Shown here: one piece after another, positions 1 through 64,000 of the stretch
How positions within the stretch are numbered: position 1 is the stretch's first letter
How the letters are laid out: each line of letters begins with the position of its first letter
DNA from: Ancylobacter polymorphus
GTDB lineage: Bacteria; Pseudomonadota; Alphaproteobacteria; Rhizobiales; Xanthobacteraceae
DNA length: 64,000 nucleotides
Reading direction: 5' to 3'
Assembly (NCBI RefSeq): GCF_022836935.1
Contig: NZ_CP083239.1
Span: 930,001-994,000 of the forward strand
The notes under the pieces: model-generated
Databases searched by the model: none
What the model was told of the DNA's origin: nothing
The model's input: the letters and a program-made list of their open reading frames with translations, nothing else
Program-made: the position numbers and the translations under genes

Positions 1-1199
1 ACCATCGCCGCGAGCTCCTCCGGCGCCGTTACCATGGGCAGCAGCACGGAGAGCGGGCCAAAGGCCGCCGCCCGCAGCAGCGCCCGCGCCTGAATGCGGG
101 CGAGATCGGGATGCGCGAGCAGGAAGCGCACCCCGCGCAGGCCGAGCACGGCGGCGGGGTCGCCTTCGGCAAGGCCGGGAAGCGCCTTGTCGCCGCCGAG
201 ATCGAGCAGGCGCAGCGTCACCGGCTTGCCGCCGAGCGGCTCAAGGAGGCGGCGATAGAGGGCGAGATGCCGCTCCTCGCTCAGCGCCTCGGCGGCATGG
301 GTGAAGAGGAACTCGGTCCGCACCAGCCCGACCCCGTCCACGCGCGCAGGATCGAGCCCGTCGAGATCGGCCAGCGTGTCGATGGTGGCGAACAGGCCGG
401 GCCGTCCGGCAGCGGGGGCAAGGGATGCCGGGGACGCGGGAGCGCTTTCCGGCGACGGGGCGGGGGCCGCCGCCATCTCCCCGCCGTCGGGGTGGAGGCA
501 GGCAAGGCCGCGCGTGCCGTCCACCAGCAGCGGATCGCCCGCATTCCCCGGCACGGCGCCGAGGCCGACCACCATCGGCACGCCGCGCGCCCGGGCCAGC
601 AGGGCGACATGGCTCGCCGCGCTGCCGGCGCCCAGCGCGATGGCGCCGCCCTGGGACCAGTCATGGGCGAGGAAGACGCTCGGCGGCATGTCGCGCCCGA
701 CATAGACCGACCCCGAGGGGAAGTCGGCGCGGGTTCGGCCGGCGAGCGCGTCGAGCACGCGGTGCTGCAGGTCCATCAGGTCGGCGGCGCGCAGGGCGAA
801 GGGATCGGGTTCGGCCGCATCGGCCTGCCTGTCGGTCTCACTGGCGGTCTCATCGGCCTCACCGGTCACCTCGTCGATCCGCTCATTCATCGCTGCGGCA
901 AAGGCCAAGGCCGCGCCTTCGCCGCGTTCGATGCGGGCCAGGGCGGGCGCGAGCAGCTCGCCATCGAGCAGGAGTTCGATCTGGAAATCGAGGATTCCCG
1001 CGCTTTCGGCATCGGCTTCGGCGGCGAGCGCGCGCAATTCGGCAATGGCGCGCGCCACCGCCGCCGCCAGCGCCGCGCGCGGCTCGCCCGCGCTTCCGGC
1101 CAGCCCGGCGGCCTCCGCCAGCTCGCCGGCGCGGTACAGCGGGCCAACCGCCCGGCCGGGCGAAGCGGGCTGGCCGCGCTGCTCACACCGGGCGGCCAT
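1..1199 (-). CDS. PTS Enzyme I (PEP-protein phosphotransferase) of a dihydroxyacetone-type phosphorelay, 3' end outside window
   Basis: Transfers phosphate from phosphoenolpyruvate to HPr in the cytoplasm. The reading frame opens with ATG at 1199, overlapping the end of the HPr gene by 17 bases, and stays open to the window edge. The phospho-accepting histidine lies in GSAASHVALLA (about H197), matching the family GG-x-TSH-x-A signature. After it come the linker and the start of the PEP-binding barrel (GLVRTEFLF, then RLLDLGGDK). E. coli DhaM carries only a truncated Enzyme I module; here the barrel is present, so this should be a full, self-sufficient Enzyme I. An acidic insertion around residues 110-133 is unusual. 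The 3' end and the catalytic cysteine region are not visible. Family certain; role in the Dha relay inferred from operon position. Confidence 0.9.
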   Translation of the reverse strand, partial: MAARCEQRGQPASPGRAVGPLYRAGELAEAAGLAGSAGEPRAALAAAVARAIAELRALAAEADAESAGILDFQIELLLDGELLAPALARIERGEGAALAFAAAMNERIDEVTGEADETASETDRQADAAEPDPFALRAADLMDLQHRVLDALAGRTRADFPSGSVYVGRDMPPSVFLAHDWSQGGAIALGAGSAASHVALLARARGVPMVVGLGAVPGNAGDPLLVDGTRGLACLHPDGGEMAAAPAPSPESAPASPASLAPAAGRPGLFATIDTLADLDGLDPARVDGVGLVRTEFLFTHAAEALSEERHLALYRRLLEPLGGKPVTLRLLDLGGDKALPGLAEGDPAAVLGLRGVRFLLAHPDLARIQARALLRAAAFGPLSVLLPMVTAPEELAAM

Positions 1200-1530
1200 C
1201 GGCGCGCCCGGGCTTGCGGTCCTCGTCGAAATTGCGCCGCACCAGCTCGCTCAGCGCTGCCACCGCCTCCTGCGCCCGCGCCCCTTCGGCGCGAATTCTC
1301 ATTCTGGTTCCGCGTCTTATGCGGGCGCCGATGATCTTGACGATGCTCTTGCCATTCAGCCAGTCGGCCGATCCGTCGAGCGCCACTTCCACCGTGCAGG
1401 GAAAGCTCTTGGCCAGTCGGGTGAAGGCGACGGAGGGCCGGGCGTGCAGACCGACGCCGTGCGTGACCTCGACCTCGGCCTGGCAGCGATGGGCGGAAGG
1501 CCGCCCGATAAGGGGGAGAGGTTCGGCCAT
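1183..1530 (-). CDS. HPr-type phosphocarrier of the DhaM relay
   Basis: Small phosphocarrier that passes phosphate from Enzyme I to the EIIA-like DhaM. The histidine motif GLHARPS is intact, and the KS of LNGKSIVKII sits where HPr proteins carry the regulatory serine. At 115 residues it is longer than a typical 85-90-residue HPr, with a short N-terminal lead and an Arg-rich tail. The ATG at 1530 overlaps the dhaM stop as TGATG; a GTG one codon upstream is possible but less likely. It is flanked by dhaM and Enzyme I with overlaps on both sides, so the three modules that form one DhaM chain in E. coli are separate, translationally coupled proteins here. Confidence 0.92.
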   Translation of the reverse strand: MAEPLPLIGRPSAHRCQAEVEVTHGVGLHARPSVAFTRLAKSFPCTVEVALDGSADWLNGKSIVKIIGARIRRGTRMRIRAEGARAQEAVAALSELVRRNFDEDRKPGRADGRPV

Positions 1531-1931
1531 CACGCGGACAGCTCTTCCGCCGTCGCGACCACCCGCGCCAGCGACGAGCCCCCGGAGGCCTCCGCCGCCG
1601 CCACCACCGCGCCCTCCACCAGCGGCGCGTTGCAGATGGCGACCTTGGCGGCGCGCGCCGGCTCCAGCATCTCTACCGCCATCTCGCTATTGGTCTCCGC
1701 CCCGCCGAGATCGACGAAGATGGCCACCCCGGCTTCCGACCACGCGGCCTCTATAGCGATCAGAATACCTTCCACATGCGTTCCCAAACCGCCGTCCTTA
1801 TTGCCCCCGCTCCAGGCGAGAGGCACGCATCCCCCCACCATCTGACGCACCATGTCGGCGGCGCCCTGGGCGACGAGGGGCGAATGCGACACGATCACGA
1901 TGCCCACATTGGCGCCGCGCGCGGGGGTCAT
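1530..1931 (-). CDS. dhaM: Dihydroxyacetone kinase phosphotransfer subunit DhaM (EIIA domain only)
   Basis: Receives phosphate from HPr and re-phosphorylates ADP bound in DhaL. The N-terminal motif VIVSHSPLVAQG carries the active histidine expected of the mannose-type EIIA fold. GGNKDGGLGTHVEGI and FVDLGGAETNSEMA are family-typical. At 133 residues it is exactly the EIIA module, without the HPr and EI domains that follow it in E. coli DhaM; those are encoded as the next two genes. The start ATG overlaps the dhaL stop codon, so translation is probably coupled. Confidence 0.92.
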   Translation of the reverse strand: MTPARGANVGIVIVSHSPLVAQGAADMVRQMVGGCVPLAWSGGNKDGGLGTHVEGILIAIEAAWSEAGVAIFVDLGGAETNSEMAVEMLEPARAAKVAICNAPLVEGAVVAAAEASGGSSLARVVATAEELSA

Positions 1932-2542
1932 GATGGGGTATGCTCCTGAAAATACTGGCAGATTGTCATGGCAAGCAGGGCACAGCTGGACGCACCGGGG
2001 TCCTCGTGACCGACGGAGCGTGCGCCGAGATAGGACGCCCGGCCGCGCCGCGCCAGCATCATTTCCGTCGCCTGCGCGGCCGTGCGCGCGCAGGCGGCGA
2101 TGCGGTCGGGCGCGGCGTGGCGCGCGATCTCCGCCTGCACGGGGTAGAGCACGTCGAGCAGCGTCTTGTCGCCGGGCCCGGAACGGCCGCGCCGGGCCAC
2201 CGCCGCGATCGCCCGTGCCAGGCTTGCGGCGAAATCGGTCCGACCGCCCTCATCGGCCAGACCCCGCCCCAGCTCCATCAGCAGCGTCCCGTAAAGGGGG
2301 CCGGCAGCGCCGCCGATCGTCATCACGAGCACCAGCCCGATCCGCTCCAGCGCCGCCGGCAGCGGCAGGGAAGCGATCTCGCTTCGCTCGCCATACACCG
2401 CCTCAAGCCCCCGCTGCATGTTGGTGCCGTGGTCGCCATCGCCGATGGCGCTGTCGAGCCGGCCAAGATGCTCGCAATGCCGCTCGATCTGCGCGCGGCA
2501 CAGCGCAATGAGCTGGGAGAGATCGGAAGCGTCGAGCGGCAT
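1928..2542 (-). CDS. dhaL: Dihydroxyacetone kinase ADP-binding subunit DhaL
   Basis: Nucleotide-holding subunit of PTS-type dihydroxyacetone kinase. It keeps tightly bound ADP/ATP and phosphorylates the substrate covalently held by DhaK. Visible family motifs are AIGDGDHGTNM (metal-nucleotide ligands), GGAAGPLYGT, GDKTLLD and GRASYLG. At 204 residues it matches stand-alone DhaL. There is no stand-alone DhaK; the only DhaK domain is in the upstream gene, which already has its own C-terminal DhaL. How this second DhaL is used is therefore an open point: it may partner the fused DhaK's substrate domain, or serve a related four-carbon ketose kinase. Confidence 0.9.
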   Translation of the reverse strand: MPLDASDLSQLIALCRAQIERHCEHLGRLDSAIGDGDHGTNMQRGLEAVYGERSEIASLPLPAALERIGLVLVMTIGGAAGPLYGTLLMELGRGLADEGGRTDFAASLARAIAAVARRGRSGPGDKTLLDVLYPVQAEIARHAAPDRIAACARTAAQATEMMLARRGRASYLGARSVGHEDPGASSCALLAMTICQYFQEHTPS

Positions 2543-2566
2543 CGTTCTCCTCCCTCGCCGGGTTCT

Positions 2567-4201
2567 TCAGGCGCCTGCGGCCAGCGCCTCGAACACCCGC
2601 GCCACCGCCACCGCGCCGGGATCGGGCGATCCCTCTAGCTCCCGCGCGGCGACATAGGCCGCGCGCCCGGCCCGCGCCCGCGCCATCGTCCGCGTCGCCT
2701 CCGCACCGGCCGCCGCAGCAGCGGCGGCGGCCGCGAGATCGCCGGCGGCCAGCGCTTTCAGCGCGGGATCGAGCGCGTCGATCATGGTGCGGTCGCCGGG
2801 TACCGCGCCGCCATAGAAGACCACGCGGTCAAGGCCGGCGAGCAGGGCGGAAGCCAGATTCTTTCCTTCCCCCCGCGCCTGCCCGGCGGCGGTGAAGAAG
2901 ATGGACAGCAGGACGCCGCTCGATCCGCCCATGGCGGTACCGAGACCCGCCCCAATGGCCTTCAGCGTGGCGGCGGCATCGGCCAGCGGCAGATGAGGAA
3001 GAGCGTTCAGAGCGAAGCGGGCACCGGTCGCGACGGTGCTCCCGGTGTCGCCGTCGCCGGCGCGGGCGTCGAGCCGGTTCAACTCCTCCTCCAGCCCGAC
3101 AAGCGTCGTGCAGACGCGGCGGATAACCGCTTCGGTGGCCGCGTCGGCGCTGGCGGCAACGTCCGTCGCGCGCGGCGCGGTCGGCGCCGCCTCAATCGCC
3201 ACCGTGCCGGGAGGCACAGCCGGCCGCCACGCCAGCGGCTCGGCCGCTGCGGTCAGCGCCGCCTCGCGCGCCGGGTCGAGCTTGAGGTAAGACAGCGAAA
3301 AGCCGTTCATGTTCAGGGCGGTCATCAGCGGCGCCGGCCCGATGACCAGCTTCACCCCGCGCCCCAGATCGGAGGCCAGCAGAGCCTCGGCGATCAGACT
3401 CATCTCCAGAGGCGGCACGGAACCGAGATTGTTGATCAGCAGCGCATAGGCGGCCGCGGGATCGAGGCGGGCGCCGAGGCGTTCGTGCATCAGCGCGACT
3501 ATGTCGCTTGCCGGCAGAAGCGGAATGCGTTCCACGCCGGGCTCGCCATGGATGCCGAGGCCGAGTTCGCCTTCCTCCGCCCCCAGCCGCCCCTCGAAAG
3601 GCTGGCCGGGAATCGAGCAGGAGGACAGCGAGACGCCGAGCGAGGCGATGTCGGCCGCTGCGGCTCGGGCGGCGGTCGCAACAGTCGCCAGGTCCGCGCC
3701 GGTCTCGGCGAGATGGCCGGCGATCTTGTGCACGAACAGCGTTCCGGCCACCCCGCGCGGCTGCGGAATGTCCGGCAGGGCGATGTCGTCGGCCACAATC
3801 GCCATTTCGACCTTGTAGCCTTCGGTGCGGGCGCGCTCGGCGGCGAGGCCGAAATTCAACCGGTCTCCCGTGTAGTTCTTGACGATGAGGAGGCAGCCGG
3901 GCGCGCCGGTGACGGCGCGGATGGCGGTGAGCACGGCCTCAACACTCGGTGAGGCGAAGATCTCGCCGGAGACAGCGGCGGTAAGCAGCCCGCGGCCGAC
4001 GAAGCCGGCATGCGACGGCTCGTGGCCCGCGCCGCCGCCGGAGATGACGGCAACCCTGGACTTGTCCCAGTCCGCGCGCAGCACGACCTTGATGTCGGGA
4101 TAGGTGTCGAGCCGGGCCAGCCGACCGGGGGGTGTCGTGCGCAGAAGCCCGTCCAGCGCCTCGGTGACGATGCTATCCCGCCGGTTGAAAAAGTGTTTCA
4201 T
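2567..4201 (-). CDS. dhaK: ATP-dependent dihydroxyacetone/tetrulose kinase, DhaK-DhaL fusion
   Basis: Phosphorylates dihydroxyacetone or a related triose/tetrulose. It is a 544-residue two-domain protein. Residues 1 to about 335 are the DhaK substrate domain, with GGGAGHEPSHAGFVG at 55-69 and the histidine that binds substrate as a hemiaminal in LGIHGEPG (H218). A Pro/Ala-rich linker follows. The DhaL nucleotide domain has GDGDTGSTVATG, GGSSGVL and GDRTMIDALDP. This is the architecture of ATP-using kinases (Citrobacter/yeast type), not of PTS-type DhaK. I chose the ATG at 4201 (MKHFFN) because a purine-rich ribosome site precedes it; an in-frame ATG 36 bases upstream is possible. The gene follows an ABC importer and precedes DhaL, DhaM, HPr and EI. 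An erythrulose-type kinase is a real alternative. Confidence 0.9.
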   Translation of the reverse strand: MKHFFNRRDSIVTEALDGLLRTTPPGRLARLDTYPDIKVVLRADWDKSRVAVISGGGAGHEPSHAGFVGRGLLTAAVSGEIFASPSVEAVLTAIRAVTGAPGCLLIVKNYTGDRLNFGLAAERARTEGYKVEMAIVADDIALPDIPQPRGVAGTLFVHKIAGHLAETGADLATVATAARAAAADIASLGVSLSSCSIPGQPFEGRLGAEEGELGLGIHGEPGVERIPLLPASDIVALMHERLGARLDPAAAYALLINNLGSVPPLEMSLIAEALLASDLGRGVKLVIGPAPLMTALNMNGFSLSYLKLDPAREAALTAAAEPLAWRPAVPPGTVAIEAAPTAPRATDVAASADAATEAVIRRVCTTLVGLEEELNRLDARAGDGDTGSTVATGARFALNALPHLPLADAAATLKAIGAGLGTAMGGSSGVLLSIFFTAAGQARGEGKNLASALLAGLDRVVFYGGAVPGDRTMIDALDPALKALAAGDLAAAAAAAAAGAEATRTMARARAGRAAYVAARELEGSPDPGAVAVARVFEALAAGA

Positions 4202-4270
4202 GGCCGTCTTCCCTTCGTTCGACGCGGCCTCCGGCACGGCTGCCTTCCGCCCTCAACGCACGTTGTCGGC

Positions 4271-5287
4271 TTAGATAAGCCTTTGGCCATCCTGGCCAAA
4301 ATAGAGTGGATTCTTCAAGATCAGGCTGACGCTGTCGCCGGGCGCCACCGCCATGTCGGGATCGGCGAGGGTGACCAGCTTGTGCGCGCCAAGGCGGATA
4401 TGCAGATGGTTCTGGTCGCCAAGATGCTCGATCCAGTCCACCCGCGCATTGCCGCCCTCTCCGGGAAGGAGGACGATGTGCTCCGTCCGCGCGCCGATGG
4501 TGCGGGTGCCCGGCGGCATCGGCACGTCAGGGACGAGGCCGACGGGAAGAAGATTGATGTGCGGCTGGCCGAGCCGGGCCGCGACATGGAGATTGGCCGG
4601 GCTGGCATAGATCTCGCGGGGCGTGCCGATCTGTACCAGCCGCCCCTCGGCGAGAATGCCGATGCGGTCGGCCATGGTCATGGCCTCGATCTGGTCATGG
4701 GTGACATAGAGCAGCGTCGCGCCGAGTTCCTTCTGGATGCGCTTCAGTTCCAGCCGCAATTCGCCGCGCAGCTTGGCGTCCAGCGAGGAAAGCGGCTCGT
4801 CCATGAGGTAGATGGACGGCCGGCGGACCAGCGCCCGGCCGATCGCCACGCGCTGCATCTCACCGCCGGAGAGGCGGGTGGAGCGGTTCTCCAGCTTGTG
4901 GTCAATGCGCACCATCTTCGCCACCTCCCGCACCCGTGCGTCGATGGCGGCACCGTCCATGCGCCGTGCCGGGGAACGCAGCGGAAAGGCCAGGTTCTCG
5001 TAGACGGTGAGGTGCGGATAGAGCGAATATTGCTGAAAGACGAAAGCCACGTCGCGGCTTGCCGGCGCGACCCCCGCCATGGGCCGCCCGCCAATGCTCA
5101 CCGTGCCGGCATCGGGCGTCTCCAGCCCGGCGATGAGCCGAAGCGTGGTGGTCTTTCCGGCGCCGGTGGGGCCGAGCAGAACCACGAATTCCCCATCCGC
5201 GATAGCGAGATCGATGCCATCGCCGGCGCGCTTGGCCCCGCCCTTGCCGAAGCTCTTGGTGATGCCCTTGAGCGTTACGTCAGCCAT
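4271..5287 (-). CDS. ABC importer ATPase (carbohydrate/polyol type), second of pair
   Basis: Nucleotide-binding subunit of the importer encoded upstream in the same operon. Walker A is GPTGAGKTT, the signature is LSGGEMQR, Walker B/D-loop is YLMDEPLSSLD, and the switch histidine is in YVTHDQIEA, so all catalytic elements are intact. A C-terminal TOBE-like regulatory region follows (VGLVPDVPMPPGT). The ATG at 5287 gives 338 residues and overlaps the end of the preceding ATPase gene by 8 bases. Having two different ATPases per importer, as in the neighbouring glp system, suggests a heterodimeric NBD pair. Confidence 0.93.
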   Translation of the reverse strand: MADVTLKGITKSFGKGGAKRAGDGIDLAIADGEFVVLLGPTGAGKTTTLRLIAGLETPDAGTVSIGGRPMAGVAPASRDVAFVFQQYSLYPHLTVYENLAFPLRSPARRMDGAAIDARVREVAKMVRIDHKLENRSTRLSGGEMQRVAIGRALVRRPSIYLMDEPLSSLDAKLRGELRLELKRIQKELGATLLYVTHDQIEAMTMADRIGILAEGRLVQIGTPREIYASPANLHVAARLGQPHINLLPVGLVPDVPMPPGTRTIGARTEHIVLLPGEGGNARVDWIEHLGDQNHLHIRLGAHKLVTLADPDMAVAPGDSVSLILKNPLYFGQDGQRLI

Positions 5288-6392
5288 GGCGGGCCTCCTG
5301 GCGCAACGCGCCCTCGTGCAGGGCGGAAGGAATGACGCGGCCGGAGCCGGCATCGAACAATGACAGCCTGTCGCTCTTGAAGGTGAGACCGACCGGCTCG
5401 CCGATGCGGTAGCTCTGCTCGGCAGCAAGCCGGGCGCGCACCAGCCCGCCCTCCGTCTCCACGGTCACGATCTGGTTGGTGCCGAGATATTCGCTGCCAT
5501 AGACCGCGCCGCGCAGCGGCGAGGCGTCCAAGAACCGCACATGCTCGGGACGCACACCCAGCGCCAACGGGCCGGGTGCAACATCCGCGCGCAGCTCCGG
5601 CATCGCCACCTCGGCCGCGCCGATGCGCGCCGTGCGCGCCCCCCGCGCCAGCCCGCCGGTGAAGCGGATGAAGTTCATCGGCGGCGAGCCGATGAAATCA
5701 GCGACATACATGGAGGCGGGCCGGTCGTAGATTTCCTGTGGCGTGCCGAACTGCTCGATCACGCCGTGGTTCATCACCGCGATCTTGTCGGCCATCGCCA
5801 TGGCCTCGATCTGGTCATGAGTGACATAGACGGTGGTGGCGTGGATGCGGTTATGCAACTCGCGCAGTTCGCGCACCATCACCTCGCGGAACTCGGCGTC
5901 GAGCGTGCCGAGCGGTTCGTCCATGAGGAAGCACATCGGGCGGCGGACGATGGCCCGCCCAAGCGCCACGCGCTGGCGATCGCCACCGGCGAGCCCGGAA
6001 ACGGGGCGGTCGAGAATATGGTCGATCTGCAGCAGGCGCGCCGTCTCCTCGACACGCGCCTTGATCTCCGCCTTCGGCACGCTCTGCGCGAGGAGCGGGA
6101 AGCCGATATTCTTGCGCACATTCATATGCGGGTAGAGCGCGAAGAGCTGGAAGACGAAAGCGATGTCGCGCTCGCTGGCGCGCTTGTAGGTGACGTCTTC
6201 TCCGCCCAGGCGGATGGTCCCTCCCGTCGGCAGCTCCAGCCCCGCAATCATTCGCAGCGTGGTCGTCTTGCCGCAGCCGGAAGGACCGAGCAGGGCGAGG
6301 AACTCGCCATTCTCGACGGTGAAGCTCGAATCCTGCACGGCGACGAACTCGCCGAAAGCCTTGCGCAGGTTCTCGACCCTGATCTCGGCCAT
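5280..6392 (-). CDS. ABC importer ATPase (carbohydrate/polyol type), first of pair
   Basis: MalK/UgpC-like ATPase of 370 residues. Walker A is GPSGCGKTT, Q-loop VFQLFALYP, Walker B CFLMDEPLGTLD, and the switch histidine is in YVTHDQIEA. The signature reads LAGGDRQR instead of the usual LSGGQ-QR, a Ser-to-Ala and Gln-to-Asp change in the motif that contacts ATP across the dimer. The C-terminal half carries the TOBE-type domain (LGVRPEHVRF). It lies 4 bases after the small membrane protein gene and overlaps the second ATPase gene. Probably forms a heterodimer with that second ATPase. Confidence 0.93.
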   Translation of the reverse strand: MAEIRVENLRKAFGEFVAVQDSSFTVENGEFLALLGPSGCGKTTTLRMIAGLELPTGGTIRLGGEDVTYKRASERDIAFVFQLFALYPHMNVRKNIGFPLLAQSVPKAEIKARVEETARLLQIDHILDRPVSGLAGGDRQRVALGRAIVRRPMCFLMDEPLGTLDAEFREVMVRELRELHNRIHATTVYVTHDQIEAMAMADKIAVMNHGVIEQFGTPQEIYDRPASMYVADFIGSPPMNFIRFTGGLARGARTARIGAAEVAMPELRADVAPGPLALGVRPEHVRFLDASPLRGAVYGSEYLGTNQIVTVETEGGLVRARLAAEQSYRIGEPVGLTFKSDRLSLFDAGSGRVIPSALHEGALRQEARHG

Positions 6393-6396
6393 GCGC

Positions 6397-6618
6397 CTAC
6401 TCCGGGAATTTGGACACGATCATGAACATGAACGTGCCGGCGAGAAGGGTGACGAGGGAATAGGTGTAGAGCACAAGCGCGAAGGGCTGGAACAGCATGA
6501 GGAAGCCGAGGCCGATGATGGTGACGGCAACCGCCTCCATCGGCCCGCGCCGCAGGAAGAAGGGGCGGCGGGGCCTCACTGGCGAGGGGCTGTGGGGGGC
6601 GAGGACAGGATCGCTCAT
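6397..6618 (-). CDS. Small two-helix membrane protein in ABC operon
   Basis: A 73-residue protein with a basic N-terminal stretch (PVRPRRPFFLRRG) followed by two closely spaced hydrophobic segments (about residues 28-48 and 50-68). Its ATG overlaps the stop of the upstream permease (ATGA), and the ATPase gene starts 4 bases after its stop, so it is cotranslated with the transporter. The glp operon of this window carries a different small membrane protein, GlpU, at the equivalent place between permeases and other components. I do not recognise a named family. It may be an accessory or assembly subunit of the importer; this is inference from position. Confidence 0.8.
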   Translation of the reverse strand: MSDPVLAPHSPSPVRPRRPFFLRRGPMEAVAVTIIGLGFLMLFQPFALVLYTYSLVTLLAGTFMFMIVSKFPE

Positions 6619-7568
6619 TTGCGCACCGCGCCGAAAGTGATGCCGCGAAGCAGCTGCTTGCGCAGCAGGATGGTGAAGACGAGGATCGGCACCAGGAAGA
6701 TGGTGGTACCCGCCGCCACCGCCGGCCAGTCCTGCCCGCCCTCGCCGATGATGGTGGGGATGAAGGGCGGCGCGGTCTGCGCGCTGCCGGAGGTGAGCAG
6801 CGAGGCGAAGGCGTATTCGTTCCAAGCGAAGATCAGGCAGAAGATGGCGGTAGCGGCAATGCCCGTGGTCGCCTGCGGCAGCACCACCTTGCGGAAGGCC
6901 TGCAGCCGCGAATAGCCGTCGATCATCGCCGCCTCTTCATACTCGCGCGGGATCTCGTCGATGAAGCCCTTGAGCAGCCACACGGCCAGCGAGACATTCA
7001 CCGCCGTGTAGAGCAGCATCATCCCCAGTGCGGTGTCGGAAAGGCCGAGCTGCCGGTACATGAGGTAGATCGGGATCGCCACCGCGATGGGCGGCATCAT
7101 CCGGGTGGAGAGGATGAAGAACAGCAGATCATCCGCCAGCGGCACCTTGAAGCGCGAGAAGCCATAGGCCGCCAGCGTGCCGAGCCCGACCGCGAGGAAG
7201 GTGGCCCCGAAGGCAATGATCAGCGAATTGGTGAAGCGCGGCAGGAAGTTGGACGGACCGGCGATCACCATGTTGCGCTCGCGCGTGACCGCGTCGCACA
7301 GGTTCTCCGGCGGCGGAAGGGATGCGATGTATTCCGGGGTCTGCCGCGTGCGCGTGGTGAAGAGGTTGCAGTAGCCTTCCAGCGACGGCGTGAACAGGAT
7401 CTTCGGCGGGTAGGAAATCGAGTCCGGCGGGGACTTGATCGAGGTGAGGAAGATCCACACCAGCGGGATCATGGTGATGACCGCATAGAGAATGACCAGC
7501 GTCGCGGCGATGCGCTTGGAACGAGCGCTCGGCTCGACGACCGAATGGGCGGTGTTTACCGAGCTCAT
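6615..7568 (-). CDS. ABC importer permease, MalG-like
   Basis: Inner-membrane channel subunit of 317 residues with about six hydrophobic segments. The cytoplasmic EAA loop that docks the ATPase is visible (EYEEAAMIDGYSRLQAFRKV). A long periplasmic loop follows the first helix (around the YPPKILFTPS segment), which is typical of the second permease of carbohydrate uptake class 1. The ATG at 7568 overlaps the stop of the upstream permease gene as ATGA; in-frame sequence upstream of it is Arg-rich and belongs to another frame of that gene. Confidence 0.93.
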   Translation of the reverse strand: MSSVNTAHSVVEPSARSKRIAATLVILYAVITMIPLVWIFLTSIKSPPDSISYPPKILFTPSLEGYCNLFTTRTRQTPEYIASLPPPENLCDAVTRERNMVIAGPSNFLPRFTNSLIIAFGATFLAVGLGTLAAYGFSRFKVPLADDLLFFILSTRMMPPIAVAIPIYLMYRQLGLSDTALGMMLLYTAVNVSLAVWLLKGFIDEIPREYEEAAMIDGYSRLQAFRKVVLPQATTGIAATAIFCLIFAWNEYAFASLLTSGSAQTAPPFIPTIIGEGGQDWPAVAAGTTIFLVPILVFTILLRKQLLRGITFGAVRK

Positions 7569-8533
7569 CGCTGTTTCACCCTGTTGAGCGCCTTGACGTA
7601 GATGTTGGCGAGGCCGAACACGGCGACGAAGAGAACGATGGCGAAAGCCGATGAGCGCCCGGTCGCCCACGCTTCGAAGGCGTCGCGTTTCAGCGCGATG
7701 GAGGCGACCTCTGTGGTCGAGCCCGGCCCGCCGCCGGTCAGCAGGTTGACCATGTCGAACATCTTGAAGTTCTCGATGCCGCGGAACAGCACCGCCAGCA
7801 TGATGAAAGGCAGCGCCATCGGCACGGTGATCGACCAGAACTGCCGCCAGTTCGACGCGCGATCGACTTCGGCCGCTTCATAGATGTAGTCGGGAATGGA
7901 GCGTAGCCCGGCGAGACAGATCAGCATCACATAGGGCGTCCACATCCAGGTATCGACGATGATGATCGCCCAGGGCGCCAGGTTCACGCTGCCGAGCATC
8001 TGGATCTCGGAGGTGGGGATGCCGGTGAGGAACGAAACGGCATAGGCGAACAGGCCGATCTGCGGCTCATAGAGGAACCGCCAGAAATTGCCGACCACGG
8101 CGGGCGACAGCATCATCGGGATGAGGATGAGCGTCGTCCAGAACGCATGCCCCCGGAACTTGCGGTCGATGAGATAGGCCAGCGCGAAGCCGATCACCGT
8201 CTGGAGAAGGATGGTCCAGAACACGAAATGCGCCGTGGTCTGCATCGAGGCCCAGATGTCGGGATCGTTCAGCACCCGCGAATAATTGCCGAGGCCGACA
8301 TTCTTGACCTCCGCATTGGGGCGGTTGGCGCGGTAATTGGTGAAGGACAGGTAGATCGCCCAGAACAACGGGAAGATGTTGATCGCGAGCAGCAGCGCGA
8401 TGGTGGGCGCGATGAACAGCCAGGCAATCGCCTTGTCGGAGAGCGCCCGCACCCGCCGCGCGAGTGGTTCCGGGGTTGCCCGCACCGCCGCCTCGGCGGC
8501 CTTGTCGGCATAAGTGTGTGGGGATGTCGTCAC
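7565..8533 (-). CDS. ABC importer permease, MalF-like
   Basis: Inner-membrane channel subunit of 322 residues. The first helix is near residues 36-57 (AWLFIAPTIALLLAINIF), five more follow, and the EAA loop reads YEAAEVDRASNWRQFWSI. It pairs with the MalG-like permease encoded immediately downstream with a four-base overlap. It is separated from the binding-protein gene by 214 bases holding a hairpin-rich repeat, which would let the binding protein be expressed in excess over the membrane subunits. Confidence 0.93.
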   Translation of the reverse strand: MTTSPHTYADKAAEAAVRATPEPLARRVRALSDKAIAWLFIAPTIALLLAINIFPLFWAIYLSFTNYRANRPNAEVKNVGLGNYSRVLNDPDIWASMQTTAHFVFWTILLQTVIGFALAYLIDRKFRGHAFWTTLILIPMMLSPAVVGNFWRFLYEPQIGLFAYAVSFLTGIPTSEIQMLGSVNLAPWAIIIVDTWMWTPYVMLICLAGLRSIPDYIYEAAEVDRASNWRQFWSITVPMALPFIMLAVLFRGIENFKMFDMVNLLTGGGPGSTTEVASIALKRDAFEAWATGRSSAFAIVLFVAVFGLANIYVKALNRVKQR

Positions 8534-8620
8534 GCGCGCCCTCGCTGGCGTCGGCGGAAAAGGGGCGATCCGGTGGGGTCTCGGGATGAGCCGGATCGCC
8601 CGCGGGAGGAAGCGGAGCCT

Positions 8621-8730
8621 ACTCCCTCTCCCCGCCGGGGAGAGGATGGGGCAAGGGGTGCGGGGCGCTCAACGCGCGGGTCACCCCCTCACCGACCCGC
8701 TTGGCGGGCCCCTCTCCCGGGCGGGAGAGG
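8621..8730. repeat. REP-like palindromic repeat downstream of binding-protein gene
   Basis: Two perfect 9-bp stems made of the same CCTCTCCC-type sequence sit at 8625-8645 and 8711-8730. They are separated by GC-rich sequence that includes ACCCCCTCACC. The layout is that of an intergenic palindromic repeat. A similar CCCTCTCCCCG hairpin lies at 52665-52690, also just after a binding-protein stop codon. Likely effects are mRNA 3'-end protection or partial termination; not demonstrated here. Confidence 0.7.
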
Positions 8731-8747
8731 ATCAGATGGTCGCGATC

Positions 8748-10070
8748 TCAAATCTTGCCGTCTTCCTTGAAGATCTCGGTCCAGTCCTTTTCGAGACCGT
8801 CGAGAGCCTCCTTTGCCGTGCCCTTGCCGGCGACGACATAGTCATGCACCCGCTTCTGCATCGCCTGCAGCAGCTCGGCGTAAGAAGGCTCGGCCCAGAA
8901 GTCCTTCACGATCGCCATTGATTCAAGGAAGGCGGGCGCATAGGGCTGGCTGGTCTTGAAGTCGGGCGCGTCGACCACCGCCTTCAGGCAGGAATAGCCG
9001 CCAAGCTGCCACCACTTGGCCTGCACCTGCGGCTGGGCGAACCATTTGATGTACTGGAGGGCGGCGTCGCGCTTGTCCGAGTAGGACACCACCGAAATGC
9101 CCTGCCCGCCGAGCTGAGCGTAATGATACTTCTCCGCCGGGTTGGGGAAGAAGCCGATGCGGTCGCCACCGACCTTCTCGTCCTTGTAGAGGCCGGGCCA
9201 GGTGAAGGCGAAGTTCATCTGCATCGCCACCTGCCCAGATTTGAAGGCGTCGGCCGATTCCACCATATAGACGTTGGACGCGCCGGGCGGGGTGCAGCAA
9301 TCGTAAAGCGCCTTGTAGAATTCGAGGCCCTTGATCGCATCCGGCGAGTTCACATAGCCCTGCATGTCATAGGGCTTCTTGGGGTTGTCATACATGAAAC
9401 CCCAATCGTACAGGACGTTGGTCACGCCCATGGTGATGCCTTCCGAACCACGCTCGGTATAGATCGAGGCACCGTAGACGGTCTTGCCGTCGATCTGCCG
9501 CTTCTGGAAGAACTCGGCGATCTGCTTGAGCTGGTCATAGGTCTTCGGCGCGTCGAGGTCCCAGCCGTACTTCGCCTTGAATTCCTTCTGGATTTCCGGG
9601 CGCTGGAACCAGTCCTTGCGGTAGGTCCAGCCCACCACGTCGCCCATCGCCGGCAGGGCCCAGTAATTCGGCGTGTTCTTCGGCCATTCGGAATAGCCGA
9701 CGACCGTCGCGGGAACGAAGTCATCCATCTTGATGCCTTCCTTCGCGAAGAAGTCGTTCAGCTTCACATAATGCCCGTTCTCCGCCGCGCCGCCGACCCA
9801 CTGGCTGTCGCCGATGATGAGGTCGCACAGCTTGCCGCGCGAATTCAGTTCATTGAGGAAGCGGTCGGCATAGCTGGTCCAGGGAACGAACTCGAACTTC
9901 ATGTCGATGCCGGTCTTGGCGGTGAAGTCCTTGGACAGCTCCACCAGCGCATTGGCCGGGTCCCAGGCCGCCCAGCACAGCGTGAGCTGCTCGGCCTTCG
10001 CCGCCTGCGGCACGGACATCAGCGCGCAAACGGCCGTCGCCCCCAGAAGGGGTATCCACTGCTTCAGCAT
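8748..10070 (-). CDS. ABC importer periplasmic solute-binding protein, family 1
   Basis: Periplasmic receptor of the importer encoded downstream. The start ATG at 10070 follows an excellent GGGAGGAG ribosome site. The signal peptide (LKQWIPLLGATAVCAL, then an AKA-type cleavage region) leads into a 440-residue protein with the MalE-like layout, for example IYTERGSEGITMG and GGQGISVVSYSDKRDAALQYIKWF. The ligand is unknown. Divergence from the glycerol operon and linkage to Dha-type kinases make a triose, tetritol or other short polyol the best guess. An in-frame upstream ATG at 10109 would disrupt the signal peptide and is less likely. Confidence 0.92.
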   Translation of the reverse strand: MLKQWIPLLGATAVCALMSVPQAAKAEQLTLCWAAWDPANALVELSKDFTAKTGIDMKFEFVPWTSYADRFLNELNSRGKLCDLIIGDSQWVGGAAENGHYVKLNDFFAKEGIKMDDFVPATVVGYSEWPKNTPNYWALPAMGDVVGWTYRKDWFQRPEIQKEFKAKYGWDLDAPKTYDQLKQIAEFFQKRQIDGKTVYGASIYTERGSEGITMGVTNVLYDWGFMYDNPKKPYDMQGYVNSPDAIKGLEFYKALYDCCTPPGASNVYMVESADAFKSGQVAMQMNFAFTWPGLYKDEKVGGDRIGFFPNPAEKYHYAQLGGQGISVVSYSDKRDAALQYIKWFAQPQVQAKWWQLGGYSCLKAVVDAPDFKTSQPYAPAFLESMAIVKDFWAEPSYAELLQAMQKRVHDYVVAGKGTAKEALDGLEKDWTEIFKEDGKI

Positions 10071-10531
10071 GCTCTCCTCCCAGAACGAGGGGCTTTCTGC
10101 CCCTTTCATGGCTCACCGTGGCGCAGGACGCGCCGAAACGATTTAGCTTTGTGTTTAGTTATGCGCCGATCGCTCAACATGACAAGAGCAAATCGTTGCT
10201 GCAGCGCAGCGGTGCCGGGAGACCGCACGCCCGCCGTCGCCAGCTCGGACGAAGGTTCGCTTATGATTTGAGGAAGTGCGCACCCTCAGGCCGATAAACG
10301 CGACGAGGCCGGGATGTCGCACCCCCGCCGATGCGCAGCGTCGCCGAGGGCGACCAGCGGCTCGGTTGGCATGCCAGCGATATGCCACGGAATTGCTGCA
10401 ATGCACCCAATCGAAGGTTCGCTTCTTTCGATTTGACGCTATTGCGACCAAAAACACTTTCGTATAGCGTCGATATGAAGATAAAAACGAAAGCGCTACT
10501 GACCTAAAGCAGCGCATCGGGAGAGACGCCT
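10071..10531. promoter_or_regulatory. Divergent regulatory region between ABC-Dha operon and glp operon
   Basis: The 461-bp non-coding region must hold promoters for both operons. Its right half is AT-richer than its surroundings. CTTTCG occurs at 10425-10430 and 10457-10462, and its inverse CGAAAG at 10488-10493, spaced 32 and 31 bases, that is about three helical turns each. A 13-bp direct repeat CGAAGGTTCGCTT occurs at 10250-10262 and 10412-10424. TTCG-type half sites are characteristic of DeoR/GlpR-family operators, so this is a candidate operator array. No convincing sigma-70 pair was assigned. Short open frames here look spurious. Confidence 0.6.
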
Positions 10532-12082
10532 TTGAACGCTCGCACTCGGGACGAGATTTACGACCTTGCGATCATTGGCGGGGGCGTGAATGGCTGCGGC
10601 ATCGCCCGCGATGCTGCCGGGCGCGGCGTCTCCGTCGTCCTGCTGGAACAGGGCGATTTCGCCGGCGCGACCTCTTCCGCCTCCACCAAGCTGATCCATG
10701 GTGGGCTGCGCTATCTCGAACATTACGAGTTCCGGCTGGTGCACGAGGCGCTGGCCGAACGCGAAGTGCTGTGGGCGATTGCCCCGCACATCATCTGGCC
10801 GCTGCGCTTCGTGCTTCCGCACCACGCCGGCCTGCGCCCCGCCTGGCTGCTCCGGCTTGGGCTGTTCCTCTACGACCATCTCGGCGGGCGCAAGCTTCTG
10901 CCGGCCACGCGCTCGCTCGATCTGGCGCGCGACCCTGCCGGCCGGCCGCTGCGCGAGGGCTATCGCCGCGCCTTCGAATATTCCGACTGCTGGGTGGAGG
11001 ACAGCCGGCTAGTGGTGCTGAACGCACTCGACGCGGCCGAGCGCGGCGCCGACATACGCCGGAGCACCCGCGTCGTCTCCGCCAGCCGCGAGCCGGAATT
11101 CTGGCGTATCGAGTTCGAGGAAGGCGGCGCACACCGGGTGGTCAATGCGCGCGCGCTGGTCAATGCCGCCGGCCCCTGGGTGCATGACGTGCTGGCGCAT
11201 GTGCTGCGTGCCAATTCGCCCGCCAATGTCCGGCTCGTGCAGGGCAGCCACATCGTCGTGCCCCGGCTCTACGACCATGACCGGGCCTACATTTTCCAGA
11301 ATGCGGACGGTCGTATCATCTTCGCCATTCCCTATGAGCAGGACTTCACCCTCATCGGCACCACCGACCGCGACTTCGGCAGCACGCCGAGCCGGCCCGT
11401 CGCCAGCCAAGAGGAGATCGCCTATCTCTGCGCCGCTGCGAGCGAGTATTTCAGTCGCCCGGTGACGCCTGGCGACGTGGTCTGGACCTATTCCGGCGTC
11501 CGGCCGCTCTATGACGATGGCGCGTCCAAGGCACAGGAAGCCACGCGCGATTATGTGCTGGAACTGGACGACCAGGACGGGCGGGTGCCGGTTCTGTCCG
11601 TCTTCGGCGGGAAGATCACCACCTATCGCCGCCTCGCCGAGCACGCCATCGAAAAGCTGACCCCCTATCTGCCGGGCGCCTCCAAGACCTCCTGGACCGG
11701 CACGGCGCCGCTGCCGGGCGGGGATTTCGGCGTGCATGACCAACCGCGCATCGTCGCCCAGCTGCTGCGTGCACATCCCTGGCTCGATGAACGCCTCGCC
11801 CGCCGCCTGGTCGTCGCCTATGGTACGCGCGCCATGCGGATCCTCGACGGCGCCCGGTCGGCTGGCGATCTCGGGCGCGTGTTCGGCGCCGACCTGACCG
11901 AGGCGGAGGTCCGCTACCTGATGCGGGAGGAGTGGGCACGTACCGCCGAGGATGTGCTATGGCGGCGCTCCAAGCTCGGCCTGCGCTTCTCCGCTGAGGA
12001 GACGGCCGCGCTTGATGCCTTCATGGCCGAATGCGTGGCCCCGGCCGCAGCATCGGCCTCGCTGCGGGGGATTGCGCAATGA
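10532..12082 (+). CDS. glpD: Aerobic glycerol-3-phosphate dehydrogenase
   Basis: FAD-dependent enzyme that oxidises glycerol 3-phosphate to dihydroxyacetone phosphate and feeds electrons to quinone at the membrane. The FAD-binding motif IIGGGVNGCGIARDAAGRG lies near the N-terminus. SSASTKLIHGGLRYLEHYEF, TDRDFG and VFGGKITTYR are family landmarks. The length of 516 residues is normal. The start is a TTG at 10532 preceded by GGGAGAG. It is the first gene of an eight-gene glycerol operon, and the next gene's ATG overlaps its stop. Same order as the rhizobial glpDSTPQUVK cluster. Confidence 0.96.
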   Translation: MNARTRDEIYDLAIIGGGVNGCGIARDAAGRGVSVVLLEQGDFAGATSSASTKLIHGGLRYLEHYEFRLVHEALAEREVLWAIAPHIIWPLRFVLPHHAGLRPAWLLRLGLFLYDHLGGRKLLPATRSLDLARDPAGRPLREGYRRAFEYSDCWVEDSRLVVLNALDAAERGADIRRSTRVVSASREPEFWRIEFEEGGAHRVVNARALVNAAGPWVHDVLAHVLRANSPANVRLVQGSHIVVPRLYDHDRAYIFQNADGRIIFAIPYEQDFTLIGTTDRDFGSTPSRPVASQEEIAYLCAAASEYFSRPVTPGDVVWTYSGVRPLYDDGASKAQEATRDYVLELDDQDGRVPVLSVFGGKITTYRRLAEHAIEKLTPYLPGASKTSWTGTAPLPGGDFGVHDQPRIVAQLLRAHPWLDERLARRLVVAYGTRAMRILDGARSAGDLGRVFGADLTEAEVRYLMREEWARTAEDVLWRRSKLGLRFSAEETAALDAFMAECVAPAAASASLRGIAQ

Positions 12083-13188
12083 CACTCGAACTCGCCCATG
12101 TCTCGCGCAGCGTGCGCGGCGTTCCCTTCATTCGCGACGTGTCGCTGCGGCTGGAGCGCGGCAGCCTGAATGTGCTGCTGGGCGCCACCCTCGCAGGCAA
12201 GACCAGCCTCATGCGGCTGATGGCCGGCCTCGACGCCCCGACCTCCGGCCGGGTGCTGGTGGACGGGCGCGACGTCACCGGGCTGTCGGTGAAGAAGCGC
12301 AGCGTCGCCATGGTCTACCAGCAGTTCATCAATTATCCCGCGCTTACCGTCTATGAGAACATCGCCTCGCCACTGCGGGTGGCCGGACTGCCGCGCGCGG
12401 AGATCGAGGAGCGCGTGCTTTCGGCGGCGAAACTGCTGAAGCTCGATCCCTATCTCCAGCGCACGCCGCTGGCGCTCTCGGGCGGCCAGCAGCAGCGCAC
12501 CGCCATCGCCCGAGCGCTGGTGAAGCGCGCCGATCTGGTGCTGCTCGACGAGCCGCTGGCCAATCTCGACTACAAGCTGCGCGAGGAACTGCGCGAAGAG
12601 CTGCCGCGCATCTTCGCCTCGACCGGCGCGGTGTTCGTCTACGCCACCACCGAGCCGACCGAGGCGCTGCTGCTCGGCGGGCACACCGCCACGTTGCTGG
12701 AAGGCGCGATGACCCAGTTCGGCCCGACCGCCGAAGTCTATCGCCGCCCCGCCAACCTCGCCACGGCACGGGTGTTTTCCGACCCGCCGCTCAATGCGCT
12801 GCGCGTCACCAAGCAGGGGCACACGGTGCTGATGGAGAACGGCACCGTGTTGCCGGCACATGGCCCGCTGGCTCACGCCTCGAACGGCGCCTACACGATC
12901 GGCGTGCGCGCGCACCATCTCGAAGTGGAAGATGTTGCCACCGCCGAGCGTATCGCCGGCGACGGCCTCATCCGGCTCGGCGCCACCATCGCGGTGACCG
13001 AGGTGACCGGCTCGGAGAGCTTCCTGCACATGGATATGGGGGCGGAACGCCTCACCGCGCTGGTTCCCGGCGTGCGGCGCCTGGAACCCGACGCGCCGGT
13101 GGAAGTGCTGATCGACGCCCGCCACATCCTGCTGTTCGACGCCGAGGGCCGGAGCGTCGCGCCCGTCCGCGATGCGGCGGCGGCCTGA
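12079..13188 (+). CDS. glpS: Glycerol ABC importer ATPase GlpS (switch-histidine replaced)
   Basis: One of two ATPases of the glycerol importer, 369 residues. Walker A is the unusual GATLAGKT (35-42), the signature LSGGQQQR (133-140) is intact, and Walker B is LVLLDE to E158. The position of the invariant switch histidine, normally YVTHDQ, reads YATTEP (T191). GlpS can therefore donate a good signature motif but should hydrolyse ATP poorly at its own Walker site. Its partner GlpT has the reverse defect. A C-terminal TOBE-like region is present. The ATG overlaps the glpD stop codon. Confidence 0.95.
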
Positions 13189-13199
13189 GGGAGAGCATC

Positions 13200-14302
13200 A
13201 TGGCCAGCATCACCCTCGACGGTCTCGCCCATGCCTACCGGCCTGACCCGCGCGGCCCGCAGGACTACGCGCTGAAAGAGATCAACCATGTCTGGCGGCA
13301 GGGCGGCGCCTATGCGCTGCTCGGGCCGTCGGGCTGCGGCAAGACCACGCTGCTGAACATCATTTCGGGCCTCGTCATCCCGACGCGCGGGCGCATCCTG
13401 TTCGACGACCGCGACGTCACGCGGCTGCCGACCGAGGCGCGCAACATCGCCCAGGTATTCCAGTTCCCCGTCGTCTACGACACGATGACGGTGCGCGAGA
13501 ACCTCGCCTTCCCGCTGAAGAACCGCAAGATGCCGCGCGAGGCGATCGCCCGCCGCGTCGAGGAGATCGCCAGCCGGCTCGACATGAGCTCGGTGCTCGA
13601 CCGCAAGGCGTCCAACCTCACCGCCGACGCCAAGCAGAAGATTTCGCTCGGGCGCGGGCTGGTGCGCGAGGATGTCGCCGCCATCCTGTTCGACGAGCCG
13701 CTCACCGTCATCGACCCGCATCTCAAATGGCAGTTGCGCTCGTCGCTGAAGGAGCTCCACCGGGCGCTCGACCTGACCATGATCTATGTGACGCATGACC
13801 AGACGGAGGCGCTGACCTTCGCTGACACCGTCGTCGTCATGCATGACGGCGCGGTGGTGCAGACCGGCACGCCGGAAGAGCTGTTCGAGCGCCCCGCCCA
13901 CACCTTCGTCGGCCATTTCATCGGCTCGCCGGGCATGAATGTGCTGCCGGCAAAGGTCGAGGGCCGCACCGCCCATGTGGGCGGCACCGCCATCGCGCTG
14001 GAACGGGCCTATCCCTCCCTGCCGGCAGGGGAACGGATCGAACTCGGCGTGCGGCCAGAATTCGCCACGCTTGCCAAGCCGGGCCACGGCCTGCCGGTGA
14101 AGGTGACGCGTATCGAGGATATCGGGCGCGCCCGCATCGCCCGCATCGAGATTTCAGGCAACCCGGCGGCAGCCATGGTCCCGGAAGAGCTGTCGCTCGA
14201 CGGCGATAGCGCCGGCCTGACGCTGGATCCCCGGCAGATCCACATCTACGCCAATGGCGTGCTGGTGCCCGGCGCGCCCGCCGGCCGCGAGGAAGCCCTG
14301 TG

Positions 14303-14303
<1 letters not shown>
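13200..14303 (+). CDS. glpT: Glycerol ABC importer ATPase GlpT (signature motif degenerate)
   Basis: Second ATPase of the glycerol importer, 367 residues. Walker A GPSGCGKT (42-49), Q-loop VFQFPVVYD, Walker B ILFDE to E166 and the switch histidine in YVTHDQ (H199) are all intact. The signature motif, expected as LSGGQ-QR, reads LTADAKQK at 140-147 and lacks both glycines. Paired with GlpS, one composite site is complete (GlpT Walker/His plus GlpS signature) and the other is degenerate. It starts 11 bases after glpS. It is not the E. coli glycerol-3-phosphate antiporter that shares the name. Confidence 0.95.
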
Positions 14304-15201
<898 letters not shown>

Positions 15202-15205
<4 letters not shown>

Positions 15206-16023
15206 GCGCCTCGTCCCACGCCTCCTCGCGCGGCGGCACCCTTGTCATGGTGCTGTATCTCGCCTTCCTGATCCTGCCGATCTACTGGCTCGTGAATATG
15301 AGCCTGAAGACGAATTTCGAGATCAATTCGGGCGTCACCCTGTGGCCGAACGACATCACGTTCGAGCACTATATCAAGATCTTCACCGACTCGAGCTGGT
15401 ACTCGGGCTACATCAATTCGCTGACCTATGTGGCGCTGAATACCGTGATCTCGATCACGCTGGCGCTGCCGGCGGCCTATGCCTTCTCGCGCTACAGCTT
15501 CGTCGGCGAGAAGCACCTTTTCTTCTGGCTGCTGTCAAACCGCATGGCCCCGCCGGCCGTGTTCGCCCTGCCCTTCTTCAATCTCTATTCGGCCATCGGC
15601 CTGTTCGACACGCCCTGGGCCGTGGCGCTGGCGCACTGCCTGTTCAACGTGCCACTCGCCGTGTGGATTCTCGAAGGCTTCATGTCCGGCGTGCCGCGCG
15701 AGATCGACGAGACGGCGGCCATCGACGGCTATTCCTTCCCGCGCTTCTTCGTGAAGATCTTCATGCCCCTGATCGCCAGCGGCATCGGCGTCGCGGCCTT
15801 CTTCTGTTTCATGTTCTCCTGGGTGGAACTGCTGCTGGCGCGCACGCTCACCGCCACCAACGCCAAGCCGATCGCGGTGACGATGACCCGCACCGTCTCG
15901 GCCGCCGGCATGGATTGGGGCCTGCTCGCCGCCGCCGGCGTGCTCACCATCATCCCCGGCGCGCTCGTCATCTGGTTCGTGCGCAACTACATCGCCAAGG
16001 GCTTCGCCCTCGGGCGGGTGTGA
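15202..16023 (+). CDS. glpQ: Glycerol ABC importer permease GlpQ
   Basis: MalG-type membrane subunit of 273 residues that pairs with GlpP. The first helix is at about 13-34, followed by a periplasmic loop (FEINSGVTLWPNDITFEHY). The ATPase-docking EAA loop reads REIDETAAIDGYSFPRFF. The ATG at 15202 overlaps the glpP stop as ATGA. Not related to glycerophosphodiester phosphodiesterase, which bears the same symbol in enterics. Confidence 0.94.
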
Positions 16024-16034
16024 GGAAGGACGGC

Positions 16035-16352
16035 ATGGAAAACGCTTCGTCGCCCTTCATGGAACGGCTCGCCGAGAACACGGCCTGGATGGCGTGGACC
16101 TGGCCGACGGCGGCGTTCTTCGCCGCCATCGCCGGCCTGCTCGCCATCTTCACCGTGCTGGCGCTGTGGCGGCCGGAGCGCGCGCGTGTCGGCGTGCTCG
16201 GCATTCCCACCACGCGCGGCGACCGGCTGTTCATCACGCTGCTCGGCAGCGCCTTTATCAACCTCGCCTGGCTCGCCCTGGTGGGACCTCATCTCGGTTG
16301 GGCGCTCGCGCTCTGCCTTGTCTACGCGCTGGCGGTGTTCCGCCTCGTGTGA
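16035..16352 (+). CDS. glpU: Small membrane protein GlpU of the glycerol importer (DUF2160-like)
   Basis: A 105-residue protein lying between the permeases and the binding protein, the position of the DUF2160 gene glpU in rhizobial glp operons. Three hydrophobic segments are visible (about 16-44, 66-83 and 85-103) with a basic loop WRPERARVG. The start ATG follows GAGGAAGGACGGC. Its molecular job is unknown; constant linkage to the transporter suggests an accessory membrane subunit. The match to the family is from memory of operon architecture and the helix pattern. Confidence 0.85.
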   Translation: MENASSPFMERLAENTAWMAWTWPTAAFFAAIAGLLAIFTVLALWRPERARVGVLGIPTTRGDRLFITLLGSAFINLAWLALVGPHLGWALALCLVYALAVFRLV

Positions 16353-16410
16353 AGTCGCCTAAGCGGCAGAAAGCCGCGTGATTTCTGGGAATGAACGGGA
16401 GGAAAGACCC

Positions 16411-18168
<1,758 letters not shown>

Positions 18169-18188
18169 TGCGGGTCCGCTGATCCAAT

Positions 18189-18216
18189 GCCGGAGCGCCC
18201 AAAAGGGCGCCCCGGC
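18189..18216 (+). terminator. Hairpin (attenuator-like) between glpV and glpK
   Basis: Arms at 18189-18200 and 18205-18216 form a 12-bp stem with one mismatch around an AAAA loop, 20 bases after the glpV stop. The following bases (TTCTGCG) are only weakly T-rich, so complete termination is unlikely. Attenuation or mRNA 3'-end stabilisation would raise glpV over glpK expression. Inferred from structure. Confidence 0.6.
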
Positions 18217-18367
18217 TTCTGCGTCCCGGACGCCCCCGCCGTCCGGGACGTTGTCTCGCCCGCCGCCGTCGCGGACGGCATGCCGCCCGACATAGACCAC
18301 GTTCCGCAGAGGTGGCACCTTGCACGCGCCGTCCTCGCCGGGATGACGCCTTTTAGCGGAGCGCCTC

Positions 18368-19870
18368 GTGACAACCCATCTTCTCGCGATCGACCAGGGG
18401 ACGACCTCCTCGCGTGCCATCCTGTTCCGGCCGGACACCTCCATCGCGGCACAGGCGCAGCAGGAGTTTCCGCAGCATTTCCCCGCTTCCGGCTGGGTCG
18501 AGCATGAGGCGGAAGACCTGTGGCAGACGACGCTCGCCACCTGCCGCGCGGTCATGGAACAGGCCGGCCTCACCGCCGCCGACATCGCCGCCATCGGCAT
18601 CACCAATCAGCGCGAAACCACCGTGGTGTGGGATCGCAAGACCGGCGCGGCCATCCACCGCGCCATCGTCTGGCAGGACCGCCGCACCGCCGAACTCTGC
18701 GCGAAGCTGAAGGCGGAAGGTCATGAGGCGCTGGTGCGCGAGCGCACCGGGCTGATCCTCGATCCCTATTTCTCCGGCACCAAGATCGGCTGGATTCTCG
18801 ACCATGTGCCGGGCGCGCGCGCCCGCGCCGAGCGCGGCGAACTCGCCTTCGGCACGGTGGACAGCTGGCTGCTGTGGAAGCTCACGGATGGTGCGGTGCA
18901 TGCCACCGACGCCACCAATGCCGCCCGCACCCTGCTGTTCAACATCCACACCGGTGGCTGGGACGACGACCTGCTGGCGCTTCTGCGCGTGCCGCGCTCC
19001 ATGTTGCCGCAGGTGAAGGACTGTGCCGCCGATTTCGGCACCACGGCCCCTCGTCTGCTCGGCGGCGCCATCGCCATTGGCGGCATTGCCGGCGACCAGC
19101 AGGCGGCCACCGTCGGCCAGGCCTGCTTCCAGCCGGGCATGATCAAATCGACCTACGGCACAGGCTGCTTCGCCCTGCTCAATACCGGGACCACCGCCGT
19201 CGTCTCGGAGAACCGGCTGCTCACCACCATCGCCTATCAGCTCGGTGGCAAGCGGACCTATGCGCTCGAAGGCTCGATCTTCGTCGCCGGCGCGGCGGTA
19301 CAGTGGCTGCGGGACGGGCTCGGCATCATCAATAACTCGGCCGAGAGCGAAGCGCTGGCCGATGCCGCCGATCCGGCCCAGCAGGTCTATCTCGTGCCGG
19401 CCTTTGTCGGCCTCGGCGCGCCGCACTGGAACCCCGATGTGCGCGGCGCGATGTTCGGCCTCACCCGCAATTCCGGGCCCGCCGAATTCTGCCTCGCGGC
19501 GCTGGAGAGCGTCTGTTACCAGACCGCCGATCTCATCGCCGCGATGAATGCCGACTGGGCGCGCTCGGGGGCCGGCGGCCATCGCACGCCGGTGTTGCGT
19601 GTCGATGGCGGGATGGTGGCCTCCAACTTCGCCATGCAGCGCCTAGCCGATCTGCTCGCCGCGCCGGTCGACCGGCCGGTGATTCGCGAAACGACGGCCC
19701 TCGGCGCCGCCTATCTCGCCGGGCACCAGGCCGGCATCATGCCGGCGCCGGGGCGCTTCGCCGATTCCTGGCGGCTCGACCACCGCTTCGATCCGGTCAT
19801 GCCGGCCGAGACGCGTGAGGCCAAGCTCGCCGGCTGGCGCGACGCCGTGCGCCGTCTCACCCTGCCCTGA
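18368..19870 (+). CDS. glpK: Glycerol kinase
   Basis: ATP-dependent phosphorylation of glycerol to glycerol 3-phosphate, the substrate of GlpD at the other end of the operon. FGGY-family landmarks are [14 protein letters not shown] at the N-terminus, [26 protein letters not shown], and [13 protein letters not shown] with TYGTGCF. The length of 500 residues is normal for GlpK. The start codon is GTG at 18368 with GGAG upstream. The gene is last in the glp operon and convergent with the diol dehydratase genes. Confidence 0.97.
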
Positions 19871-19882
19871 ACGCCACTACCA

Positions 19883-19898
19883 AGCCTTTGAAAAGGCT
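19883..19898. terminator. Short hairpin between convergent glpK and dehydratase genes
   Basis: A perfect 6-bp stem AGCCTT/AAGGCT with TGAA loop sits in the 27-bp gap between the two convergent stop codons and touches the dehydratase small-subunit stop. It could act as a weak bidirectional terminator; no strong T tract follows on either strand. Confidence 0.4.
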
Positions 19899-20329
19899 CA
19901 GTATCTCTTCACGAAGAGGCCGCGCTTGGCATAAACGGCGGCGGCTTCCTCGATGAGGGCGGCGACGCGGGTGGCGCCGTAGTCGCGGCGCAGAAGCACC
20001 GCCCGGTCGAGAAGCTGCTGGGCATCACGGGCGCGGCCGGGACGCAGCAGCTCATAGGTGTCGAGGATGAGGTCCTGCGGCACGCGCACCAGATCAGCGG
20101 CGCGCTCGAAATTCTCCGCCAGTGTCGCGCGCCCCGCCGCTCGGGCGATATTCGCCTGCAATATCAATGCCTCAGGGGTGATGGCGATGTCCTCATTGCC
20201 GACCTCGCCGGCGAGCACGGCCTCCAATGTCAGGGCGGAAAGCGGCTTGCCGGTGGGCGTCGTCACCCGCTCCGGGGCCTTTTCGGCGACGGGGTAGAGG
20301 TCGAGATCGCTCAAGGGTTTCGCGCTCAT
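19898..20329 (-). CDS. Cobalamin-dependent diol/glycerol dehydratase small subunit
   Basis: Small (gamma) subunit of the B12-dependent dehydratase, 143 residues. Family segments include DLDLYPVAEKAPERVTTPTG, LTLEAVLAGEV and QANIARAAGRATLAENFERA. PduE proteins from microcompartment-encapsulated enzymes are about 170 residues with an N-terminal targeting extension; this protein is near 140 and lacks it. The ATG overlaps the stop of the fused large/medium subunit gene. Substrate could be glycerol (to 3-hydroxypropionaldehyde) or 1,2-propanediol (to propionaldehyde); the adjacent glycerol operon favours glycerol, but sequence alone does not decide. Confidence 0.9.
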   Translation of the reverse strand: MSAKPLSDLDLYPVAEKAPERVTTPTGKPLSALTLEAVLAGEVGNEDIAITPEALILQANIARAAGRATLAENFERAADLVRVPQDLILDTYELLRPGRARDAQQLLDRAVLLRRDYGATRVAALIEEAAAVYAKRGLFVKRY

Positions 20330-22644
20330 TGGGCAGCCTCCGTCGCCGGCCGGGCGGGGCGGTAGTCGAGTTCGATGGGGTGGACAGTGAGATCGATGAG
20401 ACCGGTCTCGATGGCATAGAGCAGCGCCACCCGCACATGGAAGCGCGCGCCGAGCGCCTCGCCATGGGTGGGCACCATCACCGGCTCGGGCGCCTCGCCG
20501 TAGGTGTGGCGGGCGGCGTTGCGGCCGAGAGCACGGTAATGCTCCAACCCGGTCAGCGGGGCATTGGAAAACAGTTCGAGATTCATGTGCGGCATGCGGT
20601 CGGCCTGGTGCAGCACGGTCGTGCCCTTGGCCTGTATGCCGATGCCGAAGCCGGAGCCCGACAGTCTTGCGGCGGCGAGGCCGAGGAAGGAGGTATCGGC
20701 GGTGTGCATCATCCGCACCAGCCGCGCCGTGCCGCCTCCCGCCTCGATGCCGCCGACCAGCGCCGCCACCACGTCGGCGAGCGCATGGCCGGCCGTGGTC
20801 TGGTGCAGCTGCCGGGCGAAGGCCGGGCTGACGCCGATCACCACCTCATGCGGATCGCTGCCCTTCGCCGCGACGCCAGCCGGCACCAGCCAGTCCGCCT
20901 CGCCCGCCGCCTGGCCCACCGCCTCGCCAACGACATTTTCCGCCGCCAGCACCCGCTCGCGGGTGAGCACGTTGCGGATGCCCTGCACGGCCTGCCAGCG
21001 CGGCTCGGGCATGCGGTAGCCGGTGCCGGGGCCGCGATAATCGTTGGGGTCGTTGATCGCGCTCAGCACCCGCCCGTCGCGCACCAAAGCGGAGGTCTGG
21101 AGATAGTCTCCGGAAATGCGCTGGCGCAGCATGAGGAGCAGGTTTTCCGCCTCCTCGGTGTAGCCGCGCCGCGCCAGCGCCCGCACCACATCGAGCGCGG
21201 TGATGCCGCGCGCCTTGATGGCGGCGCTGATCGGCGTCACCTCGCCAGCGCTGTAGCTCTGCGTCTCCTCCGAGCCGGAGGCGAACACGACGGACATCAT
21301 CCGCGCCCGCGGCACGGTGCCGAGGCCCAGCTCGTCCATCACCGCCGCCAGCGCTTCCACCGCCCGCACGCGCAGGCCCAGCACCTGGTCCTCCTCCACC
21401 GGGGTGAGGCCGCCATCGGTCTGGAAATCGCGCTGGAGCAGCAGGTAGTCCTCTATCTCCTCGCCATTGAACAGCGAGGGGTTGAACGAATTGTCGTACT
21501 TCTTGATCGAGCCGAAGCCGGAACAAATGAGGTCGGAGCCGGCCAGCAGATAGGGCGTGATCTTGGCGCCGACACGGATTTCCGACTCGCTGGTGCGGCA
21601 ATCATTGCCGGAGGCGCATTCGAGCCCGAGCCAGACGGCGATGAGGTTCTCCGCCATCAATTCGCGCACCCCGCCGGCCATGGAGGCGGTGAGCGGGGCG
21701 CCGTCAATGCCGCCATTCTGCGTGCCCTGCACGCCCATCGCCCGCTGCAGGCACAGGCACCGCGCTTCGAGATAAAGCAGCGAGCGCTGCTCGTGAAAGC
21801 CCATCAGAAGCTCGGCCGCCGCGCCGGAGGTGCAGCGCGCCTTGATGCCGCGCGAGGCATAGGCGGCCGTGAGCAGCGCCTTTGACCACGGCGTGTCGTC
21901 GCCATCGATGAAGGCGCGCTCGGTTCCGTAGACGGAGACCGTCTCGGCATAGGAGGCGAGACCGGCAAGGCCGATCTGCAACTCCTCCGCTTCCTCGATG
22001 GAGCACTGGAACAGCACCCCGCCGCGCCCCACCGCCGCTCCCACCGTACAGGCCAGCGCATTGGCCCAGCTATTGGAGGAGACGCGCATCGTGGTCTCGA
22101 TCTCGTCGAAACCCAGCGCCACGGCGACGGCGGCATCGGCGGCGAGCTGCAGCGGGTCGTCCTTGGCGTTGGTCACATGCGCCTGATTGCCGGGAGTCTG
22201 GCGCTGGCGCATCTTGGAATAGGCGAAGGCGATTTCCAGCGCGGACAGCCGGCCCACGACCTCGGCAAGGCGCGCCGGGGTCAGGCCTCGCGCCAGTGCC
22301 TCAAGTTCCTGACGCGGCACGTTGATATCCACCAGCCTGCGGGCGATCTCGCCCGGGTCCATCGCCATCGCCGTCTCGGCCATGACGGGGTCGATGTGAT
22401 GGGCGGCGATGAAGGCGTCCAAAATGTCGAAATCGGCTTCCGCCTTGCCATCCATGACCGTCACCCGGCCGCCTTCGATGCTGAGCGAGGGCGCGGGGTC
22501 ATAGGGGCTGCGGAACACGGAGAAGCCGGCCTCGGGGTTTTCCGCCGCGAACAGGTCGTAACGCAGCGGGCGCTCGTCCCATTCCGCGAAGCGGCGCCAG
22601 CGATTGGAGCTTTGGGGTTCGGCTTTCGGCGGCATATCGGTCAT
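20326..22644 (-). CDS. Cobalamin-dependent diol/glycerol dehydratase, fused large and medium subunits
   Basis: Catalytic subunit converting glycerol or 1,2-propanediol to the aldehyde through an adenosylcobalamin radical. Residues 1 to about 560 match the large subunit: VTNAKDDPLQLAADAA, ETTMRVSSNSWANA, QCSIEEAEELQIGLAG, YAETVSVYGTE and ECASGNDCRTSESEIR. Residues about 599-750 match the medium subunit (HEVVIGVSPAFARQLHQTT, FGIGIQAKGTTVLHQ). In enteric operons these are separate genes; here they form one 772-residue chain. No microcompartment-targeting N-terminus of the medium subunit remains. No reactivase (DdrAB/PduGH-like), aldehyde dehydrogenase or 1,3-propanediol dehydrogenase is adjacent. 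The start overlaps a small upstream frame by ATGA. Confidence 0.93.
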   Translation of the reverse strand: MTDMPPKAEPQSSNRWRRFAEWDERPLRYDLFAAENPEAGFSVFRSPYDPAPSLSIEGGRVTVMDGKAEADFDILDAFIAAHHIDPVMAETAMAMDPGEIARRLVDINVPRQELEALARGLTPARLAEVVGRLSALEIAFAYSKMRQRQTPGNQAHVTNAKDDPLQLAADAAVAVALGFDEIETTMRVSSNSWANALACTVGAAVGRGGVLFQCSIEEAEELQIGLAGLASYAETVSVYGTERAFIDGDDTPWSKALLTAAYASRGIKARCTSGAAAELLMGFHEQRSLLYLEARCLCLQRAMGVQGTQNGGIDGAPLTASMAGGVRELMAENLIAVWLGLECASGNDCRTSESEIRVGAKITPYLLAGSDLICSGFGSIKKYDNSFNPSLFNGEEIEDYLLLQRDFQTDGGLTPVEEDQVLGLRVRAVEALAAVMDELGLGTVPRARMMSVVFASGSEETQSYSAGEVTPISAAIKARGITALDVVRALARRGYTEEAENLLLMLRQRISGDYLQTSALVRDGRVLSAINDPNDYRGPGTGYRMPEPRWQAVQGIRNVLTRERVLAAENVVGEAVGQAAGEADWLVPAGVAAKGSDPHEVVIGVSPAFARQLHQTTAGHALADVVAALVGGIEAGGGTARLVRMMHTADTSFLGLAAARLSGSGFGIGIQAKGTTVLHQADRMPHMNLELFSNAPLTGLEHYRALGRNAARHTYGEAPEPVMVPTHGEALGARFHVRVALLYAIETGLIDLTVHPIELDYRPARPATEAAQ

Positions 22645-22871
22645 GCTCGGACGTCCCTCATGGTCCGCGACGGGACCAGCGTCAGGATGGTGACGACGGG
22701 GAGCAGGATAAAGGAGAAGGCGGCCGCGTGTCCGATGGCAACCGCGGCGATCGACAAAAAAGGAGACGGCCTGCGTCGCCTTGCCCGGCCTGCCTGTCGA
22801 TCCGCGTCTCGACGCTTCAAAGGGAGCGCGTCGATCGGCGCCGCGCTCAATGCAGCCGCACGGTCCGACAA
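22641..22871 (-). CDS. Possible small single-helix membrane protein, translationally linked to dehydratase
   Basis: An open frame of 76 codons starting with TTG at 22871. Its stop overlaps the dehydratase start (ATGA), and its start lies within the 3' end of the BON-domain gene. The predicted product has a basic N-terminal half (GRARRRRPSP) and one strong hydrophobic segment (about residues 38-66), ending RTMRDVRA. No family recognised. The overlaps on both sides favour a real coupled gene; the non-ATG start, short length and absence of a clear ribosome site argue against. Treat as tentative. Confidence 0.35.
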   Translation of the reverse strand: MSDRAAALSAAPIDALPLKRRDADRQAGRARRRRPSPFLSIAAVAIGHAAAFSFILLPVVTILTLVPSRTMRDVRA

Positions 22872-23089
22872 TAGAGCGGTGGCTCGACCTTCACCTGGTT
22901 GACGATGGTGAACCCGCCGGCGAGGCGGCCGACCGCATCCTCGATGCTGATTTGCAGGCCGCGCGTCGGCACGCGCCCGGTGAGGGTGATGATGCGCTTG
23001 TCGCGGCAGATGCCGACTTCCACCTCGGCATCCCTCAGAATGCGCTCCACGGCGTCGCGCAGGCGGCGGTTAAGCTCGGCATCCGGCAT
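22847..23089 (-). CDS. Short BON-domain protein
   Basis: An 80-residue protein consisting of one BON domain: LNRRLRDAVERIL, then ICRDKRIITLTGRVPTRGLQ and AVGRLAGGFTIVNQVKV, the helix-strand pattern with a conserved glycine. BON domains usually bind phospholipids or other ligands and are often periplasmic, but no signal peptide is visible here. It is the first gene of the dehydratase group and is linked to it by overlapping frames. Why a BON protein precedes a B12 dehydratase is not known. Confidence 0.7.
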   Translation of the reverse strand: MPDAELNRRLRDAVERILRDAEVEVGICRDKRIITLTGRVPTRGLQISIEDAVGRLAGGFTIVNQVKVEPPLYCRTVRLH

Positions 23090-23184
23090 GGCACCCTCCC
23101 ACGTCGACCACGGGCGGACGTGAACGGGAAAAGATCAGCACAGCGGCGCGCGCGGCGCCTTGATCTGCCGCAACCGGCGCGGCT

Positions 23185-24030
23185 TCACCCCGCCGCGACG
23201 GTGGTCTGGCGCTGGTCGCCGAGCCCGGTGATGGACAGGTGCATCGTCTGTCCGGGACTGAGGTAGACCGGCGGCTTCATGCCGAGGCCGACGCCCGGCG
23301 GCGTGCCGGTGGAGATGATGTCGCCCGGCTGCAGGCTCATGAACTGGCTGACATAGGACACCAGCGTCGGCACGTCGAAAATCATGGTGCGGGTGGAGCC
23401 GGTCTGCCGGCGCACCCCGTCCACCTCCAGCCACATGTCGAGCGCCTGCGGATCGGGGATCTCGTCCGTGGTCACCAGCCAGGGACCGATGGGGCCGAAG
23501 GTGTCGCAACCCTTGCCCTTGTCCCAGGTGCCGCCGCGCTCCAGCTGGAAGGAGCGCTCGGACACGTCATTGACGATGCAGTAACCCGCGACATGGTCAT
23601 AGGCGTCTTCGACCGCCACATATTTAGCCGGCTTGCCGATAATGATGCCGAGCTCGATCTCCCAATCGGTCTTGGTCGCGCCGCGCGGAATCTCCACCGC
23701 GTCGTTCGGCCCGCTGATGCAGCTGGTGGGCTTGAGAAAGATCACCGGCTCGGCGGGGATCGGCATGCCGGCCTCTTCGGCATGGTCGAGATAATTGAGG
23801 CCGATGCAGACGAATTTGCCGACCGCGCCGACGCAGGGCCCGAGGCGCGGGGCGCCTTCGACGGCGGGAAGTTCGGACGTGTCGAGGTCGCGCAGCCGGG
23901 CGAGGCTTTCCGGCACCAGCACCTTGCCCTCGATATCGGCCACCAGAGTCGAGAGATCGCGCAGCACGCCGTCCGCGTCGATCAGGCCGGGGCGCTCGCG
24001 CCCGCTCTCGCCATAGCGCACCAGCTTCAT
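23185..24030 (-). CDS. Fumarylacetoacetate hydrolase family protein
   Basis: A 281-residue metal-dependent hydrolase, lyase or isomerase of the FAH superfamily. The metal and active-site segments are present: IGLNYLDHAEEAG, FLKPTSCISGPNDAV, TDWEIELGIIIGK (the E-x-E metal pair), YCIVNDVSERSFQ and GDIISTGTPPGVG. Relatives include ureidoglycolate lyase, diketo-deoxy sugar acid hydrolases and homoprotocatechuate isomerases; the sequence does not single out one. It lies 96 bases downstream-strand of the BON gene on the same strand and could be co-transcribed with the dehydratase group. It is divergent from the PfkB kinase gene. Confidence 0.88.
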   Translation of the reverse strand: MKLVRYGESGRERPGLIDADGVLRDLSTLVADIEGKVLVPESLARLRDLDTSELPAVEGAPRLGPCVGAVGKFVCIGLNYLDHAEEAGMPIPAEPVIFLKPTSCISGPNDAVEIPRGATKTDWEIELGIIIGKPAKYVAVEDAYDHVAGYCIVNDVSERSFQLERGGTWDKGKGCDTFGPIGPWLVTTDEIPDPQALDMWLEVDGVRRQTGSTRTMIFDVPTLVSYVSQFMSLQPGDIISTGTPPGVGLGMKPPVYLSPGQTMHLSITGLGDQRQTTVAAG

Positions 24031-24209
24031 CGGCCCGTCTCCCTGTGCCCGTCACCGCCGGTCCGGCAAAGCCCGGCGCCGCCTAGAGGTAGCGGCAAAG
24101 CGCGGCGGCGTCGAGGCGGCGCGGCGGCCCGCGACCGCTTGTCAAACCCCGCGCCCGCCCCTATCGCTCGCGCCGAGGCGGCGGGCGCGGGCTGCCCCGG
24201 AGGAAACCC

Positions 24210-25067
24210 ATGGCGCATGTGCTGGTGATCGGAAGCATCAATGTCGATCGCCTCTGGCGGCTGACCGCGCCGCTGCGCGCCGGCGAACGGCTGACGCGGG
24301 GCGAGATCACGCTGCGCCTCGGCGGTGGCGGCTTCAACACCGGGGCGGCGCTGCGCGCGCTCGGCCACCGCGTGACGCTGGTGGCGACGCTCTCCACCGA
24401 CGACGCCGGCCGCGCCTGCCGGAGCCAGCTTGAGGCGATGGGGTTCGACCTGCGCGCCTTGCGCGACACGGATGCGCCCACCGTCCCGCTCGACATTCTC
24501 ATCGGGCCGGAGGGGGAACGGACCATCATCGCCGCCACCACGACGGAAGCGCGGCGGCTCACCAGCCTGCCCGCGCTGGAGGCCGACATCGCCTATGTCA
24601 ATCTCCGCCGCGCCGCGCCGGGCCTGCTGGAAGCGCTGGCCGCGCGCCTGCCGGTGGTGGCGCAGGTGCCGCTTGAGCGCACGGAATGCCGGCCGGCACA
24701 GGTGCTCATCGCCTCCAGCGCCGACCATGCGCTGTTCACCGGGGCGAATGCCTTTCAACAGGCGCGGGCGATCGGCGGCGACGACCTGCGCGCGCTGGTG
24801 GTGACGCAGGGCGCGGGGCCGGTGCTGCTGTGCGAGGCGGAGCGGCACACGACGCTCCCGGTGCCTGCGCTGGCCGCGCCCACGGAAACGACCGGAGCGG
24901 GCGACGCCTTCGCCGCCGGCTTCATCGATGGCTGGCTCGCCGGCTCGCCGGCGGCGGCCGCGGCGCGGCGGGGCATCGAGATCGCCGGGCGGGTGCTGGC
25001 CGGCGCCCCGGGTTTCGAACGCCCGCCGGCGCTGCCGCTCGCCACGGTGCTCGCCGCCGCCGACTGA
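24210..25067 (+). CDS. PfkB-family carbohydrate kinase
   Basis: A ribokinase-fold sugar or nucleoside kinase of 285 residues. The N-terminal motif VIGSINVDRLWR and the glycine-rich substrate loop LGGGGFNTGAALRALGH are present. The C-terminal TTGAGDAFAAGFIDGW holds the catalytic aspartate and anion hole. The ATG at 24210 has GGAGGAAACCC upstream. Substrate not determinable; ribokinase and fructokinase are both plausible. Divergently transcribed from the FAH gene across 179 bases. Confidence 0.9.
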   Translation: MAHVLVIGSINVDRLWRLTAPLRAGERLTRGEITLRLGGGGFNTGAALRALGHRVTLVATLSTDDAGRACRSQLEAMGFDLRALRDTDAPTVPLDILIGPEGERTIIAATTTEARRLTSLPALEADIAYVNLRRAAPGLLEALAARLPVVAQVPLERTECRPAQVLIASSADHALFTGANAFQQARAIGGDDLRALVVTQGAGPVLLCEAERHTTLPVPALAAPTETTGAGDAFAAGFIDGWLAGSPAAAAARRGIEIAGRVLAGAPGFERPPALPLATVLAAAD

Positions 25068-25149
25068 CCCGCATCAAGGCGAACGGTCGCTGCCATGCTA
25101 GGCTGGCGTCTCCGGTTGCCAGTGCCCTGCACCGGTGATGGAGGACGCC

Positions 25150-26223
25150 ATGCCCGATGCGCCGTTCCCCGACCCGCTCGCCTTCGCCCGGGCGACGCAG
25201 CACGCGGCGCAGGAGAGCTGGCGCGCGGCGCAGGCCCGCACGCTCGACCTGTTCGGCTACGGCCTCGCCGAGCACCCCTATGAGATCGTGGCGGAGACCC
25301 CGCTCTGGCGATTGCGGCACTACCGGGGAGACACCGCACCCCAGGGCCCGCCGGCGCTGATGGTGCCCGCGCCGATCAAGCGCGCCTATGTCTGGGACCT
25401 CGCGCCTGGGGTGAGCGTCGTTGGTACCGGGCTCGCCCATGGGCTCGACGTGCATCTGGTGGAATGGCGACCGCCCGTGGCCGGCGGGGCGCCGCACGGG
25501 CTGGAAGACTATGCCCGCGCCGTGCGGACGGCGGCGGAAGCGGTGGCGGCGCGCGGCGCGGGTGTGCCGGTGGTGCTCGGCCATTCGCTCGGCGGCACGC
25601 TGGCGGCGCTGGCGGCGGCGCTGGAACCGGCGCCTTTCCGCGCGCTGGTGCTGCTCGCCGCGCCGCTGAGCTTCGCGCCGGGCTCCAGCGCTTTTCGTGA
25701 CGCGGTGGCCCTGCGCGAAGACCACACGCCGGAAGACGGCCTCGTGCCCGGCGCGCAGCTGGGACAGGCCTGCGCTCTGCTCGCGCCCGGCACCTTTATC
25801 TGGCACCGCTGGCTGGACGGCGCGCTGAGCCTCGGCGATCCGGCGGCGCTCGCCCTGCATCTGCGCCTCACCCGCTGGGCGCTGGACGAGGTGCCGCTGG
25901 CCGGCAAGCTCGTGCACGAGATGGTGGAATGGCTCTACCGCGAGGACCGCTTCACCGCCGGGCGGCTGGAAATGGGCGGCCGGGTCATCGGCCCGCAGAC
26001 GCTGCGCCTGCCGGCGCTGGCGGCGGTGAGCACCGCCGACGAAATCGGCCCGCGCGCGGCGGTGGCGCCGTTCTTCGCCCATATGGCGGCGGGCAGCACG
26101 GAGATCATCGAGCACCCGGCCGAGATCGGCGTCGGGTTGCAGCACCTCGCCATTCTCGCCGGGCGGCAGGCGCACCGGCAGGTGTGGCCGCGCATCGCGG
26201 CCTGGATCGCCGCCCGCGCCTGA
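25150..26223 (+). CDS. Alpha/beta hydrolase related to PHA synthase (serine nucleophile)
   Basis: A 357-residue alpha/beta-fold protein. The region ALMVPAPIKRAYVWDLAPG, then HGLDVHLVEW, resembles the cap-proximal part of PhaC polyhydroxyalkanoate synthases. The nucleophile elbow is GHSLGGT with serine 146, not the cysteine (G-x-C-x-G-G) that PhaC needs for polymerisation. It is therefore more likely an esterase or PHA-oligomer hydrolase. The C-terminal histidine may be in GVGLQHLAILAG. The start at 25150 follows GGAGG; an upstream in-frame ATG at 25135 is less well placed. Convergent with the LOG gene. Confidence 0.8.
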   Translation: MPDAPFPDPLAFARATQHAAQESWRAAQARTLDLFGYGLAEHPYEIVAETPLWRLRHYRGDTAPQGPPALMVPAPIKRAYVWDLAPGVSVVGTGLAHGLDVHLVEWRPPVAGGAPHGLEDYARAVRTAAEAVAARGAGVPVVLGHSLGGTLAALAAALEPAPFRALVLLAAPLSFAPGSSAFRDAVALREDHTPEDGLVPGAQLGQACALLAPGTFIWHRWLDGALSLGDPAALALHLRLTRWALDEVPLAGKLVHEMVEWLYREDRFTAGRLEMGGRVIGPQTLRLPALAAVSTADEIGPRAAVAPFFAHMAAGSTEIIEHPAEIGVGLQHLAILAGRQAHRQVWPRIAAWIAARA

Positions 26224-26230
26224 GCGGCCG

Positions 26231-26977
26231 TCAGCGGGCGGGCAGCTTCAGCCCGCCCTCGACAAGCTGGGTCCAGATGTCTTCCGCCGTGTCGGCAAAG
26301 CGCAGGCTCGCCACTTCCGCCGCGCTCACCATGCCCTCGTCGACCAGCGCCTGGAAATTGACCACGGAGCGCCAATAGGCCTCGTCGAACAGCACCACCG
26401 TCACGGCCGGGGCCTTGCCTGTTATCTGCAGGTTGAGGATTTCGAACAGCTCGTCCAGCGTGCCGAAGCCGCCGGGAAACACCACCAGCGCATTGGCGCG
26501 CATGGCGAGGTGCATCTTGCGCATGGCGAAATAGTGGAAGCGGAAGGTCAGCTGCGGCGTGGTGTAGGGGTTCGGCACCTGCTCATGCGGCAGGGTGATG
26601 TTGAAGCCGATGCTCGGCGCCGCCACCTCATAGGCACCGCGATTGGCGGCTTCCATGATTCCCGGCCCGCCGCCAGTGGCGATGACATTGTCGCGGTAGC
26701 CGCCTTCCGCCACATCGAGCGCGCCGCCGCGCTGGGAGGCGAGGCGGCCAAAGGCGCGCGCCTGCTCATAGAGGAAGGGCTGGCGGCCCGGCCCATCCGC
26801 GCGCACGCGGGCGGAGCCGAAAACGACGAGGGTGGAGCGGATGCGCCAGCGCCGCAGCTCTTCCTCCGGCTTGGCGTATTCCAGCAGGAAGCGCACGCCG
26901 CGCATGGAATCGCCGAGGATGAAATCCTGGTCGAGCGCGGCGAGGCGGTAGCTGTGCGGGGTGGTGTCGTCGGTCAT
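26231..26977 (-). CDS. LOG-family protein (TIGR00730-type, nucleotide 5'-monophosphate phosphoribohydrolase)
   Basis: A 248-residue Rossmann-fold protein of the LOG family, often misnamed lysine decarboxylase. Both signature motifs are present: GGGPGIMEAANRGA and PGGFGTLDELFEIL. Family members release nucleobase from nucleoside 5'-monophosphates, including cytokinin-type substrates. It lies 57 bases downstream of the NAD synthetase gene on the same strand and may be co-transcribed. The exact substrate is not readable from sequence. Confidence 0.9.
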   Translation of the reverse strand: MTDDTTPHSYRLAALDQDFILGDSMRGVRFLLEYAKPEEELRRWRIRSTLVVFGSARVRADGPGRQPFLYEQARAFGRLASQRGGALDVAEGGYRDNVIATGGGPGIMEAANRGAYEVAAPSIGFNITLPHEQVPNPYTTPQLTFRFHYFAMRKMHLAMRANALVVFPGGFGTLDELFEILNLQITGKAPAVTVVLFDEAYWRSVVNFQALVDEGMVSAAEVASLRFADTAEDIWTQLVEGGLKLPAR

Positions 26978-27034
26978 CGGGTCATGCCCGCGCGGCCGGC
27001 CGCGCGGCTCCTCATTCCTGCGGGCTGGCGTTTC

Positions 27035-29074
<2,040 letters not shown>

Positions 29075-29117
29075 CACGCCCTCATCAATAGCGAAGCGGG
29101 CTGATATTTAACGCCTC

Positions 29118-30464
29118 ATGCGCTTTGAACCAGCAAAAGCCGCACGGCGACGCCTGCCGAGCCCGGCTCGCCCCCGGGACGGGGGCAGCATAGGGGCACG
29201 CACGGCAGCGCTGGCCGCCCTCTTTTGCGCCTTGGCGACCTCGGCCGGTGCTGCCGAGCCGCCCGCCCCCGCCTACGCCGCCCGCCTTCTGCGCGCCTGC
29301 ACGGCGGAAGGGCCGGGCTTCATCCTCATCCCGGAAACCGGCACCTGCCTGCGGATCGGCGCTTATCTCTGGGCGGAAACCTACGCCAACAGCTACACGG
29401 ATTATCCCGCCACCAATGCCCGCGCCTATTGGGTCTCCACCTTCGGCTTCGTCACCGATGCGCGAACGCAGACGGACTATGGAACGCTGCGCTCCTATAC
29501 CGATGTGCGCCTCATCTGGCGCGGGGCGGACCCCTGGGGAGAGGCGCTTACCGACCGGGCGGATTTCCAGCCCTATGACATGCGCATCGAATTCGCCGGC
29601 TTCACGATGGGCTATCACCAGTCCTTCTTCGATTTCTACGCCAATGCCAATGTGATGGGCACCGACCCGGTGACCATTGGCGACCAGACGCAGATCTCCG
29701 TACTGGGCTATAGCTGGGACCTGCCGGCCGGCTTCACCGCGCGGCTGGCGCTGGAAAGTTCGGCCGAGCGCGACAATGGCATCCTGCCCGTCGTCGCGCA
29801 GGATCCGGCCTCCCGGGCGGAGGACGCGTCGGTGAGCAGTGCCACGCGCCTGCCGGAAATCGTCGCCACCTTTGGCCAGAACGGCGACTGGGGCGACTTC
29901 CAGCTCTCCGGCGCGCTGCACCAGATCGCGCAGGCGCCGGTGAGCGAGCGCATCGGCGCCTCCACCCCTGTGTGGGGCTATGCGCTGCAGGCGGGCGTGA
30001 TGTTCAACCTGCCCACACTCGGCACCGGCGACACCCTTTATCTTCAGGCCGCCTATGCCGACGGGGCGACCTCCTATCTCGGCCTCATCGACCCCAGCGG
30101 GCGCCTCACCGCGCCCGACGCGTTTCAGCGGCTGGACGGCTCATTGGTCAAGGTGCGCGGCTGGAGCGCTGTGGGCCAGTATCTGCACAACTGGAACGAC
30201 CGGTGGAACTCGGCCTTCTTCGGCGGCTATGGACGTTTCGCCGTCGATGACCCGCTGGCGCAGATGACCTATGGCGCGTCCGGCATCGACAATGTGAATG
30301 TCGGCGCCAATCTCAGCTGGACCCCGGCCGGGCCGTTCACCGTCACGCTGCAATACGACTACAATCTCTACCGCGCGGAGAATTTCCGGCCGACGGCGCA
30401 GGGTCTGCCGGTGGCGGAGCAGGCCGCCAGCCAGCTGATGCTGATGTTCGCCGCCACCTTCTGA
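29118..30464 (+). CDS. Alphaproteobacterial outer-membrane porin
   Basis: A 448-residue outer-membrane beta-barrel of the rhizobial/Brucella Omp2-type porin family. The mature start shows the family hallmark (RLLRACTAEGPGF, then IPETGTCLRIGAYLWAE), and the last residue is phenylalanine (MFAATF), as required for barrel assembly. The N-terminus is unusually long and basic before the signal helix (AALAALFCALATSAGA), so the true start could be internal, but no better ATG exists. No clear ribosome site is seen. Only 43 bases separate it from the divergent nadE, so its promoter probably lies inside nadE. Confidence 0.87.
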   Translation: MRFEPAKAARRRLPSPARPRDGGSIGARTAALAALFCALATSAGAAEPPAPAYAARLLRACTAEGPGFILIPETGTCLRIGAYLWAETYANSYTDYPATNARAYWVSTFGFVTDARTQTDYGTLRSYTDVRLIWRGADPWGEALTDRADFQPYDMRIEFAGFTMGYHQSFFDFYANANVMGTDPVTIGDQTQISVLGYSWDLPAGFTARLALESSAERDNGILPVVAQDPASRAEDASVSSATRLPEIVATFGQNGDWGDFQLSGALHQIAQAPVSERIGASTPVWGYALQAGVMFNLPTLGTGDTLYLQAAYADGATSYLGLIDPSGRLTAPDAFQRLDGSLVKVRGWSAVGQYLHNWNDRWNSAFFGGYGRFAVDDPLAQMTYGASGIDNVNVGANLSWTPAGPFTVTLQYDYNLYRAENFRPTAQGLPVAEQAASQLMLMFAATF

Positions 30465-30475
30465 CCGGGGTTGCC

Positions 30476-31255
30476 TCAGGCGGCGCCCATCTCGTCCAGC
30501 GCCATCGGCGATTCCGGCAGCACCTGGCCGCCATCGATCACCATGCCCTGCCCGGTGATGTAGCCGGCTTCCTCGCTGGCGAAGAACAGCGCCGCATTGG
30601 CGATGTCGAACACGCTGCCGAGCTTCTTCATGGGCACGCAGGCGGCGGTGGAGGCGATATAGGCCTCGCCCATGCCTTCCATGCCCTCGGTGAGGATGTT
30701 GCCGGGCATGACGGCGTTGACCGTGATGTTCCACGGCGCCAGCTCGATCGCCGCCGTGCGCATGAAGCCCATCTGCCCGGCCTTGGAAGCCCCGTAATGG
30801 GTCCAGCCGGGAAAGCCGGTGATCGGCCCGGTGATGGAGGAGGTGATGATGATGCGGCCCTTCTTCGCCGCCTTCATCGCCGGCAGCACGGCGGAGACGG
30901 AGAGGAAGGTGCCCTTGAGATTGGTGCCCATGACATGGTCGAAATCCTCGCCCGTCATGTCGCCGAGCTTGGCGGCGGGGAAGATGCCGGCATTGGCGCA
31001 CAGCACGTCGATGGCGCCGTAGCGCTCCAGGGCGGCGGCGGCCATCGCCGCCATGTCCTCGGCCTTGGTCACGTCGGCGGCGAAGCCGGAGGCGCGAGGG
31101 CCGATCTCGGCCGCGACCTTCTCGGCCTCGGCGAGCGAACGGCTGACCACCAGCACGTTCAGCCCGGCCTGGCCGAAACGCAGCGCGAGGCCGCGCCCGA
31201 TCCCCTTGCTGGCGCCTGTGACGATGACGGTCTTGCCTTCAAGCGAGGTAAACAT
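30476..31255 (-). CDS. Short-chain dehydrogenase/reductase (FabG-like)
   Basis: NAD(P)-dependent oxidoreductase of 259 residues. The cofactor motif is VTGASKGIGRGLA, the structural NAG is in LCANAGIF, and the catalytic Ser, Tyr and Lys are in TSSITG and HYGASKAGQ. The C-terminal VIDGGQVLPESP is SDR-typical. Often annotated as 3-oxoacyl-ACP reductase, but isolated from fatty-acid genes. It is divergent from the PotD-like binding protein, so it may belong to that catabolic locus. Substrate not determinable. Confidence 0.9.
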   Translation of the reverse strand: MFTSLEGKTVIVTGASKGIGRGLALRFGQAGLNVLVVSRSLAEAEKVAAEIGPRASGFAADVTKAEDMAAMAAAALERYGAIDVLCANAGIFPAAKLGDMTGEDFDHVMGTNLKGTFLSVSAVLPAMKAAKKGRIIITSSITGPITGFPGWTHYGASKAGQMGFMRTAAIELAPWNITVNAVMPGNILTEGMEGMGEAYIASTAACVPMKKLGSVFDIANAALFFASEEAGYITGQGMVIDGGQVLPESPMALDEMGAA

Positions 31256-31519
31256 GATGCGGCGGGTCCCGATGTTCTCTGGAGTTTATTATCCGGCAAA
31301 TGAAAATGCCGTCGGCTGGCATGCCTGCAAAACAGGCTGCCCTCCTTTTCATCAGGTTGGGCCGCAAATTTGGTGTTGTAAAGCCCAAATCCAGATGTTT
31401 AGGATCGCACACAGTCCAACATATCTACCACATCCGCCCAACACGGATGCCGCAGGACGAATGCCGAACGCATGCGCGGCCGCCCGACGTTCCGCGCCAA
31501 CAATCCAGGGGAATTCGAG
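31256..31519. promoter_or_regulatory. Divergent intergenic region between SDR and PotD-type operon
   Basis: A stretch of 264 non-coding bases, visibly less GC-rich than the flanking genes around 31280-31430. It must contain the promoter of the binding-protein operon and probably that of the SDR gene. The DeoR regulator encoded in this operon is the obvious candidate to act here. I could not assign a convincing operator or promoter pair. Confidence 0.5.
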
Positions 31520-32674
31520 ATGGCGCCTGTTTCGAGAAGGTCGGTACTGAAAGGCATGGGGGCGGGCTTCGGTGCGCTCGCCGCCGCCGGGCCGCTGTTC
31601 AACGCCAACAAGGCGTTCGCGGCGCGGGAGAAGGAGCTGAACATCCTGTGCTGGGAGGGCTACAATTCCGCCCAGGTGCTGGACCCGTTCCGCTCCAAGA
31701 CCGGGGCGACGGTGAAGGCGGAAAGCCTGACCAACGACCCCACCATGATCAACCGGCTGCGCGCCGGCGAAATCAACACCTGGGACCTGATCAACGTCAA
31801 CAATCCCTGGGCACGCAAGGTGATGCTGCCCGAAAAGCTGATCAAGCCGCTGCCCAAGGCCGAGTTCGAGCCCTATTTCGACAAGATGCTGCCGATGTTC
31901 AAGCCGCCCTATAAATGGGCGATGAGCGACAGCGGCACCGAGCTGATCGGCATGGCCCAGCGCTTCGGGCCCTATAGCTATGTGGTCAACACCGACAAGA
32001 TCTCCCGCAAGACGGCGGAAGACACCGGCTGGGACCTGTTCAACGACCCCGCACTCGCCGGCAAATACGGCATTCTCGAATCCGACGACTGGAACGTCTT
32101 CAACATCTTCATCATCGCCGGCATCGACCCGTTCAAGACCCACACGCCGGACGAGTTCGCCAAGTTCGAGGAAACCGCCAAGCGCGTCTTCAAGGGCGCC
32201 AAGCTGATCGGCGACATCGCTTCGATGAACCAGGCGCTGATCTCGGGCGAGATCGACCTGCACATGACCGGCGGCACCTATTCCGTCTCGCCGGCCCGCG
32301 CCGACGGCCACCCGAACCTGCGCGGCATCACCCCGCTGAAGGGCCCGCTGCCCGGCGGCAAGGGTGGCATCGCCTGGATCGAGATCACCTCCACGGTGAA
32401 TAACCCGAACCTGTCGCCGCTGGCGCTCGAATTCCTGAAATATGTGCAGGCGCCGGATGTCGCCCACACCGTCGCCTTCGCCGAAGGCACGTTCAACCCG
32501 GTGGCGCAGATGGGCAACAAGGCGTGCTTCGAGCTGTTCACCAAGGACGAGCTCGACGCCATTCAGTGGGACAGCCTGGACGAGGAAATGGCGCGCTCGG
32601 TCGAATACGACATCGTGCCGGATTACGACAAGGCGCTCGACCTGATGAACGCCGCCAAGCGCCTGCGGGGCTGA
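31520..32674 (+). CDS. PotD-like periplasmic binding protein with Tat signal
   Basis: Receptor of a spermidine/putrescine-type (POPT family) ABC importer, 384 residues. The N-terminus SRRSVLKGMGAGFGALAAAG is a twin-arginine signal, cleaved near AFA-AR. The mature part begins with the family-typical LNILCWEGYNSAQVL. TNDPTMINRLRAGEINTWDL and WIEITSTVNNPN are also PotD-like. The ATG at 31520 follows AGGGGAATTCGAG. Linkage to an APH-fold kinase and a PLP phospholyase-like enzyme suggests an amino-alcohol or related amine as ligand rather than a classical polyamine; this is inference. Confidence 0.9.
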   Translation: MAPVSRRSVLKGMGAGFGALAAAGPLFNANKAFAAREKELNILCWEGYNSAQVLDPFRSKTGATVKAESLTNDPTMINRLRAGEINTWDLINVNNPWARKVMLPEKLIKPLPKAEFEPYFDKMLPMFKPPYKWAMSDSGTELIGMAQRFGPYSYVVNTDKISRKTAEDTGWDLFNDPALAGKYGILESDDWNVFNIFIIAGIDPFKTHTPDEFAKFEETAKRVFKGAKLIGDIASMNQALISGEIDLHMTGGTYSVSPARADGHPNLRGITPLKGPLPGGKGGIAWIEITSTVNNPNLSPLALEFLKYVQAPDVAHTVAFAEGTFNPVAQMGNKACFELFTKDELDAIQWDSLDEEMARSVEYDIVPDYDKALDLMNAAKRLRG

Positions 32675-32708
32675 GGCCGCGCCAACCTGCGTCCTTCGCC
32701 TCATCCTG

Positions 32709-32799
32709 CCCTCATGGCCGGGCTTGACCCGGCCACCCAGCGGCGACGCCGTGCGACGGCGGAACATCTGGGTCCCCGGGTCAAGCCCGGGGATGAGGG
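32709..32799. repeat. REP-like inverted repeat downstream of PotD-type gene
   Basis: Left half 32709-32740 (CCCTCATGGCCGGGCTTGACCC region) and right half 32768-32799 (CCGGGTCAAGCCCGGGGATGAGG region) are imperfect inverted copies. Each half also has an internal stem (GGCCGGG-CTTGA-CCCGGCC, CCCCGGG-TCAAG-CCCGGGG). This architecture matches intergenic palindromic units common in Rhizobiales genomes. Lies between the binding protein and its ATPase. Confidence 0.75.
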
Positions 32800-32856
32800 A
32801 CGGGTAGGAACGATCGACATCCTCGACCATCTGCGGCGATCGCCCGCCTCCGGCCC

Positions 32857-33978
32857 ATGACGGAAGACCTGATGCTCCAGACCCTGCCGGCCGACGCCCT
32901 GAGCGCCGAACTGCCGAAACCGATCCTCCAATTGGTCGGCATCCGCAAGACCTTCGGTGCCTTCACCGCCGTCGAGAACATCGATCTCGATGTGCGCGAG
33001 GGCGAGTTCCTCACCATTGTCGGCCCCTCCGGCTCGGGCAAGACCACGCTGTTGCGCATGCTCGCCGGCATGGACACGCCGAGCGAGGGCAACATCACCC
33101 TGCACGGTAAGCTCATCAACGATGTGCCGCCGAACAAGCGGCCGACCTGCCTCGTCTTCCAGTCGCTGGCGCTGTTCCCGCACAAGAGCGTGGGCGAGAA
33201 CATCGCCTTCCCGCTCAAGGTGAAGGGCGTGGATGCGGCCGCCCGCAAGGCGCGGGCGCTGGAGCTGATGCGCATCGTCCGCCTGCCGGAGAGCTATTTC
33301 GACAAGAACGTGATGAAGTGCTCGGGCGGCGAGCGCCAGCGTGTCGCCCTCGCCCGGGCCCTGGCCTATGACCCGGAAGTGCTGTTCTTCGACGAGCCGC
33401 TCTCGGCCATCGACTACAAGCTGAAGAAGACGCTGGAGAAGGAACTGAAGGACCTGCACCGGGAGACCGGCAAGACCTTCATCTACATCACCCATTCGCT
33501 GGAAGAGGCGATGGTGATGAGTGACCGCATCGGCGTGATGCGCGCCGGCCGGCTGGTGCAGGTGGGCACGCCGGAAGAAATCTATGGCGCGCCGGTCGAC
33601 CGCTTCGTCTGTGAATTCGTCGGCGAGGTGAACACGCTGAAGGTGAAGCGCGCGGCGGATGGCAGCTGGCAGGGCGTCGATGTGCCGGGCACCTTCACGC
33701 TCGCGCCCCCGCGCAGCGGGGCGGTGCTGGACGAAGCCTTCGTGGTGGTGCGCCCGGAATTCATGCGCATTCTCGGCCCGGGCGAGAGCGCCGACAACCG
33801 GCTGGGCGGCGTGGTCTATAACGAATATTCGCTCGGCTCGCGCATCCAGTATCAGGTGCGCGTCGGGGCCAAGGTGATGCTGGTCGAGCTCTCCCGCGGG
33901 CGCGCTTTGCCCGCCAGCCTCGACCGCCAGGTGACGCTCGGCTGGGACGCCGCCGACGCCTTCACGCTGGAGGGCTGA
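32857..33978 (+). CDS. PotA-like ABC importer ATPase
   Basis: ATPase of the POPT-type importer, 373 residues. Walker A is GPSGSGKTT, Q-loop VFQSLALFP, the signature CSGGERQR (Cys for Leu and Glu for Gln, a tolerated variant), Walker B LFFDEPLSAIDYKL, and the switch histidine is in YITHSLEEA. A C-terminal TOBE region follows (VVRPEFMRILGPGE). The start at 32857 was taken; an in-frame ATG five codons later is possible. It lies three bases before the first permease gene. Confidence 0.93.
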   Translation: MTEDLMLQTLPADALSAELPKPILQLVGIRKTFGAFTAVENIDLDVREGEFLTIVGPSGSGKTTLLRMLAGMDTPSEGNITLHGKLINDVPPNKRPTCLVFQSLALFPHKSVGENIAFPLKVKGVDAAARKARALELMRIVRLPESYFDKNVMKCSGGERQRVALARALAYDPEVLFFDEPLSAIDYKLKKTLEKELKDLHRETGKTFIYITHSLEEAMVMSDRIGVMRAGRLVQVGTPEEIYGAPVDRFVCEFVGEVNTLKVKRAADGSWQGVDVPGTFTLAPPRSGAVLDEAFVVVRPEFMRILGPGESADNRLGGVVYNEYSLGSRIQYQVRVGAKVMLVELSRGRALPASLDRQVTLGWDAADAFTLEG

Positions 33979-33980
33979 GC

Positions 33981-34898
33981 ATGGCCGACCTCGCCCTCGC
34001 CCCCGCGCCGGGGGCCGCCGCCGAAAGCGCCCGCCAGTTGCGCCATGCGCGGATGCTCTCCGTCGGCGCGCGCTGCGCGCTCCCGGTGGCGATCCTGCTC
34101 GGCATCGGCTTTCTCGCGCCGCTGGTGGCGATCTTCGGCTATGCCTTCGCCACGCCGCGCAGCTTCGATGTGTTCACCAGCTTCACCCTGGCGAATTTCG
34201 CCACGCTGTTCGACCCCTCCAACACGGTGTGGCTGTCCTTCCTGTGGTCCTGCGGGCTGGCCCTGCTCACCGTGGCGATCCTCGCCGTCATCGCCTACCC
34301 CATCGCCTATGGGCTCAACATGGTGTTCGGCCGCTGGTCGGCGCTGATCAGCGTGCTGTTCGTGTTCCCGCTCTTCGTCTCGGAGAATGTGCGGCTCTAT
34401 GGCTGGGTGCTGTTCTTCATCAAGAACGGCGTGCTCGACGGCACGCTGAAATGGCTCGGCCTCTCCGGCGGGCCGGAAGTGCTGTACACGCCGGGCGTCA
34501 CCCTGTTCGGCATGGTCTACACCTATCTGCCCTTCATGCTGTTTCCGATGACGCTCGGCCTCGCCCTGGTGCCGCGCGACCTCGTGGACGCGGCGCGCGA
34601 CCTCGGCGCCGGGCGACTGTTCATCTGGCGCGAGATCGAACTGCCGCTGGCGATGCCGGGCATTCTCATCGGCATGCTGCTCACCTTCGTGCTCGCCATC
34701 GGCGCCACGGCGGAAGCGAAGATCCTCGGCGGCCAGTCGATCATCGTCATCTCGCACGATATCGAAATCGCCTTCACCTATTCGCAGAACTGGCCGCTCG
34801 GCTCGGCGCTCGCGGTGGTCGTCACCTTCTTCATCGGTGCGCTGACCCTGTTCGCCTTGTCGAAGCTCGATCTCGACCGCATGCTGGGGAGGCGCTGA
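33981..34898 (+). CDS. PotB-like ABC importer permease
   Basis: Membrane subunit of 305 residues with six helices, the first near residues 35-57. The EAA-type docking loop is in RDLVDAARDLGAGRLFIWREI. It is followed after three bases by the second permease gene. Together with the PotD-like, PotA-like and PotC-like products it forms a complete importer. Confidence 0.92.
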   Translation: MADLALAPAPGAAAESARQLRHARMLSVGARCALPVAILLGIGFLAPLVAIFGYAFATPRSFDVFTSFTLANFATLFDPSNTVWLSFLWSCGLALLTVAILAVIAYPIAYGLNMVFGRWSALISVLFVFPLFVSENVRLYGWVLFFIKNGVLDGTLKWLGLSGGPEVLYTPGVTLFGMVYTYLPFMLFPMTLGLALVPRDLVDAARDLGAGRLFIWREIELPLAMPGILIGMLLTFVLAIGATAEAKILGGQSIIVISHDIEIAFTYSQNWPLGSALAVVVTFFIGALTLFALSKLDLDRMLGRR

Positions 34899-34901
34899 GC
34901 C

Positions 34902-35696
34902 ATGGGCCACAGGCGCACCAATGCCGCGATCTGGGCGTGGACCTTGTTCGTCCTCGTCGCGATCTACCTGCCCATCATTTGCGGGGCGCTGGCGAGCTTC
35001 AACAAGAGCCGGTATTTCGGCTTTCCCATCAAAACCTACTCGACCGAATGGTGGCAGAAGACGCTGGATTCGATCGAGATCGGCATGATCGTGAAGACCT
35101 CGATCGCGATCGCGCTGCTGGTGACGGTGTTCTCCGTCGTCATCGCCACTTTCGGCGCGCTCGCCTTCGCGCGCTATGAGTGGAAGGGGCGCAAGCTCTA
35201 CCAGAAGCTAATCCTGCTGCCGATCTTCTTCCCCCAGCCGGTGCTGGGGCTGGCCATGCTGCTCGGCTTCAACGCGGTGGGCATCCAGACCAGTTGGATG
35301 ACGGCGGTGTTCGCCCACATGATCTGGATCGTGCCCGTGGTGACGCTGGTCATCGCCATTCAGGTCTATGGCTTCGACCCGTCGCTGGAAGAAGCGGCCT
35401 ATGATCTCGGCTGCTCGCGCACCCAGGTGTTCCGCGAGGTGACGCTGCCGCTGCTGTGGCCGGGCATCTGGTCCGGCATGCTGTTCGCCTTCCTGCTGTC
35501 CTGGAGCAATTTCCCGCTCTCGCTCTACACAACGGGTGCCGACTCGACGATTCCCGAATGGCTCTACGCCAAGATGGTGGCCGGCTACACGCCGATGGTG
35601 CCGGCGCTCGGCACCATGGCGACGCTGGGCGCGGCCTGCCTGCTGCTGGCCGGGGGGCTGATCGGCATCCTGCTGCGGCGGCGGGCGGCGGCATGA
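34902..35696 (+). CDS. PotC-like ABC importer permease
   Basis: Membrane subunit of 264 residues. The first helix (WTLFVLVAIYLPIICGAL) and SFNKSRYFGFPIKTYSTEWW are PotC-like. The docking loop is SLEEAAYDLGCSRTQVFREV. Its stop codon overlaps the start of the DeoR regulator gene as ATGA, so the regulator is co-translated with the transporter. Confidence 0.92.
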   Translation: MGHRRTNAAIWAWTLFVLVAIYLPIICGALASFNKSRYFGFPIKTYSTEWWQKTLDSIEIGMIVKTSIAIALLVTVFSVVIATFGALAFARYEWKGRKLYQKLILLPIFFPQPVLGLAMLLGFNAVGIQTSWMTAVFAHMIWIVPVVTLVIAIQVYGFDPSLEEAAYDLGCSRTQVFREVTLPLLWPGIWSGMLFAFLLSWSNFPLSLYTTGADSTIPEWLYAKMVAGYTPMVPALGTMATLGAACLLLAGGLIGILLRRRAAA

Positions 35697-36520
35697 ACGG
35701 CGCCGCACCGAAGGACAGCGACGCCCCTCTCGCACGGGCGGAGCGCCGGCCGCCGCGCCTCGACAAGGCGGCGCGGCAGGCGCGCATCCTTGCCGAAATG
35801 CGCGCCTCGGCCTCGGCGCGCGTCGGCGACCTCGCCACCGAGCTCAACGTCTCGACGGAAACGATCCGCCGCGACCTGTTCGAGCTCGGCGAGAAAGGGC
35901 TGATCAACCGCACCTATGGCGGCGCGGTGCGGCCCCTGGCGTCCGAACCTTCCGTCACCGAGCGGCACGGGCTGATGGTGGCGCAGCGCGAGGCCATCGC
36001 CGCCGCCACGGTGAAGCTGATCGCCCCGAAGGAGGTGATCGCCATCGGCGCCGGCGCCACCACGACCCATGTCGCCCGCCGCATGGCCGCCGCCTGCCGC
36101 GACCTCACCGTCATCACCCATTCCTTCTCGGTGGCGACGGTGGTCTCCGCCAACCCGACCATCGAGGTCATCATGTGCCCCGGCCGCTACAATGCGCGCG
36201 AGGGCATGATGGTGGGGGTCGAGACCGGCGAGTTCCTGCAGAACTACAATGTGAACCGCGCCATTCTCGGCATATCCGGCATCACCACCGACGGCCTCGC
36301 CGATGCCGAGCCGGATGCCGCCTATGTCTACCGCGCCATGATGAACCGGGCGGCGCAGACCATCATCGTTTCCGACCACCAGAAATTCGACGTGCCCTCG
36401 CTCGCCATCTGGGCCCGCATTCCCGACATCCAGCATCTCGTCACCGACCGCGCGCCCGAAGGCGCGGTGGCGCGGGCGCTGGGGCGGGCGCGGGTCGAGA
36501 TCACTGTTGCCGAGACGTAA
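35693..36520 (+). CDS. DeoR-family transcriptional regulator within importer operon
   Basis: A 275-residue repressor-type regulator. The winged helix-turn-helix is at about residues 28-85 (DLATELNVSTETIRRDL, then RTYGGAVRP). The C-terminal DeoR sensor domain (AIGAGATTTHVARRM, then VIMCPGRYNAREGM) is a ribose-5-phosphate-isomerase-like fold that binds phosphorylated metabolites. That fits the adjacent kinase: its phosphorylated product is a plausible inducer. The ATG at 35693 overlaps the permease stop. Probably autoregulates this operon. Confidence 0.92.
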   Translation: MNGAAPKDSDAPLARAERRPPRLDKAARQARILAEMRASASARVGDLATELNVSTETIRRDLFELGEKGLINRTYGGAVRPLASEPSVTERHGLMVAQREAIAAATVKLIAPKEVIAIGAGATTTHVARRMAAACRDLTVITHSFSVATVVSANPTIEVIMCPGRYNAREGMMVGVETGEFLQNYNVNRAILGISGITTDGLADAEPDAAYVYRAMMNRAAQTIIVSDHQKFDVPSLAIWARIPDIQHLVTDRAPEGAVARALGRARVEITVAET

Positions 36521-36524
36521 AGCC

Positions 36525-37562
36525 ATGACCCAGCCGATCTATGACGCCGCCTTCCTCAGCCGCATCGAGAACGCCCTGCGCGCCGCCCTGCCGCGCTGGG
36601 GCCTCTCCGACGCGAGCGAGGTGCGGCTGCTCACCATTTCCGAGAACGCCACCTTCCGCGCCGAGGACCCGGCGACCGGGCGCGCGCTGGTGTTCCGCGT
36701 CCACCGGCCGGGTTATCACAGCCGCGCGGAGATCGAATCCGAACTCGCCTGGCTCACCGCTTTGGGGCGCGCGGGCGTGGTGGCGACGCTGACGCCGGTG
36801 CCGCAGGTCGACGGCGGGCTGATCGCCGATCTCGATGAGGACGGCACGTGCCGCCATGCCGTGGCGTTCGAGCTGCTGCCGGGGCGCGAGCCGGCGGAGG
36901 GCGACGACCTCGCCCGCTGGTACCGCGAGCTCGGCGCCATCAATGCCCGGCTGCACCTTCACGCCCGCGCCTGGCAGCGCCCCGAAGGCTTCACCCGCAA
37001 GCGCTGGGACTATGACGCCATGCTGGGCAAGGTGAAGCTGTGGGGCGACTGGCGCGCCGCGCCGGGCCTGACGGCCGAGGGCCGCGCCGTGCTGGAACGC
37101 ACCGACGCGGTGCTGCGCGACCTGCTGGACGATTACGGCACGGGCGACGCGCGTTTCGGCCTCGTCCATGCCGATATGCGGCTCGCCAATCTGCTGGTGG
37201 AGGGCGACACGCTCTCGGTGATCGACTTCGATGATTGCGGCTTCAGCTGGTATCTCTACGACTTCGCCTCTGCCGTGAGCTTCAGCGAGCACGAGCCCTA
37301 TATTCCGACGCTGCAGGCGGCGTGGATCGAGGGCTATCGCACCGTCGCGCCGCTGGCCGAGGAGGAATGCGCGCTGCTGCCGGTGTTCATCATGCTGCGC
37401 CGGCTGCTGCTCACCGCCTGGATCGCCTCGCATGCGGAAACCCCGACCGCGCAGGCGCTGGGCGACGGCTATACCCATGGCACGGTGGACCTCGCCCGCG
37501 GCTTTCTCGCCACTTATGACGCGCGGCAGCCACGCGCCGTGGCCGGGAGGGCCGCATCATGA
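36525..37562 (+). CDS. APH-fold small-molecule kinase (amino-alcohol or hydroxylysine kinase-like)
   Basis: A 345-residue phosphotransferase of the aminoglycoside phosphotransferase/choline kinase fold. The catalytic loop is GLVHADMRLANLL and the metal aspartate is in VIDFDDCGF. It overlaps the following PLP-enzyme gene by four bases. In known systems an APH-type kinase (hydroxylysine kinase or ethanolamine kinase) makes the phosphate ester that an AGXT2L-type phospholyase then eliminates. I infer the same logic here; the substrate is unknown. The ATG at 36525 lies 4 bases after the regulator stop. Confidence 0.85.
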   Translation: MTQPIYDAAFLSRIENALRAALPRWGLSDASEVRLLTISENATFRAEDPATGRALVFRVHRPGYHSRAEIESELAWLTALGRAGVVATLTPVPQVDGGLIADLDEDGTCRHAVAFELLPGREPAEGDDLARWYRELGAINARLHLHARAWQRPEGFTRKRWDYDAMLGKVKLWGDWRAAPGLTAEGRAVLERTDAVLRDLLDDYGTGDARFGLVHADMRLANLLVEGDTLSVIDFDDCGFSWYLYDFASAVSFSEHEPYIPTLQAAWIEGYRTVAPLAEEECALLPVFIMLRRLLLTAWIASHAETPTAQALGDGYTHGTVDLARGFLATYDARQPRAVAGRAAS

Positions 37563-38884
37563 CGCGGGCGAACGCGCAGCCGGAACGGCAGATTCTCGAC
37601 CTCAACGCCTTCTCCGGCGCCACCGGCGCCATGGCGCCCGATGTCGCCGCGCTGGTGGAGCGGCGCCGCCGTGCCTTCGGTTCCGGCTCGGTGCTGTTCT
37701 ATGACGAGCCGCTGCGCATTCTGCGGGCGGAAGGCGCCACTATTCATGCGTCCGACGGGCGGGCCTATCTCGATTTCTACAATAACGTCCCCAGCGTCGG
37801 GCACTGCCACCCCAAGGTGGTGGAGGCGGTGCGGGCGCAGATCGGCAGCTTCAACACCCATTCGCGCTATCTGTTCGACGTGGCGCATGACTATGCGGAA
37901 AAGCTGCTCGCCACCTTCCCGGCCGCGCTCAGCAATGTGGTGCTGACCTGCACGGGGAGCGAGAGCAACGATCTGGCGCTGCGGCTGGCCCGCAAGGCGA
38001 GCGGCGCCGAGGGCATCATCGTCACCCGCGCCGCCTATCACGGCAACACCGCCACCGTCACCGAGGTCTCGCCCTCCTCCTACAAGACCGGCGCGCCGCC
38101 GCGCCATGTCCGTACCGTGCCCCCGCCCGACCCGGCGCTGTTCGGCAATGATGTGGCGCAGGGTTTCGCCGACGCGGTGAAGGCGGAGATCGCGGCGCTG
38201 AAGGCGGACGGCATCGGCTTCGCCGGGCTGCTGGTCGACACCATCTTCTCCTCGGACGGCGTCTATGCCGACCCGCCGGGCTTCCTGAAGGCGGCGGTGG
38301 AGGTGGCGCGCGCCGCCGGCGGGCTGTTCATCGCCGATGAGGTGCAGCCGGGCTTCGGGCGCACCGGCGCCGGCATGTGGGGCTTTTCCCGCCACCGGCT
38401 GGTGCCGGATATCGTCACTATGGGCAAGCCGATGGGCAATGGCTATCCCATCGCCGGCCTCGTCACCCGCCCGGAGATCCTCGACGCCTTCTGCGCCGAT
38501 TTCGGCTATTTCAACACCTTCGCCGGCAGCCCGGCGGCCTGCGCGGCCGGGCTCGCCGTGCTGGAGGCGATCGAGGAGGACGACCTCATCGCCAATGCGG
38601 CGCGGGTCGGGCGGCACCTCACCGCGCGGCTGACCCGGCTGCAGGCGCGCGCACCCATCACCGCCGTGCGCGGGGCGGGGCTTTATCTCGGCATCGAGTT
38701 CGGCACCGAAAAGGGGCCGGCGCCCGACCTCGCCAAGGCGCTGATCAACGGGCTGCGCGACCACGGCATCCTCATCGGCGCCGCCGGCCGCTACGGCAAT
38801 GTGCTGAAGATCCGCCCGCCGCTGTGCGTGACCACGGCGCATGCGGATGCGCTGGTCGACGCGCTGGAGGAGTTGCTGGCCTGA
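37559..38884 (+). CDS. Class III aminotransferase-fold PLP enzyme, probable phospholyase
   Basis: A 441-residue PLP-dependent enzyme. TCTGSESNDLALRLA is the phosphate-binding region, AAYHGNT the aromatic stacking segment, FIADEVQPGFGRTG holds the cofactor aspartate, and the Schiff-base lysine is in MGKPMGNGYP. This GKPMGNG-P form is the hallmark of ethanolamine-phosphate and phosphohydroxylysine phospholyases, whereas transaminases of the class usually have a different lysine context. A phospholyase would release phosphate, ammonia and an aldehyde from the kinase product. A transaminase role remains possible. Confidence 0.85.
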   Translation: MTRANAQPERQILDLNAFSGATGAMAPDVAALVERRRRAFGSGSVLFYDEPLRILRAEGATIHASDGRAYLDFYNNVPSVGHCHPKVVEAVRAQIGSFNTHSRYLFDVAHDYAEKLLATFPAALSNVVLTCTGSESNDLALRLARKASGAEGIIVTRAAYHGNTATVTEVSPSSYKTGAPPRHVRTVPPPDPALFGNDVAQGFADAVKAEIAALKADGIGFAGLLVDTIFSSDGVYADPPGFLKAAVEVARAAGGLFIADEVQPGFGRTGAGMWGFSRHRLVPDIVTMGKPMGNGYPIAGLVTRPEILDAFCADFGYFNTFAGSPAACAAGLAVLEAIEEDDLIANAARVGRHLTARLTRLQARAPITAVRGAGLYLGIEFGTEKGPAPDLAKALINGLRDHGILIGAAGRYGNVLKIRPPLCVTTAHADALVDALEELLA

Positions 38885-38894
38885 GAAGCCGGGA

Positions 38895-39533
38895 TCAGCC
38901 GAACAGCGCCAGCAGGTTTTCCAGCCGATCGATCTCAAGGTCGACCGCCTCGAAGCCGCCGCCGCTCGGGGTGTAGCCCACCACGAACAGCCCGGCCGCG
39001 CGGGCGGAAAGCGCACCGGAGCGGCTGTCTTCCACCGCCACCACGCTCTCCGGCGGCAGGCCGAGCCGGGCGCAGGCGCGGCGATAGGGCTCGGGATCGG
39101 GCTTGCCCGACGTCACATCGTTGAGGCTGAGCGAGAAGGCGATGGCGTCAGCAATGCCGAGCGCGGCGATGTTGGCGTCCACCACCGAGCGGCTGGAATT
39201 GGAGACGCAGGCCTGCGCCACGCCGCGCTTTGCCAGAGCGCGGATGGTGGCGACGGCGCCCGGCAGGGCGATGAGGCTGGCGCGGTTGTCGGTATAGTGC
39301 GTGTCGATCAGCGCCGCCCATTCGGCCTCGGTCACTTCGGCGGCGAGGCGCGGAGAGACGAGCTTCCACACATCGCCCATATGGATGCCGCGAAACGCCT
39401 GGTCCGGCAGGTCCGAGAGATCGCTGCCGAGCGCCCGGCAGGCGGCGAGCAGCGCGCGGTGGTGCAGCGGCTCGCTGTCGATCAGCGTGCCGTCAATGTC
39501 CCAGGCGACCGCCCTGAAGCGGGGCGCGCTCAT
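38895..39533 (-). CDS. HAD-superfamily phosphatase (beta-phosphoglucomutase-like)
   Basis: A 212-residue haloacid dehalogenase-type hydrolase. Motif I is AWDIDGTLIDSEP, motif II VSNSSRS, motif III lysine is in SGKPDPEPY and motif IV VEDSRSGALSARAAG, so all four catalytic motifs are intact. The cap domain is of the small alpha-helical type. Substrate unknown: a sugar phosphate is likely given the overlapping FGGY kinase gene (ATGA overlap). The ATG at 39533 was chosen; sequence upstream belongs to the kinase gene in another frame. Confidence 0.88.
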   Translation of the reverse strand: MSAPRFRAVAWDIDGTLIDSEPLHHRALLAACRALGSDLSDLPDQAFRGIHMGDVWKLVSPRLAAEVTEAEWAALIDTHYTDNRASLIALPGAVATIRALAKRGVAQACVSNSSRSVVDANIAALGIADAIAFSLSLNDVTSGKPDPEPYRRACARLGLPPESVVAVEDSRSGALSARAAGLFVVGYTPSGGGFEAVDLEIDRLENLLALFG

Positions 39534-41026
39534 GAAGGGCGCCCTTCGAGGCGGCGATAGAGATCGCGGTAGCGGGCATAGCCGGCGGCATAGATCGCGG
39601 CGGAAGCGGGGTTGGGCTGCAAGATCTCGTCCTGCGCGACAAAGCGGGAAATGCCGCCCCACTCCGCCGCGCCGATGCCCACCGCCGCTGTCCAGGCCGC
39701 GCCGAGCGAGGAGCCCGGGTGCCCCTTCAGCCGGTGCACAGGCTGCTGCAGCACATCCGCGACGATCTGCATCCACACCCGCGAATTCGAGCCGCCATCG
39801 GACACCAGCACGCGGCCGGCGCTGTGGCCCATATCGCGCAGCACCTCGACATGGTGGGCGCAGGCATAGGCATAGCCTTCCAGCAGCGCCCGCCAGACAT
39901 GGCCGATATCATGCGAGAGGGTGAGCCCGTCGATGACCCCGCGCGCGGCGGGGTCGTGGATCGGCGTCTTCTCGCCGAGGAAATAGGGCAGCACAGTCAG
40001 CCCGTCCGCGCCGGCCGGGCGCGCCTCGGCGAGCGTGTCGAGATGCTGGTGCAGGCTGAGCCCGGCTTTCTCGGCGGCCGCCGCCTCGCCGCCAGCGAAA
40101 TTGCGCACGAACCAGTTCAGCCCCGAGCCGCCGGTCGCCATGCAGCCATTGGGCATATAGAGGCCGGGAATGAGGTGATAGTCGAGATAGAGGCGCGGGT
40201 CCGGCTTCACCTGGTCGGTAGCGACGAGAACGTCGATGGCGCCGCCGAACTTCAAAAGGATGTCGCCTCGCTGGGTGACGCCGGCGCCGAGCGCCGAGGC
40301 GATCATGTCCGCCGCGCCGCCGATGACCGGCGTGCCGACCGCAAGCCCGGTGGCCGCCGCGCCCTGCGGCGAGACATGGCCCATCACCTCATGCGAGGCG
40401 GTCTTGCGCGGGATGGCGCTGCGGGGAATGCCCGCCCAGGCCACGAGATCGTCGTCGATGGCGTGGCGGGAAACATCGACGAAGCCGGCCTCCAGCGCCC
40501 AGTTCTGTTCCACCGCCCGTTCGCCGGTGAGGCGCCAGTTCACGTAATCATAGGAGCCGAACACGGTGGCGATGCGCGCGAACACGTCAGGCTCATGCCG
40601 GGCGATCCAGCGCAGCTTGGCGGTGACGAGCTGCTGGTTGATGCCGTTGCCGGCCTTGGCGATGAAGGCGGCCTCGTCGCGCTCGGCCCGCAGTTCCGCC
40701 ACTTCCGCCCCGCAGCGCCCGTCGCTCTGCTGGATGGAGGGGCGCAGGAGGGTGCCCGCCTCGTCCAGCAGCACCACGGCCGGCAGCATGCCGGTGACGC
40801 CGACGGCGGCAATCTCCGCCGCGTCGATGCCGGCGCGCGCGATGAGTTCATGGCTGAGCGCGCAGACATTGGCCCACCATTCGGCGGGGTCTTCCTCCGC
40901 CCAGCCGGCGTGCCGGGAGGTCAGCGTCACCGGCCGCGAGGCGACAGCCAGGATCTCCCCCGGCAGCCGCAGCAGCAGGCCGATGGTGGAGGTGGTGCCG
41001 ATATCGAGGCCGAGGACGCAGCTCAT
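39530..41026 (-). CDS. FGGY-family carbohydrate kinase (xylulokinase-like)
   Basis: A 498-residue sugar kinase. The N-terminal phosphate-1 motif is LGLDIGTTSTIGLLL. GVTGMLPAVVLLD, IQQSDGRCGAEV, a GGAADMIASALGAGV motif and VLVSDGGSNSRVWMQI follow the family order. The closest named relatives are xylulokinases, but members act on many ketoses and polyols. It is the distal partner of the HAD phosphatase gene and lies downstream of the BtpA-family and DeoR genes on the same strand, separated from BtpA by a hairpin. Confidence 0.9.
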   Translation of the reverse strand: MSCVLGLDIGTTSTIGLLLRLPGEILAVASRPVTLTSRHAGWAEEDPAEWWANVCALSHELIARAGIDAAEIAAVGVTGMLPAVVLLDEAGTLLRPSIQQSDGRCGAEVAELRAERDEAAFIAKAGNGINQQLVTAKLRWIARHEPDVFARIATVFGSYDYVNWRLTGERAVEQNWALEAGFVDVSRHAIDDDLVAWAGIPRSAIPRKTASHEVMGHVSPQGAAATGLAVGTPVIGGAADMIASALGAGVTQRGDILLKFGGAIDVLVATDQVKPDPRLYLDYHLIPGLYMPNGCMATGGSGLNWFVRNFAGGEAAAAEKAGLSLHQHLDTLAEARPAGADGLTVLPYFLGEKTPIHDPAARGVIDGLTLSHDIGHVWRALLEGYAYACAHHVEVLRDMGHSAGRVLVSDGGSNSRVWMQIVADVLQQPVHRLKGHPGSSLGAAWTAAVGIGAAEWGGISRFVAQDEILQPNPASAAIYAAGYARYRDLYRRLEGRPS

Positions 41027-41071
41027 CGTGAAGACCTCATCGTGGCGCGCGGCCGCGTGGGGGTGAGGCAA

Positions 41072-41111
41072 GCCTCATCCCGGCACGGAGCGCGCCGTGC
41101 CGGGATGAGGC
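41072..41111. repeat. Perfect inverted repeat between BtpA-like and FGGY kinase genes
   Basis: Arms 41072-41088 and 41095-41111 form a 17-bp perfect stem with a 6-base loop (GCCTCATCCCGGCAC arm). The GCCTCATCCCGG core resembles the CCTCAT...ATGAGG ends of the repeat at 32709-32799. It lies 18 bases after the BtpA-like stop. No T tract follows on the minus strand, so it is more likely a REP-type element or mRNA stabiliser than a full terminator. Confidence 0.7.
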
Positions 41112-41128
41112 CAGGCTGAAGGTTCAGA

Positions 41129-41929
41129 TCAGCGGATGGAATTCACCACATCCATGAAGCGCGACACGCGCGCCTGCTCCACCGCATTCCAGGTGTTGCC
41201 GTCGACCTTGAAATGCGTGCCAATGACGACGCCCGAGGCGACCGAGAAGATGTCGCGGATATTGTCGATATTGACGCCGGTATTGGCGAAGATCGGCACG
41301 TCCTTCACCGTCTCGGCCACCTTCTTCAGGTGCGACTGGTCGGCCGGCTGGCCGGTGATGGGGCCGGAAACCAGGATGGCGTCGGCGAGCGAGGAGAACA
41401 CCGCGCTCTTGGCCCGCAGCTCGATCGGCCGCTGGTCGAGCGAATGGGCGAACTCGGCATTGATGTTGAACAGCATCTTCATGTCGTCGCGCTTGAGGTC
41501 GTGGCGCAGCCGCGCCGCCTCGGCGCAGTTCGGCTCCCACAGGCCCATGTCGGAGGCGAACAGGCCGGTGAAGATCTCGCGCACGAAGCTCGCGCCGGTG
41601 ACGGCGCCGATGGCGACGGTGGCGACGGGGTCCCAGAGATAATTGACGCCGAACGGCACTTTCAGGCTGGGCTTCACAGCCTGCACGATGGCGGACATGG
41701 CGGCGATGGAGGCGGGCGAGCCCTTGAAGACGTAGGGACGGTCGTTTTCATTGCCGAACATGATGGCGTCGACGCCGCCGGCCTGCAGCTTCTCGACATC
41801 GGCGAGCACGCCCTCGATCAGCTTGTCGAGGCCGCCATCGGCGTCATAGAGCGGCGCACCGGGCAGGGCACCGATATGGGCCATGGCGATGACGACCTTC
41901 TTCTTGGCGCCGAAACACTCGAAAACCAT
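41129..41929 (-). CDS. BtpA/SgcQ-family protein
   Basis: A 266-residue TIM-barrel-like protein of the BtpA family. Recognisable segments are AMAHIGALPGAPLYD, GVDAIMFGNENDRPY, VPFGVNYLWDPVATVAIG, and FANTGVNIDNI near the C-terminus. The cyanobacterial founder affects photosystem I biogenesis, but enterobacterial SgcQ sits in a sugar operon, and this protein is likewise with a sugar kinase, HAD phosphatase and DeoR regulator. No reaction is established for the family; an aldolase- or epimerase-like activity on a sugar phosphate is only a guess. Confidence 0.85.
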   Translation of the reverse strand: MVFECFGAKKKVVIAMAHIGALPGAPLYDADGGLDKLIEGVLADVEKLQAGGVDAIMFGNENDRPYVFKGSPASIAAMSAIVQAVKPSLKVPFGVNYLWDPVATVAIGAVTGASFVREIFTGLFASDMGLWEPNCAEAARLRHDLKRDDMKMLFNINAEFAHSLDQRPIELRAKSAVFSSLADAILVSGPITGQPADQSHLKKVAETVKDVPIFANTGVNIDNIRDIFSVASGVVIGTHFKVDGNTWNAVEQARVSRFMDVVNSIR

Positions 41930-41965
41930 TGCAACTCTCCTTGAGGGGACGGCGCGCGCGGCGCC

Positions 41966-42829
41966 TCACTGTCCGGCGGCGGGCGGCGCGAGCCGCACCT
42001 CGACACGCGCCGCGGCGAGGGCGGCGGCGATGCGCGGGGGCGGCTCGGCGTCGGTGATAAGCAGGTTGATGTCGGCGAGCGTGCCGACCTGGACCAGCGA
42101 CATGCGCTGGAACTTGGCGCTGTCGCACAAAAGGATCTTGAACCCCGACCGGCGCAGATAGACGCGCTTCATGTCGGTGTCCTCGAAGGAATAGTCGAAG
42201 AAGCCTTCCGCCGTCATGCCCGACGTGCCGAGCACGGCGACATCGAACCACAGCTTCTCGAACTGGGCGACGGCGGTGGGGCCCCACACCGACATCTCTT
42301 CCGGGCGCACCCGGCCGCCGGCGACATAGACTTCCGGCGCGCCGCCATCGAGATGGGCAGAGACGCGCAGGCTGTTGGTGAAGACCTTGAGATGGTCCGC
42401 CTCGCGCAGATGCCCGGCCATCAGATAGGTGGTGGTGCCGACATCGATGGCGCAGGTGCGGTAGCCGCTCACAATGCTGGCGGCGCAGGCGGCGATGGCG
42501 GATTTGGCCTCGCTGCCGCGGCGCAGTCGGGCCTCAAAACGCGGCTCCTCGCTGTCCATGGCGACGCTGCTGGCCGGCGTCTCCGCCAGCACCGCCCCGC
42601 CATGCACACGAAGCAGCCGCCCGTCGCGCTCCAGCTCCAGCAGGTCGCGACGGATGGTCATGTCGGACACGCCGAGTTCGGTCGCGAGAGCCGCGACGCC
42701 GACGGAACCGGCGGCGGCGAGATGATCCAGAATCCGGGCGTGGCGTACATGCGAGAGCGGGCGCGGACGGTCCTCGCCGGCCGGCGGCTCGGCCAGGACA
42801 CTCTCTCGGTAGGACACATCGTCGGCCAT
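41966..42829 (-). CDS. DeoR-family transcriptional regulator
   Basis: A 287-residue regulator. The winged helix is at about residues 30-85 (LATELGVSDMTIRRDLLEL, then LRVHGGAVL). The sensor domain includes CAIDVGTTTYLMAGHL and ILLCDSAKFQRMSL. It is divergent from the SDR gene; the 161-bp gap has an inverted repeat at 42947-42964 that could be its operator. It likely controls both the BtpA-FGGY-HAD arm and the SDR-ABC arm, with a sugar phosphate as inducer. Confidence 0.92.
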   Translation of the reverse strand: MADDVSYRESVLAEPPAGEDRPRPLSHVRHARILDHLAAAGSVGVAALATELGVSDMTIRRDLLELERDGRLLRVHGGAVLAETPASSVAMDSEEPRFEARLRRGSEAKSAIAACAASIVSGYRTCAIDVGTTTYLMAGHLREADHLKVFTNSLRVSAHLDGGAPEVYVAGGRVRPEEMSVWGPTAVAQFEKLWFDVAVLGTSGMTAEGFFDYSFEDTDMKRVYLRRSGFKILLCDSAKFQRMSLVQVGTLADINLLITDAEPPPRIAAALAAARVEVRLAPPAAGQ

Positions 42830-42946
42830 CGCTTACCCCTGCCTGATCGCGGTTCCCTCGCAGAGGAGCGGATTCGCGGCCGGTCGGCCAATCCTGTTTA
42901 ACCCAGGACTCGCACAAGATCAAACACAACAACACACTTGATGTGC

Positions 42947-42964
42947 GCTTATGTTCATATAAGC
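42947..42964. promoter_or_regulatory. Candidate operator, inverted repeat GCTTAT-N6-ATAAGC
   Basis: Perfect 6-bp arms with a GTTCAT spacer, 27 bases upstream of the SDR start codon in the divergent DeoR-SDR gap. The surroundings (42915-42960) are AT-rich and contain ACACAA-type repeats. Position and symmetry suit a repressor site for the adjacent DeoR protein; unproven. Confidence 0.4.
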
Positions 42965-42990
42965 TACCCCGCGAACATGAGGAGCCCCGC

Positions 42991-43797
42991 ATGAACCCGC
43001 CCGCGCCTTCCGCCCCCGCCCCGGCCTATTACGAGCTCAAGGGCCGCCTCGCCTTCGTGACCGGCGGCGCCACCGGCATCGGGCGGGCGATTGCCGTCGC
43101 GCTGGCCCGGCAGGGCGTGCGGGTCGCCGTCGGCGACATCAACCTCGCGGCGGCGCAGGAGACGGCAGCCACGCTCGGCGAAGGGGCCCTCGCGGTCGAG
43201 GTGGATGTGCGCAAGCGCGCCTCGGTCGAGGCCGCCTTCGCGCAGGTGCTGGACGGGCTGGGGGGCTGCGACCTGCTGGTCGCCAATGCGGGCGTCTCCA
43301 CCATGCGCGGCGCGCTGGACCTGACCGACGAGGAATGGGACTTCAATTTCGACGTCAACACCCGCGGCGTCTTCCTCACCAACCAGATCGCCGCCCGCCA
43401 CTTCGTGGCGCAGGGCAAGGGCTGCATCGTCAACACCGCCTCGCTCGCCGCCAAGGTCGGCGCCCCCTTCCTCGCGCACTACTCCGCCTCGAAATTCGCC
43501 GTGCTCGGCTGGACGCAGGCGCTGGCGCGCGAACTCGCCCCCAAGGGCATCCGCGTCAACGCCGTGTGCCCCGGCTTCGTCGCCACGGGCATGCAGTCGC
43601 GTGAGGTGGAGTGGGAGGCCAGCCTGCGCGGCGTGAACCCGCAGCGCGTGATCGACGACTACATCGCCCAGACCCCGCTTGGCCGGCTGGAAGTGCCGGA
43701 AGACGTGGCCGATGTCGTGGTGTTCCTCGCCTCGGAACAGGCCCGGTTCATGACCGGACAGGGCGTCAACGTCACCGGCGGCGTCTACACGACCTGA
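42991..43797 (+). CDS. Short-chain dehydrogenase/reductase (polyol dehydrogenase-like)
   Basis: A 268-residue NAD(P)-dependent oxidoreductase. The cofactor motif is VTGGATGIGRAIAV, acidic D in VAVGDINLAA (favours NAD), NAG in VANAGVSTM, and the catalytic Ser and Tyr/Lys are in NTASLAAK and HYSASKFAV. The C-terminus (MTGQGVNVTGGVYTT) is typical. The ATG at 42991 follows ATGAGGAGCCC. It precedes a sugar-type ABC importer and is divergent from a DeoR gene, so oxidation of an imported polyol before the FGGY kinase step is a reasonable proposal. Confidence 0.9.
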   Translation: MNPPAPSAPAPAYYELKGRLAFVTGGATGIGRAIAVALARQGVRVAVGDINLAAAQETAATLGEGALAVEVDVRKRASVEAAFAQVLDGLGGCDLLVANAGVSTMRGALDLTDEEWDFNFDVNTRGVFLTNQIAARHFVAQGKGCIVNTASLAAKVGAPFLAHYSASKFAVLGWTQALARELAPKGIRVNAVCPGFVATGMQSREVEWEASLRGVNPQRVIDDYIAQTPLGRLEVPEDVADVVVFLASEQARFMTGQGVNVTGGVYTT

Positions 43798-43970
43798 GCG
43801 CGCCCGCCGCGCGGCGTGATCGATTTTCATGCGCCCGCGTTTGAATTAGCACTTGCGGTGTTCGTTTTTGTCCGATTACACTCCGCCCGCCGACGGCGCA
43901 CCGGGCGGAGTTTTCCTCCTCCCCCCGCACCCGAGGCCGGGGCCCGGCCCCGATGGGCAAAGGATCGCTG

Positions 43971-45122
43971 ATGTCGTCGATCGAACTCGATCATGTCTCC
44001 AAGCTCTACGCCAACGGCGCCTATGGCGTCCGCGACGTGGACCTTTCCGTTGGAGAAGGCGAGTTCGTGATCTTCCTCGGCCCTTCGGGCTGCGGAAAAT
44101 CGACGACACTGCGCATGATCGCCGGGCTGGAAAGCATCACCTCGGGCGATCTGCGCATCGCCGGGCGCAGCGTCAACAACGTGCCCCCGCGCGACCGCAA
44201 CATCGCCGTCGTGTTCCAGTCCTACGCGCTCTACCCGCATATGAGCGTGCGCGAGAATATGGGCTTCGGCCTCAAGATGCGCGGCGTCGCCCGCCCCGTG
44301 ATCGACGAGAAGATCCGCGAGGCGGCGGGGCTGCTCGGCCTCACCCCCTATCTCGACCGCAAGCCCGCCGCGCTCTCCGGCGGCCAGCGCCAGCGCGTGG
44401 CGCTCGGCCGCGCCATCGTCCGCGATCCCGTCGCCTTCCTGCTCGACGAGCCGCTGTCCAATCTCGACGCCCAGCTGCGGGCGGAGATGCGGCTCGAACT
44501 CGTCAAGCTGCACCGCCGGCTGGGCCGCACTATCGTTCACGTTACCCATGATCAGGTCGAGGCGATGACCATGGGCGACCGCATCTGCATCATGCGTGAC
44601 GGCCGGATGATCCAGGTCGGCCGGCCGCTCGATGTCTATGCCGACCCGGTGGACACGTTCGTCGCCCGCTTCCTCGCCACCCCGCCGATGAACCTGCTGC
44701 CCGCCCGGCTGGAGGCGCGCGGCGACACCCTCGTGGTGGTCGGCGACGGCTTTGAGGTCGAGGTGCCGGAGCGCCACCGTGCCGCCTATGCGCCCGTCGC
44801 CGGGCGCGAGGTGATTTTCGGCCTGCGCCCGGAAGACCTGCACGAGGCGCCGCAGCCCGGCTACGCGCCGATCGAGGTCAGCGTCGTGGCGATGGAAGCG
44901 CTCGGCGTCGAGAATATTCTGGTCGGGCAGATCGGGACGGGCGAGGCCGGTGGCGGGTTCGCGGGCAAGCCGCAGGAAATTTCCGCCCGGCTGTCGCGTC
45001 ATTTCACGGCGCCGGTGGGCGCGCGCGTGCCGCTCTATCTCGATCCGCGCCCCATGCACCTGTTCGACAAGGAGACGACGCGGGCCTTCCCCCGCCCCAG
45101 CCTCCGCCTCGGTCAGAACTGA
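43971..45122 (+). CDS. MalK/UgpC-like ABC importer ATPase
   Basis: ATPase of 383 residues with full catalytic set. Walker A is GPSGCGKSTT, Q-loop VFQSYALYP, signature LSGGQRQR, Walker B FLLDEPLSNLD, and the switch histidine is in HVTHDQVEA. A C-terminal TOBE-type regulatory domain follows (IFGLRPEDLHEAP). The ATG at 43971 is preceded by AAAGGATCGCTG and preferred over an in-frame ATG 18 bases upstream. One ATPase serves two permeases here, unlike the paired-ATPase systems in the left part of the window. Confidence 0.94.
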   Translation: MSSIELDHVSKLYANGAYGVRDVDLSVGEGEFVIFLGPSGCGKSTTLRMIAGLESITSGDLRIAGRSVNNVPPRDRNIAVVFQSYALYPHMSVRENMGFGLKMRGVARPVIDEKIREAAGLLGLTPYLDRKPAALSGGQRQRVALGRAIVRDPVAFLLDEPLSNLDAQLRAEMRLELVKLHRRLGRTIVHVTHDQVEAMTMGDRICIMRDGRMIQVGRPLDVYADPVDTFVARFLATPPMNLLPARLEARGDTLVVVGDGFEVEVPERHRAAYAPVAGREVIFGLRPEDLHEAPQPGYAPIEVSVVAMEALGVENILVGQIGTGEAGGGFAGKPQEISARLSRHFTAPVGARVPLYLDPRPMHLFDKETTRAFPRPSLRLGQN

Positions 45123-45135
45123 GGGAGGGGGCGGC

Positions 45136-45933
45136 ATGCGGCGCATCGGACTTCATCTTGGACTTCTCTTCGCCTGCGCCGTCATCCTCGTGCCACTGCT
45201 CTGGGTCATCCGCACCAGCCTGCTGCCCGAGCACCTGTCCTATTCGCCGGAACTGATGCCGGCGGTGACGCTCGACAATTACGTCGCCCTGTTCACCTCC
45301 ACCCGCTACGGCCAGTCCTATCTCAACAGCCTGATCGTCGCCTTCGGCTCGGTGGTGGTGGCGCTGCCCTTCGCGGCGATGACCGGCTATGCCTTCGCCC
45401 GGTTCAAGACCAGCGGCCGGGCCGGGCGCTTCGCCGTGCTGGCGACGCAGATGCTGCCCCCCGTCGCCATCGTGCTGCCGGCCTTCGCGCTGCTGCGCAC
45501 GGTGGGACTCACCAATTCGCTCACCGGCCTCATCATCGTCTATGCGGCGGTGAATCTGCCCTTCCTGATCTGGATCCTCATGGGGTTCTTCGAGGGCATT
45601 CCGGTCGATCTCGAATGGGCGGCGCAGACCGACGGCGCCACCGCCTGGGGGGCGTTCTGGCGCATCGTGCTGCCGGTCTCGCTGCCCGGCATCGCCGCCG
45701 CCGGCGTGCTCGGCTTCATCCTCACCTGGAACGAGTTCCTGTTCGCGCTGGTGCTGAGCGGTCCACAGACCGCGACCGTGCCGGTGGCGCTGGCCGCGCT
45801 CCAGACCTCCAACGGCGTGCAGATTGCCAAGGTGTCGGCCGGCGTCGTGCTCGCCGTGCTGCCGCTGGTGATCGCCTCGCGCTTCATCCAGCGCTTCATC
45901 GTCCAGGGGCTGACCTTCGGCAGCGTGAAGTAA
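45136..45933 (+). CDS. MalG-like ABC importer permease
   Basis: Membrane subunit of 265 residues. The first helix is LGLLFACAVILVPLLWVI, followed by a periplasmic loop (LSYSPELMPAVTLDNYVALF). The docking loop is LEWAAQTDGATAWGAFWRI. The ATG at 45136 has GAGGGAGGGGGCGGC upstream. Within this operon the order is ATPase, MalG-like, binding protein, MalF-like. Confidence 0.93.
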   Translation: MRRIGLHLGLLFACAVILVPLLWVIRTSLLPEHLSYSPELMPAVTLDNYVALFTSTRYGQSYLNSLIVAFGSVVVALPFAAMTGYAFARFKTSGRAGRFAVLATQMLPPVAIVLPAFALLRTVGLTNSLTGLIIVYAAVNLPFLIWILMGFFEGIPVDLEWAAQTDGATAWGAFWRIVLPVSLPGIAAAGVLGFILTWNEFLFALVLSGPQTATVPVALAALQTSNGVQIAKVSAGVVLAVLPLVIASRFIQRFIVQGLTFGSVK

Positions 45934-46011
45934 GCGTGCCTTCCGCCGCGCCCATTCGGGCGCGCGCCAACGAGGCGGGCAAAGCCCGCTCCAGAGGAAC
46001 AGGAGAACGAG

Positions 46012-47289
46012 ATGCAGTTTAGGTGTAGCCTCAAGGCGGCGCTGCTCGGCGCCACCCTGCTCGCGACGGCCGGTGCGGCGCAGGCGCAGAACGTGACCCT
46101 GCGCGCGCTGATGGAAGACGTGCCGGAGACGCAGATCATCGAGAAGCTGCTGCCGGAATTCGAGAAGGAGACCGGCATCAAGGTCGAATTCGAGAAGATC
46201 GGCTATGGCGACATGCACGACAAGCTGGTCGCCCAGCTCGTCTCGCCGGAGAGCTATTACAACCTGCTCGAAGTCGACTTCCTCTGGGCGGGCGAATTCC
46301 CCGCCGCCGGCTGGCTGGAAGACCTCAACCCCTACATCGCCAAGTCCGGCTTCGACCTGAAACCGTTCATCCCGTCCATGCTGGACCTGCTCGGCCAGAC
46401 AAAGGACGCGACGCCGATCCTGCCCATGTACAATTACTCCATGGGCCTGATCTACCGCACCGATCTGCTCAACGACGCCAAGATCAAGGCGGACTACAAG
46501 GCCAAGACCGGCAAGGAGCTGGCTCTGCCGGCCACGCTCGCCGATTATGTTGCGCTCTCCGCCTTCTTCAAGGCCAACACGCCGGTCGTCGGCGCCGCCA
46601 TGCAGGGCCAGCGCGGCGACCCGAATTCGATGGAGTTCTCCAACTACCTGTTCTCCGCCGGCGGCGCCTATCTCGATGCCGACCGCAAGGTGGTGCTCAA
46701 CAGCCCCGCGGGCCTGACCGCGCTGAAGCTCTATGCCGAGAACGTGCAGAAGGGCGCGCAGCAGGGCGCCCTCTCCGCCACGCTCGACGACACGATGCGG
46801 CTGATGTGCGCCGGCGAAGCCTTCAGCATGGTCACCTATTGGTGGATGCTGCCGCAGCTCGACAATGCCGAGAAGTGCCCGAAGGTCGCCGGCAAGCTGG
46901 CGCTCTCCGTCATGCCCGGCGGCCATGGCGAGAGCGGCGGCTGGGGCTGGGGCATCCCGAAGAACACCTCGGATGAATCGAAGGCCGCGGCCTGGAAGTT
47001 CATCGAATGGGTGCAGGGCAAGAAGATCTCCGTCGCCCGCGCCCTGGAAGGCCACGCGCCGGTGCGCTCGGACGTGTTCGAGGATGCGGCGGTGCTGAAG
47101 AAGTACCCGTTCTACAAGACCGGCCTGGAGATCGTCGCCTCCGGCAAGTCGTTCCCCATCTTCGCCTATTCCGCCCAGTATGAGGACGTGCTCGGCGCCC
47201 AGCTCTCGCTCGCCGCCGGCGGGCAGGCCAAGCCCGAGGACGCGCTGAAGGCCGCCGCTGACGGCCTGACCCAGCTGCTCAGCAAGTAA
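46012..47289 (+). CDS. Sugar-type periplasmic binding protein
   Basis: Receptor of 425 residues from carbohydrate family 1. The signal peptide (LKAALLGATLLATAGAAQA) is cleaved before QNVTLRALMED. Typical family segments are EKLLPEFEKETGIKVEFEK, YLFSAGGAYLDADRK and a C-terminal QLSLAAGGQAKPEDALKAAA. The start follows AGGAACAGGAGAACGAG. The ligand is unknown; sugar or polyol is expected from the flanking SDR and kinase genes. It is followed by two tandem hairpins before the last permease gene. Confidence 0.93.
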   Translation: MQFRCSLKAALLGATLLATAGAAQAQNVTLRALMEDVPETQIIEKLLPEFEKETGIKVEFEKIGYGDMHDKLVAQLVSPESYYNLLEVDFLWAGEFPAAGWLEDLNPYIAKSGFDLKPFIPSMLDLLGQTKDATPILPMYNYSMGLIYRTDLLNDAKIKADYKAKTGKELALPATLADYVALSAFFKANTPVVGAAMQGQRGDPNSMEFSNYLFSAGGAYLDADRKVVLNSPAGLTALKLYAENVQKGAQQGALSATLDDTMRLMCAGEAFSMVTYWWMLPQLDNAEKCPKVAGKLALSVMPGGHGESGGWGWGIPKNTSDESKAAAWKFIEWVQGKKISVARALEGHAPVRSDVFEDAAVLKKYPFYKTGLEIVASGKSFPIFAYSAQYEDVLGAQLSLAAGGQAKPEDALKAAADGLTQLLSK

Positions 47290-47297
47290 TCCCATCG

Positions 47298-47375
47298 GCC
47301 GGGAACCCTGCGTGAGCCCCGCAGGCTCCCGGCGATACGGCGCGCCAGCCTTCCCCCTCGTCGGCTGGCGCGCCG
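47298..47375 (+). terminator. Tandem hairpins, second terminator-like, between binding protein and permease genes
   Basis: First structure 47298-47333: 7-bp outer stem (GCCGGGA/TCCCGGC) and 6-bp inner stem (CCTGCG/CGCAGG). Second structure 47338-47375: perfect 13-bp stem with a 12-base loop, followed by GTCTCTCTTTT, a fair T-rich tract. Partial termination here would lower expression of the downstream permease relative to the binding protein. Confidence 0.7.
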
Positions 47376-47415
47376 GTCTCTCTTTTCGACGCTTCTGAAG
47401 CAACGGACGACGCGC

Positions 47416-48297
47416 ATGCGCTTTGCGGCACTGGCGGATCGGGACTGGCGCACCGGCTGGGCCTTCGCGGCACCGGGCCTTCTCACGCTGGCCATCGTCA
47501 TGGGTCTGCCGCTGGTCTATGCGGCGCTGATCTCGGTTTCCTCGCTCACCTTGCTGAAGCCGATGCTGCAGCCCTTCACGGGCTTCAAGAACTTCACCAT
47601 CGTGATGAGCGACCCGCTGTTCTGGGACGCTCTGTGGCTGACCATCAAATATTCCGTGGTCACGGTGGCAGGCGAATTCGTGCTCGGGCTCGGTGTCGCC
47701 CTGATGCTGAACCGCGCGGTGACGATGAAGCCGGTTTACTTCGCCATCCTCACCATTCCCATGGCGATGTCGCCGGTGAGCGTGGCGCTGATCTGGCGCA
47801 TGCTGCTGCAACCCAATCTCGGCATCGCCAACCAGGTGATGGAAAGCCTCGGCCTGCCCCGGCTCGACTGGCTCGGCAATGCCGATTTCGCGCTGTGGAC
47901 CATGGCGGCGATCGACATCTGGCAGCAGACCTCGTTCGTCATCCTGATTCTGGCCGCCGGCCTGGCCTCGCTGCCGCGTGATCCCTATGAGGCGGCAGAG
48001 GTGGACGGGGCGACGCCGCTGCAGCAGTTCTGGTACATCACCCTGCCGATGCTGCGGCCGGTGGCGGCGATTGCGGTGATCATCCAGCTGATCAACGAAT
48101 TCCGCACCTATGACCTGCCCTACATTCTGACCAAGGGCGGGCCGGGCAACTCTACCGAGGTGCTGAGCTTCTTCGCCTATCGCCGCGCCTTCCTGGGCCT
48201 GCACCTCAATGAGGGCGCCGCCGCGGCCTTCGTGCTGCTGTTGATCGTGCTCGGCCTGACCGTGCTGTTCTTCGCCACGCTGGAGCGCCGGCGCTGA
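47416..48297 (+). CDS. MalF-like ABC importer permease
   Basis: Membrane subunit of 293 residues. The first helix is near residues 17-38 (FAAPGLLTLAIVMGLPLV), and the docking loop is YEAAEVDGATPLQQFWYI. The segment LPYILTKGGPGNSTEVLSFFAY is standard for sugar permeases. It completes the importer encoded from 43971. It is the last gene of the operon and is convergent with the amidohydrolase gene. Confidence 0.93.
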   Translation: MRFAALADRDWRTGWAFAAPGLLTLAIVMGLPLVYAALISVSSLTLLKPMLQPFTGFKNFTIVMSDPLFWDALWLTIKYSVVTVAGEFVLGLGVALMLNRAVTMKPVYFAILTIPMAMSPVSVALIWRMLLQPNLGIANQVMESLGLPRLDWLGNADFALWTMAAIDIWQQTSFVILILAAGLASLPRDPYEAAEVDGATPLQQFWYITLPMLRPVAAIAVIIQLINEFRTYDLPYILTKGGPGNSTEVLSFFAYRRAFLGLHLNEGAAAAFVLLLIVLGLTVLFFATLERRR

Positions 48298-48363
48298 GAC
48301 GGCGCGAGCGCGCGCCCTTCACGCGAACCGGTATCCAATTCGCTCGAAAACGCTCCACACACG

Positions 48364-48390
48364 AAAAAGGGCGCCCACGCGGGGCGCCCT
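48364..48390 (-). terminator. Rho-independent terminator for the minus-strand amidohydrolase operon
   Basis: A perfect 9-bp stem (48368-48376 with 48382-48390, AGGGCGCCC/GGGCGCCCT) and a 5-base loop. On the minus strand it is followed by TTTTT. It lies 26 bases beyond the amidohydrolase stop and 67 bases beyond the convergent permease stop, so it may also stop plus-strand transcription weakly. Confidence 0.8.
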
Positions 48391-48415
48391 CTCCTCGGTG
48401 CGCAGGGTCGGGGGG

Positions 48416-49957
48416 TTAGATGCGCGCCGAAGCGGCGTAGAACGGCGTCGGCTCGGCCTCCGGCAGATAGCCTTCGTAGAACTTCTTCACATAGGGGAAC
48501 ACGGCGCGGCCGAGCGCGCGCCGGGCGACCTCCTCCTCGCTGCGCGGCTTGCCCAGCGTCTCGGCGATCTCCGCCAGCACCGCCTCGCGGTCGATCTTGG
48601 TGAAGCGCCCGTCCTCATAGACACGCTCGCCATTGATGAAGACCGCGTCCACCGCGCCCATCTTGGCGCGCTGCACCAGCGCGTCGAGCATCGGGATATC
48701 GGGGTCCTGATAGGGATAGGTCGCCTTGGTCCAGTTGATCAGCACCGCGTCGAAGAACCGGCCCGCATCCAGCCGGCCGATGCTGGCACCGAACGCCGTG
48801 GTCATGGCGCCGGCTTCGGTCGCCATCTTCACCACCTGCGGGCAGGTCGGCACGTCTTCGTCGTCCATGCCCGGCTCGCGATGGACGCGCAGAGCGAGGC
48901 GCAATTCGGAGAGCATGTCACGGTCGTCATTGATGCCGGCCTCGTCGAGGCCCATGCCGACATTGATGCCCTTGGCCTCCCAGCGGTTGAGCGGGGCGAG
49001 GCCGGAGCGCAGGCGGAAATTCGACGAGCAATTGTGGCAGATGCAGGTGCCGGTCTCGGCGACGATGTCGATGTCTTCCTCGTTCAGCCACACGCCATGG
49101 CCGAGCGTCATGTGCGGTCCGAGCACGCCGAGATCGTGGAGATGGCGCAGCGCCGTCTTGCCGGTGCGGCGGCGGGCATATTCCTTCTGGTAGATGGTCT
49201 CCAGGAGATGCATGTGCATCGGCACGCCGGCCGCCTTGGCCTTGGCGTCGAGCGCCTGCAGCCCCTCATCTGTGCACCAGTGCAGGTTCGCCGGCGCGAG
49301 CTGGATGCGGGTCAGGTCCTTGCCCGCATTCTCCCCCGTGAGCTGGTCGAACAGCTTGAGGAAATCGTCAAAGGGCATGGCCTGCGACTTCAGGTGCTTG
49401 GCCAGCGCCTCGCCGAGATCGGCCGGCAGGCGGGCGCAGAAGGCTTCGTCCGCCTCATAGACCAGCCGGTTCTGCTCGCGCACGGCGTAGCAATAGGAAG
49501 CGCGCATGCCGAGCGAACGGTAGGCGTTCAGCACCTTGGTGGCGGCGCCGTGGATGGCGTCATAGCCTCCCGGCATCCAGCCATGAATGTGCTGCACCGT
49601 GGTGACGCCGGAGGCGATCATCTCGAAGGCCGAATAGAGCGTGTCGAGCGTCAGGTCGAGCCGGCGGGCGGGCATGCGGCTGGCGAACCACAGTTCCAGG
49701 GCGTGATCGGGCGAGCCGAGCTGCAGCGGCGTCATGCCGACATGGTGGTGGCTGTTGACGAAGCCGGGCAGCATGGCGTGGTCGGGATACTTCCGCAGCT
49801 CGGCCGTCGGCGCCAGCTTCTGCATCTCGTCCAGCGTGCCGGCGGCGACGATGACGCCGTTGCGCGAGAGCACCGCGCCCTCCTCGATCACCTCGGGGGT
49901 GAAGCGGTCGCGGATGCCGGTAACGACCCAGCGGGCCTGGACGATCAATTCAGACAT
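48416..49957 (-). CDS. Amidohydrolase-superfamily deaminase (ATZ/TRZ-like)
   Basis: A 513-residue metal-dependent hydrolase. The metal ligand motif is NSHHHVGMTP, followed by MHMHLLET, TLGHGVWLNEED (third histidine) and GLDEAGINDDRDM (catalytic aspartate region). Relatives deaminate or dechlorinate ring nitrogen compounds (8-oxoguanine deaminase, TrzN/AtzA, cytosine-type deaminases). It overlaps the nitrilase-family gene by 13 bases and shares its operon with an SsuABC-type importer. A cyclic or heteroaromatic nitrogen substrate is likely; the exact one cannot be read. Confidence 0.88.
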   Translation of the reverse strand: MSELIVQARWVVTGIRDRFTPEVIEEGAVLSRNGVIVAAGTLDEMQKLAPTAELRKYPDHAMLPGFVNSHHHVGMTPLQLGSPDHALELWFASRMPARRLDLTLDTLYSAFEMIASGVTTVQHIHGWMPGGYDAIHGAATKVLNAYRSLGMRASYCYAVREQNRLVYEADEAFCARLPADLGEALAKHLKSQAMPFDDFLKLFDQLTGENAGKDLTRIQLAPANLHWCTDEGLQALDAKAKAAGVPMHMHLLETIYQKEYARRRTGKTALRHLHDLGVLGPHMTLGHGVWLNEEDIDIVAETGTCICHNCSSNFRLRSGLAPLNRWEAKGINVGMGLDEAGINDDRDMLSELRLALRVHREPGMDDEDVPTCPQVVKMATEAGAMTTAFGASIGRLDAGRFFDAVLINWTKATYPYQDPDIPMLDALVQRAKMGAVDAVFINGERVYEDGRFTKIDREAVLAEIAETLGKPRSEEEVARRALGRAVFPYVKKFYEGYLPEAEPTPFYAASARI

Positions 49958-50808
49958 GATGCTACCTCAAACTGACGGGGCAGGCGCAGGCGCGCCGCCG
50001 TGGCGTTGGTTTCTCGCGCCTTGGCGAGCCGTTCGGGATCGATGGCGACGAGCAGCGGCCGGCGGTCGGCACGCGCGGCGCGGGCGAGCAGCGCGCCGTC
50101 GGGACCGAAGGCCAGCGTCTCGCCATCATGGCGCACCGGCCGGCCGGTGACGGTTTCCGTGCCGTAGCGCGCGGCTGCGAGTGCATAGACGGCATTGGCG
50201 CGGGCGCTCGCCTGCAATTCAGCGGCGTAGAGCCCTTCGGGATCGGAGGGGGCGGGCCCGCCGACAAGCACCGCCACCAGCTCCGCCCCCGCCTGCGCGG
50301 CGGCGCGCCAGCACTCGGGGAAGCGGCGGTCGTAGCAGATGAGGGCCGCCACCCGGACCGGGCCGACCTCATAGGTGCGGACGGACGGTTCGCCGGGGGT
50401 GAAATGATCGGCCTCGCCATACGGCTCGCCGGGACCGGCGGGCGGCAGATGGATCTTGTGCGCCAGCACCTCCACCCGCCCGTCCGGCCGGGCGAGCAGA
50501 GCGGCGTTGAAGGGCCGCCCGCTTTCATTCGCCAGCGCCATGCCAAACAGCACGGCGGTGCCGCTCGCCATCGCCGCTGCCCGCACGGCCGCGACCGTCG
50601 GCCCATCGAGGGCCTCCGCCAGCCCCGCCCAGTCGCCGGGCGCTTGCGCCGCGACATAGGGAAGGGCGAAGAGTTCGGGCAGCACGACGAGACCGGCGCC
50701 CGCGGCCGCGGCGGCGGCAATGACGGACTCGGCCTCGCGCCAGAGCGGCGCGGGATCGCGGCCCGCCGGGCCGATCGGCAGGGCGGCGGCGAGGAAATGG
50801 GCAGCCAT
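49945..50808 (-). CDS. Carbon-nitrogen hydrolase (nitrilase superfamily)
   Basis: A 287-residue amidase-type enzyme with the complete Glu-Lys-Cys triad: E45 in VLPELFALP, K118 in HKIHLPP and C158 in LICYDRRFPE. The architecture and the CYDRRFPE form match aliphatic amidases or N-carbamoyl amide hydrolases rather than true nitrilases. An N-carbamoyl-amino acid substrate would fit the racemase and amidohydrolase of this locus, but this is inference. The gene starts 6 bases after the ATPase stop. Confidence 0.88.
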   Translation of the reverse strand: MAAHFLAAALPIGPAGRDPAPLWREAESVIAAAAAAGAGLVVLPELFALPYVAAQAPGDWAGLAEALDGPTVAAVRAAAMASGTAVLFGMALANESGRPFNAALLARPDGRVEVLAHKIHLPPAGPGEPYGEADHFTPGEPSVRTYEVGPVRVAALICYDRRFPECWRAAAQAGAELVAVLVGGPAPSDPEGLYAAELQASARANAVYALAAARYGTETVTGRPVRHDGETLAFGPDGALLARAARADRRPLLVAIDPERLAKARETNATAARLRLPRQFEVASCLN

Positions 50809-50813
50809 GGCGC

Positions 50814-51602
50814 CTACACCGCCTCCTGCTCGGCGAAGGCGCGGTCCACCTCGTCCGCCAGCAATTCGGTGAACAGGTCGCGATAGGCGTGGTAGCGCGG
50901 ATCGCGCGATTCACGCGGGCGCGGCAGATCGAGCGGCACGATGGTCTTCACCTTGCCCGGCCGCGAGGTGAAGACCACCACCCGGTCGGCGAGCGAGATC
51001 GCCTCGTCGATGGAATGGGTGACAAGCAGGATCGAGGCGCCGCTGTCGCGCCAGATCTGCAGCAGGAAGTCCTGCATGCGGGCGCGGGTCTGCACGTCGA
51101 GCGCGGCGAAGGGCTCGTCCATCATCAGCACTTTGGGGCGCATGGCGAGCGCCCTTGCACAGGCGGCGCGCTGGCGCATGCCGCCGGAAAGCTCGTCCGG
51201 TTTCTTGTCCAGCATGTCGCCGAGGCCGACGCGCTTCAGCGTCTCCACCGCGATCTCCCGCCGCTTCACCGGCTGCACATGCTGCACGGCGAGGCCGAAG
51301 GCGACATTGTCGGCGATGGTGAGCCAGGGAAACAGCGAGGCTTCCTGGAAGATCAGCCCGCGCTCGGCGGAAGGCTCGGTGACCGGCTCGCCATCGCAGG
51401 CGATGGTGCCGCCGGAGACCTCCTCCAGACCCGCGATCATGTAGAGCAGCGTGGACTTGCCGCAGCCGGAAGGGCCGAGCAGGACGATGAATTCGCCCGG
51501 CGCGACATCGAAGGTGAGGTTGTCGAGCGCCAGCACCGGGGCGCGGCCCTCGGGGGTCCAGCGCTTGGAGACGGCCTGGATGGAAACGGCGGGGCGGCTC
51601 AT
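50814..51602 (-). CDS. SsuB/TauB-like ABC importer ATPase
   Basis: A 262-residue ATPase of the nitrate/sulfonate/taurine family. Walker A is GPSGCGKSTL, Q-loop FQEASLFPW, signature LSGGMRQR, Walker B VLMMDEPFAALD, and the switch histidine is in LVTHSIDEA. The ATG at 51602 overlaps the permease stop by four bases; a much longer in-frame opening upstream is in the wrong frame of the permease gene. Such importers carry sulfonates, pyrimidine precursors, hydroxymethylpyrimidine, riboflavin-like or other small nitrogen compounds. Confidence 0.93.
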   Translation of the reverse strand: MSRPAVSIQAVSKRWTPEGRAPVLALDNLTFDVAPGEFIVLLGPSGCGKSTLLYMIAGLEEVSGGTIACDGEPVTEPSAERGLIFQEASLFPWLTIADNVAFGLAVQHVQPVKRREIAVETLKRVGLGDMLDKKPDELSGGMRQRAACARALAMRPKVLMMDEPFAALDVQTRARMQDFLLQIWRDSGASILLVTHSIDEAISLADRVVVFTSRPGKVKTIVPLDLPRPRESRDPRYHAYRDLFTELLADEVDRAFAEQEAV

Positions 51603-52519
51603 CGGGCGGCTCCCTGATTGGGGGCGATCCACCACAGCATCTTGGTCTGCACCTGCCGCAGGGCGAAATCCGAGAGGAAGCCGAGCAGGCCGATGATCGC
51701 CATGGTGAAGAAGACCAGCTTGGCGTTGAAGGTGGAGCGCGCCATGGAGGTGATCTGGCCGAGCCCGGTGCCCACCCCGACCGTCTCGGCGATCAGCACC
51801 ACCATCCAGGCGGCGAACAGATTCAGCCGCAGCGTCATGAACAGGCTGGGCAAGATGGCGGGCAGAATGACCTTCCAGAAGGTCTGGCGCTGGCTGGCGC
51901 CCATGATGCGGGCGACATGGATGTAGTTCTTCGGCACGCTTTCGATCTGCGCTCCCGTCGAGAGCACGATGGCGAAGAACACGGTGATGAAGACAAGGAA
52001 GATCGCCGGCACATCGCCAATGCCGAAGACGAAGATGGCGACCGGCAGCCACGCCACCGGCGAGATCGGCGCCAGCAGGAGGATGGTCGGCAGCAGGAGG
52101 TTGCGCAGGAGCTTCACATAATGGATCGCCGCGCCCACCGCGACGCCGCAAGTGAAGCCGAGCGTGAGTCCGACGAGCACGCGCAGCGTGGTCGAGCCCA
52201 TGGTGAACAGCAGCGGCCACACGCCCACCCCGCTCGCCACCGAGCCGATGCGGTTGGAACGGTCGAAGAATTTCAGCGTGCCGGGAATGTCGGAGAGAAA
52301 CAGGTGCGGCGGCGGCAGCAGCAGCGGGTTCAGCATGCCGAAGAACCACAGCGCCTCCCACAGCCCGGCGAACAGGCTGAGCGAGACCAGCCCCCAGCCG
52401 ATGGCGGCAAGCCGCCGGCGCAGGGCGGGCGAGAGGAGCGGCGGCTTGATCTTCGGCGCCGGGCGCCCGGCCCCGGCCTCGCCGAGGCGCGTCTGCCCGG
52501 CATCTGCGGTCATCGTCAT
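51599..52519 (-). CDS. SsuC/TauC-like ABC importer permease
   Basis: Membrane subunit of 306 residues with six helices. The docking region is YIHVARIMGASQRQTFWKV, and AWMVVLIAETVGVGTGLG is typical of this permease class. The N-terminal 40 residues are cytoplasmic and basic. A second ATG two codons later is possible as start. Separated from the binding-protein gene by 178 bases containing a hairpin. Confidence 0.92.
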   Translation of the reverse strand: MTMTADAGQTRLGEAGAGRPAPKIKPPLLSPALRRRLAAIGWGLVSLSLFAGLWEALWFFGMLNPLLLPPPHLFLSDIPGTLKFFDRSNRIGSVASGVGVWPLLFTMGSTTLRVLVGLTLGFTCGVAVGAAIHYVKLLRNLLLPTILLLAPISPVAWLPVAIFVFGIGDVPAIFLVFITVFFAIVLSTGAQIESVPKNYIHVARIMGASQRQTFWKVILPAILPSLFMTLRLNLFAAWMVVLIAETVGVGTGLGQITSMARSTFNAKLVFFTMAIIGLLGFLSDFALRQVQTKMLWWIAPNQGAAR

Positions 52520-52664
52520 GGCGTCCTTCCAGTGAAGCGGGGCCGGGCGGAGACCGGACCCCGGATGGCACGCCCACGGGCCGCATGGCGCCCGTGGAAG
52601 GCTCAGCAGGAGGCGGGGTCGCCGCAGGACGGCGGCAGAACCCCGTCTCAGCTCGCCCCGCCTC

Positions 52665-52690
52665 GGCCCTCTCCCCGTGGGCAGAGGGCC
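52665..52690. repeat. Hairpin downstream of SsuA-like binding-protein gene
   Basis: A perfect 8-bp stem GGCCCTCT/AGAGGGCC (52665-52672 with 52683-52690) whose loop CCCCGTGGGC can pair further. It lies 8 bases after the binding-protein stop on the minus strand. It shares the CCCTCTCCCCG core with the repeat at 8621-8730. Confidence 0.6.
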
Positions 52691-52697
52691 GCCGGGC

Positions 52698-53756
52698 TCA
52701 GGCCGATTTCAGCTTGAGGCCGTCATAGAGTGGCTTGTTGGCGGCGATCACCGCTTCCAAGAGGCTCCAGTCGAACGCGCCCTGGTCGGGCAGTTTCTTG
52801 ACGTAGCCGAGTTCCATCATCGACTGGCCGCGATCGATGATGAACTGGGTCTGGTTGCGCTGGTCGACGACGATGGGCTGCTTGGTCGAGGCGTCCTCGG
52901 CCGCTTCCATGCTGGTCTTGTAGTATTTGCCGACCGTGTCCTTGAGCGCGGCCTGCTTGTCGGCCTCGGCCTGCGACTGGGCGACCATCAGCGCCTTGAT
53001 CACCGCCTTCACCGCCGCCGGGTTGCTCTCCAGCAGCGGGGTGCGCACGGCGAGCACGCAGTCGGAATAGCCCTTGCCATACACGTCGGTGCCGTTCGAC
53101 AGCACGGTCGCGCCCTTGCGGCCGAGCACGCATTGCGAGGCATAGGGTTCGATATGGCAGATGGCGTCGATGGCGCCGGCCATGAAGGCCTGGGCCAGTT
53201 CCGGCGAGGTGTCGAGATACTTGATCTGCACGTCGTTGAAGGAAAGCCCGGCCTTCTTCAAGTAATCATAGGGCAGCACTTCCAGCGTGTCGGCCTGGAA
53301 GGTGCCGAAGGTCTTGCCCTTGAGGTCGGCGGCGGAGGTGATGCCCTCCTTGGCGACGATGATGCAGCCTTCGACACCGCCACCGGCGACGATCTTCACC
53401 GGCGCGCCGGCATCGTAGAGCGTCATGAAGTTGGAATAGGGGATCATCGACATGTCGACGAGACCCGCGCCGAACATGGTGGTGATCTCGGTATTGGACG
53501 GGGTCACCACGAATTCGAGATCGACGCCGTCGGCCTTGGTCAACTCCCGCTCCTTGGCGAGGAAGATGCCCATATTGCAGAAGCCGGAGCCGTGCGTCGC
53601 CTTGATGGTAGTGCCGGCGGCGCGCGCCGCGTTTGGCGCCAGCAGGCTCGCCAGCCCGGCCGGCAGCGCGATGGTGGCCGCCGCGCCGGCGACCGAGGTC
53701 TTCAGGAAGCTGCGGCGCGAGAAGTTACGATAGAAGGTGCCGTCACGATCACACAT
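52698..53756 (-). CDS. SsuA/TauA-like periplasmic binding protein with Tat signal
   Basis: Receptor of 352 residues. FSRRSFLKTSVAGAAATIA is a twin-arginine signal with cleavage near ARA-AG. The mature protein has the NMT1/THI5-like layout: NMGIFLAKERELTKADGVDLEF, VDMSMIPYSNFMTLYDAGAPV and EPYASQCVLGRKGATVL. The ATG at 53756 follows GGAGGGGATC; upstream in-frame sequence is not a credible signal. Ligand unknown; the hydrolases downstream suggest a small amide or heterocycle. Transcribed divergently from the GntR regulator. Confidence 0.92.
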   Translation of the reverse strand: MCDRDGTFYRNFSRRSFLKTSVAGAAATIALPAGLASLLAPNAARAAGTTIKATHGSGFCNMGIFLAKERELTKADGVDLEFVVTPSNTEITTMFGAGLVDMSMIPYSNFMTLYDAGAPVKIVAGGGVEGCIIVAKEGITSAADLKGKTFGTFQADTLEVLPYDYLKKAGLSFNDVQIKYLDTSPELAQAFMAGAIDAICHIEPYASQCVLGRKGATVLSNGTDVYGKGYSDCVLAVRTPLLESNPAAVKAVIKALMVAQSQAEADKQAALKDTVGKYYKTSMEAAEDASTKQPIVVDQRNQTQFIIDRGQSMMELGYVKKLPDQGAFDWSLLEAVIAANKPLYDGLKLKSA

Positions 53757-54304
53757 GATCCCCTCCGGATCTTGAGAACCGATACGACCCCGCCTTACAG
53801 CCCGCTCGTTGTCGAACTGTAGATTACGCCGCCACGGTTGCATGCCGCAGCAACGGAACCCGCAGACGGGATCACGATGATGGGCACGCCAACCCGAAAG
53901 AGCATTTTCGCCCTGCGCTACACCACAGGTGCGGCGAAAACATCCGCACTATACGAGGCCAATACAGGCGGCCAAGCGCAAATAAGCGCCAGAAAACCTT
54001 CGTCTCTGACCAAGAAATGAGCTGAACACGCTCACTCCCCTTTACGCCTGCCCATTCCCGCCGGAGCGGATCACCGCTCCGGGCGGCCTGCGGCACCGGG
54101 CTGTCTCTTCCTGCGAAGCGGCAGCCGAACCGCGCCTGCCGGGGAGTAAAAGACGGGCGGAGCCTCCGCGCAATGATTTTTTGTATGCTGAATACAATTT
54201 ACTCCAAGCGCCTATTCCAACGTCAGAATGTGACTATAATTGCAGCGCCGGGGTGGCTTATCGTGGCGCGCCTGCGTGCTAGGATCGTCAGGGGGACGGA
54301 ACGG
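53757..54304. promoter_or_regulatory. Divergent region with GntR-type palindrome
   Basis: The 548 non-coding bases separate the binding-protein operon from gntR. A perfect palindrome TTGTAT-GCTGA-ATACAA lies at 54181-54197, inside an AT-rich patch. FCD-type GntR proteins bind TTGTA/TACAA-type palindromes, so this is the best candidate operator for the adjacent regulator. The stretch 53757-54170 contains only short frames that do not look coding. Confidence 0.55.
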
Positions 54305-55033
54305 ATGGACACACCACGCAAGCGAGGGCGCCCGCGCAAGCTGCGCCCGGTCGAAGCTTCGACGACGGAACGGCTCAGCCGCGCCGGGCTGCACGCGCAG
54401 GCCGGAAGCCAGTTGCGGGAGATGATCGTCACCGGGACGCTGGCGCCGGGCGCGCCGATCGTCGAGGCCGATCTGTGCGAACGCCTCGGCATTTCCCGCA
54501 CGCCGCTGCGCGAGGCGGTGAAGATGCTGGCGGCGCAGGGGCTGGTGGAGCTGCGCCCCAACCGCAGCGCCCGCATCGCCCCGTTCGACGCCACCCACAT
54601 CACCGAGCTGTTCGAAGCTCTGAGCAATGTCGAACGTATCGCCGCCGAATATGCCGCCGAGCGCCTGAGCGCGCGCGAGCTCGGCCATTTGCGCGAACTG
54701 CAGGAGACGATGGAGGCGCATTACCGCGCCGGCGACCTCGCCGCCTATTTTGCGGTCAATCAGGCGATTCACAGCGCCATTCTCGCCGGCGCCCACAACG
54801 CCACGCTGGTGGAAATGCATGGCTGGCTGTTCGCCCGTGCCGAACGGGCCCGCTATTTCGCCCTCGGCACCCATGCGCGCTGGGCCGAATCCATCGAGGA
54901 ACACCGGGCCATTCTCGCCGCGCTTGAGGCGCGCCAGTCCGACACCGCCGGCCGGCTGCTCGCCGCCCATGTCATGCACACGAGCACCGGCGTGCTGGCG
55001 CGGCTTGCCGCCACCGCCGGGGCCGCTGCCTGA
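54305..55033 (+). CDS. GntR-family (FCD) regulator with N-terminal AT-hook-like motif
   Basis: A 242-residue regulator. Residues 5-12 read RKRGRPRK, an AT-hook core (G-R-P flanked by basic residues) that most GntR proteins lack. The winged helix follows (LREMIVTGTLAPGAPI, ERLGISRTPLREAVKMLAAQGLVEL). Then comes the all-helical FCD sensor domain with ELFEALSNVERIAAEYAAERL and histidine-rich metal-site segments (NQAIHSAIL, EEHRAILAAL, AAHVMHT). The ATG at 54305 has GGGGGACGGAACGG upstream. It probably controls the divergent importer-hydrolase operon and its own gene. Confidence 0.9.
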   Translation: MDTPRKRGRPRKLRPVEASTTERLSRAGLHAQAGSQLREMIVTGTLAPGAPIVEADLCERLGISRTPLREAVKMLAAQGLVELRPNRSARIAPFDATHITELFEALSNVERIAAEYAAERLSARELGHLRELQETMEAHYRAGDLAAYFAVNQAIHSAILAGAHNATLVEMHGWLFARAERARYFALGTHARWAESIEEHRAILAALEARQSDTAGRLLAAHVMHTSTGVLARLAATAGAAA

Positions 55034-55044
55034 GGAACCTTTCC

Positions 55045-55800
55045 GTGCGCCTTCTCGTGCTCAACCCCAACACCACCGACACGGTGACGCAGATGCTGCT
55101 CGCCGCCGCCCGTCCCGCTGTTGCCCCGGGCACGGTGCTCACCGGCCTCACCGCTCCGCGCGGCGTGCCCTACATCGCCTCGCGCAGCGAGGCGCAGCTC
55201 GCCGGGGCGCTGACGCTGGAAATGCTGGCCGAGCACCAGGGCGAGCATGACGCCGCCATCATCGCCGCCTTCGGCGATCCCGGCCTGCTGCCGGCGCGCG
55301 AATTGTTCGATCTGCCCGTGCTCGGCATGGCAGAGGCGGCGATGCTGACCGCCTGCACGCTGGGCCAGCGCTTCAGCATCGTCACCTTCACCACCACCAT
55401 GGCCAACTGGTATCAGGACACGGTGGATGCCTACCGCCTCTCCGGCCGCTGCGCCGGCATCCGCGCCCGCAGCCTGCCGTTCTCGGCGATCGAGAATGTG
55501 CAGGCGGAAATGGAACAGGCCATCGTCGCGCTCGCCTGCGAGGCGGTGGACGAGGACGGGGCTGATGTGGTGATCCTCGGCGGGGCGCCGCTCGCCGGCA
55601 TGGCGCCGCGCCTGCGGGCGCAGGTGCCCGTGCCGGTGGTCGATCCCATCGTCGCGGCGGTGAAGATGGCGGAAGGGCTCGTCACCCTTGCCCCGCGCAA
55701 GCCGGTGCGCGGCCGCTTCAGCCGCCCGCCGGCCAAGCCGACCACCGGGCTTTCGCCGGCCCTCGCCGCCCGCATCGAGCACCGCGACGCGGCGCAATAG
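55045..55800 (+). CDS. Asp/Glu/hydantoin racemase family protein
   Basis: A 251-residue member of the aspartate/glutamate/hydantoin racemase family. The N-terminus LLVLNPNTTDTVTQ is a clear family mark. Characterised hydantoin and allantoin racemases use two cysteines, one before FGDPG and one in the later G-C-A-G loop. Here the first is alanine (A75 in IAAFGDPG) and the second glycine (ILGGAPLAG, G180). It may therefore not be a two-cysteine racemase; relatives without cysteines may be lyases or isomerases. The GTG start at 55045 lies 11 bases after gntR, so the two are co-transcribed. Confidence 0.82.
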   Translation: MRLLVLNPNTTDTVTQMLLAAARPAVAPGTVLTGLTAPRGVPYIASRSEAQLAGALTLEMLAEHQGEHDAAIIAAFGDPGLLPARELFDLPVLGMAEAAMLTACTLGQRFSIVTFTTTMANWYQDTVDAYRLSGRCAGIRARSLPFSAIENVQAEMEQAIVALACEAVDEDGADVVILGGAPLAGMAPRLRAQVPVPVVDPIVAAVKMAEGLVTLAPRKPVRGRFSRPPAKPTTGLSPALAARIEHRDAAQ

Positions 55801-55808
55801 CGGGTCCG

Positions 55809-58520
55809 CTACATCTCGCCCGCCGCGAACAGGCCGAGGCGCCGCAGCAGCAACTTCTCGCCCTCCAGCACGACCATCAACGCGACGCCGATGGCGATGA
55901 TCATCACCCCGTCCAGCAATGCCACCGGCCGCGTGTCGAAGATCGCCTGCATGACCGGCAGATAGGTGAAGGCGAACTGGCCGGCCACGACCGCCGCGAG
56001 CGCCAGCAGCACCGCCGGCGTGCCCAGCGCGCCGCGCCAGCTGAGCGAGCGCATATGCAGGAAGCGGACATTGAACAGATAGAAAATCTCCATCACGACC
56101 AGCGTGTTGACCACCAGCGTGCGGGCCATTTCCACCTCCTGCCCGCGCCACAGGGAGTGGAAGAACACGGCGAAGGCGATGAGGGTGAACAGCACAGAAA
56201 CCAGCACCACCCGCCACAGCATGAAGCGGCTCATCAGCCCCGCCTTGGCCGGGCGCGGCGGGCGCGCCATGATGCCGGGCTCGGTCGGCTCGAAGGCGAG
56301 GGCGAGGCCGAGCGTGGCGGAGAGGATGAGGTTGATCCACAGGATCTGCGCCGGCGACATCGGCATGGTGAGGCCGAGCAGGATGGCGGCGATCACCGCC
56401 AGCACCTCGCCGCCATTGGTCGGCAGCGTCCAGGCGATCATCTTGCGGATATTGTCGTAGACGGTGCGCCCCTCCTTCACCGCCGCGACGATGGTGGCGA
56501 AATTGTCGTCGAGCAGCACCACATCCGCCGCCTGCTTCGCCGCCTCCGTGCCCTTGTGGCCCATGGCGATGCCGACATCGGCCTGCTTGAGCGAAGGCGC
56601 GTCATTCACCCCGTCGCCGGTCATCGCCACCACCGCGCCGGTGGATTGCAGCGCCCGCACGATGCGCAGCTTGTTCTCCGGGCTGGTGCGGGCGAACACA
56701 TCGGTGCGGGCGGCAAGGGCGACGAGGTCGTCGTCGCTCACCGCGTCCACCTCCGCCCCGGTGGCGACCACCGGCGTCGCGGCGAGGCCGAGCTGGCGGG
56801 CGATGGCCCCGGCGGTCGCGGCATGGTCGCCGGTGATCATCTTCACCCCGATGCCGGCGCTGCGGCATTCGGCGATGGCCGTCACCGCCTCCGGACGCGG
56901 CGGGTCGATGAAACCGACGAGGCCGAGAAAGCTGAACCCCTCGCGCACATCCTCGAAGGAGAGGCGCGCCGGCGCCACCGTTAGTCGCTTCATGGCGAAG
57001 CCCAGCACCCGCTCACCCGCCGCCGCCGCACGGGCGATCGCCGCTTCCCAGGCGCCGCCGCCCGAAGCGCCGGCAAGGCGCAGCACCTCCTCCGGCGCGC
57101 CCTTGACGAAGAGCACGGCCTCGCCCTCCGGGCTGCGGTGGAGGCTCGCCATGAAGCGATAGGCGGCGTCGAACGGGATCTCGTCGAGCCGCGCCCAGGC
57201 GGCCCGTTCGGCGGCGGCGTCGCGCCCCGCCTTGACGGCAAGCGTGACGAGCGCTCCCTCCATCGGGTCGCCCTCCGCCCGCCAGGCGCCGTTCTCAGCG
57301 TGCAAATGCGCGTCGTTGCACAACAGCCCCGCACGCAACAGCCCCGCCGCCGCCCCGGCCGGGTCGCCCTGCCCGCCGGGCGGCATCCAGCCGAGCGCGC
57401 CGGCGGGGTCATAGCCGATGCCGGAGACGGCGATTTCGGCGAGGTCGTCATCGGCGATCACCAGCCGGCAGGCGGTCATCTCGTTGCGGGTGAGCGTGCC
57501 GGTCTTGTCGGAGCAGATCACCGAGGTCGCCCCCAGCGTTTCCACCGCCGGCAATTGGCGGATCACCGCGTGCTGGCGCGCCATGCGCCGCACCCCGATG
57601 GCCAGCGTTATGGTGATGACCGCCGGCAGACCTTCCGGCACCACACCCACCGCCAGCGCCACCACGGCGATCAGCGCCTCGCTCCAGCCATAGTCCCGCA
57701 CCGCCACGGCGAACAGGAACAGCGCCGCCGCGCTGACCACCGCCACCGTGGTGAAGCGGCGGGCGAAGGCGTCCACCTGCCGCAGCAGCGGGGTCGCCAG
57801 TGGCTCCACCTCGGCGATGAGGCGGCCGATGCGGCCGATTTCCGTGTGCGGGCCGGTGGAGACGACGATGCCGGCCCCCTGCCCGGCAGCCACGGTGGTG
57901 CCGGAAAACGCCATGGAGTGCCGGTCTCCCAGCGCCGCTTCCACCGGCGCGGCCGCCTCGTTCTTCAGCGCGGCGACGGATTCGCCGGTGAGGATCGCTT
58001 CATCCACCCGCATGCCGCGGGCGCGGATGAGCCGTGTGTCCGCCGGCACCCGGTCGCCGGCTTCCAGCAGCACGAGATCGCCGGGAACGAGGTCGCGCGC
58101 CTGCACGCTCTGGCGGCGGCTGGCGCGCACCACATGGGCGTGGGGCGAGATCATGTTGCGGATGGCCCGCAGCGCCTGTTCCGCCTTGCCTTCCTGGATG
58201 AAGCCGACCAGCGCATTGACCAGCACCACCGCGACGATGACGCCGGCATCGACATAATGGCCGAGCGCCAGCGCCGCCGCCGCACCGGCGAGCAGGAAAT
58301 AGATCAGCGCATTGTTGAACTGGGCGAGAAAGCGCAGCAGAGGCGGGCGGCCGGGCGGTTCGGGCAGCGCGTTCGGCCCATGCGCCTTGAGCCGGGCCTG
58401 CGCCTCTTCCGGCGTCAGCCCGGCGCGGGTGACGCCGAGCCGGCCGGCCACCTCCTCATGGGAAAGCGCATGCCACTCGGCGGCGGGCGGGGCGGACGGG
58501 CGGGACGTGGCATCGTTCAT
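55809..58520 (-). CDS. P-type cation-transporting ATPase (P2-type, Ca2+/Na+-like)
   Basis: A 903-residue integral membrane ion pump. The N-terminal cation-ATPase domain (HALSHEEVAGRLGV) leads to the actuator loop (AILTGESVA), the phosphorylation site DKTGTLTRNEM, and the hinge MTGDGVNDAPSLKQADVGIAMG. The fourth-helix ion-binding motif VVPEGLPA is that of P2-type (Ca2+, Na+ or Mn2+) pumps, not heavy-metal pumps with CPC. C-terminal helices match the cation-ATPase C domain. The ion cannot be fixed from sequence. Stands alone, convergent with the racemase gene. Confidence 0.92.
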   Translation of the reverse strand: MNDATSRPSAPPAAEWHALSHEEVAGRLGVTRAGLTPEEAQARLKAHGPNALPEPPGRPPLLRFLAQFNNALIYFLLAGAAAALALGHYVDAGVIVAVVLVNALVGFIQEGKAEQALRAIRNMISPHAHVVRASRRQSVQARDLVPGDLVLLEAGDRVPADTRLIRARGMRVDEAILTGESVAALKNEAAAPVEAALGDRHSMAFSGTTVAAGQGAGIVVSTGPHTEIGRIGRLIAEVEPLATPLLRQVDAFARRFTTVAVVSAAALFLFAVAVRDYGWSEALIAVVALAVGVVPEGLPAVITITLAIGVRRMARQHAVIRQLPAVETLGATSVICSDKTGTLTRNEMTACRLVIADDDLAEIAVSGIGYDPAGALGWMPPGGQGDPAGAAAGLLRAGLLCNDAHLHAENGAWRAEGDPMEGALVTLAVKAGRDAAAERAAWARLDEIPFDAAYRFMASLHRSPEGEAVLFVKGAPEEVLRLAGASGGGAWEAAIARAAAAGERVLGFAMKRLTVAPARLSFEDVREGFSFLGLVGFIDPPRPEAVTAIAECRSAGIGVKMITGDHAATAGAIARQLGLAATPVVATGAEVDAVSDDDLVALAARTDVFARTSPENKLRIVRALQSTGAVVAMTGDGVNDAPSLKQADVGIAMGHKGTEAAKQAADVVLLDDNFATIVAAVKEGRTVYDNIRKMIAWTLPTNGGEVLAVIAAILLGLTMPMSPAQILWINLILSATLGLALAFEPTEPGIMARPPRPAKAGLMSRFMLWRVVLVSVLFTLIAFAVFFHSLWRGQEVEMARTLVVNTLVVMEIFYLFNVRFLHMRSLSWRGALGTPAVLLALAAVVAGQFAFTYLPVMQAIFDTRPVALLDGVMIIAIGVALMVVLEGEKLLLRRLGLFAAGEM

Positions 58521-58606
58521 CGGTCGGGGGCGCTCGCTGACGTTGCGTTAGCCCGAACCTAGAAGCCCCCCCTCCCCCGGCCTAGCGTGGTTTTGCTTAC
58601 AAGAGG

Positions 58607-59380
58607 TCAGCAGCGCCAATAGCGGATGGGGTTCTGGCTGTGCCGCAGGTCCTTCTGCACGATACGCTTCCCCCGCTGACCGACATAAAAGTCCCAGATC
58701 TCAGCCGGTGCTTCCTCGCCGATGAAGCCGAAACGATGGGCTTCGCTGCCGTCGGCATAAGCGATATCGGGGAAGTTCTCCCGCGTCGCCGCCCGCCACT
58801 CCAACGGACGGAACACGCCAACCACGACGCCCCGCACGACAGCCAGCACATACTCGGCGCTCTCGGCGCGGCTCTTCGACAGGCGCCAGCAGTAACGAAC
58901 CAGATCATAGATGGCGCGCCGGTCGCTCCTGTCTTCGAGCTTGTTGATGTTGATAACAACGAGACGGTGCGGAGGGTCTTCCGCCAATACCGGTAGATTA
59001 TATTTGTCGATAAGCTCGATATGGCTCATCGGCCCCCGGTCGCTGCTGGCATGCCCGCCCTGGACGTTGGTCAATCCGGGAAAGGCGTCGATCAGCGCCG
59101 CTTCAACCTCGAACACCGCCTCTTTCGGTATTTCATGCCGATGGATGACATGGATCACGCTCAGGCCCGCATTGCGGATCGCCCGAATTCTTTCGAGCTT
59201 GTTCCCGAGGAGTTGGGATTCATCTTCCGCAACACCATCGAGGTCCCGCGCATGCTGAAAGACGCGATTGCCACGCCCCTTGCCGACATAAAAGGTCTCG
59301 CCGTTGCGCGGATCGATCAGCCGGTAGACATAGTTACCCAGCTTCTCGCAGACTTCCTCCGAGAACCACTCGTCCGCCAT
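58607..59380 (-). CDS. GIY-YIG nuclease-domain protein with uncharacterised C-terminal domain
   Basis: A 257-residue protein. Residues 16-110 form a GIY-YIG domain of the LEM-3-like type: NYVYRLIDPRNG, FYVGKGRGNRVFQHA (arginine after the YVG strand), catalytic glutamate in EVEAALIDAFP and LTNVQGGH. The rest (about 111-257) holds LVVININKLEDR, AEYVLAVVRGVVVGVF, RFGFIGEEAPAEIWDF and a terminal QNPIRYWRC. I cannot name this part. Base composition is visibly lower in GC than the flanking genes, suggesting acquisition. It sits between regA and a P-type ATPase gene without obvious partners. Confidence 0.8.
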   Translation of the reverse strand: MADEWFSEEVCEKLGNYVYRLIDPRNGETFYVGKGRGNRVFQHARDLDGVAEDESQLLGNKLERIRAIRNAGLSVIHVIHRHEIPKEAVFEVEAALIDAFPGLTNVQGGHASSDRGPMSHIELIDKYNLPVLAEDPPHRLVVININKLEDRSDRRAIYDLVRYCWRLSKSRAESAEYVLAVVRGVVVGVFRPLEWRAATRENFPDIAYADGSEAHRFGFIGEEAPAEIWDFYVGQRGKRIVQKDLRHSQNPIRYWRC

Positions 59381-59414
59381 TGCCGCCCCTCAACGTGCCG
59401 TTGAGAGATACCTA

Positions 59415-59978
59415 TCAGCGCGGCGCGCGTTTGGCGAGGATGCGCTGGAGGGTGCGGCGGTGCATGGACAGGCGCCGGGCGGTTTCCGAGACATTGCGGC
59501 CGCACAGCTCATAGACGCGCTGAATGTGTTCCCAGCGCACCCGATCCGCCGACATGGGGTTTTCCGGCAGCTGGGGCTTGTAGTCGCCCTGGGCGTTGAG
59601 GGCGGCGCAGATATCGTCGGCGTCGGCCGGCTTGGCGAGATAGTCAACGGCGCCGATCTTCACCGCGTTCACGGCGGTGGCGATGTTGCCATAGCCGGTG
59701 AGAATGATGCCGCGCGCTTCCGGCCGCCGGCGCTTCAAAGCGGAAATCACATCCAGCCCGTTGCCGTCGCCGAGGCGCATGTCGACCACCGCATAGGCGG
59801 GCGCGCTGCCTTCGACGCTGGCGAGGCCGTCGGCCACGGTCTCCGCCGTGGTCACCATGAAGCCGCGGGTTTCCATCGCCCGCGCGAGGCGCTGCAGAAA
59901 CGGCCGGTCGTCATCGACGATGAGCAGCGTGCGGTCCTGCGGTTCCATGGCGGTATCGAGCATCTCAACGCTTTCCAT
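59415..59978 (-). CDS. regA: Redox response regulator RegA/ActR/PrrA
   Basis: DNA-binding response regulator of the global redox system, about 187 residues. The receiver domain has the acidic pocket LLIVDDDRP, the phospho-accepting aspartate in VVDMRLGDGNG (D66), threonine in ILTGYGN and lysine in LAKPAD. A Pro-containing linker leads to a Fis-type helix-turn-helix (NVSETARRLSMHRRTLQRIL). The start at 59978 gives the usual RegA length; in-frame ATGs at 59963 and 59948 are alternatives. Its gene follows regB after 117 bases. Targets in relatives include respiration, nitrogen and CO2 fixation genes. Confidence 0.93.
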   Translation of the reverse strand: MESVEMLDTAMEPQDRTLLIVDDDRPFLQRLARAMETRGFMVTTAETVADGLASVEGSAPAYAVVDMRLGDGNGLDVISALKRRRPEARGIILTGYGNIATAVNAVKIGAVDYLAKPADADDICAALNAQGDYKPQLPENPMSADRVRWEHIQRVYELCGRNVSETARRLSMHRRTLQRILAKRAPR

Positions 59979-60095
59979 TGTGCCGGCTGCGGCCCCGTCA
60001 CGCACGGGCGAACCCACGCGGCGCTGCGTCGCCAATTCGACTTTTGATCGAGCTTATACCCCATGGGCAGCGAGATCAAAATGTCGCAACCCCTT

Positions 60096-61472
60096 CTACG
60101 GGCGGGCGGGTACCCCGGTCTCGCCCTCGACTTCACGATCGCCTGATATGTCGATCAACCCGCGCGGCCAGCGCACGCCGACGGAGGCGCCATGCGCCGG
60201 CGGCGGCCGGTTGACGAAGGTGAGCGCGGCGCCGGTGCGCTCCAGCAGCGTCTTGGCGATGAACACGCCGAGGCCGAGGCCGTTCTGGTCCTCGCCCTCG
60301 CTTTCCGTGCCGCGCCTCCAGCGGTTGCGGCCGCGGCTGGTGACATAGGGCGCGCCGATGCTGTCCAGCAATTCGATGGGAAAGCCCGGCCCGTCATCGG
60401 TGACGGAGATCGTCACCTCGTCCTCGCTCCAGCTGGCGACGATGTTGACGCGGCTTTCGGCGAAATCGACGGCGTTCTCGACAATGTTGCCGAGGCCGTA
60501 GAGCAGGCCGGGATTGCGGGCGATGATCGGCTCGCCCGGCGCGCCATTGGGCAGGGTGACGGCGATGGTGATGCCGAAATTGCGGTGCGGCGCCACCACG
60601 TCTTCCAGCAGGTGCGAGATCGGCATGCGGTCGAACGGCGCCTCGCCGGAATCGAGCGTGGTCAGCCGGCGCAGAATGGCGCGGCAGCGTTCGGCCTGCT
60701 CGCTCACCAGCTTGATGTCCTCGCTCAGCGGACTGTCGGGCGGCAGCGAACGTGCCAGTTCCTTCGCCACCACGGTGATGGTGGCGAGCGGCGTGCCGAG
60801 CTCATGCGCCGCCGCCGCCGCCAGCCCGTCGAGCGCGGAGAGATGCTGCTCGCGGGCCAGCACCAGCTCGGTCGCCGCCAGCGCCTCGGAGAGTTCGCGC
60901 GTTTCCTCCGCCACCCGCCAGGCATGCACGCCCATGAAGGCGATGGCGATGGCGAGCCCCAGCCAGATGCCGACGAGATAGAGCGTCGGCAATTCCGGCA
61001 CCTCGCCGAGCGCGCCGTTCGGCGCCCAGGGCAGCGGCATGTGCCAGAAACCGACCAGCCCGGCGCAGACCGCCGCCAGCACGCCGAGCAGGATGGTGGT
61101 GCGCGGCGAAAGCGCCGTCGCCGAAATCAGCACCGGGGCGAGAAACAGCAGCGCGAAGGGATTGGACAGCCCGCCCGTGAGGAACAGCAGGGCGGCGAGT
61201 TGCAGAATGTCATAGGCGAGCAGCCAGGCCGCCTCCACATCCGACAGGCGCCGGGCGCCGGGATTGCGCAGCCTCAGCGCCAGGTTGAGCCAGGCGGACA
61301 GCGCCACCACGGCGAGGCTGGCGCCGATCGGCAGCGAGAAGCCGAGCAGCCACTGCACCACGACGATGGCGACCGTCTGGCCGGAAATCGCCAGCCAGCG
61401 CAGGCGGATCAGCGTATCCAGCCGCAGGCCGAAAAACCGTTCGCCGATGGGATGGTCGAGGGAAAGCGACAT
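60096..61472 (-). CDS. regB: Redox sensor histidine kinase RegB/ActS/PrrB
   Basis: Membrane sensor kinase of 458 residues. Six hydrophobic segments occupy residues about 25-185. The quinone-interaction motif GGLSNPF is at 100-106, the H-box HELGTPLA has H223, and the redox cysteine is C263 in ERCRAILRRL, 40 residues after the histidine as in Rhodobacter RegB. The ATPase domain has NIVENAVDFA, DDGPGFP and GLGLGVFIA. The ATG at 61472 was chosen; upstream in-frame sequence is Arg/Pro-rich and not credible. Forms the RegB/RegA pair with the next gene. Confidence 0.95.
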   Translation of the reverse strand: MSLSLDHPIGERFFGLRLDTLIRLRWLAISGQTVAIVVVQWLLGFSLPIGASLAVVALSAWLNLALRLRNPGARRLSDVEAAWLLAYDILQLAALLFLTGGLSNPFALLFLAPVLISATALSPRTTILLGVLAAVCAGLVGFWHMPLPWAPNGALGEVPELPTLYLVGIWLGLAIAIAFMGVHAWRVAEETRELSEALAATELVLAREQHLSALDGLAAAAAHELGTPLATITVVAKELARSLPPDSPLSEDIKLVSEQAERCRAILRRLTTLDSGEAPFDRMPISHLLEDVVAPHRNFGITIAVTLPNGAPGEPIIARNPGLLYGLGNIVENAVDFAESRVNIVASWSEDEVTISVTDDGPGFPIELLDSIGAPYVTSRGRNRWRRGTESEGEDQNGLGLGVFIAKTLLERTGAALTFVNRPPPAHGASVGVRWPRGLIDISGDREVEGETGVPARP

Positions 61473-61557
61473 GAAAAGGCCCCTTCGCGCCCCCTTCGCG
61501 GAGGGACGCGGCTTTCTATAACCTTTCGTGAAGCTGTCATGCGAGAGTGGAGCCGCG

Positions 61558-61597
61558 TTGACGCGGGCGTGAAAGAGCCTATTTATGCTGCAATGCA
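61558..61597 (+). promoter_or_regulatory. Candidate phaZ promoter with TGC-rich motif at the start site
   Basis: TTGACG at 61558-61563 and TATTTA at 61580-61585 with 16-base spacing make a fair sigma-70 promoter. Directly downstream, TGCTGCAATGCA (61586-61597) resembles the TGC/GCA-rich sites bound by PhaR, the PHA-responsive repressor of alphaproteobacteria. A repressor there would cover the transcription start. Motif assignment is from memory and tentative. Confidence 0.4.
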
Positions 61598-61663
61598 CAA
61601 GAAAGGCCGGCCGGGACCGATCACGGGGACGGTACCAAACAGGCGCGGACGACGGAGGACAGC

Positions 61664-63040
61664 ATGGCAATCGGCGTTTTCGGCGATGTGCCTGATGCGA
61701 CGGAAGCGGTGGCCTCGCCCGAGGTGACGCTGGAAGCCGCTTCGGCGCTGACGCGGCCTATGTACTGGATGTTCGAACTCGGCCACGCCGCGCTCGACCC
61801 GCTGCGCATCATGGCGGACGCGGGGCGGCTGTTCTACCGCAACCCGGCCAACCCGCTCAGCCATACCGGCTTCGGCAAGACCATGTCGGCCTCGCTGGAA
61901 ATGTTCGAGCGCACGACGCGGCGCTATGGCAAACCGGAATGGGGCATTGACGAGGTCAATGTTGGCGGCGTCAGCGTTCCCGTCACCATCGAGACGGTGT
62001 GGGAGCGGCCCTTCTGCAAGCTGCTGCATTTCCGCCGCGACTTCGCGCACAAGCCGCGCCGGCCGCAGCCGCGCATGGTGATCGTCGCGCCGCTGTCCGG
62101 CCATTACGCGACGCTGCTGCGCGGCACGGTGCAGACGCTGCTGACCAATCACGATGTCTACATCACCGACTGGGTCGATGCGCGCAACGTGCCGGTGTCG
62201 GAGGGGCCGTTCAGCCTCGACGACTATATCGACTATGTCATCGACATCTTCCACCATCTCGGCGGCGGGGTGCATGCGCTCGCCGTCTGCCAGCCGGCGG
62301 TGCCGGTGCTCGCCGCCGTCGCGCGGATGGAAGAGCTGGGCGACCCTGATGTGCCCGCCTCCATGGTGCTGATGGGCGGGCCGATCGACACGCGCGAGAG
62401 CCCGACGGCGGTGAACCATTTCGCCGAGGAGCGCGGCATTGACTGGTTCCAGCGCAATGTCATCACCACCGTGCCCTGGCCCAATGCCGGGGTGATGCGG
62501 CAGGTCTATCCCGGCTTCCTGCAATTGCACGGCTTCATGGCGATGAATCTGGAGCGCCATCTGAAGGCGCATGCCGACATGTTCGGCCATCTCGTCAAGG
62601 GCGACGGCGATTCCGCCGCCAAGCACCGCGAATTCTATGACGAGTATCTCTCGGTCATGGACCTGCCGGCGGAATATTACCTGCAGACGCTGCAGACCGT
62701 GTTCATCGACCACGCGCTGCCGCGCGGGCGGATGACCCATCGCGGCGCCCGGGTCGACCCGTCGAAGATCCGCAATGTCGCCCTGCTCACCGTCGAGGGA
62801 GAGAATGACGACATTTCCGGCATCGGCCAGACCCGCGCGGCGCAGACGCTATGTTCCGGCCTGCCGGACGATATGAAGGCGCATTACCTCCAGCCGACCG
62901 TCGGCCATTACGGCGTGTTCAACGGCTCGCGCTTCCGCGCCGAAATCGCCCCGCGCATTTCCGACTTCGTGCTCTCGCACAACTGGCCGAAAAAGGGCCA
63001 TAACCGGCCGGAGGGCGGCAGCGGGACGGGCGACGAATAA
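61664..63040 (+). CDS. phaZ: Intracellular polyhydroxyalkanoate depolymerase
   Basis: Degrades stored polyhydroxybutyrate granules in the cytoplasm. The 458-residue protein has the PhaZ N-terminal region (LTRPMYWMFELGHAAL), the strand VIVAPLSGHYATLLRGTV, and DVYITDWVDARNVP. The cysteine nucleophile is C209 in AVCQPAVPVLA, characteristic of intracellular PhaZ. The C-terminal PTVGHYGVFNGSRFR holds the histidine. The ATG at 61664 follows GGAGGACAGC. Divergent from regB; no PHA synthase or phasin gene is in the window. Confidence 0.96.
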   Translation: MAIGVFGDVPDATEAVASPEVTLEAASALTRPMYWMFELGHAALDPLRIMADAGRLFYRNPANPLSHTGFGKTMSASLEMFERTTRRYGKPEWGIDEVNVGGVSVPVTIETVWERPFCKLLHFRRDFAHKPRRPQPRMVIVAPLSGHYATLLRGTVQTLLTNHDVYITDWVDARNVPVSEGPFSLDDYIDYVIDIFHHLGGGVHALAVCQPAVPVLAAVARMEELGDPDVPASMVLMGGPIDTRESPTAVNHFAEERGIDWFQRNVITTVPWPNAGVMRQVYPGFLQLHGFMAMNLERHLKAHADMFGHLVKGDGDSAAKHREFYDEYLSVMDLPAEYYLQTLQTVFIDHALPRGRMTHRGARVDPSKIRNVALLTVEGENDDISGIGQTRAAQTLCSGLPDDMKAHYLQPTVGHYGVFNGSRFRAEIAPRISDFVLSHNWPKKGHNRPEGGSGTGDE

Positions 63041-63090
63041 ACGCCCGATTTCCGGCGGCGCGGGAGGCGGCGCGATGCTAGCGTCGGCCC

Positions 63091-64000
63091 ATGCTGACCG
63101 ATGCGACCCACGATCTGTTCGACCTCACCTTGCCGGATGCGGCGACGCTGTATGAGGCGCTGCTCGCGCGTGACGCGCGCTATGAAGGGCGCGCCTATGT
63201 CTGCGTCGCCACTACGGGCATATTTTGCCGGCTCACCTGTCCGGCGCGCAAGCCGCTGATCGAAAATTGCAGCTTTCGCCCGACCATCGGCGCCTGCATC
63301 GAAGCCGGCTTCCGTCCCTGCAAGCGCTGCCATCCGCTGCAGCCGGCCGCGCAAGCCGATCCGATGATCGCCGCTCTGCTCGCCGCGCTGGACGCGCGCC
63401 CGGCCTATCGCTTCGGCGAGGAGGACATTACGCGCCTCGGCTATGACCTCTCCACCGTCCGCCGCGCCTTCAAGCGGCATTTCGGCATGACGTTCCTCGA
63501 CATGGCGCGCCACCGGCGGCTGCGCGAGGGCTTCGAGACGCTGGCGCTTGGCGGGTCGGTGATCGCCGCGCAGCAGGAGGCCGGCTTCCAGTCAGCCAGC
63601 GCCTTCCGTGCTGCCTTCGCCCGGCTAATCGGCTGCGCGCCGGGCGAGATCGCTGGCGAGGGGCGGCTGCTCGCCGACTGGATCGGCACGCCCCTCGGCG
63701 ACATGATCGCGATTTCCAGCACCACCCATCTGCATCTGCTCGAATTCGTCGAGCGGCGCGGCCTGCCGGCGGAGATCGCCCGGCTGCGCAAGGGGGTGAA
63801 GGGGGAGCTGGGGATCGGCAGCTATGCGCCGACGGAGAGCATCCGCCGCGAACTCACCGCCTATTTCGCCGGCCGCTCGGCGGAATTCACCACGCCTGTC
63901 GCGCTCGACGGCAGCGCCTTCACCCGCGCCGTCTGGGCGGAGCTGCGGCGCATACCGGCCGGGGCGACGGCGAGCTATGCCGACATCGCCCGCCGCATCG
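63091..64000 (+). CDS. ada: Ada: methylphosphotriester repair and transcriptional activator, 3' end outside window
   Basis: Adaptive-response protein that removes methyl groups from DNA and then activates alkylation-repair genes. The N-terminal zinc site is C46, C50, C77 and C80 (FCRLTCPARKP and RPCKRCHP), the same spacing as E. coli Ada, so the methyl-accepting cysteine should be C46. An AraC-type helix-turn-helix region follows (YDLSTVRRAFKRHFGMTF). The O6-methylguanine transferase domain starts around residue 205 and includes GSYAPTESI and IPAGATASYADIARRI. The window ends before the PCHR active site. The ATG at 63091 gives the expected N-terminus. Confidence 0.95.
   Translation, partial: MLTDATHDLFDLTLPDAATLYEALLARDARYEGRAYVCVATTGIFCRLTCPARKPLIENCSFRPTIGACIEAGFRPCKRCHPLQPAAQADPMIAALLAALDARPAYRFGEEDITRLGYDLSTVRRAFKRHFGMTFLDMARHRRLREGFETLALGGSVIAAQQEAGFQSASAFRAAFARLIGCAPGEIAGEGRLLADWIGTPLGDMIAISSTTHLHLLEFVERRGLPAEIARLRKGVKGELGIGSYAPTESIRRELTAYFAGRSAEFTTPVALDGSAFTRAVWAELRRIPAGATASYADIARRI

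Follow-up and report, generated by a model that had tools for sequence, protein, structure and literature searches.

GlpS and GlpT, two different MalK-type ATPases encoded side by side in Ancylobacter polymorphus, probably form a heterodimer in which all departures from the canonical ABC motifs gather in one composite site, with ATP split only at the other, intact site. The defects were confined to one of the two predicted shared ATP sites in all 85 orthologous pairs that we compared, and a single ATP-splitting site is therefore likely. We infer both the pairing and the hydrolysis at a single site from the protein sequences. The window, by which we mean the whole stretch of DNA analysed, spans 64,000 nucleotides.

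The likely glycerol importer locus and its two ATPases

On the forward strand of the window, glpD (glycerol-3-phosphate dehydrogenase, 10532..12082, with a TTG start as listed) is followed by glpS (12079..13188), glpT (13200..14303), the permease genes glpP (14300..15205) and glpQ (15202..16023), glpU (16035..16352), glpV (16378..18168) and the glycerol kinase gene glpK (18368..19870). GlpU is a small membrane protein matching DUF2160 (PF09928, 111 bits). GlpV, 596 aa long, is the predicted substrate-binding protein; it has no Pfam match itself, and is 24% identical to a protein of a sister system that matches SBP_bac_8. This gene order is that of the GlpSTPQUV system of Rhizobium leguminosarum VF39, a glycerol ABC importer (Ding et al. 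2012, through an excerpt of PMC7912956); that R. leguminosarum needs this system for glycerol is taken from the same excerpt, which makes no mention of an asymmetry between the ATPases. An annotated R. leguminosarum WSM1325 plasmid (L207) carries the same genes in the same order, glpD-S-T-P-Q-U-V-K, with 57% identity to the window protein for GlpS and 62% for GlpT. On homology and gene context, the window system is likely a glycerol importer.

Both ATPases combine an ABC_tran domain, a C-terminal OB/TOBE domain and a MalK-like fold, the features of the MalK-type (CUT1) class, although neither passes an NCBIfam equivalog or subfamily cut-off. In GlpT (367 aa), ABC_tran and OB_MalK score above their cut-offs; in GlpS (369 aa), ABC_tran does so and TOBE is barely above (22.9 vs 22.3). 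The two single-chain models have moderate mean pLDDT values (71.7 and 77.9), and the best PDB matches of both predicted folds are MalK-family structures.

In GlpS the signature is intact and the motifs in cis are defective. LSGGQQQR (residues 133-140, 12475..12498) was found in 85/85 orthologues, while the switch histidine is replaced by T191 (12649..12651), a position held by Thr in 80 and Ser in 5. Valine (V12, 12112..12114) occupies the A-loop aromatic position, where 84 of the 85 orthologues lack an aromatic residue and one has it. The Walker A motif reads GATLAGKT (residues 35-42, 12181..12204): its third position (T37) is Thr in 85/85, and its fourth-position Gly is lost in 80/85 and present in 5. 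The Walker A Lys (K41), the Q-loop Gln (Q81) and the catalytic Glu (E158, 12550..12552) are invariant (85/85).

GlpT shows the converse arrangement. Its cis motifs are intact, including Walker A (GPSGCGKT, residues 42-49, 13323..13346), the catalytic Glu (E166, 13695..13697) and the switch His (H199, 13794..13796; 85/85), and its signature and D-loop are defective. The signature reads LTADAKQK (residues 140-147, 13617..13640). Both glycines are gone in every orthologue, the first replaced by Ala (79) or Pro (6) and the second by Asp (84) or Ala (1); two distant relatives retain one of them in GlpT (LTAGEKQL at L205, LDAGRQQI at L266). The D-loop is altered to T-V-I-D (13704..13715) in 85/85. 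A sequence-only reading of this DNA had already described T191 beside the intact GlpS signature, and the intact Walker motifs and H199 of GlpT beside LTADAKQK, and both descriptions proved correct. The GlpS A-loop aromatic, the GlpS Walker A Gly and the GlpT D-loop are three further departures that it had not listed.

Conservation of the asymmetry among orthologues

We searched 398 Pseudomonadota genomes, calling GlpT at E<=1e-95 and GlpS at E<=1e-75. GlpT was present in 85 genomes and GlpS in the identical 85, each protein once at these cut-offs, and the GlpS gene directly preceded the GlpT gene in 84/84 fetched loci. The sample compared consists of the window pair and these 84; all 85 GlpS and all 85 GlpT sequences are distinct, with median pairwise identities of 49% and 54%, respectively.

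Six features were scored for each composite site. The complete site, A, showed no departure in any of the 85 pairs; the degenerate site, B, showed six departures in 79 pairs and five in the other 6. A second set of 82 GlpS and 82 GlpT sequences, partly overlapping the first and retrieved with search patterns that included the start of the GlpT D-loop, gave Thr for His together with LSGGQQQR in 82/82 GlpS and a degenerate signature in 82/82 GlpT. Neither a His in GlpS nor an intact LSGGQ in GlpT occurred among the 85 pairs or in the second set (82+82). The conservation that the sequence-only reading proposed to test was thereby borne out, as was its proposal that the two sets of defects would complement each other in a heterodimer, leaving one composite site complete and one degenerate.

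Such conservation across sequences that are all distinct refutes chance, decay or sequencing error as the source of the pattern. Pseudogene decay or an error peculiar to this strain has a negligible probability: nothing in the window speaks for it, and the nearest thing to a precedent is a split glpT frame on one Rhizobium plasmid (L206).

The same survey bears on whether GlpS and GlpT are partners at all. Each could instead work with another ATPase, as shared ATPases such as MsmX serve several type I importers (excerpt of PMC7658222), and this genome encodes far more than one hundred ABC domains, with 150 listed. We consider this very improbable, given the occurrence of the two proteins in the same genomes as single copies at the cut-offs, their constant adjacency and the complementarity of their defects. 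Pairing is further favoured because homodimers would have either two sites without His or two without LSGGQ.

A proposed model with one hydrolysing site

In the arrangement we propose, GlpS and GlpT would pair as a heterodimeric MalK-type ATPase. Following the assignment of ABC motifs to composite sites in an excerpt of a review (PMC7756269), site A would comprise the A-loop, Walker A, Walker B, Q-loop and His of GlpT with the LSGGQ of GlpS. Site B would comprise the A-loop, Walker A and switch residue of GlpS with the signature and D-loop of GlpT, and would still have the Walker A Lys, Q-loop Gln and catalytic Glu. The altered GlpT D-loop presumably belongs to site B; according to the same excerpt, D-loops also act for the dimer as a whole. 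Glycerol would be handed over by GlpV and pass through GlpP/GlpQ, and in each cycle a single hydrolysis event at site A would reset the importer. Site B might bind ATP weakly, or hold it without turnover, with a role in latching closure or in docking.

GlpS keeps K41, Q81 and E158 in every pair, and site B may therefore retain some hydrolysis. Carried further, this becomes the alternative that both sites split ATP, with site B merely slowed and the pair functionally near-symmetric; degenerate sites with a Glu-to-Asp change do still hydrolyse slowly (excerpt of PMC7756269). We regard this alternative as unlikely. A change of the His alone leaves <2% of the ATPase activity in MalK and HisP and <0.1% in HlyB (excerpt of PMC6222333), and in site B the partner signature has also lost its glycines in 85/85 pairs. 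Hydrolysis confined to site A remains our preferred reading.

Related importers and the origin of the pair

A sister importer was identified at five loci (L205, L239-L241 and L265). It is dehydrogenase-linked, was found also on a Streptomyces plasmid, and in 5/5 loci has Thr in place of the His, lacks the first signature Gly and carries LTVID. Its permeases share only ~29-32% identity with GlpP/GlpQ, as measured for L239. Because an importer with other permeases shares the pattern, the arrangement appears to predate the glycerol system, and the idea of a glycerol-specific adaptation is weakened. In our tree, GlpS joins its sister-system counterpart S' and GlpT joins T', both with 100/100 support and on long stems. 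The split of GlpT from T' is not clean, with 44% of bootstrap trees placing GlpT to one side of a branch. A tandem origin of GlpS from GlpT finds no support in the tree, which does not show S and T as sisters, but its deeper branches are weak. A link between GlpT and ATPase A1 of a neighbouring importer (83/84) is recorded as a lead only.

That divergent neighbour importer lies in the same window and provides a built-in, near-symmetric control. It has two different ATPases, both with the His in 23/23 loci; the A1 signature reads LSSGD or LTSGD in 5/23 and LAGGD in 6/23, and the A2 Walker A is GPTGAGKT in 21/23. Two ATPases therefore need no defective site. Opp-type pairs or fusions (L211, L212, L213 and L215) were likewise symmetric in the four cases read. 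Together these rule out the inference that two ATPases imply a dead site, and they leave unsupported the suggestion of the sequence-only reading that the degenerate site is the reason for keeping two different ATPases, as it is not needed to account for them.

A further alternative accepts the single engine but grants it no benefit: after duplication, once the heterodimer had become obligate, one site would have decayed neutrally and would now be functionless. The neighbour importer drifts mildly with the same polarity, and the like losses in importers of the Liv/Urt and RbsA types from the same genome (below) suggest an easy route. We nevertheless hold this account to be doubtful, though less so than hydrolysis at both sites. 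The replacement residues are themselves fixed, unlike the outcome of pure decay: in GlpT, T-V-I in the D-loop, K145 and Q146 (each 85/85) and D143 (84/85), and in GlpS, T37. This fixation argues for selection.

Comparison with known systems

The window system resembles the maltose importer MalFGK2 in the fold of both ATPases and in its two separate BPD_transp_1 permeases, as in CUT1 importers generally. In MalK, however, two identical subunits form two canonical sites (excerpt of PMC7756565), whereas GlpS and GlpT are two different ATPases that would have one canonical site between them. We found no report of one-site asymmetry in MalK-type importers in the open-access literature searched. A natural MalK-type importer of this kind would test, without mutants, how many ATP sites importers need.

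The loss of the partner signature glycines (GlpT) and the change of the cis His (GlpS), each in 85/85, are the marks of a degenerate composite site. As in CFTR, TAP, TM287/288 and ABCG5/G8, the departures are spread over both NBDs and gathered in one composite site; the signature is likewise lost in the partner, and the His is lost as in TAP and CFTR (excerpt of PMC7756269). The parallel with CFTR, TAP and TM287/288 drawn by the sequence-only reading thus holds for signature and His and fails for the catalytic Glu, which GlpS retains. GlpS lacks an aromatic residue in its A-loop and has lost one Walker A Gly, but it keeps the Lys, which is replaced in ABCG5/G8. The GlpST system also falls outside the asymmetric type IV exporters, in which the membrane domain is joined to the NBD and a binding protein is absent, since its permeases are separate proteins and a binding protein is predicted.

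Among importers, LivG/LivF- or UrtD/UrtE-type pairs of the window's own genome showed a one-site pattern in 9/9 pairs for which regular expressions captured both ATPases (L220, L222, L224 and L225, with one partner missed in each, are uncounted). The His is found in one partner, whose signature is without its first Gly, and the other carries SGG together with Gln or Glu in place of the His. These pairs lose only the first signature Gly, whereas GlpT loses both. In L203 and L219, UrtD/UrtE score above the NCBIfam cut-offs; L200 stays below them, with LivG/LivF as its best match. To our knowledge, no MalK-type C-terminal domain is expected in LivG/LivF or UrtD/UrtE. The same genome encodes two fused ATPases of the RbsA/NupO type, which we take to be CUT2 (L218 and L227): the first half has no signature and keeps the His, and the second keeps LSGGNQQ, has lost the His and has Arg for the Walker A Lys. 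They differ from GlpS/GlpT in their fused NBDs, in family and in that GlpS retains the Walker A Lys. Published work already describes RbsA and NupO as having a degenerate site (excerpt of PMC11466899).

We tentatively suggest, as a reading somewhat less likely than not, that GlpS/GlpT represent an ancient MalK-type branch of Pseudomonadota and Actinomycetota, including the sister importer, in which one site became a permanent non-hydrolysing latch, and that with Liv/Urt and RbsA there were at least three separate one-site origins. If so, one hydrolysis site per cycle would be the usual end point for such binding-protein-dependent importers once their ATPases differ. The sequence-only reading had called the arrangement unusual for a binding-protein-dependent importer. 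One-site asymmetry is unusual among MalK-type ATPases, but the label is not supported for binding-protein-dependent importers as a whole, since Liv/Urt, RbsA and NupO show it, which corrects the view of asymmetric ATP sites as mainly an exporter trait.

Motif asymmetry in the GlpS/GlpT pair

The glycerol operon occupies window positions 10532-19870 in the order glpD, glpS, glpT, glpP, glpQ, glpU, glpV, glpK, and the annotated operon on a plasmid of R. leguminosarum WSM1325 (L207) is identically ordered. The glpSTPQUV genes of the related R. leguminosarum VF39 operon are described as a glycerol importer in the available text of PMC7912956, and a similar gene cluster is induced by glycerol in a Ralstonia strain (PMC11223650, available text). 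The names GlpS and GlpT follow these papers and the sequence-only reading; motif names follow PMC7756269. Among the named matches listed, the closest GlpS homologues (92-94% identity) came from Ancylobacter, which was also among the sources of the closest GlpT homologues. GlpU (16035-16352) is a small DUF2160 membrane protein inside this ABC importer operon. GlpV (596 aa, 16378-18168) gave no Pfam match at E<=0.001, despite occupying the expected place of the binding protein.

The sequence-only reading had described GlpS (12079..13188, plus strand) as having an intact LSGGQQQR signature with T191 in place of the switch histidine, and GlpT (13200..14303, plus strand) as retaining both Walker motifs and H199 with a signature, LTADAKQK, that lacks both glycines. 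Every residue it named was correct in the window sequence, and the asymmetry extends further: GlpS has V12 where an A-loop aromatic is expected, and its Walker A (GATLAGKT) is without the glycine at position four; the D-loop of GlpT is T-V-I-D, versus S-N-L-D in MalK. By the rule for which motifs form one ATP site (PMC7756269, available text), the composite site built from the GlpT nucleotide-binding motifs and histidine plus the GlpS LSGGQ (site A) is predicted to be complete, and the reciprocal site, of GlpS A-loop, Walker A and switch residue with the GlpT signature and D-loop (site B), degenerate. Single-chain structure models of both proteins gave MalK-family folds and were uninformative on the dimer.

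Conservation of the asymmetry

GlpT (at E<=1e-95) and GlpS (at E<=1e-75) were searched for in 398 evenly drawn Pseudomonadota genomes (212 genera). Each protein was found in 85 of the 398 genomes; the genome lists were identical, with one match each, and covered 49 of the 212 genera. In all 84 loci other than that of Ancylobacter itself, all of them fetched, glpS lay immediately 5' of glpT and glpP came next. We scored six features per site: for site B, the A-loop, Walker A glycine and histidine of GlpS with the two signature glycines and the D-loop of GlpT; for site A, the A-loop, Walker A glycine, histidine and glutamate of GlpT with the two signature glycines of GlpS. All six site B features departed in 79 pairs and five in the other 6, and site A showed no departure in any of the 85. 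The replacement residues were themselves constant: T169, V170, I171 and K145 of GlpT and T37 of GlpS in 85/85, D143 of GlpT in 84/85, and P193 of GlpS in 82/85. K41, Q81 and E158 of GlpS were retained throughout (85/85). This orthologue alignment, of the kind proposed in the sequence-only reading, found the missing GlpS histidine and the degenerate GlpT signature fixed across 85 pairs.

The 120 closest homologues of each protein, with the query, agreed: the histidine was absent at the equivalent position in 121/121 GlpS proteins, and both signature glycines in 121/121 GlpT proteins. Another collection of named genomes, made up of 80 loci and L205-L207, contributed 81 GlpS and 81 GlpT in addition to L205 and the Ancylobacter row. 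It had threonine for histidine and LSGGQQQR in 82/82 GlpS proteins, and a signature without GG in 82/82 GlpT proteins (D-loop LTVID in 81, LTAID in 1); this set was retrieved with the patterns IAQVFQFP and [LM]FDEPLTV, and so selected on Q-loop and D-loop, and it overlaps the 398 genomes and is not independent of them (for example, the contigs of L121 and L134 are as long as those of G365 and G135). The glpT frame is split in Rhizobium leguminosarum Ta9k (L206, 6001-7071), as is glpS in a Burkholderiales MAG (L162); each is either a broken gene or a sequence error.

Related importers

A GlpT-like protein from an Ensifer plasmid (L205), searched against 385 Alphaproteobacteria at E<=1e-100, returned 11 matches, eight within glp loci and three in a sister importer (L239-L241). 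A Streptomyces plasmid (L265) also carries the sister system, as do small alphaproteobacterial genomes. Its gene order (L239, L265) is a divergent GAF-type gene, a zinc-type alcohol dehydrogenase, a binding protein, two permeases, then the GlpS-like (S') and GlpT-like (T') ATPases. In all five sister pairs (L205, L239-L241, L265), S' has threonine for histidine and LSGGQQQR, and T' has the D-loop LTVID and lacks the first signature glycine; the second is absent in four of five, the exception being LTAGEKQL in L205. In the tree, S and S' formed one group and T and T' another (support 100/100 for both), with stem lengths of ~1.2 changes per column, so the ATPase asymmetry is probably older than the divergence of the glycerol and sister importers. 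A glp-type system of the actinomycete Nonomuraea gerenzanensis (L266; GlpV 66% and GlpP 63% identical) has alanine for histidine and the signature LDAGRQQI.

Divergent from glpD lies another importer with two different MalK-type ATPases (1928-10109, minus strand), beside dihydroxyacetone-kinase genes (Dak1/Dak2, Dak2); its substrate is possibly dihydroxyacetone or a related triol. Its ATPases A1 (5280-6392, minus strand) and A2 (4271-5287, minus strand) both retain the histidine in 23/23 loci. A2 has LSGGEMQR in all 23, with Walker A GPTGAGKT in 21 and GPSGAGKT in 2; the A1 signature varies (LSGGD in 12, LAGGD in 6, LSSGD in 4, LTSGD in 1) and its D-loop is LGALD or LGTLD. The drift is mild, with the polarity of GlpS/GlpT, and the site is retained. 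This importer perhaps resembles an early stage of the Glp asymmetry, and offers a natural control for it.

Other ATPase pairs of the genome

From 40 chosen stretches of the Ancylobacter genome plus the window, 48 ATPase frames were aligned. Three lacked the histidine (GlpS and two LivF/UrtE-like proteins) and four had a signature without GG (GlpT and three LivG/UrtD-like proteins). Motifs were complementary in 9/9 fully read pairs of LivG/LivF or UrtD/UrtE type (L200, L201, L203, L208, L209, L210, L214, L216, L219), of which L203 and L219 passed the UrtD and UrtE cut-offs, L200 was nearest LivG/LivF but under cut-offs, and the remainder were assigned from motif alone. The partner that has the histidine carries S/P/A-[HY]-G as its signature, and its counterpart has SGG, with Q or E in place of the histidine; these pairs look like another one-site importer family. 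Two fused RbsA-type proteins (L218, L227) follow the same complementary logic, with Walker A Lys replaced by Arg in the second half. Opp-type pairs or fusions were symmetric in four cases (L211, L212, L213, L215). Complementary asymmetry is therefore not rare across importers as a whole, and the earlier description of it as unusual in an importer holds only within the MalK type, where no further case was seen among the frames read.

Comparison with known systems

In MalK, changing His192 leaves <2% of ATPase activity, and HisP His211 changes act alike (PMC6222333, available text). For the reviewed exporters that have a degenerate site, the prevailing view is that ATP stays bound there as glue and that one hydrolysis resets the transporter (PMC7756269, PMC7756565, available text). 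Because of these precedents and the composite-site rule, site A would be the working, hydrolysing site of GlpS/GlpT, and site B a latch holding ATP. A degenerate site had already been noted from sequence in RbsA and NupO (PMC11466899, available text); in the open-access literature, with most subscription papers outside this scope, we found no report of asymmetry in GlpS/GlpT or another MalK-type pair.
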